A program made the position numbers and the translations under genes. Shown in pieces: positions 1 to 34,305 of a stretch of 34,305 nucleotides of DNA (position 1 is its first letter; each line of letters starts with the position of its first letter). Source of the DNA: Bryobacteraceae bacterium (GTDB lineage Bacteria; Acidobacteriota; Terriglobia; Bryobacterales; Bryobacteraceae); the NCBI GenBank assembly GCA_025980435.1, contig JAICXK010000023.1, positions 1 to 34,305 on the forward strand, written 5' to 3'. A model generated the notes under the pieces. It was given only the letters and a program-made list of their open reading frames with translations. It was not told the origin of the DNA and made no database searches.

Positions 1-1127
1 CGCTGGCGAAGGCGTTTCGCGCAGTCGCGCCGGAACTGGAGCCTACCCGGAAACAGATTTCCGACCTGAACACCGAGCTGAAGAAGTTGGGAATCGTCAC
101 CGCGATGATCATGCGCGAACAAGGCGGGTTCACACGCCCGGCAGCGTATATCCGCGAACGAGGGACATTTACCAGCAAAGGTGAACTCGTGTATGCCGAC
201 GTTCCGAGCGCCCTGAATCCACTGCCACGGAATGCGATGCCTAACCGGCTCGGTCTGGCCGAATGGCTGGTCAGCGATGATAACCCGCTAACGGCGCGCG
301 TCGCGGTGAATCACTTCTGGGAAGCGATCTTCGGCCATGGAATCGTCGAGACGAGCGAGGATTTTGGCACGCAGGGCGATCCGCCATCGCATCCGGAACT
401 CCTCGACTGGCTCGCCACTGAGTTTATGCGCGATGGCTGGAGCATGAAAAAGATTGAGCGGCTGATGGTGACCTCTGCCACTTACCGCCAAAGTTCGCGC
501 GCCACTCCGGACCTGATCTCACGGGACCCGTACAACAAGCTGTACGCGCGAGGCCCCCGGTTCCGGGTGGAAGCCGAGATGGTGCACGACATCGCGCTAT
601 CGGTCAGCGGCCTTTTGAGCAACAAAATGTATGGGCCAAGTGTGTTCCCGTATCAACCGCAGGGCGTTTGGGACATTCCGTACAGCGACGATAAATGGAT
701 TCAGAGCAAAGGCGAGGACCAGCACCGCCGCGCAATCTACACCTTCATTCGACGCAGCGCGCCCTATCCGAGCCTTGTCACGTATGACGCGCCCAGCCGC
801 GAATTCTGCACCGTCCGGCGCGTCCGCACAAACACTCCGCTGCAGGCCCTGACCAGTCTGAACGATCCGTATTTCTTCGACGCCGCGCGCGCCATGGCCA
901 GACGCATGACCACTCAAGGCGGTAGCAGCGAGGCAGATCGAATCACCTATGGCTTCCGCCTTGCTGTTTCACGCCGCCCAACACAGAAGGAACTGGAGGA
1001 CATTCTGACGTTTTACCGGAGGCAGTTAACGGAGCATCGTGGTAGCGGAGACGCATCTGAAGCAGCCGCATGGACCATGGTCGCCAACGTCCTGTTGAAT
1101 ATGGACGAGACAATCAGCAAGGAGTAA
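1..1127 (+). CDS. DUF1549/DUF1553 (planctomycete-type PSD1/PSCyt2-like) protein, 5'-truncated by window edge
   Basis: Frame open from nt 3 with no upstream stop ([32 protein letters not shown]...). DUF1553-like motifs: [60 protein letters not shown] and [27 protein letters not shown]. Followed directly by a DUF1501 gene, its usual partner. Confidence 0.9.
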
Positions 1128-1131
1128 AGGC

Positions 1132-2598
1132 ATGAAATCACTGCCATCCGACTTTCCTTCCGAGATGCTCCGTGCGTCGACGCGGCGCCATTTCTTTCGG
1201 CAATCGGGATTTGGAATCGGCGCTGCCGCCCTCACCGGGCTGCTAAATAGTTCCCTCTTTGCAAGCGAGGCGCATGCCGATACGAATCCCCTGGCGCCGA
1301 AGCCGCCCATGTTCCCGGCCAAAGCGAAGAGCATCATTTATCTCTTTATGGCGGGCGCTCCCTCGCAAGTGGATCTCCTCGATCCAAAGCCTGCGCTGCA
1401 AAAATACGATGGCCAGAACGTGCCGGCAGAACTGATGAAGGGAGAGAGGTTCGCTTTTATCAAAGGCACTCCCAAGCTGCTTGGCTCACCGTTTGAATTC
1501 AAGGCCTGCGGCCAGGGTGGAGCGCAGATTTCGGAACTGCTGCCCCATTTGCAAAGCGTGGCTGATGATATTGCCATCGTCAGATCGGTGCACACGACGC
1601 AGTTCAATCATGCGCCGGCGCAGATCTTCATGAACACCGGCTTCCAGATCATCGGGCGCCCCAGCATGGGCTCGTGGATGACTTACGGCCTGGGCAGCGA
1701 ATGCAAGGACCTGCCCGGTTTCGTTGTGCTGATTTCCGGCGAGAATCAGCCCGATGGCGGAAAGGCTTGCTGGGGCAGCGGGTTCCTCCCGACGGTCTAT
1801 CAGGGAGTTGAATTTCGTTCGCAGGGCGACCCCGTGCTCTTTCTTACGAATCCGGAAGGCGTTTCAGAGAAAAGCCGCCGCGAGTCGCTCGATCTCCTCA
1901 AGCAGCTTAATGAAATGCATCTGGCCAGCAACGGCGATCCGGAGATCCTCACCCGTATCGCCTCCTACGAAATGGCGTATCGTATGCAGTCGAGCGTGCC
2001 GGAACTGGTTGATATCTCGAAAGAGCCGTCGTCCATACACGAGCTGTACGGAACGGAGCCCGGGAAGAAATCATTCGCGAATAATTGTCTGCTGGCTCGA
2101 AGGCTTGTGGAGCGCGGTGTCCGGTTTGTGCAGCTCTATCATCGCGGATGGGACAATCACGGGACGTCCAGCCATGACGATATCGTCAACCGCCTTCCCA
2201 GCCTGTGCCAGGAAACGGATCGCGCCGCGGCGGCTTTGATCAAGGACCTGAAGCAGCGCGGTCTATTGGAAAGCACAATTGTAGTTTGGGGCGGCGAGTT
2301 CGGGCGCACGCCTATGAATGAGGCCAGAAACAACTCCAAGTTCCTGGGCCGCGATCATCACCCTCGCGCGTTCACGATGTGGGTAGCGGGCGGCGGGTTC
2401 AGACCAGGTATCACGTGGGGCAAGACCGACGAACTGGGATACAACATTGCCGAAGACCCGGTTGATGTGCATGACCTGCACGCGACAATTCTCAATCAGA
2501 TGGGTGTCGATCACACGAAGCTCACCTACCGATTTCAGGGCCGCGATTTTCGGTTGACGGACGTCGCCGGGAATGTGGTGAAGCAGATTGTGTTGTAG
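1132..2598 (+). CDS. DUF1501 family (sulfatase-like fold) protein with Tat-type signal
   Basis: Twin-arginine-like N-terminus ([23 protein letters not shown]); DUF1501 motifs [46 protein letters not shown]. 4 bp after the DUF1553 stop. Confidence 0.92.
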
Positions 2599-3763
2599 GG
2601 AAATCGCGCGCTTACATTTGCGGATCGGCGTGTTAATTCTTGTGCCGCTGCTGGCCTGGCCGCAAACCATCCAGGAATTGGAGTGGTCCGCGCGGCAGGC
2701 GCTTGCCGCTCGGGATGCGAAGGGCGCTCTCGCCGCATATCAGAAGCTGGCGCGCCTGGTTCCGACTTCGGCGGCATATCAGGACGAAGTGGGATTCCTG
2801 CTGGCCGCGACAAACCGGGCCGGGGAAGCCATCCCCCATTTTCAGCGTGCTACGGAACTGGACGCGAGTATGGCGCAAGCGTGGTACCACCTGGGAGCGG
2901 CGCTGGTCTTGAGGCAGCAAAGGGAGGCGGGTGTTCGCGCGCTCCAGAAAGCAGTACAACTTGCGCCGGATCACGCCGACTATCGCAAGCATCTTGGCGC
3001 GGCCTGGACGAGTCTGGGCCAATCGTACCAGCAGAGGAAGCAATGGACGAAGGCGCGCGACGCGTACAAACAGGCGCTGGCCCTAAACCCAACTGATAAT
3101 GCGGTCCGCAATAGCTATGGACTGGCGCTTGTTAACGCAGGTGACACACAGGAGGCGATCGCACAGTTCCGCCGCATTCTCCAGCGCGACCCGAATAATG
3201 TGGAAGTGCAGGTTAACATCGGGTACGCGTATATCGGCGCCGCCGATTATAAGGACGCCATCAAGCATCTCTCCGCTGTTGCTGCAGCTCATCCGGAATC
3301 CGCTTCTGCCCATTACGATCTCGGAGTGGCCTACAAGCAGAGCGATGACCTGCCGCATGCGAAGTCGGAACTTGAACGAACCGTGCAACTGGATCCGAAG
3401 CTGGCGGCGGCGCATTATCTGCTGGGCCTTGCGCACGTCGATAGCGGCGAGCCGGATAAGGCCATTCAGCAATTTCGAGCGGCCGTCACTCGGCAACCGG
3501 ATTATGGCGATGCCTGGTTCGAATTGGGGACAATTTTGAAGCAGCAAGGCGATGCAGATGGCGCAATTGACGCCTTGCGGCACTCGGTTGCGCTCGATCC
3601 GAGCGATGCCGGGGCCTTCAACTCACTCGGGCTGCTACTTCGCCGCAAGGGCGAGATCCCAGAGGCCAAAGCAGCCTTTGCGAAAGCCGCCGCGTTAAGG
3701 GCTGCCGAGGAGAAGCAGAAAGAACGAAAGCTGGAACAGGGAGCCGCAAAAATTCCCAGGTGA
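2588..3763 (+). CDS. Secreted tetratricopeptide repeat protein
   Basis: Repeated 34-residue TPR units ([36 protein letters not shown]...). Hydrophobic N-terminus [16 protein letters not shown]. Start uncertain: TTG 2588, TTG 2618 or GTG 2630. Confidence 0.85.
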
Positions 3764-3766
3764 GGC

Positions 3767-4204
3767 TCAGAACAGGTTGCCCGCGACGTGCTCCGCAGCC
3801 TCACGCGCTTCAGCGGCTAGGTTATTTTGAGCAGCGCTGTGGTTTTTCGAGCTCACTCGAATAACAAAAACCCGGTCTCGAACCCGGCCTATCGCGAGTT
3901 CAGAGGAACCGCCGTTACATGTCACTGCTTCGTTTCCAATTGCCTTCAGCGCTTGGCGCTTGGATTTGCACTCCGATAAATACTCCGGGTAATCGTGCTG
4001 TGCAACGATTTCGACTTCAAGGCCAGGGGTTGAAGATGGGCTGCCACCTCGGCGCGTGAATTCGCAGGTTGTTTGCGTCACTTTGGTATCCACCGCGCCG
4101 CCCAGGATCCCGCCCACTGTGCCCGCGTTGATCCAGGGACAGCTTTCGGCGGCACAGCAGAGCAGCGGAGCCAGAACCAGCAAGGCGAAAACGTTCAGGA
4201 TCAT
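3767..4204 (-). CDS. Small secreted protein of unknown function
   Basis: Signal-peptide-like N-terminus MILNVFALLVLAPLLCCAAES; multiple Cys; start codon overlaps the upstream CRTAC1 stop as ATGA (4201-4204), suggesting translational coupling. Confidence 0.65.
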   Translation of the reverse strand: MILNVFALLVLAPLLCCAAESCPWINAGTVGGILGGAVDTKVTQTTCEFTRRGGSPSSTPGLEVEIVAQHDYPEYLSECKSKRQALKAIGNEAVTCNGGSSELAIGRVRDRVFVIRVSSKNHSAAQNNLAAEAREAAEHVAGNLF

Positions 4205-6060
4205 GTGCTGCGGGCCGGTCGCAAGGGTTCGCTTTTAAGGACCTTGCCACCCTCCTGAATCGTGTACAGCCGGTTGACGTCAAGATTCTGCAGCCGGTCC
4301 ACTTGTCCGCTGAGCCAGCGAATTTCCACCAGATCCACTTTGGCGGCCTGATCCAGGCCGAAGTGCATGCGCAGATCGTTCTGCGAGAAATAACTTCCGC
4401 CGCTGCGCAATTCATCGACCTGCTTAAGCGGTTTGGCGGCATCCGGCTTGTTCCGAGCCACAACCGTCACGCGGCTGCCGATACCTGTTCGATTCGATTT
4501 CACTCCCACGAGCTTGATCTTGATCCAGTTGCGCTTGAGCGTGGAGTCACAACGAAGAAGCTGCGGAATCGCATTGACGCAGTTTACGGCAATATCAATA
4601 TCACCGTCGTTATCGTAGTCCCCGAAGGCGCAGCCCCGCGCAGGCGCATTCTCGAGAATCCCGGGTCCGCCCTTGTCTGTAACTTCTTCGAAACGGCCGT
4701 TTTGAAGATTTCGATACAGGTACTTATGCTCGGCATACTTGAGGTCGGTTTTCGAGTTATCGACCTCGGGGTACACATGGCCGTTCGACATAAGAATGTC
4801 GAGCCAACCATCGTTATCCATGTCGAAGAAGCCGACACCCCAGCCGAGCAGGCGCGTGTTGACGCCGAGACCGCTTGGGTAAGTGCGATCTTCAAAGGAA
4901 GCATCGCCAAGGTTCGTGTAGAGCGAGTCCGTGTCACCGGCAAAATTCGTCTTAACGACATCCAGGTTGCCGTCACGGTTGTAGTCGCCAACGGAGACGC
5001 CCATGCCGGCTTGTGGCTTGCCTTCGGGAGACAGCGCCGCGCCGGATTCAATTGCGATATCGACAAATGTGCCGTCCTTTTGATTCTGATAGAGCGTGGC
5101 AGTGCTCGAATCGTTTGCAACGTAGATGTCCGGCCAACCATCGTTGTCCAGATCGGAAGCGGCGACGCTCAACCCGTAGGTGCCTTTCGTATTCCAGATG
5201 CCTGCCTTCTCGCTTACATCGCTGAAGCTTCCATCTCCGTTGTTGTGATACAGAATGTTCTTTCCGCCCTTTAGACCCGGCGGCCCGCAAGCGACAAGCA
5301 ATCCCTTATATGTGCAAGGGCCAGCTTCCGGCGGAGGCGCGGTCTTCAGATCAAAATCGACGTAATTGGCTACAAACAGGTCCAGGTGGCCATCCTTGTC
5401 GTAATCGACAAACGTGCAGCCGGTGTTCCAGCGGGTTTTTGGGCCGTGCTGAAGCAAGCCTGCCTCTTTCGTTACGTCCGTAAACGTCCCGTTCCCGTTA
5501 TTGCGATAGAGCGCGTTTTGGCCGTAATAGGTGACGAAAAGATCGTCGTGCCCGTCATTGTTGTAATCGCCGACACAGCAAGCCTGGCCCCACCCGGTTC
5601 GATGCTCCAGCCCGGATCCTTTGGTCACATCGGTAAACGTGCCGTCGCGATTGTTCTTGAACAGATGGCAGTGCGGCTCCTGCCCCGGAGGGAAGCCTTC
5701 CAACCGCCACCCATTCACCAGAAATACATCGAGCCAGCCGTCGTTGTCGTAATCGTAGAAGGCGAGCCCGCAGCCGGTGGTTTCCAGCAGATATTTGTTC
5801 TTGTGTTCGCCGCCGTAGATCGTCTTAGCCGCAAGTCCGGCTTCCTTCACTACATCGACAAAACTGAGTCCAAGGGGTGTCTCTTCGATAGGCGATTTCG
5901 GCCCTTTGGGCGCCGGCATGGCTTTGGCGTTGTAGCTGCGCTCGATGGGCCCCGGCAATTGCTGCGGAGGGGCGGCCATCGCAAGCAGATCCGCGAACGG
6001 AAGCACGAGCGCGCTTCGGCTGAGCGAACGAATGAAATCGCGTCTATGATTCTGTTTCAA
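4201..6060 (-). CDS. CRTAC1 family protein (FG-GAP/VCBS repeats plus ASPIC/UnbV C-terminus)
   Basis: Seven D-x-[DN]-x-DG-type loops (DYDNDGWLD, DYNNDGHDD, DYDKDGHLD, DLDNDGWPD, DYNRDGNLD, DMDNDGWLD, DYDNDGDID); ASPIC/UnbV motif (IKLVGVKSNRTGIGSRVTVVA...RSGGSYFSQNDLRMHFGLDQAAKVDLVEIRWLSG); RRDF-type N-terminus. Confidence 0.93.
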   Translation of the reverse strand: MKQNHRRDFIRSLSRSALVLPFADLLAMAAPPQQLPGPIERSYNAKAMPAPKGPKSPIEETPLGLSFVDVVKEAGLAAKTIYGGEHKNKYLLETTGCGLAFYDYDNDGWLDVFLVNGWRLEGFPPGQEPHCHLFKNNRDGTFTDVTKGSGLEHRTGWGQACCVGDYNNDGHDDLFVTYYGQNALYRNNGNGTFTDVTKEAGLLQHGPKTRWNTGCTFVDYDKDGHLDLFVANYVDFDLKTAPPPEAGPCTYKGLLVACGPPGLKGGKNILYHNNGDGSFSDVSEKAGIWNTKGTYGLSVAASDLDNDGWPDIYVANDSSTATLYQNQKDGTFVDIAIESGAALSPEGKPQAGMGVSVGDYNRDGNLDVVKTNFAGDTDSLYTNLGDASFEDRTYPSGLGVNTRLLGWGVGFFDMDNDGWLDILMSNGHVYPEVDNSKTDLKYAEHKYLYRNLQNGRFEEVTDKGGPGILENAPARGCAFGDYDNDGDIDIAVNCVNAIPQLLRCDSTLKRNWIKIKLVGVKSNRTGIGSRVTVVARNKPDAAKPLKQVDELRSGGSYFSQNDLRMHFGLDQAAKVDLVEIRWLSGQVDRLQNLDVNRLYTIQEGGKVLKSEPLRPARST

Positions 6061-8316
6061 TTACTGCTCCGTGAAAAAGGTTTTGAGGGAGCCGGCCGGG
6101 CCGCCCGGCGCAAACCGAGGACCTGCCCCACTTGGCGAACGCCCCGTTATGTCTCTATGCACATGCCAAGGCACGCTTTCAATCGAGATTTCCGGGTGGT
6201 TACGCAAGTAATCGAGCGAATAGGTGGGCGCGCCCGGATCAATCTGCCTGGTTGCGAATAGCGCGGACTGCTCGGCCGCCGCTTTTTTCATGCCCATGCG
6301 CCGATACAGAACAGCCAGGTTATAGTGCGCCGCAAGATCATCTGGATCGATCGTCTGCAATGCCTCAAACTGCGCCCGGGCATCGACGTATCGATGCTGC
6401 TGGTAGTAAGAAATTCCCAATTCCCGGCGTGCATCGCGCGATTGCGGATATTGCGCGACCACTTTCTGCAGATCGGCGATCTCCTGATCGCAATGCCCTT
6501 CGCGCCGCTCCACCAGTCCCAAATAATATAGGGCCCGCGCGTTGCCGGGGCTCAGCGATAGCGCCTTATCCAGACTGGGGCGGGCTTCCGAGTATTTCTC
6601 CCAAGCGATGTAAGTGAGGCCGGCATTGATATAGCCATCCGCGTAATCGGGGCGAAGCTTAATAACTTCGTTAAACGCCTGCAGCGCATCGGAATACTGA
6701 AGTTGATCCAGATATGCAATGCCGAGGTTATTCCACCGCATCCAGCCGGGATTGTCTTGCTGATCGCGAGCGCCCGCGGGATTCTCGCCGAGGCGTAGGA
6801 CGCGGGTACGGGACGCCAGTTCCACAATCGGGTAGGCGGGATGATCCTTGCCTAACACGTTGTTCAAATAGCTCTGGCGCAAATGCCGATATTCGACACG
6901 AGCGGAGGCGGTCAAAGGATTCTTCACGCCGGCAGGAATACGGAACTGATATCGGACCAGGGCGGAACTGCCTGATTGGATTGTATTGTCGTAGGCAACC
7001 GAATGAATGGTCCACACTTTGTGGTTGTCCACGAACTCCCCGGCGCTATCCACAGGGCGGTTAGTAAAGCTGTGGGCGCGTTCGTCCAGGCTGCCGTCGG
7101 GCTTCAAAAAGCCGCTGTGGTAAATGTCCTTCCCATCCGCATCTTTAACCTCAAACTCAACCCAGGGCTGGTACAGGTCACGCACTTCCGGCACGAGAGA
7201 ATGCCCGATATTCTTGTTCTGTATCACGACGAGCATCTGCACAGTCTCACCGGGCGCCAGCTTAAAAGGGACCGAGCCGAGCGGCGCCGCCATCGCGCCG
7301 TCCGCCATGTCTTTAATGGCGAAGAGATCCACGTTCAGGTACATGCCTGATTTAAGAAACTCGATGGTCTTTTGTAATTGCGCATCGTAGCCGTAATAGA
7401 ACGGCACCGCGGTGTTCCCCGCTACCCAGCGATGTGAAGCAAAGGTTCCTTTCTTTGCGCCATACTCGCCGGTTCTCGCCGGCACGCGCATCATATGGCA
7501 GTTCTGGCAGGTGGTGAAATCGGCAGAATAAAACGTCAGCGGATTCTGTTTGGAAAATTTCGAGTTCTGCCACTCGTCGTATACCGTGAACGCGCGGATG
7601 AACTTATAGTCATTCAGCGGGTTCGGCATATTGGCCTTGTGGCATGCGCCGCAGAACCGGGCGGTGTGATAGAAGTCCTTCATAACCGCCTTGGCGTGGC
7701 GTTCGGGATGCGCCATGATCTCGCTGTCCGGAACTTCGCCCGGAATGGGATTGCCCTTTTCGTCCACCATCACGGCGGGGACACCCATTACATAGCTGCC
7801 GTTGCCGCTGTTCGATTGAAGCCGCTGAATGGAGTGGCAGGTCATGCAAGTTAGCCCATCTTCATCGAAGCTTCGATCGACCGTCGAATTCTGGTTCAGC
7901 GCGCCCGAAAGAACTCCGATGGGATTGTGGCAACTGTCGCAATGCCTCGTGTAGTCGATACCCTTAGTGCGCGCCAGAATATTTACGCTGGTGCGGTAAA
8001 ACGGGGTACGGAACGAGTTCGAGTGCAGCGCTTGACGCCATTGTTCATAGGCTTCCGGGTGACAATGGGCGCAGTACTCCGCCTTGGGAAAAGCCGTGGG
8101 CTGGATGAACTCGTTGCCTTCGACGGCCGCGTTTCCAGGCGATGCAATGTCATCTTTGCCGAAGCGAAACGTATAGCTCTGGCGAATCTTCGCGTCGTAA
8201 GCCTGGCGGTCGTTACTTTGAGTGGCTTGGGCGTGAATCCGCTGTGAGACAACGCCGGCTGCGCACACGAGCGCTGCAACAGCCGCGGCCTTCCGCCACA
8301 TCTTCGGTTTACGCAA
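6061..8316 (-). CDS. Multiheme (five CXXCH) cytochrome c fused to C-terminal TPRs
   Basis: CXXCH motifs CAHCH, CDSCH, CMTCH, CGACH, CQNCH; TPR units near the C-terminus; signal peptide. Start may be TTG 8316 or ATG 8301 (MWRKAAAVAALVCAAGVVSQRIHAQ). Confidence 0.9.
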   Translation of the reverse strand: MRKPKMWRKAAAVAALVCAAGVVSQRIHAQATQSNDRQAYDAKIRQSYTFRFGKDDIASPGNAAVEGNEFIQPTAFPKAEYCAHCHPEAYEQWRQALHSNSFRTPFYRTSVNILARTKGIDYTRHCDSCHNPIGVLSGALNQNSTVDRSFDEDGLTCMTCHSIQRLQSNSGNGSYVMGVPAVMVDEKGNPIPGEVPDSEIMAHPERHAKAVMKDFYHTARFCGACHKANMPNPLNDYKFIRAFTVYDEWQNSKFSKQNPLTFYSADFTTCQNCHMMRVPARTGEYGAKKGTFASHRWVAGNTAVPFYYGYDAQLQKTIEFLKSGMYLNVDLFAIKDMADGAMAAPLGSVPFKLAPGETVQMLVVIQNKNIGHSLVPEVRDLYQPWVEFEVKDADGKDIYHSGFLKPDGSLDERAHSFTNRPVDSAGEFVDNHKVWTIHSVAYDNTIQSGSSALVRYQFRIPAGVKNPLTASARVEYRHLRQSYLNNVLGKDHPAYPIVELASRTRVLRLGENPAGARDQQDNPGWMRWNNLGIAYLDQLQYSDALQAFNEVIKLRPDYADGYINAGLTYIAWEKYSEARPSLDKALSLSPGNARALYYLGLVERREGHCDQEIADLQKVVAQYPQSRDARRELGISYYQQHRYVDARAQFEALQTIDPDDLAAHYNLAVLYRRMGMKKAAAEQSALFATRQIDPGAPTYSLDYLRNHPEISIESVPWHVHRDITGRSPSGAGPRFAPGGPAGSLKTFFTEQ

Positions 8317-8391
8317 CCACTAGCCTCGAATAGGTTCATTCTCGCACTAACAGGGCGAGGGCTTAAAACAGATGGGGGCTGAGTGAATTTC

Positions 8392-8467
8392 TGGAGCCGG
8401 CAGAGGGACTTGAACCCCCGACCCGCAGTTTACAAAACTGCCGCTCTACCAACTGAGCTATGCCGGC
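8392..8467 (-). tRNA. tRNA-Thr (anticodon TGT), CCA encoded
   Basis: Reverse complement GCCGGCATAGCTCAGTTGGTAGAGCGGCAGTTTTGTAAACTGCGGGTCGGGGGTTCAAGTCCCTCTGCCGGCTCCA folds as a cloverleaf: 7-bp acceptor GCCGGCA/TGCCGGC, anticodon loop TTTGTAA, TTCAAGT T-loop. Confidence 0.97.
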
Positions 8468-8486
8468 TTGAATTTCGGGCGGAAAT

Positions 8487-10439
8487 ATGCTGCTTTCTGA
8501 CCGTCATTTTACACTGGCATCTGTGCGAATCCTCAGCTTGCTCGTTTTGAGCACGGCACTTGCGCCCCTCCATGGTGGCGCGGCGGAACTTACCGTTGTA
8601 ACCGATCACACCAACTACAATGCCGGAAGCGATGTGCGGGTACGGCTGCTGCCGGGCGGCAGCGCAAACGCCTCGATCCGGTACGCAGGCGAAGCCCGGC
8701 CGGTTGCGAGCGCCATTCACATTCAGGGGCGCGAATACGAAATCCTGTGGAAGATCCCCTGGGGCGCACGCACCGGGCGATATGAAGTGGATCTCACCAC
8801 ATCCGGCGGCGGCGCTATTAAGAATGCAACGTCCTTCGCCGTCCACCGGCAACTGGCGAAAGTTGAATCGGTCGAACTCGATAAAACCTTTTACACGTCC
8901 GGCGACAGCGTCAATCCACGGATCGTGGTGCGGAATTTGTCGAACCGGCCGCTCGACCACCTACAGGTAGAGTTTGAGCCGTATACGTATCCTTGGATCG
9001 CTCCCGCTCCCGATGAACCGCCCATCTGGAAGCACATCGTGGCCGCCTCGCTCTCGCTTCCGCCGGGCGGTCAGAAAGAATTCGACGTGCAGAAGGCGAC
9101 GGTTGTGCAAGCGCCGAAAGAACCGGCCCTCATTTACTATTCGGTGGTCATCCGGGACAGCCGCGAGCCGGACCGGATCTACGATCTTGCCTTTGCTCCG
9201 CCGGCGTTCACCACGCCACCCAACCAGCCGCTGCCTAAGCAATACCCATTTCTCTACCTGTATTCACATCTGACCGATGTGCCGAAATCGGAGGCATACC
9301 GGCATTTTTATCCGCCCCGGTTCATCTCCGGTGTCATCGCTTTTGATGCCGGCCATACCATTTCCCCGACTCATGTAGCTCCATCGCTTTCCTTCACAAT
9401 TAGGCAGCCAGGCGAGGCCGGATGGAAGGATGCGTCGCTGCGCGTGCGTGTCCTTGATTCGAGCGCAAAGGAAATCGAGAACAAACTGCTCCCGGGCCCG
9501 ATTCCTGGTCAACACGTGATCGGACTACGGCCGGAGGATCCCGGCGTCTACACGGCGCAAGTCTCCATTCAGACGCGAGATGGCGCGATTATCGCGCAGG
9601 ACGAGCTGGAAATTGCGATCGATGATCTACCCAAATCTCTTCTGATTTTCTGCGCCCACGAAGACGACGATACGGCGCATCCTGGCATCATTCGAGCCGC
9701 GGTCGAAAATCATATCCCCATTCACTTCGTCTATTTCACGAGCGGCGATGCGGGCGGTTGCGATCGGTATTATATGCACTCGTGCGATGCTGCGCGCGCT
9801 ATGGATTTCGGCGAGGTTCGTATGAGTGAAGCCCGGGCGTCCTTAGGACACCTGGGGGTTTCCTCGGATAACGTTTTCTTTCTCGGCCTACCGGACGGCG
9901 GGCTCGGACAGATTTGGGAGCGCCACATCAAACGCGATGATCCGTATCTGTCGGTTCTCCTGGCCAGCGATCATTCTCCGTACCGCAACGCAGCCATTCC
10001 AAACCTGGCGTATTCCCGCGATTCGGCGGTCTCAGCGGCGAAACAGTTCATTGCACGCTTCAAACCCGACGAAATCATCACCGGGCATCCCGATGAACGG
10101 CATGTCGATCATCGAACGAACAACTGGATCGTTGTTAAGGCCATGCAGGAATTGCTGCGGGAGGGAGTTATCTCCCGCGATACCAGACTTGTGGTGGATG
10201 TTTCATACGGTCCCATGCCGGGACGGCACGCGCCCTACGAGTATGAAAAGCAGACGCTCTATGTTTCCGGCGAAGCTGCGAAATTGGGCCAGGAGGCGCT
10301 GTGGTACTACCAGTCGCAAGATGGCAACCATCAGCAGGCGAATATCGTCGATTTCGATAAGCTGCCGCGGCAGGAGCCCTATCCGCACTACCGGATTCTG
10401 GACTGGCAGGAACATGAAGGCTGGAATGAGCGGCCATAG
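8487..10439 (+). CDS. Secreted PIG-L (LmbE-like) family deacetylase with N-terminal beta-sandwich-like region
   Basis: PIG-L-like motif ICAHEDDDTAHPGIIRAAVENHIPIHFVYFTSGDAGG and ITGHPDERHVDHRTNN. Signal peptide; start may be GTG 8523 (MRILSLLVLSTALAPLHGGAAE). Confidence 0.85.
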   Translation: MLLSDRHFTLASVRILSLLVLSTALAPLHGGAAELTVVTDHTNYNAGSDVRVRLLPGGSANASIRYAGEARPVASAIHIQGREYEILWKIPWGARTGRYEVDLTTSGGGAIKNATSFAVHRQLAKVESVELDKTFYTSGDSVNPRIVVRNLSNRPLDHLQVEFEPYTYPWIAPAPDEPPIWKHIVAASLSLPPGGQKEFDVQKATVVQAPKEPALIYYSVVIRDSREPDRIYDLAFAPPAFTTPPNQPLPKQYPFLYLYSHLTDVPKSEAYRHFYPPRFISGVIAFDAGHTISPTHVAPSLSFTIRQPGEAGWKDASLRVRVLDSSAKEIENKLLPGPIPGQHVIGLRPEDPGVYTAQVSIQTRDGAIIAQDELEIAIDDLPKSLLIFCAHEDDDTAHPGIIRAAVENHIPIHFVYFTSGDAGGCDRYYMHSCDAARAMDFGEVRMSEARASLGHLGVSSDNVFFLGLPDGGLGQIWERHIKRDDPYLSVLLASDHSPYRNAAIPNLAYSRDSAVSAAKQFIARFKPDEIITGHPDERHVDHRTNNWIVVKAMQELLREGVISRDTRLVVDVSYGPMPGRHAPYEYEKQTLYVSGEAAKLGQEALWYYQSQDGNHQQANIVDFDKLPRQEPYPHYRILDWQEHEGWNERP

Positions 10440-10494
10440 CGATTGCGTGCGCTGCTAATCTGAAAGCACTCCCCCGGGTCTTCGTGGTGCTCCA

Positions 10495-12255
10495 ATGACT
10501 TTCGCCGAGCATCTGAAAAGCCAGCTCGACATCGTCGATGTCGTCGGCCAATACGTCCGCCTGAAGCGGCAGGGCGGTGGTTCGCGCTTTGTGGGCTTGT
10601 GCCCATTCCATTCGGAGAGAACGCCGTCTTTTGGAGTACACAGCGCGTTGCAATACTACAAGTGCTTCGGCTGCGATGCAGCGGGTGACGTGTTCAAATT
10701 CGTGCAGCAGATTGAGAGCCTTACGTTCCCCGAAGCCTTGAAGCTCCTGGCGGAGCGGTATGGCATTCCCATGCCGGAGCGGCAGAGGAGCGACGATCCG
10801 GAGGCGCAGCGGCGTGCGGCGCTTTTTGAAATGCACGAGATCGCAGCCGAGGTGTTCCAGAGCAATCTACGGGGCGCGGCAGGAGCGGCTGCGCGCAGTT
10901 ATCTGGAATCGCGCGGCGTATCCCGCGCCGCCATGGACGAGTTTCGTCTGGGGCTGTCCGAAGCGTCCGGCCAACAACTGGTGCACCGTTTGCAGAAGTT
11001 CGGCCCAGCACTGCTGGAGGAATCGGGCCTTGCCATCAAGCGCCAGGAAGGCGGGTTTTACGACCGTTTTCGTGCCCGCCTGATGTTTCCCATCCATAAT
11101 GAGTCGGGCAAACTGATTGCGTTTGGCGGCCGTGCGCTGCGCGCGAACGACGAACCGAAGTACCTGAATTCGCCCGAGACGAAGATCTACAAAAAGTCGA
11201 CTATCCTGTATAACCTGCACCGCGCAAAGATCGACGCCCGCAAGAACGACCGCATCATCCTGGTGGAAGGCTACATGGACGTGATCGGTGTCTATTCAGC
11301 CGGGATTCATGAGGTGGTCGCCAGCAGCGGAACGGCCCTCGGCGTGGAACAGATCCGGTCCATCAAAAGACAGGTTTCGATGCAGCAGGCCAGCGCCGGC
11401 CAAATCATACTCAACTTCGATCCCGACCCGGCGGGTGCTCGTTCCACCGAGAAGTACATTTCTCTCCTGCTCGCGGAAGGCCTGCGCGTTCGCGTGCTCG
11501 AGATTCCGGAAGGATTGGATCCGGACGAATACATCCAGCAAGCCCCAGCAGATGGCTATCGCAAGCTGCTCGAAACCGCGGTTTCCTATTTCCACTGGCT
11601 GGCGGATCGAGCGCGCTCCAAATTCGATATGCGTACAGCTGAAGGCCGCATTGATGCATTCAAATTCATGGAGCCGGCCATCCAGCAAGTAAGCAATCGC
11701 CTGGAGCGAGCAGCCATCGCGGGTGAAATGGCCGAATACCTGAATGTCGATCGCGACGTGATAGGGCGCATGTTCCGCCAGAACCCGATTCCGAACCCGG
11801 CTGCGAAATCGAAAGAGTTCGCTTCCGCTGTGCCGCCAAATGAGAAGCTCCTTATCTGGTGTCTGCTGGCGAGCCCGGATGCCCGCGCCGTGATCCGGCA
11901 GTATCTGTCGAATGCGAATCTGCTTGATCTGCTGGATTTGAGGAGCATCTTCGAGGCCGTCGTGCATCTGGATGACGACGTTCCATTTACTCTAGAAGTC
12001 TTGGCAGCCGCCCTGGAACCGCGCTTACAGCGGATTCTTTCCGAAATCAGCTTCTCGGATTGCGGAATTCGGGAAGAGGATGCCGCCGAGCAGGCACTTC
12101 ATTGTTTAAAAGCATTGGAATCCAAGGCTAAGAGCGCAAAATATGAGGCCCTACGCCGGCAGATCCGGGAGCTCGAACGGTCGGGAAATTTCCAGGAAGC
12201 GCTGCGTTTGGCCGATGAGTTAGACAGTTTAAGAACCCGATCCCCAGGGGCGTAA
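10495..12255 (+). CDS. dnaG: DNA primase
   Basis: CHC2 zinc finger (CPFHSERTPSF...YYKCFGCDAAGDVFKFV), TOPRIM region (IILVEGYMDVIGVYSAGIHEVVASSGTALG; LNFDPDPAGARS); followed by rpoD. Confidence 0.97.
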   Translation: MTFAEHLKSQLDIVDVVGQYVRLKRQGGGSRFVGLCPFHSERTPSFGVHSALQYYKCFGCDAAGDVFKFVQQIESLTFPEALKLLAERYGIPMPERQRSDDPEAQRRAALFEMHEIAAEVFQSNLRGAAGAAARSYLESRGVSRAAMDEFRLGLSEASGQQLVHRLQKFGPALLEESGLAIKRQEGGFYDRFRARLMFPIHNESGKLIAFGGRALRANDEPKYLNSPETKIYKKSTILYNLHRAKIDARKNDRIILVEGYMDVIGVYSAGIHEVVASSGTALGVEQIRSIKRQVSMQQASAGQIILNFDPDPAGARSTEKYISLLLAEGLRVRVLEIPEGLDPDEYIQQAPADGYRKLLETAVSYFHWLADRARSKFDMRTAEGRIDAFKFMEPAIQQVSNRLERAAIAGEMAEYLNVDRDVIGRMFRQNPIPNPAAKSKEFASAVPPNEKLLIWCLLASPDARAVIRQYLSNANLLDLLDLRSIFEAVVHLDDDVPFTLEVLAAALEPRLQRILSEISFSDCGIREEDAAEQALHCLKALESKAKSAKYEALRRQIRELERSGNFQEALRLADELDSLRTRSPGA

Positions 12256-12371
12256 CCGTGTTGTACTATGAGAAATCGAGGAAACGAGGGGCCTCCCCGA
12301 TACATATAGCCTGTTGTTTTTTGGGAAGCTTTTTTGCCAACGATCGTGTAACTGATGGATGAAGGCTGTTG

Positions 12372-14024
12372 ATGCAAAACGGTAACGACAAGGGCTTCGT
12401 TCTGTATGACGATGTCAGGGGAGTCGTGCCCGATGAACTGGCAAGCGGCGGTGATCTCAACGATCTGTTTGCCGACCTGGAGAGTCCTCCCGTTGAGCTG
12501 CTGGACGAATCCAAGGAGTTCGACAAGAAAGAAGAAGAATTCGACGAGCTTTCGGAGCTCGACCTCTCGCCCGGCGCTCTGGATAAGAGCAACGATTCCG
12601 TCCGGGTCTACCTGCGAGAGATGGGCATGGTTCCGCTCCTCACGCGTGACGGCGAGATCGAGCTCGCAAAGCGAATCGAGCGGGGCGAAAGGGCCGTTCG
12701 CAAGGCGCTCTCCCGTTCGCACCTTGTCGTCCATCTTCTCCTCGAAACGAGACACAACATCGAACGAGGCGCCGTCCCGATTCTCGATATTCTGCAGGCG
12801 CCGGATGCGCACGACGGGCATGAGGACGATAATGCGCTCACGCATCTTAAGGAGGAATTTCTTCAGGCTCTGCACGCGATCGAGAAGCTGTACCGTAAAT
12901 CCCAGCAAGTCGAGCAGAAGCTGATCAGTATTTCCCGGACTATGAAGGCGAAGCAGCATCGCAAGCTGCGCTTCGAATATGCCCGCCTGATGGTCACGAT
13001 CTCACGTCACATACGAGCACTCCCAATCGCCGCGCGTTACCAACGGCGCCTCAGCGAGGCCCTGCGGCAAGTTGTCGACAACTTGAGGCCGCTTGAGCAG
13101 GAGATCGCGCGCTTGCAGCGCAGAATGGAGACGCCCTCCGCTACCGAATCCGGGTCCGTTTCCAGCATAAAGAAGGAGCTGAAGACGCTTTCCGCTCATT
13201 TGCAAGGGTTAGAGGACCGCTCGGGAACCAGTGCGACTGAGTTGCGCCGAACCCTCCAGATTGTCGAGAGGGGAGAAACGGAAACGGATGAAGCCAAGAA
13301 GCGGCTCATTGAGGCGAATCTTCGGCTGGTGGTTTCCGTGGCGAAGCGGTATACAAATCGGGGCATGCAATTCCTGGATCTGATTCAGGAAGGCAATATT
13401 GGACTTATGCGCGCCGTGGATAAATTCGATTACAAACGCGGCTACAAGTTTTCGACGTACGCCACGTGGTGGGTTCGGCAGGCGGTAACGCGCGCCATTG
13501 CGGACCAGGCCCGCACCATTCGCATTCCGGTGCACATGATCGAAACCATCAACAAGCTCGTGCGGCTTCAGCGCATTATGCAACAGGAGTTAGGCCGGGA
13601 ACCGACCACGGAAGAGCTGGCCGTTCGCATGGAACTCCCGCCCAGCAAAATACGCCGGGTCCTTCGAATTTCTCAGGAACCGATCTCGCTACAGACCCCG
13701 GTCGGCGAGGAAGAAGAATCGAATCTGGGCGACTTCCTGGTTGATGGCAGGATGGTCTCACCGTCGGAAGCGGTCATTAATCTGAATCTCCGGGAACAGA
13801 CTGCCGAGGTACTGAAAACGCTCAGCCCGCGGGAAGAGAAGATCGTTAAGATGCGGTTTGGCCTGCAGGATGGCAGCGAGCACACCCTCGAAGAGGTAGG
13901 CCAGAGCTTCGCCGTTACCCGGGAGCGCATTCGTCAGATCGAAGCCAAGGCCCTTCGCAAGCTGCGCCACCCCAGCCGCAGTCACCGTTTGCGCAACTTC
14001 CTGGAAAACGGCGCACCATCTTAG
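12372..14024 (+). CDS. rpoD: RNA polymerase primary sigma factor (sigma-70)
   Basis: Region 1.2 ([29 protein letters not shown]), region 2 ([73 protein letters not shown]), region 4 ([53 protein letters not shown]). ATG 12372 preceded by AAGG. Confidence 0.97.
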
Positions 14025-14030
14025 TGAGAA

Positions 14031-14065
14031 GCGCGACCAGGGGTCGCGCGGACGAGGGCGTCCGC
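14031..14065. repeat. Tandem GC-rich hairpins (possible REP-like element or intergenic RNA structure)
   Basis: GCGCGACC-AGG-GGTCGCGC (14031-14049, perfect 8-bp stem) abutting GCGGACG-AGGG-CGTCCGC (14048-14065, perfect 7-bp stem); no T-tract follows. Confidence 0.6.
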
Positions 14066-14144
14066 CCCACTCTGACATGGCAGTGGCGGTTTTCCATTTC
14101 TCATCAAAATTGCCGTGCTATTCTGACGCCAGCCGCTCGATTCT

Positions 14145-15023
14145 ATGCGTCTGCGCAGCGTGCTTTTCGCGACCTTGCCGAGCCTGGCGCTCTTCAGCGC
14201 GCTCTGCGCGACCGTGCCGCTTTCGGGTCCGGAAAACGTTCCCGACGACGCCAGCAAAGTCGGGCTGCGCACGTCGCGAAAGGAGCAGAAGCCGGGTGTG
14301 TTTCGCGAATATCCAGGTTGGGAGTACAACAATTTTCCGCTCCCTCCCGATGCGAACGTTCCCGGCGAATGGGTGTTTGCGCGGTTCATGTATAGCGCCG
14401 TTCCCACGTGGCGCGGGCGTCTGAATAACTGGACCATTGATTATCCTCGTTCAGACCGTCATCTTTCGGCGGCAGTGCGCCGGCTCACACGGATTCAGAC
14501 ACGATCGGTCGAGCAGCCGGTGGCCGCCGAAGACGGCGACGACATCTACAACTGGCCCTGGTTGTACGCGGTTGAGGTTGGCCATTGGGATCTCACGGAC
14601 CTGCAGGCGTCAAAGCTGCGCGATTTTTTGCTGCGCGGCGGCTTTTTTATGTGCGACGATTTTCACGGGACAATCGAATGGGAGACCTTTGTGGCCAGCA
14701 TGAAGCGAGTGTTCCCCGACCGCCCCATCGTGGACCTGCCCAGCACTAATCCGATTTTTCACACCGTCTACGATCTGGACGATCGCTATCAGGTACCGGG
14801 CGAGCAGTTTGTGTATACCCATCGCAGTTTTGAGAAGGATGGATATGAAGCGCGATGGCGCGGCATCTACGACGATAAGGGCCGGGTGATGGTAGCCATC
14901 TGCCACAACATGGATCTGGGCGATTCCTGGGAGCACGCCGACAATCCTCTCTACCCGGAGCAATTTTCCGCGCTGGGGTTTCGGATCGGTATCAATTATC
15001 TGGTCTATGCCATGACCCATTAG
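14145..15023 (+). CDS. DUF4159 domain protein with signal peptide
   Basis: Signal-like N-terminus; EWVFARFMYSAVPTWRGRLNNWTIDYPRSDRHLSAAVRRLT...LRDFLLRGGFFMCDDFHGTIEWETF resembles DUF4159; context with VWA/MoxR genes. Confidence 0.82.
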   Translation: MRLRSVLFATLPSLALFSALCATVPLSGPENVPDDASKVGLRTSRKEQKPGVFREYPGWEYNNFPLPPDANVPGEWVFARFMYSAVPTWRGRLNNWTIDYPRSDRHLSAAVRRLTRIQTRSVEQPVAAEDGDDIYNWPWLYAVEVGHWDLTDLQASKLRDFLLRGGFFMCDDFHGTIEWETFVASMKRVFPDRPIVDLPSTNPIFHTVYDLDDRYQVPGEQFVYTHRSFEKDGYEARWRGIYDDKGRVMVAICHNMDLGDSWEHADNPLYPEQFSALGFRIGINYLVYAMTH

Positions 15024-15038
15024 GAGCGGGCAACACAG

Positions 15039-17294
15039 GTGTTCGAGTTTTTATTCAAATATCCGGCCAGCGTTTTCTCAAAGGGTACTTTTGTGCTGCT
15101 TGGATCCTGGCCGAAATGGGCGCTGTTTGCGGCAATCGCCGCGGCCGCGGGGATTCTAGCCTGGGCGATCTGGCGCAGGCGGGCTCAATTCGCGCCATCA
15201 CTTCGCGGGATGCGGGTGATCGCCATCTGGGGACTTCAAGCGCTTACCCTGACGCTGCTGCTGATTGTGCTTTGGCAACCCGCCATCAGCGTCACATCGC
15301 TCCGGCCACAGCAAAACATCGTCGCGGTCGTGATCGACGAGAGCCGCAGCATGGGCTTGGCCGACATGGGCAAGCCACGTGAACAGATCGCTGCGGACCT
15401 TCTGAACAACGGCTTGCTGAAGCGGCTGGGGACTCGGTTCCAGGTGCGGCTGTACCGGCTCGGCGCCGGCCTGGACCGCATTCCGGATACTTCCGGACTA
15501 CAGGCGAATCAGCGCGCAACCCGAATCGGGAAAGCGCTGCACCAGATTGCGGATGAATCGTCCACTTTGCCGATCGGAGCCGTCGTTCTGCTAAGTGATG
15601 GGTCGGACAATACAGGCGGAATCGACGTGGATACCATGACGGCTCTGGAACAGCGTAAGCTGCCGGTAAGTACAATCGGCATCGGCAGTCCTGAGTTGAA
15701 CAAGGATGTTGAACTAGACGGTTTCAGCGTGCCTTCCCGGGCATTGCCGGGTTCGCGGCTGCAGGCGCGAGTGAATATCCGGCAGAGTGGATTCGCGGGT
15801 AACCGCGCAAAGCTGGTGATCAGCGGTGGAGGGTCGATTCTGGGGCAGCGCGACGTGAAGCTCCGCGACTCGCCGGAACAGGTGGAGTCCGTCGAGTTCA
15901 GTGCGGGCAAGAGCGGGGTGCAGGAACTGGAAGCCCGACTCGATCCGCTGGCGGGTGAAACCAACACGGCGAACAATGAGCTCAGGCAGGTGCTTTCCAT
16001 CGACACGACAAAAAAGCGCATTCTCTACGTGGAGGGAGAGCCGCGCTGGGAATACAAGTTCCTCCGGCGCGCGGTGGAAGACGATCCGGCGCTCCACATT
16101 GTTTCGATGCTCCGGACCACCCAAAATAAGATCTATCGGCAGGGGATTGGCAACCCGAACGAGCTTGCTGATGGGTTCCCGAGCAAGCCGGAGGATCTGT
16201 TTGCGTATCAGGGCGTGATATTGGGAAGCGTTGAGTCTGCGTTCTTTACCCCACAACAGCAGCAATCGCTTAAGGATTTTGTCGATCGGCGCGGCGGAGG
16301 ACTGCTTTTTCTCGGCGGGCGATGGGCTCTAAGCGACGGAGGGTATAACGTTCCTCCATTCACCGAATTGCTGCCTGTAAACCTGCCGCAGCGAAAGAAC
16401 ACGTTTCAGCGAAGCTTTGTAGCGGCCGAACTCACCTCCGCCGGCAGGACCAGCTTGATCTGCCGAATCGAGAACGATCCCGAAAAGAGCGCGGAGCATT
16501 GGGAGGTTCTTCCGTACCTTGCGAATTATCAAGACCCCGGAACTCCGAAGCCTGGCGCTGTGGTACTTGCACGGGTCGATGCGGGTGGAACCCGAGTGCC
16601 CCTGCTGATTACCGAGAATTACGGACGCGGCCGCACCGCGGTATTCGCCACAGCCGGAAGCTGGCGCTGGCAGATGCAGCAGCCGGTCACCGACATGAGC
16701 CAGGAAACCTTCTGGCGTCAATTGCTTCGCTGGGAAGCAGGCGCAACGCCCGGGCCGGTGGTCGCTTCAACTCCTGATGCCTTGTTAGAAGACGATGGCC
16801 GAATCCAACTGCGCACAGAAGTCCGCGACAAGGCCTATTTGCCGGTCAGTGATGCGGACGTGCAAGCGGATATCGTTGAACCGGACGGCTCCTCGGAATC
16901 GATTTCCTTACGGCCGGATCCTCTTGCCCAGGGCGTTTATTCCGCAACCTGGGATGCAGCGAAAGATGGATCCTACGTGGCGGAAATCAAGGCAAAGAGC
17001 GGGACACAAATGCTCGGAAGCGACGTTCTGACCTTCCGGCGGGAAGACGGAGTAGCTGAGAATTTTCATCGTGAACAGAACCGCGAACTGCTGCAGAAAC
17101 TAGCCGCCGAAACCGGAGGCCGCTACTATACGCCGCGCACGGCGCGACGGCTCCCGGATGAAATTTCGTATTCAGAGGCGGGCATTACATCCCGCGAGAT
17201 TAAAGATCTGTGGGATATGCCGGCGATCTTCCTCCTGATCCTCATGCTTCGCTCTGGCGAGTGGCTTCTGCGCAGAAGGTGGGGAACGGTATGA
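15039..17294 (+). CDS. Membrane VWA domain protein with GATase-like domain
   Basis: Two N-terminal TM segments; VWA MIDAS DESRS (VVIDESRSMGLADMG) and VVLLSDGSDNTGG; GATase-like GVILGSVESAFFTPQQQQSLKDFVDRRGGGLLFLGG; C-terminal TM. GTG start. Confidence 0.85.
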   Translation: MFEFLFKYPASVFSKGTFVLLGSWPKWALFAAIAAAAGILAWAIWRRRAQFAPSLRGMRVIAIWGLQALTLTLLLIVLWQPAISVTSLRPQQNIVAVVIDESRSMGLADMGKPREQIAADLLNNGLLKRLGTRFQVRLYRLGAGLDRIPDTSGLQANQRATRIGKALHQIADESSTLPIGAVVLLSDGSDNTGGIDVDTMTALEQRKLPVSTIGIGSPELNKDVELDGFSVPSRALPGSRLQARVNIRQSGFAGNRAKLVISGGGSILGQRDVKLRDSPEQVESVEFSAGKSGVQELEARLDPLAGETNTANNELRQVLSIDTTKKRILYVEGEPRWEYKFLRRAVEDDPALHIVSMLRTTQNKIYRQGIGNPNELADGFPSKPEDLFAYQGVILGSVESAFFTPQQQQSLKDFVDRRGGGLLFLGGRWALSDGGYNVPPFTELLPVNLPQRKNTFQRSFVAAELTSAGRTSLICRIENDPEKSAEHWEVLPYLANYQDPGTPKPGAVVLARVDAGGTRVPLLITENYGRGRTAVFATAGSWRWQMQQPVTDMSQETFWRQLLRWEAGATPGPVVASTPDALLEDDGRIQLRTEVRDKAYLPVSDADVQADIVEPDGSSESISLRPDPLAQGVYSATWDAAKDGSYVAEIKAKSGTQMLGSDVLTFRREDGVAENFHREQNRELLQKLAAETGGRYYTPRTARRLPDEISYSEAGITSREIKDLWDMPAIFLLILMLRSGEWLLRRRWGTV

Positions 17295-18214
17295 GGTTGC
17301 TGCTGCTATTGGCTGCTGCCGCCGTTTCCGCGTCCGGTGCAAACTATTTCGTTACGATCGCCGGCTTGGGCGGAACACCGGAATATGAGGCGCAGTTTGC
17401 GAAATGGGCTTCCGATCTGGACCACGAATTAAAGAGTAACGGGCCCGCTGCCCGCGTTACGACATTGAGCGGAAATGCTGCTACGCGGCAGCAGATCGAG
17501 CGCGCTCTGATCACGATCGCTTCGGAAGCCAGGCCGGAAGACTCCGTCGCTCTTTTGCTGATCGGGCATGGAAGCTTCGACGGCACGGATTACAAATTCA
17601 ACGTGCCAGGCCCTGACGTGACCGCCCGCGATTTTGCGCGCCTGTTGAATGCTATTCCGGCGAAGCGCCAACTGGTCGTGAATATGACGAGCTGCAGTGG
17701 AGCATCCCTCCCTGCCCTGGCAAGGAAAGATCGTATTGTGATCACCGCAACAAAATCCGGGACCGAAAAGAATGCAACTGTTTTTGCGCGCTACTGGGTA
17801 GACGCGTTGAAGGATCCGGCGGCCGATGCCGATAAGAACGGAACTGTTTCCGCCCTTGAAGCGTTCCGTTACGCGGAAGGTAAAACCAACACATATTTCG
17901 AATCGGAGAAACTACTCGCCACAGAGCACGCCATGCTCTCCGATTCCGGTTCTGCCAAGGCGGTTCACGATCCGAAGCCGGAAAACGGGCAGGGGCTCAT
18001 CGCGGCTGCTTTTCCTCTGATGCGGCCCGAAACCGGAGTTGCGAGGAATCTTGGGCCGGAGAAGCGAAACCTGGTAACCAGGAAGCAAAACCTTGAAGCA
18101 GAGATCGATCGGCTGAAATATCGTAAGGCGGCGATGCCCGCGGATGACTACAGGCAGCAGCTCACAGCGCTGCTGCTGGAACTTGCGAAAACGCAGGCGG
18201 AGATCGACCGGTGA
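17291..18214 (+). CDS. Caspase/legumain-like (clan CD, C13-like) cysteine peptidase with EF-hand-like loop
   Basis: Signal peptide MRLLLLLAAAAVSASGA; candidate catalytic His in LLIGHGSFDG (codon 17567-17569) and Cys in NMTSCSGAS (codon 17693-17695); EF-hand loop DADKNGTVSALE (17825-17860). ATGA overlap with upstream gene. Confidence 0.75.
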   Translation: MRLLLLLAAAAVSASGANYFVTIAGLGGTPEYEAQFAKWASDLDHELKSNGPAARVTTLSGNAATRQQIERALITIASEARPEDSVALLLIGHGSFDGTDYKFNVPGPDVTARDFARLLNAIPAKRQLVVNMTSCSGASLPALARKDRIVITATKSGTEKNATVFARYWVDALKDPAADADKNGTVSALEAFRYAEGKTNTYFESEKLLATEHAMLSDSGSAKAVHDPKPENGQGLIAAAFPLMRPETGVARNLGPEKRNLVTRKQNLEAEIDRLKYRKAAMPADDYRQQLTALLLELAKTQAEIDR

Positions 18215-20415
18215 AACCGGCAATCTGCACCTTGGCCTTCTTAATTCTCGCGGGGCGGACCGCCTGGTCCGCGGCCGACCCCCCGGTCGGTCCATCTGAT
18301 CAATGCCAAAACCTGCAGCACCACGGCCAACTCGCCCAAGCGCAGGCGTGTTTTCAGACGCTCTCGCAGAATCAGAATCCCTTCCAGAGCGCCGAAGGAT
18401 ATTTCGGCCTCGGTCTCTACGACCAGGCGAACGATCAGTTTCGGCTCGCGGTGAAGGAGCAGCCAAAATCGGCGCAGGTGCGGAGCGAGTGGGGACGGTT
18501 GTACCTGGAGCATTATCAACCAGGTGATGCCGCGAAGCTGTTCGAGGAGGCTCTCGAAATCGATCCAAGCGATGCGCCGGCCTATCTTGGCCTTGCGCGT
18601 GTGGCGGCCGGACGCTTCGATAGCAAGGCAACCACGTTAGCCCAGGAAGCGCTCAAGCATGACCCGAAGTTGTTCGAAGCACATGAACTCCTCGCCTATC
18701 TGGCGCTGGAGGACGGAGACGCAAAGCTCGCGTCCGAGGAATCGCAGAAGGCATTGGCTGCGAACTCCGAGGCACTAGACGGAATGGCGGTATTAGCGTC
18801 CATAGACTGGCTCAACGGCCTTCCGCAGTCGCAGTGGATGGATCGCATCCTGAAGATCAATCCTGTTTATGGCGAAGCCTACGCGACCGGAGCGCATTTC
18901 TTTGAGATTAACCGCCGGTACGACGAAGCCATCCAGTATTACCGTAAGGCGCTGGCGCTGAACGGCAAGTTGTGGCCGGCGCGCTCGCAGCTTGGCGTCA
19001 ATCTGATGCGCCTCGGGAATGAAACCGAAGCGAAGCAGGAACTCGAGCGCTGCTATGAGGCGCACTATCGTGATCCGGAGACCGTCAACTCACTTCGCCT
19101 GCTGGATACGCTGGGAGACTACGAGACGTTTAAGAGCGGTTCGGTCGAGATCGTTCTGCAGAAAAAGGAAGCGGCATTATTGCGGCCCTATATTGAACCG
19201 GAACTGCGGCGTGCGCTGGCGACCTACGAACGAAAGTACAAGATGAAGCTGCCGGGGCCGGTTCGGCTGGAAGTCTATCCGAATCACGAAGATTTCGTCG
19301 TCCGCACGCTCGGTTTGCCGGGACAGGGAGGGCTGCTGGGTGTCACGTTCGGCCTGGTCGTCGCCATGGACAGCCCGTCGGCAAGACCTCCGGGCGAATT
19401 CAACTGGGCCAGCACGATGTGGCATGAGCTAAGCCACGTATATGTACTGACGGCCACGCATCACCTGGTACCGCGTTGGTTTACCGAAGGTCTCGCTGTC
19501 CATGAGGAGGGTGCCGCGTCTCCGGATTGGGGTGACCGCCTGACGCCCGAGATCATCTCCGCTCTACAAAAGAAACAGCTCCTGCCTGTGCTGCAACTCG
19601 ATCGTGGATTTGTACGTCCACAGTACGCGAGCCAGGTACTAGTGTCCTATTACCAAGCCGGCAAGATTTGCGATTTCATCTCCGAAAAGTGGGGCGATGA
19701 TGCCATTTTGGGTATGATCCACTCCTATGCGGCGCGCAAAACCACGGCGGAAGCGATTCAGGACAACCTGCACGAGAGCGCGGCTGCATTCGACAAAGAG
19801 TTCTGCGCCTGGCTCGAACAGAAAACGGGCAGCACGGTACGTCATTTCGACGACTGGAAACGCGGCATGAAGGCTGCCTACACGGATATTCAGAGCGGTA
19901 AGAAGGACGATGCTCTCCACGAGGCGCTTGCCGCTCGCGATTTCTATCCGGATTATGTTGCAAACGGCAGCGCATATGAACTGATCGCCACGGCGCTTCT
20001 GGCAAAGAACGACAAGACCGGAGCAATTCAGAATCTGGAGCATTATCGCGATTCCGGCGGCACAAATGTTGAAACGCTGAAAAAGCTGGCCACGCTTGAG
20101 CACGAAGCGAGCTCAAACAAGCAGGCCGCCCGTACGCTGGCTAAACTGAACTGCATCTATCCCGAAGACGAGGCGATCCATCGAACCTTCAGCTCGATCC
20201 TCCTGGCCGGCGGGGACGCCAATGATGCCGTTCGAGAAGCGCAGGCCGTCGTCGATCTTCATCCCGCCGATCAGGCCGACTCGCATTACCAGTTGGCGAT
20301 GGCCCTACGCGCCGCTCACCGGCCGAGCGAAGCCAAGGACCAGGTGGTTCTCGCCCTCGAAGCCGCACCGGACTTCAAGCCGGCGCAGCAACTTCTCCTT
20401 CAATTGAGCCAATAA
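18211..20415 (+). CDS. TPR protein with HExxH gluzincin-like (peptidase MA-like) domain
   Basis: N-terminal TPRs; MWHELSHVYVLTATHHLVPRWFTEGLAVHEEG (HExxH plus downstream Glu); C-terminal TPRs; GTGA start/stop overlap with upstream gene; signal peptide. Confidence 0.85.
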   Translation: MKPAICTLAFLILAGRTAWSAADPPVGPSDQCQNLQHHGQLAQAQACFQTLSQNQNPFQSAEGYFGLGLYDQANDQFRLAVKEQPKSAQVRSEWGRLYLEHYQPGDAAKLFEEALEIDPSDAPAYLGLARVAAGRFDSKATTLAQEALKHDPKLFEAHELLAYLALEDGDAKLASEESQKALAANSEALDGMAVLASIDWLNGLPQSQWMDRILKINPVYGEAYATGAHFFEINRRYDEAIQYYRKALALNGKLWPARSQLGVNLMRLGNETEAKQELERCYEAHYRDPETVNSLRLLDTLGDYETFKSGSVEIVLQKKEAALLRPYIEPELRRALATYERKYKMKLPGPVRLEVYPNHEDFVVRTLGLPGQGGLLGVTFGLVVAMDSPSARPPGEFNWASTMWHELSHVYVLTATHHLVPRWFTEGLAVHEEGAASPDWGDRLTPEIISALQKKQLLPVLQLDRGFVRPQYASQVLVSYYQAGKICDFISEKWGDDAILGMIHSYAARKTTAEAIQDNLHESAAAFDKEFCAWLEQKTGSTVRHFDDWKRGMKAAYTDIQSGKKDDALHEALAARDFYPDYVANGSAYELIATALLAKNDKTGAIQNLEHYRDSGGTNVETLKKLATLEHEASSNKQAARTLAKLNCIYPEDEAIHRTFSSILLAGGDANDAVREAQAVVDLHPADQADSHYQLAMALRAAHRPSEAKDQVVLALEAAPDFKPAQQLLLQLSQ
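18255..18290. repeat. Tandem GC-rich hairpins inside a signal-peptide coding region
   Basis: GCGGACC-GCCT-GGTCCGC (18255-18272, perfect 7-bp stem) and CCGACC-CCCC-GGTCGG (18275-18290, perfect 6-bp stem), in frame with the TPR-peptidase gene. Confidence 0.5.
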
Positions 20416-20416
20416 C

Positions 20417-21445
20417 ATGTCTACCCTCACGAGCACACCCGTCGTTGAATCCGATGTTCGCGCCCGCGTGACCCGCTTCCACGACGCCCAGAACGCGATT
20501 AAACGAGAGGTTCAAAAGGTCATTGTGGGTCAGGAAGAGGTGATCGAGCACGTCCTCATCTCTCTATTCGTGGGCGGCCATTGTCTGTTGACCGGCTTGC
20601 CGGGAACGGCGAAGACCCTGCTGGTGCGTACCATGGCCCGCACGCTGGGCCTGAAGTTCAACCGGATTCAGTTCACTCCCGACCTTATGCCGTCCGATAT
20701 CACGGGAACCGACATTATTGAGGAAGACTCGACGACCGGCCGCCGCACCTGGACCTTTGTTCCCGGACCGATCTTTTCGAACATCCTATTGGCTGATGAA
20801 ATCAATCGGACCCCGCCAAAAACGCAGTCGGCCCTGCTGGAGGCTATGCAGGAACTGTCATGCACCGTTCGCGGGCATCATTACGGAATCGACGCCCCGT
20901 TCTTCGTGCTGGCAACGCAGAACCCGATCGAACTGGAAGGTACCTATCCGCTGCCGGAGGCGCAGCTTGACCGGTTTCTGTTTAATACCGTACTCGATTA
21001 CCTTTCCTCTGAAGACGAATTGAAGGTGATCGACCTTACGACGACCACACTTCTGCCGCAAGCGGAGGTGATTACGAATGGCGAGGAAATCCTCGATTTT
21101 CAGCAGCTCGTACGGATGACGCCGGTCGCGGAATCGGTTGCCCGGTATGCCGTCGATCTGGTGCGCGCCACGCGGCCAAGCGCGAACGGAGGGGGACCGG
21201 AGTTCATTCGTAAATACGTCAATTTCGGAGCCAGCGTCCGCGCGGTGCAGTTTCTCGTGCTCGGGGGCAAGGCGCGCGCACTCATGCACGGGCGGTTCCA
21301 TGTCTCATATGATGACGTTCGCGCCTTGGCTATCCCGATACTGCGGCATCGGGTGTTGCTGAACTTCCACGCGGAATCCGATCGGGTCAACTCCGATGAG
21401 ATCGTGCGCCGTCTGCTGGAGGCCATGCCGGCTCCGCGCGGCTGA
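20417..21445 (+). CDS. MoxR family AAA+ ATPase
   Basis: Walker A GLPGTAKT, Walker B ILLADEINRTPPKTQSALLEAMQE, ATQNPIELEGTYPLPEAQLDRF. Confidence 0.96.
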   Translation: MSTLTSTPVVESDVRARVTRFHDAQNAIKREVQKVIVGQEEVIEHVLISLFVGGHCLLTGLPGTAKTLLVRTMARTLGLKFNRIQFTPDLMPSDITGTDIIEEDSTTGRRTWTFVPGPIFSNILLADEINRTPPKTQSALLEAMQELSCTVRGHHYGIDAPFFVLATQNPIELEGTYPLPEAQLDRFLFNTVLDYLSSEDELKVIDLTTTTLLPQAEVITNGEEILDFQQLVRMTPVAESVARYAVDLVRATRPSANGGGPEFIRKYVNFGASVRAVQFLVLGGKARALMHGRFHVSYDDVRALAIPILRHRVLLNFHAESDRVNSDEIVRRLLEAMPAPRG

Positions 21446-21499
21446 GATGGAGACTTGGTAAGGTCGGCTTGCCCGGCCTGAGTAAAGAGGTACGGCGAA

Positions 21500-22399
21500 A
21501 TGCAGACCGAAACCATCAACCGTTTTCTCGATCCTGCCGTTCTGGCCGGCATCTCCAGCCTGGACCTGGTAGCGAAGACGGTTGTCGATGGTTTTCTTGC
21601 AGGCCTGCACCGCTCACCCGATTTCGGCTTCAGCCAGGAGTTCGCTGAGTACCGCGCGTACACTCCCGGCGACGATCTGCGGCAGGTGGACTGGAATGTG
21701 TTTGCTCGCACCGAACGGCCTTACCTGAAACGCTACCGCGGCGAAACGAACACCGCTTTGATGCTGTTGCTGGATGCCAGCGCCAGCATGGGATTCGGCT
21801 CGACGGCGGTAAAGAAATTCGATTATGCCCGGTATTTGGCTGCATCCCTGGTCTATCTCGCTCACCTTCAGCGCGACAGCACCGGTCTGATCGTGTTTCA
21901 CGATCAGGTGGCGAATGTTCTGCAGCCATCCGCCCGGCAAGGCCAGCTAGTGCGGTTGCTTCACGGCATCGGTGAGGCGCAGCTCGGCAAACGTACCGAT
22001 TTCAGACGGCCGTTTCACGACCTCCAGCGCATTCTGAAGCGGCGCGGGATCACGGTCCTTATTTCTGATTTTTTCGAAGCACCGGAAACGATTGTCAAGA
22101 CAGTAGAGCCTCTGCGGTTCCGCGGCAACGAACTGATCCTGTTTCATATTCTGGACCCGGCCGAGATTGCTCCCAAACTCTCGGCCCCCGCGCTCTTCGT
22201 CGATATGGAGACCGAAGATGCGATTGAAACGTCTCCCGACTACGTAGGCGGCGAGTACCGGCACAAAATAGCGGCGCACATTGAGGGTCTGCGGTCGAAA
22301 GCGCAGGCCGCCGGCATCGATTATTTCCTTCTGAGGACGGATCGCCCGCTGGATGAGGGCTTGCGCGAATATTTCACGATCCGCCGGGGGAGGCTGTAA
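21500..22399 (+). CDS. DUF58 domain protein (VWA-like, MoxR-associated)
   Basis: DUF58 motif EFAEYRAYTPGDDLRQVDWNVFARTERPYLKRYRGETNTALMLLLDASASMGFGS; intact DxSxS. Confidence 0.95.
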   Translation: MQTETINRFLDPAVLAGISSLDLVAKTVVDGFLAGLHRSPDFGFSQEFAEYRAYTPGDDLRQVDWNVFARTERPYLKRYRGETNTALMLLLDASASMGFGSTAVKKFDYARYLAASLVYLAHLQRDSTGLIVFHDQVANVLQPSARQGQLVRLLHGIGEAQLGKRTDFRRPFHDLQRILKRRGITVLISDFFEAPETIVKTVEPLRFRGNELILFHILDPAEIAPKLSAPALFVDMETEDAIETSPDYVGGEYRHKIAAHIEGLRSKAQAAGIDYFLLRTDRPLDEGLREYFTIRRGRL

Positions 22400-24388
22400 G
22401 TGGGTTTCTTGTCGCCCTGGTTCCTGGCTGGAATCGCTGCCGTCGGCATTCCGCTGTGGCTGCACCTCCTGCGCCAATACAAGCGCACGCCCCAGCCGTT
22501 CAGCTCCCTGATGTTTTTTGAGCGCCGCGTGCAAAGCTCGGTCCGGCACCGGAGGCTGAAATACCTGCTGCTTCTCGCCCTGCGCTGCACTCTGCTCGCC
22601 TTGCTCGCGCTTGCGTTCGCCAATCCGTTCGTTAACCGGACCTCGACTTCGGTCGGCCGGCGTAAATTAACCATCATTGCGGTCGACCGATCATTCAGCA
22701 TGCGTTACGGCGACCACTTGAGAAAAGCAAAAATGCGCGCCCAGGCAATCGCGTCCGGGCTGCGAAGCCGCGACATGGCCCAGGTATTCGCAGTTGATTC
22801 GCGGGTGGAAGCAATGACGTCGCCGGAATTCAGCAAAGATGCCCTGCAAGCCGCAATTCAGGCGATTCAACCGACCGACCAGGCCAGTTCGTTTGGTGAA
22901 TTCGCGCGCGCTCTTCGCGTGATGGACCAGGAAAGCAATACGCGACTGGATGTTCATTTCATTAGCGACATGCAGCAGACCTCGATGCCGCCGGGATTCC
23001 GTGATCTTCAGGTAGGTCCGCACACAGCTCTAACCCTTTATTCGGTCGCATCCTCTAACGCCCCGAACTGGGCTGTCGAGAACGTCAATACTTCCGCTCA
23101 TGTGTACGATCCGAACCGGACTCGTTTGACCGCAACCATTGCGGGCTGGCAGACAGAAACTGCCGCACGCAAGGTCTCACTGGTGCTGGACAACAAAGTT
23201 CTGGCCAGCAAGGAAATCAACGTTCCGGCGAACGGGCGCACCCAAGCCGAATTCCTCTCCTTCGATGTTCCTTATGGCCCGCACAGAGGCGAGATCCGGC
23301 TCGAACCGGCGGATCAACTGCCTGACGATAATACTTTTCGTTTTTCCGTTGAACGCTCCGACCCGAAAAAGGTTCTCTTTCTCTACTCAGGGGGACGTGC
23401 GAAGGAATCCTTTTACTATAAAGCTGCCATGGAATCCAGTTCCGATACAGGGCTATTGGTTCAACCGGCGCCGCTGGAGCAAGCAACCACAATCGACCTG
23501 AGCAAGTTTGCATTTGTGGTGTTGAATGATCCTGGCGAGATGGATTCGGCCGCGGCTCAGGCAATTTGCAGCTATATCAGCCGTGGCGGCGCCGCGCTTA
23601 TCGCATTGGGACGGAATAGCGCCCAGCTTGGGAAAGTGCCCTTGGCGGGAGATCGCCTGAGCGGCCAACTGGAGACGCAGGGGGCGGCAAGATTCGATGC
23701 CGGAGACCCCGCGCTGCGCGGAGCCGGACAGTTCGATAACGTCCAATTTTTCCAGGCTGCTGGTCTCTCTCCAAAACCGAGCACCCGTGTAATCGCGAAA
23801 TTGGCGGACGGATCGCCACTGCTGATGGAAGAGCCTATGGCCGAAGGGCGCATGCTGATCTTCACCGCGGCGCTCGATACCTCGACAAGCGATTTCCCGG
23901 TGCACTCGTCGTTTGTTCCGTTCGTCGTGCAGACCGGGCATTATCTGGCGGGCTCTGAAGAGAATTCGCCGAGCGTTGTAGCCGGCACTACGGTCCCGCT
24001 CCGGCGCGCCCAGAATCAGGGCACCGCGGCGGATGTCATCGGTCCCAATGGGCAGCACGAACTCACCCTGAACGATGCCAGCAAAACCATGAACTTTGCG
24101 CTTTTGCAGGATGGATTTTATGAGATTCAGCGCGCGGACCGGCGGAGGCTTCTTGTCGCCGTGCATGCCGACCGGCGCGAATCGGACCTGCGTACAGTAC
24201 CACGTGAAACTCTCGCATTATGGCGCAATACTGGAAATGAGTCCGCCGCCTCGGAGACAGTGGGCGCCCAGAAAGAAACTCGACCCTGGGGCCTGTGGCG
24301 GTACGTGATGTTACTGGTTCTGGCCGCGGCAGTTCTGGAGTCCTTGTTTGCAAGGCGGTATCTGAAGGAAGAGAGGCAAACGGTATGA
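22400..24388 (+). CDS. BatA-like membrane VWA protein
   Basis: BatA N-terminal motif FLSPWFLAGIAAVGIPLWLHLLRQYKRTPQPFSSLMFFERR; VWA MIDAS DRSFS; C-terminal TM. GTG start directly after the DUF58 stop. Confidence 0.92.
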   Translation: MGFLSPWFLAGIAAVGIPLWLHLLRQYKRTPQPFSSLMFFERRVQSSVRHRRLKYLLLLALRCTLLALLALAFANPFVNRTSTSVGRRKLTIIAVDRSFSMRYGDHLRKAKMRAQAIASGLRSRDMAQVFAVDSRVEAMTSPEFSKDALQAAIQAIQPTDQASSFGEFARALRVMDQESNTRLDVHFISDMQQTSMPPGFRDLQVGPHTALTLYSVASSNAPNWAVENVNTSAHVYDPNRTRLTATIAGWQTETAARKVSLVLDNKVLASKEINVPANGRTQAEFLSFDVPYGPHRGEIRLEPADQLPDDNTFRFSVERSDPKKVLFLYSGGRAKESFYYKAAMESSSDTGLLVQPAPLEQATTIDLSKFAFVVLNDPGEMDSAAAQAICSYISRGGAALIALGRNSAQLGKVPLAGDRLSGQLETQGAARFDAGDPALRGAGQFDNVQFFQAAGLSPKPSTRVIAKLADGSPLLMEEPMAEGRMLIFTAALDTSTSDFPVHSSFVPFVVQTGHYLAGSEENSPSVVAGTTVPLRRAQNQGTAADVIGPNGQHELTLNDASKTMNFALLQDGFYEIQRADRRRLLVAVHADRRESDLRTVPRETLALWRNTGNESAASETVGAQKETRPWGLWRYVMLLVLAAAVLESLFARRYLKEERQTV

Positions 24389-27300
24389 CGGCGCTGAATC
24401 AACTGAATGAATACCTGCGGCGTCTGGAGTTGCGGCTCCGTCTCTTTACCGCCGCCCGCGGCGCTGCGGTAACCGCTGCCGCGGCGCTTATTCTGACGCT
24501 GGTCCTTATCTGGATTAGCAATCGCTACGAATTTGCCCAGCAGGTGGTGTTCCCGCTACGCATCCTGTTGTTCGTTTCACTCGGCTTTGCCGTCTCTTTT
24601 GCGCTCGCGGTACCGCTTCTGAGGCTGAACCGGCGCCGCATCACCCGGCTTGCCGAGCGCCGCTTTAGCGGCTTCGAAGAGCGGCTGCTTACGGTTACCG
24701 AACGGCCCGATTCCACAAATCCTTTTACGGAGCTCGTCGCTGAAGACGCGTTGCGAATCGCTCGCCAGCACCCGCCTGAGGAACTGCGATCACGGCGGCT
24801 ACTTGCCGTCTGCCTTGGCTCGGGAATTGTGGCCGTCGCCGTTCTGGCTTGGTTGATTACTTCCGGTCCGGGGTATTGGGGTTACGGCGCAGGGCTGCTT
24901 TGGACGGGCAATGGAAATCCCGGTAAGCGCCCGTTGTACGAAGTCACCGTACAGCCGGGAAACAAAACCGTACGCCGGAAATCGGACCAGGTTATCAACG
25001 CCCAACTCCTGAATTTCTCCGCCGATCGGGTGGTGCTGCATGCCAGATATCACGGGGCAACCAAGTGGGAATCGGCGCCGATGCAGCCGAAACAGAATGG
25101 AGCGGCGTACCAGTTCCTGTTTGCCGGGTTATCCGACTCGGTAGAGTATTTCGTCCAGGCGGACGCCGCGCGATCAAAACACTTCACTCTGACCGTCAAA
25201 GACCTCCCCGGCGTGAAAAGGGTTCGGGTCGCCGTTCACTTCCCCTCCGGATTGCATTTACGTGACGTAACGCAGGACCCGGGCGGCGACATTCGCGCCG
25301 TAGCTGGAAGTAAGGCCGATATATCCGTCCTGACGGATCGTCCCTTGGAGCGGGGCGTTCTGGTTCTGGAGGATGGATCGAAAATTGATCTGAAAGCGGC
25401 CGGAGGCAATTGGTTGAGCGCTCAACTCCCCATCAACAAAGACGGCTCATATCATGTGGCGGCGCTGGACGGCGGCGATACGGTTCGCATCAGTGATGAT
25501 TATTTTATCGAGGCAAAGAAAGATGAACCACCTTCGGTTCGTATTCTACGGCCGGGGCACGATCCGCACGTAAGCCCGATTGAGGAGGTCCCGGTTACCG
25601 TCGAGGCTTCCGACGATTTTGGCGTGGAAAACCTTGAACTGCATTACTCCGTAAACGGTGGCCCCGAGCAGATGGTTCCTCTCTTGAAGAAAAAGGACAG
25701 CAAGGAGACCGAGGGGACAACCACACTCTACCTCGAAAATTTCAAACTCCAGCCCGGCGACTTGATCAGCTTGTATGGAACTGCCCGCGACGCCAACTCG
25801 ACATCGCGCACCGAGATCGTATTTGCACAGGCCGAGCCATTCGATTTCAAGTTCAGCCAATCCCAGCAGGCGGGAGGTATGGGCGGTATGGGTATGGGCG
25901 GCCAAGATGGAGATATCTCAGAGCGCCAAAAACAAATCATCGCCGCTACCTGGAACGAGCTGAAGGATGGTAACAAAACGCGAGCGGCCGTGCAGGAATC
26001 TGCGCGCTTCCTTTCCGATCTGGAAGGCAAGCTTGGCCAGCAGGCCAAGACGCTTGCCGAGCGAATGGGCAACCGTGAGTTGGCTTCTCCCGGCTCGGAA
26101 TTCGAAACTTTCTCCAAAATGATGACACAGGCTTCCAGCGAAATGGACAATGCGGTGGGCCAGCTTAAGCCAGGCAAATGGCACGATGCCCTTTCGCCCG
26201 AACAGCGCGCCTTGCAATCGCTGTTGCGCGCGGAAGCCGTCTTTCGCAACATTCAGGTTGCGTTTGGGCAGAACGGCGGGGGCGCAGGGGGCAGCGGAGC
26301 GCAGCGCGATCTGGCCCGCATGTTCGATCTCGAGCTCGATACATCGAAAAACCAATACGAGACCCAACAGGGCGCGCCGCAATCTCAGGGCGATCAGCAG
26401 AAGGCGATTGACCAGGCTTTCGAACGCTTACAGATGCTGGCGCGCAGGCAGCAGGAGCTTGCAGCTCGGGACAACCAGCAGCAGGCGTTTGAACAGCGCT
26501 GGCAGGAGGAACAGTTACGGCGTGAGGCCGAAGAACTGCGCCGCCAGATGGAGCAGCTCTCGCAAAATTCTCATGGACAGCAGCAAGCAAGCTCTTCGCA
26601 GAGCGGGCAGCAGGGAGCGAGGGGTAGCCGCGGATCAAACTCGTCGAAAGAGAACCAGGATCTGGCTCGAGCCATGCAACAATCGCTCGATTCGCTCCGG
26701 AAGGCCGAGGATGAGATGCGCAAAGCGGTCAGCGAGCGTGATGCCTCCGCGCAGCAACGCGCGGCGACACAACTGGCCGAAGCCCAGGACCTGCTGAACC
26801 GCGCTCTGCACCGGCAGGCGGGAACATCTGTCGGGGACATGGCCGAGAAAGCCCGGCAGCTTGCGGACGCGCAGCGCGACCTCTCCAGCCGGGTCAAACA
26901 GATGTACGGGCGCTCCGGATTCAGAAGCAGATCGGGCGAGGGGCAATCGACTCTTCCCGATGGATCGAGTGAGATGCCGGAGATGAATGATCCGGAGAAC
27001 CCGCGGTTCTACGGTTATCGCCGGCGGTTCTGGCAGCAGGAACTGGAGCCAAGGCGTCCCGCAACTGCCCAGGAACGCCAGCTTGCAGGCGAAAAAGAGA
27101 AGTTGGCCCGGCAATTAGACCAATTGCAGCGCCAAATGCAGCAGCAGCAGCAAAACCTTGCCGGCACGCAGCCGGACGCCTCTGCGAAGATGCGCCAGGC
27201 CCTTTCCGACGCCGAAGAAAAAGAACTCGCGCTCCGGATGCAAAAGAATGCCGAGTGGATGCGGCAGGGCTATGGCGATCGCAACCTGGATATGGAGGAT

Positions 27301-27879
27301 AGCGTAACAGCGGGGCTCGACCAGCTTGCGCGCGAACTACGTGATACACAAGCCGCGCTGAACGCGGGATCTCCGGGCCAGGGTAAAGCGGATCAAAAGG
27401 AAGAGGAGGCTTTGTCGCAAGTGCGCGGCCTGCGGCAAATGCTGGAACAACAGCAGCAGACCCAGCAACAAGGGCGGCAGAACGGGAGTTCACCCCAGAG
27501 AGGCGGCCAGACGGCGCAAGGAGGTCAGTACAATCCGTCGGGAGGTGGAAATCCCGGCATTGATCGGCGCGGATTGCATGATGCGATCAATCAGCTTTAC
27601 GCGTTCCGGCGGCAGATTGATCCGCACGACCGCGCACTCTATAACTACCTGGATGGCACGCTTGGCTACTTGCGAGACCTCAATGCCCGCCCGGGAGTGC
27701 TCGATGCGGCTATCAGCCAGGATGCCGTCTCGAGCCTGGAGCGCCTGGAGATGGAACTAAGCCGGCGCGTCGGCGAGCCGGCAGCAGAGGGGGCCCGGCT
27801 TGCGGCGCCGGAACGTTCCCCTGAACAGTATCGCCAGGCGATTGCGGAATATTTCAAGAAGCTTAGCCAGCCGAAATGA
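24385..27879 (+). CDS. DUF4175-like large membrane-anchored protein with Gln-rich coiled coil
   Basis: Start MTALNQLNEYLRRLELRLRLFTAARGAAV with ATGA overlap (24385-24388); TM segments in the first ~200 aa; long Q/E/R-rich coiled-coil C-terminal half. Listed ORF start 24295 lies inside batA and is probably artificial. Confidence 0.82.
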   Translation: MTALNQLNEYLRRLELRLRLFTAARGAAVTAAAALILTLVLIWISNRYEFAQQVVFPLRILLFVSLGFAVSFALAVPLLRLNRRRITRLAERRFSGFEERLLTVTERPDSTNPFTELVAEDALRIARQHPPEELRSRRLLAVCLGSGIVAVAVLAWLITSGPGYWGYGAGLLWTGNGNPGKRPLYEVTVQPGNKTVRRKSDQVINAQLLNFSADRVVLHARYHGATKWESAPMQPKQNGAAYQFLFAGLSDSVEYFVQADAARSKHFTLTVKDLPGVKRVRVAVHFPSGLHLRDVTQDPGGDIRAVAGSKADISVLTDRPLERGVLVLEDGSKIDLKAAGGNWLSAQLPINKDGSYHVAALDGGDTVRISDDYFIEAKKDEPPSVRILRPGHDPHVSPIEEVPVTVEASDDFGVENLELHYSVNGGPEQMVPLLKKKDSKETEGTTTLYLENFKLQPGDLISLYGTARDANSTSRTEIVFAQAEPFDFKFSQSQQAGGMGGMGMGGQDGDISERQKQIIAATWNELKDGNKTRAAVQESARFLSDLEGKLGQQAKTLAERMGNRELASPGSEFETFSKMMTQASSEMDNAVGQLKPGKWHDALSPEQRALQSLLRAEAVFRNIQVAFGQNGGGAGGSGAQRDLARMFDLELDTSKNQYETQQGAPQSQGDQQKAIDQAFERLQMLARRQQELAARDNQQQAFEQRWQEEQLRREAEELRRQMEQLSQNSHGQQQASSSQSGQQGARGSRGSNSSKENQDLARAMQQSLDSLRKAEDEMRKAVSERDASAQQRAATQLAEAQDLLNRALHRQAGTSVGDMAEKARQLADAQRDLSSRVKQMYGRSGFRSRSGEGQSTLPDGSSEMPEMNDPENPRFYGYRRRFWQQELEPRRPATAQERQLAGEKEKLARQLDQLQRQMQQQQQNLAGTQPDASAKMRQALSDAEEKELALRMQKNAEWMRQGYGDRNLDMEDSVTAGLDQLARELRDTQAALNAGSPGQGKADQKEEEALSQVRGLRQMLEQQQQTQQQGRQNGSSPQRGGQTAQGGQYNPSGGGNPGIDRRGLHDAINQLYAFRRQIDPHDRALYNYLDGTLGYLRDLNARPGVLDAAISQDAVSSLERLEMELSRRVGEPAAEGARLAAPERSPEQYRQAIAEYFKKLSQPK

Positions 27880-27904
27880 GGGCTAAGCGCAGCGAGGTAT
27901 TTCG

Positions 27905-28285
27905 CTACAGCTTTTGAGTTCCTTCCATTCTCGATAGACTGCGGTCAAATGTGCCGAGTGGAAGGTGCCCGGCTCTTCTGGCCAGTTGCAGCATCAGGCA
28001 GTCGGAAAATTCTAGCGATGGTCGTGTGCGGAAAAGATCCAGGGCGGCCGCGACCACGTCGGAATCCTGTAAAGTCAGAGCTTGGTGATTGAGCAGCATT
28101 TCGATCGCGGTGACAAGACTGGCGGCGCTACGTTCGTAAACGGCTTTCAAAACCCACACTGTCTCCGTAAGCGCCAGAATTGAGACCCACGCCCCCTTCT
28201 CGATGAACGCGTCTGCCGCGGCCGCCTGCCTCGGATCATCCCGCGTGATCAGGCGCACCAGGACATTGGTGTCAACGGCGCGCAT
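27905..28285 (-). CDS. PIN-domain toxin (VapC-like)
   Basis: MRAVDTNVLVRLITRDDPRQ, LTETVWVL, FSDCLMLQLARR, GTFDRSL: PIN acidic residues present; overlaps an AbrB-type antitoxin gene. Confidence 0.92.
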   Translation of the reverse strand: MRAVDTNVLVRLITRDDPRQAAAADAFIEKGAWVSILALTETVWVLKAVYERSAASLVTAIEMLLNHQALTLQDSDVVAAALDLFRTRPSLEFSDCLMLQLARRAGHLPLGTFDRSLSRMEGTQKL

Positions 28286-28532
28286 ACCGTTCCCGAGCGC
28301 GCCGCCGGATCCCGTCTTTTATCTCATCGAGTGTCCGGAGCTCTGGCTTATGTGGGAACAGCGCACGATGGATATCTTCCGAAGAAAACCGCCCCGACCG
28401 CCGCAATACAATGTCATTACCCTCTTCGTCCCACTCAAGAAGGGAACCCGGGCCGATTCCCAGCTTTCTTCGAACTTCAGCAGGAATCGAAATCTGGCCT
28501 TGCGATGTAACTTTCGAGCGCGCCAGTGGCAT
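28272..28532 (-). CDS. AbrB/MazE-type antitoxin (VapB-like)
   Basis: SKVTSQGQISIPAEVRRKLGIGPGSLLEWDEEGNDIVLRR SpoVT-AbrB motif; 14-nt overlap with the PIN gene. Confidence 0.93.
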   Translation of the reverse strand: MPLARSKVTSQGQISIPAEVRRKLGIGPGSLLEWDEEGNDIVLRRSGRFSSEDIHRALFPHKPELRTLDEIKDGIRRRARERYARR

Positions 28533-28539
28533 ACCCTCA

Positions 28540-28555
28540 CATTACCATGGTAATG
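28540..28555. promoter_or_regulatory. Candidate autoregulatory operator of the vapBC-type operon
   Basis: Perfect 16-bp palindrome CATTACCATGGTAATG located 7 bp upstream of the antitoxin start codon. Confidence 0.6.
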
Positions 28556-28575
28556 CACTTCGCGGAAACCGCAGT

Positions 28576-29604
28576 CTACTTGAATCCATTTTTCCGCATG
28601 AACTCGCCAAGAGCTTTGTACTGATCGGTTGCAATCATGTTCACTCCTGCATCGAGCGCCGCTTTCCACCGCAGCTTGACCGCCGCGAGCGACCCGAAGT
28701 TGTAATCTGCGCCCCACCCGCGATCATCTTCCGAAGAAAATCCATCCAGCGTGTAGAAGCGGATCCAGTATCCAAGCTGATGTGCATGATTCACCAGAGA
28801 ACGCAGGCGCGCATCGTCGGCGGCCGTCCACGCTCCGGCGCGCGGTTCCCCTCCCTCTTCAACCACGTACCAGGAGTTATTCCACCAGCGGCGGTAATTC
28901 GTCGGCCGTTCACTCAGCAGCCTGTCCGGCGGAAGTGAAGCCAGCAGACGATTCTTTTCGGTTTCGTTCTTTGCGGCAACCGGATTCGAATGAGCCGAGC
29001 CGAAGAGCCGCAAACGCGATCCGACCGGCAAGCCGGTATAGAAGACACGCTCCTGCGCATCTGAATCCTCTGTAATCACCAGCAGCGGCTTTCGATCGAA
29101 AGGCTGGAGATCGTGCGCATTGGCTGTCTTAGGAGTAGTCGTAATCCAGGACTCATATTCGCCGAGCAGCGCCCATACTGCATGCAGGAGCGGTGCTTGA
29201 TTATCTTTGAAATCAAAATGCAAAACGATCAGCGGCCACTTGTCCCGATCGTCCTCTTTGAGCGCCTTCTCGACGATCGGCCGGACGCGCTCAAAAAAGT
29301 AATCGCGCAGCGTCGGTTCGGCCCCGGTTGGATGCGGCGTATGGCTGACGACCACGCGCCCCTTGCCGGTAGCTGGATCGACATACCACGCCAAATCCTG
29401 CTCGATCGAAACCGGGAATCCCGTGCTGACGGCGCGGTCTATGCGGTCAGCCCACCGGCCCTCATACGGGTAGCAGTTGTGCGCATCCAGCACCGGCCGG
29501 TTGCGGTTCAGGAAATCCAGTTTCTGTTGGGCCCAGATCGCGCTTGCCCAAACCGCCCCGAGCACGAGCACGTGAATCGTCTTTGACACCATAAAGAAAG
29601 TCAT
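28576..29604 (-). CDS. Secreted PI-PLC / glycerophosphodiester phosphodiesterase-like TIM-barrel protein
   Basis: Signal peptide; RPVLDAHNCYPYEGRWADRIDRAVSTGFPVSIEQDLAWY, VVVSHTPHP, LIVLHFDFKD, LGYWIRFYTLDG, AGVNMIATDQYK. Start ATG 29604 or 29592. Confidence 0.7.
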   Translation of the reverse strand: MTFFMVSKTIHVLVLGAVWASAIWAQQKLDFLNRNRPVLDAHNCYPYEGRWADRIDRAVSTGFPVSIEQDLAWYVDPATGKGRVVVSHTPHPTGAEPTLRDYFFERVRPIVEKALKEDDRDKWPLIVLHFDFKDNQAPLLHAVWALLGEYESWITTTPKTANAHDLQPFDRKPLLVITEDSDAQERVFYTGLPVGSRLRLFGSAHSNPVAAKNETEKNRLLASLPPDRLLSERPTNYRRWWNNSWYVVEEGGEPRAGAWTAADDARLRSLVNHAHQLGYWIRFYTLDGFSSEDDRGWGADYNFGSLAAVKLRWKAALDAGVNMIATDQYKALGEFMRKNGFK

Positions 29605-29616
29605 TTTATCGTTCCG

Positions 29617-30675
29617 ATGGCAATTTCCATCAAAGACATCGCTCGCATCGCGGGCGTCTCGCACTCCACGGTCTCGCGCGCGCTTCGCGACAGCCCGCTG
29701 ATTTCACCCGAAACGGCGCGCCGGATCCAAACCATTGCCCACGAGTTGGGATATCGGCCCAGCGCCGCTGCTCGCAGTCTGGTTACCCGCCGGACTGAAG
29801 CAATTGGCGTGGTTGTCACGAGCATCGCCGATCCATTCAACGGCGAAGTGGTCGCCGGTATCGAGGAGGTGGCAAATCAGAACGGATATTCGGTCATTCT
29901 GGCGACTTCGCAGGCGGACCCGCAGCGCGAAATGGCTGTGGTCCGCTCGTTTCAGGAACGGCGAGTAGATGGAATCGTGGTTGCTTCTTCAAGAGTGGGC
30001 GCGCTGTATCTGCCTACCCTGGCAGAAATGCAGATTCCCATCGTGCTTCTCAACAACCAGCACCCCAGCGAGTTCGTCCACTCCGTGAGCATCGATAATC
30101 TCGACGGCGCAAGGCAGGCGGTCAGGCATCTGATCGGGTTGGGCCACACTGCCATCGCCTATATTGGGGATGAATCGGGCCTCGAATCCGATGCGGAGAG
30201 GCTGAAAGGCTTCGAACAGGCCATGTCGGAGGCGCGCTTGGACATTCAGCCGGAGTTTGTCCGCCGAGGCGACGGTAAGCCGGATGCGGCGGCGCGCGAA
30301 GCTCTCCTTATACTCGCGTTAGAGAATCGGCCTACCGCGATTTTTTGCTATAACGACATGTCCGCTCTGGGCGCGCTGAATGCGGCCGCTGAGTTAAACA
30401 TCCCGGTTCCCGAGGAGCTATCGATTGTCGGATTTGACGATCTATTTTTCGCCGCGCTGATGCGGCCCGCGCTCACAACCGTACATCAACCGAAAAAGGA
30501 ACTCGGGCGCAGAGCAACACAACTGCTTGTTGAACTGTTGAATGGCGGTACGTCAGAGAGAATGCAAATTGTTAAAGGCGAACTGGCGGTCCGCAATTCC
30601 ACCGCCAAGCCGCCCACTACCAGTCGATCCGATCCGGGAAGAACTCACTTACCAGATCCTCGTAATACGGCTTAA
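29617..30675 (+). CDS. LacI family transcriptional regulator
   Basis: [63 protein letters not shown] plus LacI-type periplasmic-binding-like domain ([32 protein letters not shown]). Confidence 0.96.
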
Positions 30676-31471
30676 TCTCATTCCAGTTCGGCCGTTCGCG
30701 GCCCTTCGAATACAGATCGTAGGGATTGAAGGCGCGGACCCAGTCGAACATCCGTTTATCGTGCTCCGTCATCAAGTACTGATACGCACCATGCCGGTGA
30801 GCCGGATAGAAGGAGTGATACCGCAGCATATACTGGGCCTCCTCCGGCAGATACTTTCGAGTAACGGTGTAGATGTATTCGTCATGGCCCCAGGAAAGAT
30901 GCACCTTGTCGAGGCCGCAATTCGGTTCGTAAATGCCGTACTGCGTCTGGTACTCGGGCACCTTGCTGTCGGGATTGGCCGCAAAGAATTCCGGAAATAC
31001 GATTTGATCGGAGTACGCGCACCCAACCGGGAATGTGTCACCTACCACCGCCCATTGCGGTTCCCCGTACAGGCATAGCACCTTCCCCAAATCGTGAACC
31101 AGGCCGGCAAGCACGAACCAGCGAGGATGGCCATCTTTGCGAATCGCTTCGGAGGTTTGCAGCAGGTGCTCGATCTGCGTCAGGTCGGTATCGGGATCGC
31201 TGTCGTCCACGAGCGTATTGAGATACTCGGCCATCTCCCAGATGCTCTTCTTGCCGCGCGTGAGGCCGCAGTACTCGGCTTTCTTCTGCAGCACGAAATC
31301 GAGCGTCTGGTAGGCGTGATTCAGACGGTAAAATTCCGTGACGGTCGGGTTTGCATCCGCCGCGTAGTTTCGGAATTGTTCCTCCGTTTTGCCGGGCTGA
31401 TAACGGGTGGCGACGAAATCATCCCATTCATCCAGCTCCTTCAAGGGAGCGTTGTTCAAGACGGCTTGCAT
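30617..31471 (-). CDS. myo-Inositol oxygenase family protein
   Basis: MIOX motifs: [27 protein letters not shown]-like ([31 protein letters not shown]), [40 protein letters not shown]. Confidence 0.94.
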
Positions 31472-31495
31472 AAAAGAGGATCCTCAATTCAATTA

Positions 31496-31509
31496 TGCAC
31501 ACGTGTGCA
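31496..31509. promoter_or_regulatory. Candidate LacI-family operator upstream of the MIOX gene
   Basis: Perfect 14-bp palindrome TGCACACGTGTGCA with central CG, ending 24 bp upstream of the MIOX ATG; LacI regulator encoded next to MIOX. Confidence 0.6.
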
Positions 31510-31548
31510 CCCTAACGCAAGGTCAGATAATTCGGTATCCGGAGTTCC

Positions 31549-34227
31549 TTATTCCGCTCGCAAAATCAGCAACGGATCCGTCTGCGCCGCTCGCAAAGAG
31601 GGCACGAGGCTTGCTGCACTCACCACGACCATTAAGAGGAATGATGCGCACAGGAATGTGAGGCTATCATCCGCCTGAACACCGAAGAGCAGGGATGCCA
31701 TCAGGCGTGTTGCTCCCAGAGCCAGGACCGCCCCCGCCAAGATCCCAATGAGCCCTAACGCAAGGCCCTGCCTGGCTACCATCTTGAGCACGTCGGACGC
31801 ACCCGCGCCGAGTGCCATGCGGATGCCGATCTCGTGCAGCCTGAGCCGGACCGAGTACGATAATACGCCGTACACGCCCACTCCCGCGAGCACCAGCGCG
31901 AGCGCGGCAAAACCTCCGAAGAGAACCAATTGAAAGCGCTGGGTAGCCAGTGCTGTCTTCAGCCGCTGTTGCATGGTGGCGACATCGGCCACCGGCTGTT
32001 CGGGATCGAGCGACCGGACAATCCCGCGCGCCGTGTTCACAAAATGGAGCGGATCGGAATCCGTCTTGATGAAGAGAAACAGCTTGTTAGCAGTCCCCTG
32101 CTGCAAGTACGGCACAAATAGCGCCGGTTCCGATGGCCGGCTCAGACCGGATTGCTTCAGATCGCCAACGACGCCAACAATAGTTATCCGCTGAGCCTTG
32201 TAATCGGGAGAAGCGAGCAACTTCGCCATGATGGCGTCCGGCGGACTGGTATAAACGCGTTTGCCGATCGGGTCTTCAATGGGGAAAAAGCGCCGCCGCG
32301 CGCTCTCATTGATTACGGCCACAAGCGGCCGGCCGCCACTGTCATCATCTGTAAAGAACCGGCCCCGCACAATAGGGATCCCGAGAGCCTTGGCGAACTG
32401 AGGTGTCACGCCGCGATATTGAATTACGGGAACATCAGACAGCCGCGATGCGGGTCGTTCTTCGACCGTAAAATACTTTCCCCGTCCGCCCTCTCCGGTA
32501 ATCGGCATCGCCGAAGCAGCACCCGCATATTTCACTCCAGGAACCCGCTTCAGGCGTTCCGTCAGCTCATCGAAAAATCGGACAGACTGAGGCTGGTCGT
32601 ACTTACCCTGAGGCAGCGTGACAGACGTCGTTAGAACGTTTTCCGGTTTGAAACCGGGGTTCACCTGCTGCAGCCGCCGGAGAGTCTGCAGAAGCAGGCC
32701 GGCGCCGATTACGAGCACCAGCGAAAGGGTGATCTCGGCAATCACGAGCACATCGCGCGACCGGCGCATTCGCACGCCCGCCGTGAGGCTTCGGCTGCCT
32801 TCTTTCAGCGCTTCGCTAACCTCGACTCGGACGAGACGCATCGCAGGAGTGAGGCCAAAGAGCAGCACGCTCAGAAGAGTCACCGCGGCCGTGAAGACGA
32901 GGACCGAAGCGTCAATCTGAATAGTATGGAGTCTGGGAATGTCCGTAGGACCGTAAATTCGGATCAATCGCATCAGCCAGGCGCTTAGGGCTACACCCAG
33001 GCACCCACCAGCCGCGCCGAGCAGAACGCCTTCGGTCAGCAGTTGACGAATGAGTCGGCCCCGGCCGGCGCCCAATGCCGCTCTCACGGAAAGCTCGCGC
33101 TGCCGGGCGGATGACCTCGACAGAAGCAGGTTGGCAACGTTCACACACGCGATCAGAAGCACAATACCCGCGGCTCCGAGCAGAATCAGCAATACCGGAC
33201 GAACCTCTCCCACCATGGAACTCAAATAGTCCTGTGCATCGGCCTCTACGTCCGCGTTCTCGCTGACTTCATGCTGCAGTTGACGCGCAATCGACTGCGT
33301 ATCCGCCTTCGCCTGAGGGATGGAGACGCCGGCTCTCAATCGGGCAATGGCGGCAAGGAAACGGTTATCGCGTGTCGCCATGTCATCGTTCGGCGCGAAG
33401 GACATGGGCATCCACAGCTTTGCAGACTGGTCTGGAAATTGAAAATCGGGAGGCATTACTCCTACAACCGTGCAAATCTCGCCGTTCAGGTGGATGGTCT
33501 TCCCGATTGCACGAGAGCTACCCGCAAAGCGTTCTCGCCATAATGTATGGCTTAAAATCACGACGTGGTTTTTTCCGAAGATCTCCTCGGACGAAGAGAA
33601 TGTCCGGCCGATCGACGGGTTTACGCCAAGCAGCCGAAATAGATTGGCGGATACGTAAACGCCCGTTACCCGCTCCGGCGTGCCGTCCGTGATATTGATA
33701 TCGCGCCAATAATAGCTTGCGACTGCCTGGAACGCGTGACTGCGCGCGGCAATAGCGCGTAAATCGGGAAGGGCGTATCCCATTTCCGGAATCCCACGGG
33801 CCGGCTCCATGCACAATATGGAAGCCAGCCGCTCCGGATTCCGATATGGAAAGGGACGGAGCAGCACAGCATCGACCGCACTGAAAATTGCAGTGTTCGC
33901 GCCGATGGCGAGGGCCAGGGTCACCACCGCAACAGCAAAGAAGCTCTTGTGTTTCAGAAATTGCCGCGACGCATACCGGAGATCGCTCGCAAACTCTTCC
34001 AGCCAGCCGATGCCTCGCATATCGCGACACTCCTCTTTTCTTTGTTCGATATCTCTAACTGATCGGAGCGCGGAATAGCGTGCCTCTTCTCGACTTCTCC
34101 CCGCTGCGATTTCTTCCTCAATCTGCCGCTCCAGGTGGTAGCGCAGTTCTTCGTCGAGATCTTCCTCGACTGTGCGGCGCGAGAACAGCGATCGAAGCCG
34201 GAGGCGGAGAACGGCCAGAAAGCGCAT
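31549..34227 (-). CDS. ADOP-type (acidobacterial duplicated orphan permease) MacB/FtsX ABC permease
   Basis: N-terminal LRSLFSRRTVEEDLDEELRYHLERQIEEEIAAGRSREEARYSALRSV; DLRYASRQFLKHKSFFAVAVVTLALAIGANTAIFSAVDAVLLRPFPY; duplicated FtsX-like TM regions (LLIACVNVANLLLSRSSARQRELSVRAALGAGRGRLIRQLLTE; LRLHEIGIRMALGAGASDVLKMV). Confidence 0.93.
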   Translation of the reverse strand: MRFLAVLRLRLRSLFSRRTVEEDLDEELRYHLERQIEEEIAAGRSREEARYSALRSVRDIEQRKEECRDMRGIGWLEEFASDLRYASRQFLKHKSFFAVAVVTLALAIGANTAIFSAVDAVLLRPFPYRNPERLASILCMEPARGIPEMGYALPDLRAIAARSHAFQAVASYYWRDINITDGTPERVTGVYVSANLFRLLGVNPSIGRTFSSSEEIFGKNHVVILSHTLWRERFAGSSRAIGKTIHLNGEICTVVGVMPPDFQFPDQSAKLWMPMSFAPNDDMATRDNRFLAAIARLRAGVSIPQAKADTQSIARQLQHEVSENADVEADAQDYLSSMVGEVRPVLLILLGAAGIVLLIACVNVANLLLSRSSARQRELSVRAALGAGRGRLIRQLLTEGVLLGAAGGCLGVALSAWLMRLIRIYGPTDIPRLHTIQIDASVLVFTAAVTLLSVLLFGLTPAMRLVRVEVSEALKEGSRSLTAGVRMRRSRDVLVIAEITLSLVLVIGAGLLLQTLRRLQQVNPGFKPENVLTTSVTLPQGKYDQPQSVRFFDELTERLKRVPGVKYAGAASAMPITGEGGRGKYFTVEERPASRLSDVPVIQYRGVTPQFAKALGIPIVRGRFFTDDDSGGRPLVAVINESARRRFFPIEDPIGKRVYTSPPDAIMAKLLASPDYKAQRITIVGVVGDLKQSGLSRPSEPALFVPYLQQGTANKLFLFIKTDSDPLHFVNTARGIVRSLDPEQPVADVATMQQRLKTALATQRFQLVLFGGFAALALVLAGVGVYGVLSYSVRLRLHEIGIRMALGAGASDVLKMVARQGLALGLIGILAGAVLALGATRLMASLLFGVQADDSLTFLCASFLLMVVVSAASLVPSLRAAQTDPLLILRAE

Positions 34228-34231
34228 GCCA

Positions 34232-34305
34232 TCACTCCTGACGTAGTGCAATGAGCGGATCCAACTTTGCCGCGCGGCGAGCCGGAATGTAGTTGGCCGC
34301 AAGCA
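34232..34305 (-). CDS. 3' end of a second ADOP-type permease, truncated by window edge
   Basis: Minus-strand frame reads LAANYIPARRAAKLDPLIALRQE*, a typical MacB/ADOP C-terminus; stop lies 4 bp before the next ADOP start. Confidence 0.8.
   Translation of the reverse strand, partial: LAANYIPARRAAKLDPLIALRQE

Follow-up and report, generated by a model that had tools for sequence, protein, structure and literature searches.

What is a caspase-like protein doing in the middle of a MoxR/VWA gene cluster, beside a second protein that resembles a protease? The question is raised by a locus in the window, by which we mean the whole 34,305-nucleotide stretch of Bryobacteraceae DNA that was analysed. 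MoxR/VWA envelope operons are widespread, and an earlier note on this one had described eight tightly joined genes, two of them for predicted proteases, and had suggested that MoxR/VWA chaperoning controls proteolysis in the envelope, possibly in stress or cell-death responses. The locus is confirmed at positions 14145–27879, where the eight genes are neighbours on the plus strand; they are listed here in order, preceded by two upstream genes:

10495–12255: dnaG, upstream of the sigma-70 gene
12369–14024, plus strand: sigma-70 (RpoD-like) gene, upstream, judged to lie outside the system
14145–15023, plus strand: DUF4159 protein with an N-terminal signal/anchor, predicted periplasmic (PF13709, 4e-38)
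15039–17294, plus strand: membrane-anchored protein with VWA and GATase1-like regions, VWA-GATase (PF07090, 2e-7; VWA_3 weak)
17291–18214, plus strand: secreted caspase/legumain-fold protein of 307 aa, CASP (AF2, Foldseek)
18211–20415, plus strand: secreted TPR protein with a gluzincin (peptidase MA) domain, TPR-gluzincin (Peptidase_MA_2 PF13485, 3e-9; TPR families)
20417–21445, plus strand: cytoplasmic MoxR AAA+ ATPase (AAA_3 PF07726, 9e-60)
21500–22399, plus strand: DUF58 (VWA-like) protein (PF01882, 2e-40; MIDAS)
22400–24388, plus strand: BatA N-terminal double-TM and VWA protein (PF07584, 3e-16; TIGR02226, 1.5e-18)
24385–27879, plus strand: DUF4175 protein (PF13779, 7e-9; TM scan)

The close packing was borne out, as five of the seven junctions overlap or are at most 1 bp apart: ATGA overlaps join VWA-GATase to CASP and BatA to DUF4175, a GTGA overlap joins CASP to the TPR gene, the TPR/MoxR gap is 1 bp and the DUF58/BatA spacing is 0 bp. 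The two looser junctions are DUF4159/VWA-GATase (15 bp) and MoxR/DUF58 (54 bp). A promoter and terminator scan of the locus gave nothing above shuffled sequence. The sigma factor was considered as a further member and rejected, its gene lying upstream in just 2 of 20 neighbourhoods from the order.

The gene order is conserved in all 20 of these Bryobacterales neighbourhoods, which come from three families, and a scan of genome contigs found it in at least 80 named GTDB loci, all in Acidobacteriota, across which it shows regular variants. Because the same order holds at amino-acid identities down to about 35–45%, its retention is beyond chance. Four-base overlaps recur at the VWA-GATase/CASP and the CASP/TPR junctions, in 11 of the 20 neighbourhoods in each case. 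In a set of 297 Acidobacteriota genomes, CASP, VWA-GATase and TPR-gluzincin share one distribution, each being present in the same 85 (one extra genome has a CASP fragment only), and the eight-gene set is inherited or lost jointly across much of the phylum. Outside it, where occurrence was taken from plasmid records only, one replicon of Gemmatirosa (Gemmatimonadota) carries the complete set. The earlier note had held that its proposal would fall if the two protease-like genes were not conserved next to MoxR/VWA genes in related genomes; both are conserved there.

It is worth considering that the two halves of the cluster, MoxR/DUF58/BatA and CASP/TPR, might merely share a promoter, with no joint mechanism. 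The arrangement in one family could be taken that way: CASP and VWA-GATase are on separate contigs in families f17 and f77, and in f17 CASP and the TPR gene lie on a different contig from VWA-GATase and BatA. However, co-occurrence of the genes is near-perfect even where the pieces are separated, and VWA-GATase and CASP stay paired both in a second paralogous cluster and in Gemmatimonadota. We therefore regard a shared promoter alone as an improbable explanation.

The membrane half of the cluster has the marks of a known kind of operon, namely a MoxR protein whose Walker motifs are intact and, next to it, DUF58 and a double-TM VWA protein of the BatA type. Both Walker A and Walker B are invariant among relatives, and the MIDAS motifs that had been noticed in three window proteins (DESRS, DASAS and DRSFS) are likewise invariant or nearly so: D96, S98 and S100 of BatA are each kept in 99 of 99 sequences, and the DxSxS of VWA-GATase in 106–108 of 108, although its VWA_3 match (2e-4) falls under the family's curated cut-off. 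In a hydropathy scan, on which the membrane topology rests, VWA-GATase has two N-terminal TM segments that place its VWA domain, as predicted, in the periplasm; a C-terminal TM segment, judged by eye, is probable. The DUF4175 protein has N-terminal TM segments followed by a long Gln-rich helical region. Signal peptides make CASP and TPR-gluzincin look secreted, and together with the periplasmic VWA topology they make the envelope the likely location of the system, as had been proposed. The TM and signal scan detected neither a TM segment nor a signal peptide in MoxR or DUF58, so that direct chaperoning of the two protease-like proteins by MoxR, also part of that proposal, would have to reach across the inner membrane.

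Comparison with described systems places the cluster, in our best reading, as a variant of the Bat/cmd-type MoxR-VWA operon with an added CASP and zinc peptidase arm. The cmdA-D operon of R. leguminosarum is also a MoxR operon and contains DUF58 and BatA/DUF4159/DUF1355-type genes; we know of no caspase-fold or gluzincin gene in it, these being features of the window cluster. The cmdA-D operon (RL3499–RL3502) is reported to be broadly conserved, with mutants defective in envelope integrity and morphology (cited in PMC5700661 and PMC3893208). The Bat (aerotolerance) operon of Bacteroides, Leptospira and Borrelia shares MoxR, DUF58, BatA-type VWA proteins and TPR proteins with the window, whereas DUF4159, VWA-GATase, DUF4175, a caspase-fold protein and an HExxH protein are undescribed there. 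The VWA domain of BB0173 has been demonstrated to be periplasmic (PMC5700661), and R. anatipestifer MoxR is linked to heat and oxidative stress (PMC11834572).

A different relationship, to conflict or cell-death systems, is suggested by the ternary systems in which MoxR and vWA proteins are paired with caspase-like and trypsin-like effectors (PMC7159879). Caspase-like domains occur in some of those systems, whose third components are VMAP, iSTAND, FtsH and beta-propeller proteins, and the text of that paper makes no mention of DUF58, BatA, DUF4159 or DUF4175. In contrast, VMAP, iSTAND, double FtsH and beta-propeller domains are absent from the cluster's Pfam matches, and a weak match to bpMoxR falls on the AAA+ domain common to both. 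The cluster has no variable effector, and its caspase-like protein lacks the Cys. PADLOC gave just generic AAA matches, on which basis we rejected an identity as a defence system. Furthermore, almost every genome of the order has a single copy of the set, which is under strong purifying constraint (dS is too near saturation for exact dN/dS), an inheritance that is housekeeping-like. The suggestion of a cell-death role finds no support here, and membership of a conflict system appears very unlikely.

What, then, of the two protease-like proteins? In TPR-gluzincin the zinc site HExxH...E is intact in all copies examined, with the HExxH (residues 405–409) in 131 of 131 sequences and the downstream ligand Glu426 in 132 of 132. 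CASP is a different matter. A Pfam search gave no match to it, a recognisable orthocaspase p20 sequence (Peptidase_C14) being absent, and the only NCBIfam caspase match has E=0.014. Nonetheless, its AF2 model (pLDDT 87) has 145 Foldseek matches in the PDB at E<=0.001, the best being legumain (9e-9) and caspase/MALT1 (2e-7), and this modelling confirms a clan CD caspase/legumain (caspase-haemoglobinase) fold, nearer to legumain. The protein also has a signal peptide, an EF-hand-like DxDKNxxxSxxEA loop and a C-terminal helical hairpin. With legumain (C13) and caspase/MALT1 (C14) it shares the fold and the His-Gly motif, at a sequence identity of about 12%: His93 is invariant in 142 sequences and Gly94 is found in 141. 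The catalytic Cys expected at the end of the fourth core strand, however, is missing, position 134 being Ser in 136 of 142 sequences and Cys in none, and no Cys is conserved across the family. Where two proteases had been predicted, then, only TPR-gluzincin appears from its residues to keep a catalytic peptidase site.

The window protein does carry a Cys one residue further on, in a TSCSG motif that resembles the caspase QACxG, and it could be proposed that members with Cys135 are active cysteine proteases while the remaining members have lost activity. Cys is found at 135 in 28 of 142 sequences, two other classes among the carriers, and a weak HMMER match to metacaspase-4 among PDB profiles, with an indel, sets 135 on the Cys, so that the register is not unanimous. 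In contrast, Ser134, followed by a conserved SG, falls on the catalytic Cys both in HMMER alignments with three clan CD proteins that have this Cys and when profiles are compared by hhalign. Position 135 varies freely (Ala in 76, Ser in 35), changing at least 29 times on the tree and between Cys and another residue at least 12 times. Because of this free variation and the profile register, Cys135 was rejected as the catalytic residue, and we consider the proposal quite unlikely.

A serine at the nucleophile position raises the further possibility that CASP is an active serine hydrolase in which Ser134 replaces Cys as partner of His93. Both residues are among the protein's most conserved, the tree shows only 3 changes at Ser134, conservation close to that expected of a catalytic residue, and the cleft residues D97, E159, D179, E190 and E212 are retained. 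Yet in six members, which keep the gene and the His, residue 134 is Asn, Pro, Thr or Ala, none of the eight clan CD families is listed as a serine peptidase family (PMC12445089), and Cys-to-Ser caspase homologues are usually read as pseudoenzymes (PMC6426788). Loss of the Cys would be compatible with remaining activity and does not itself prove inactivity; even so, an active serine hydrolase seems rather unlikely. The fuller proposal, that Ser134 and His93 form a working dyad in a family of caspase-fold serine-type hydrolases under the control of the MoxR/VWA membrane machine, with a zinc peptidase as partner, is a shade less likely again.

Since Ser replaces the catalytic Cys, CASP is more likely to hold on to proteins than to cleave them. 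Bacterial pseudo-orthocaspases, caspase-fold proteins whose catalytic Cys is substituted, often by Ser (PMC6426788), offer a parallel, CASP too having a caspase p20 fold with a substituted His-Cys dyad. They differ from it in that their dyads are mostly Tyr-Ser, Tyr-Ala, Phe-Ser, Gln-Cys or His-Ala, whereas CASP has an invariant His with Ser, and they are described from alphaproteobacteria and cyanobacteria, the text of that paper not mentioning Acidobacteria.

Our reading of the whole, to which we give about an even chance (roughly 0.5), is that the locus is a Bat/cmd-type MoxR-DUF58-BatA inner-membrane operon with a fixed periplasmic arm, a CASP pseudoprotease and the TPR-gluzincin zinc peptidase, working as an envelope quality-control or maturation machine. 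MoxR and DUF58 would be an ATP-driven remodelling pair in the cytoplasm, driving a complex that BatA, VWA-GATase and DUF4175 would form in the membrane, with its VWA domains on the periplasmic side. CASP may dock through its C-terminal helical hairpin beside VWA-GATase, its constant gene neighbour, and its cleft (His93, Ser134 and residues of the S1 and Ca loops) could bind exposed peptides and leave them uncleaved. CASP would then pass substrates to TPR-gluzincin, putatively the only peptidase of the set, or restrain it. Under stress, the operon would in this way serve the quality control or the maturation of envelope proteins, and of these two roles quality control is the probable one. One can thus see in CASP and TPR-gluzincin concrete candidate partners for what MoxR/VWA machines act on, in a cluster that ties such an operon, in two phyla, to a single zinc peptidase and to a strongly constrained caspase fold that lacks its Cys, and in CASP itself a bacterial caspase fold that has probably become a device for binding, in a setting other than cell death.

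DUF4159, the product of the first gene of the cluster, keeps 52–56 invariant residues, DDFHG included, across relatives in the order, and its AF2 model, of moderate quality (pLDDT 68), matches the solved structure 4i66 (Hoch_4089) at a Foldseek value of 1e-8.

The coupling of a MoxR/VWA envelope operon to a His-Ser protein of caspase fold and one gluzincin is co-inherited across the Acidobacteriota and appears to be new; we found no description of this gene combination in the literature searched, most of it open-access. In the window, a 34.3-kb contig from a 5.1-Mb genome, domain matches bear out the eight plus-strand genes and the families that the earlier note had named.

14145-27879, plus strand: eight-gene unit (DUF4159, VWA-GATase, caspase-like, TPR-gluzincin, MoxR, DUF58, BatA, DUF4175), by family matches

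Five of the seven gene junctions show a 4-base overlap or spacing within 1 bp, and a promoter and terminator scan inside the unit gave no signal above shuffles. The start of the caspase-like gene is ATG 17291, within the stop of the VWA gene; a longer reading frame from 17210 is mechanical. The unit is preceded, on its own strand and 120 bp ahead of DUF4159, by the dnaG-rpoD macromolecular synthesis pair (10495-14024). Two minus-strand genes at 4201-8316 form a further pair, one for an FG-GAP/UnbV_ASPIC protein and the other for a TPR protein that has a cytochrome c554-type domain.

Twenty neighbourhoods, drawn from three families of the order, have the eight genes in the same sequence and on the same strand wherever the contig permits; at one of them, locus L044, DUF4159 was not found adjoining VWA-GATase. 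Four-base overlaps recur at the VWA/caspase and caspase/TPR junctions (11 of 20 neighbourhoods each) and at the BatA/DUF4175 junction (11 of 19). When these neighbourhoods are taken together with 80 GTDB loci among the matches listed, VWA-GATase is followed by the caspase-like gene and then TPR-gluzincin in 99 of 100; in the remaining one, two overlapping frames sort in the opposite order. The nearest named relatives among the matches listed are Bryobacterales/Terriglobia MAGs (Acidobacteriota), with 70% identity in the caspase-like protein. Elsewhere in the phylum DUF4159 is shifted to between TPR and MoxR, and several families carry a second paralogous cluster, DUF58-BatA-DUF4175-VWA-caspase (loci L167, L172, L176, L178 and L180); in several of these genomes a TPR-gluzincin gene lies about 10 kb from the caspase-like gene of that second cluster, on the same contig, rather than within the main cluster.

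Across 297 genomes of the phylum, which are related to one another so that counts are not independent events, the caspase-like gene is present in 85, VWA-GATase and TPR-gluzincin in 86 each and BatA of this type in 90, under thresholds we chose to exclude fragments and distant paralogues. The first three sets are identical save for one genome with a caspase-like fragment, and the BatA extras are mostly incomplete genomes. In a second family of this class the set is missing in its entirety from most of the genomes sampled, which means that it was lost or gained as a block and not by single-gene drift. Beyond the phylum, plasmid 1 of Gemmatirosa kalamazoonensis (Gemmatimonadota; L208:11246-26374) carries all eight genes in a row, ordered VWA-GATase, caspase-like, TPR-gluzincin (HELAH), DUF4159, MoxR, DUF58, BatA, DUF4175; the caspase-like gene there falls into two frames, through an apparent frameshift that may be real or a sequencing error. 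On a Planctomyces plasmid DUF58-BatA-VWA is present and the caspase-like gene was not found.

The AlphaFold2 model of the caspase-like protein is confident (pLDDT 87), and Foldseek matches it to legumain (9e-9), MALT1 and caspases. All members of the family retain the His of their His-Gly motif. Ser134 aligns with the catalytic Cys, and the Ser-Gly after it is also in register, both when the phylum-wide HMMER profile is set against Cys-bearing clan CD proteins of the same phylum and by hhalign. Among 142 distinct sequences, 136 have Ser at position 134, the other six have Asn, Pro, Thr or Ala there, and none has Cys; position 135, Cys in the window, is Ala in 76, Ser in 35 and Cys in 28. On the tree, position 135 changes between Cys and non-Cys at least 12 times and Ser134 three times. 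An alternative register comes from a PDB profile search, in which metacaspase-4 matched weakly; no Cys is conserved anywhere in the protein, so the family is without one in either register. Elsewhere in the window's genome there is a gene for a caspase homologue of the usual His-Cys kind, its GHG and DACHSG motifs intact (L187), so the loss of Cys is particular to the family of the unit. That the invariant His and near-constant Ser134 form a true Ser-His hydrolase seems improbable to us.

The TPR protein retains its HExxH (131 of 131) and downstream Glu (132 of 132) without exception. Given this intact zinc site and a caspase-like protein lacking a conserved Cys, the two proteases predicted earlier reduce to one credible peptidase, the TPR-gluzincin. 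The MoxR Walker motifs are invariant, and in each of the three VWA-type proteins the MIDAS motif is so too, or nearly. A scan predicts a signal peptide or N-terminal anchor in DUF4159 and the caspase-like protein, and transmembrane segments in VWA-GATase, BatA and DUF4175, with none in MoxR or DUF58; the TPR protein N-terminus is signal-like by eye and under the scan's cut-off. For VWA-GATase and BatA the positive-inside pattern predicts a periplasmic VWA domain, the location found by experiment for that of Borrelia BB0173 (PMC5700661).

Among known systems, the unit most closely resembles the Bat operons and the RL3499-RL3502 operon of Rhizobium, which have been linked to envelope integrity and to resistance against stress (PMC5700661, PMC3893208, PMC11834572). 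The simplest account, to which we assign a probability of about one half, is a machine of this kind with a fixed periplasmic arm, made up of a caspase-fold protein that would bind without cleaving and of a zinc peptidase. The cell-death role once suggested for the unit has little probability. Three regions in the operon, identified by Pfam matches, may all be degenerate glutamine-amidotransferase-like folds:

14145-15023, plus strand: DUF4159
15039-17294, plus strand: VWA-GATase gene, in its GATase1-like region
22400-24388, plus strand: BatA gene, in its C-terminal region
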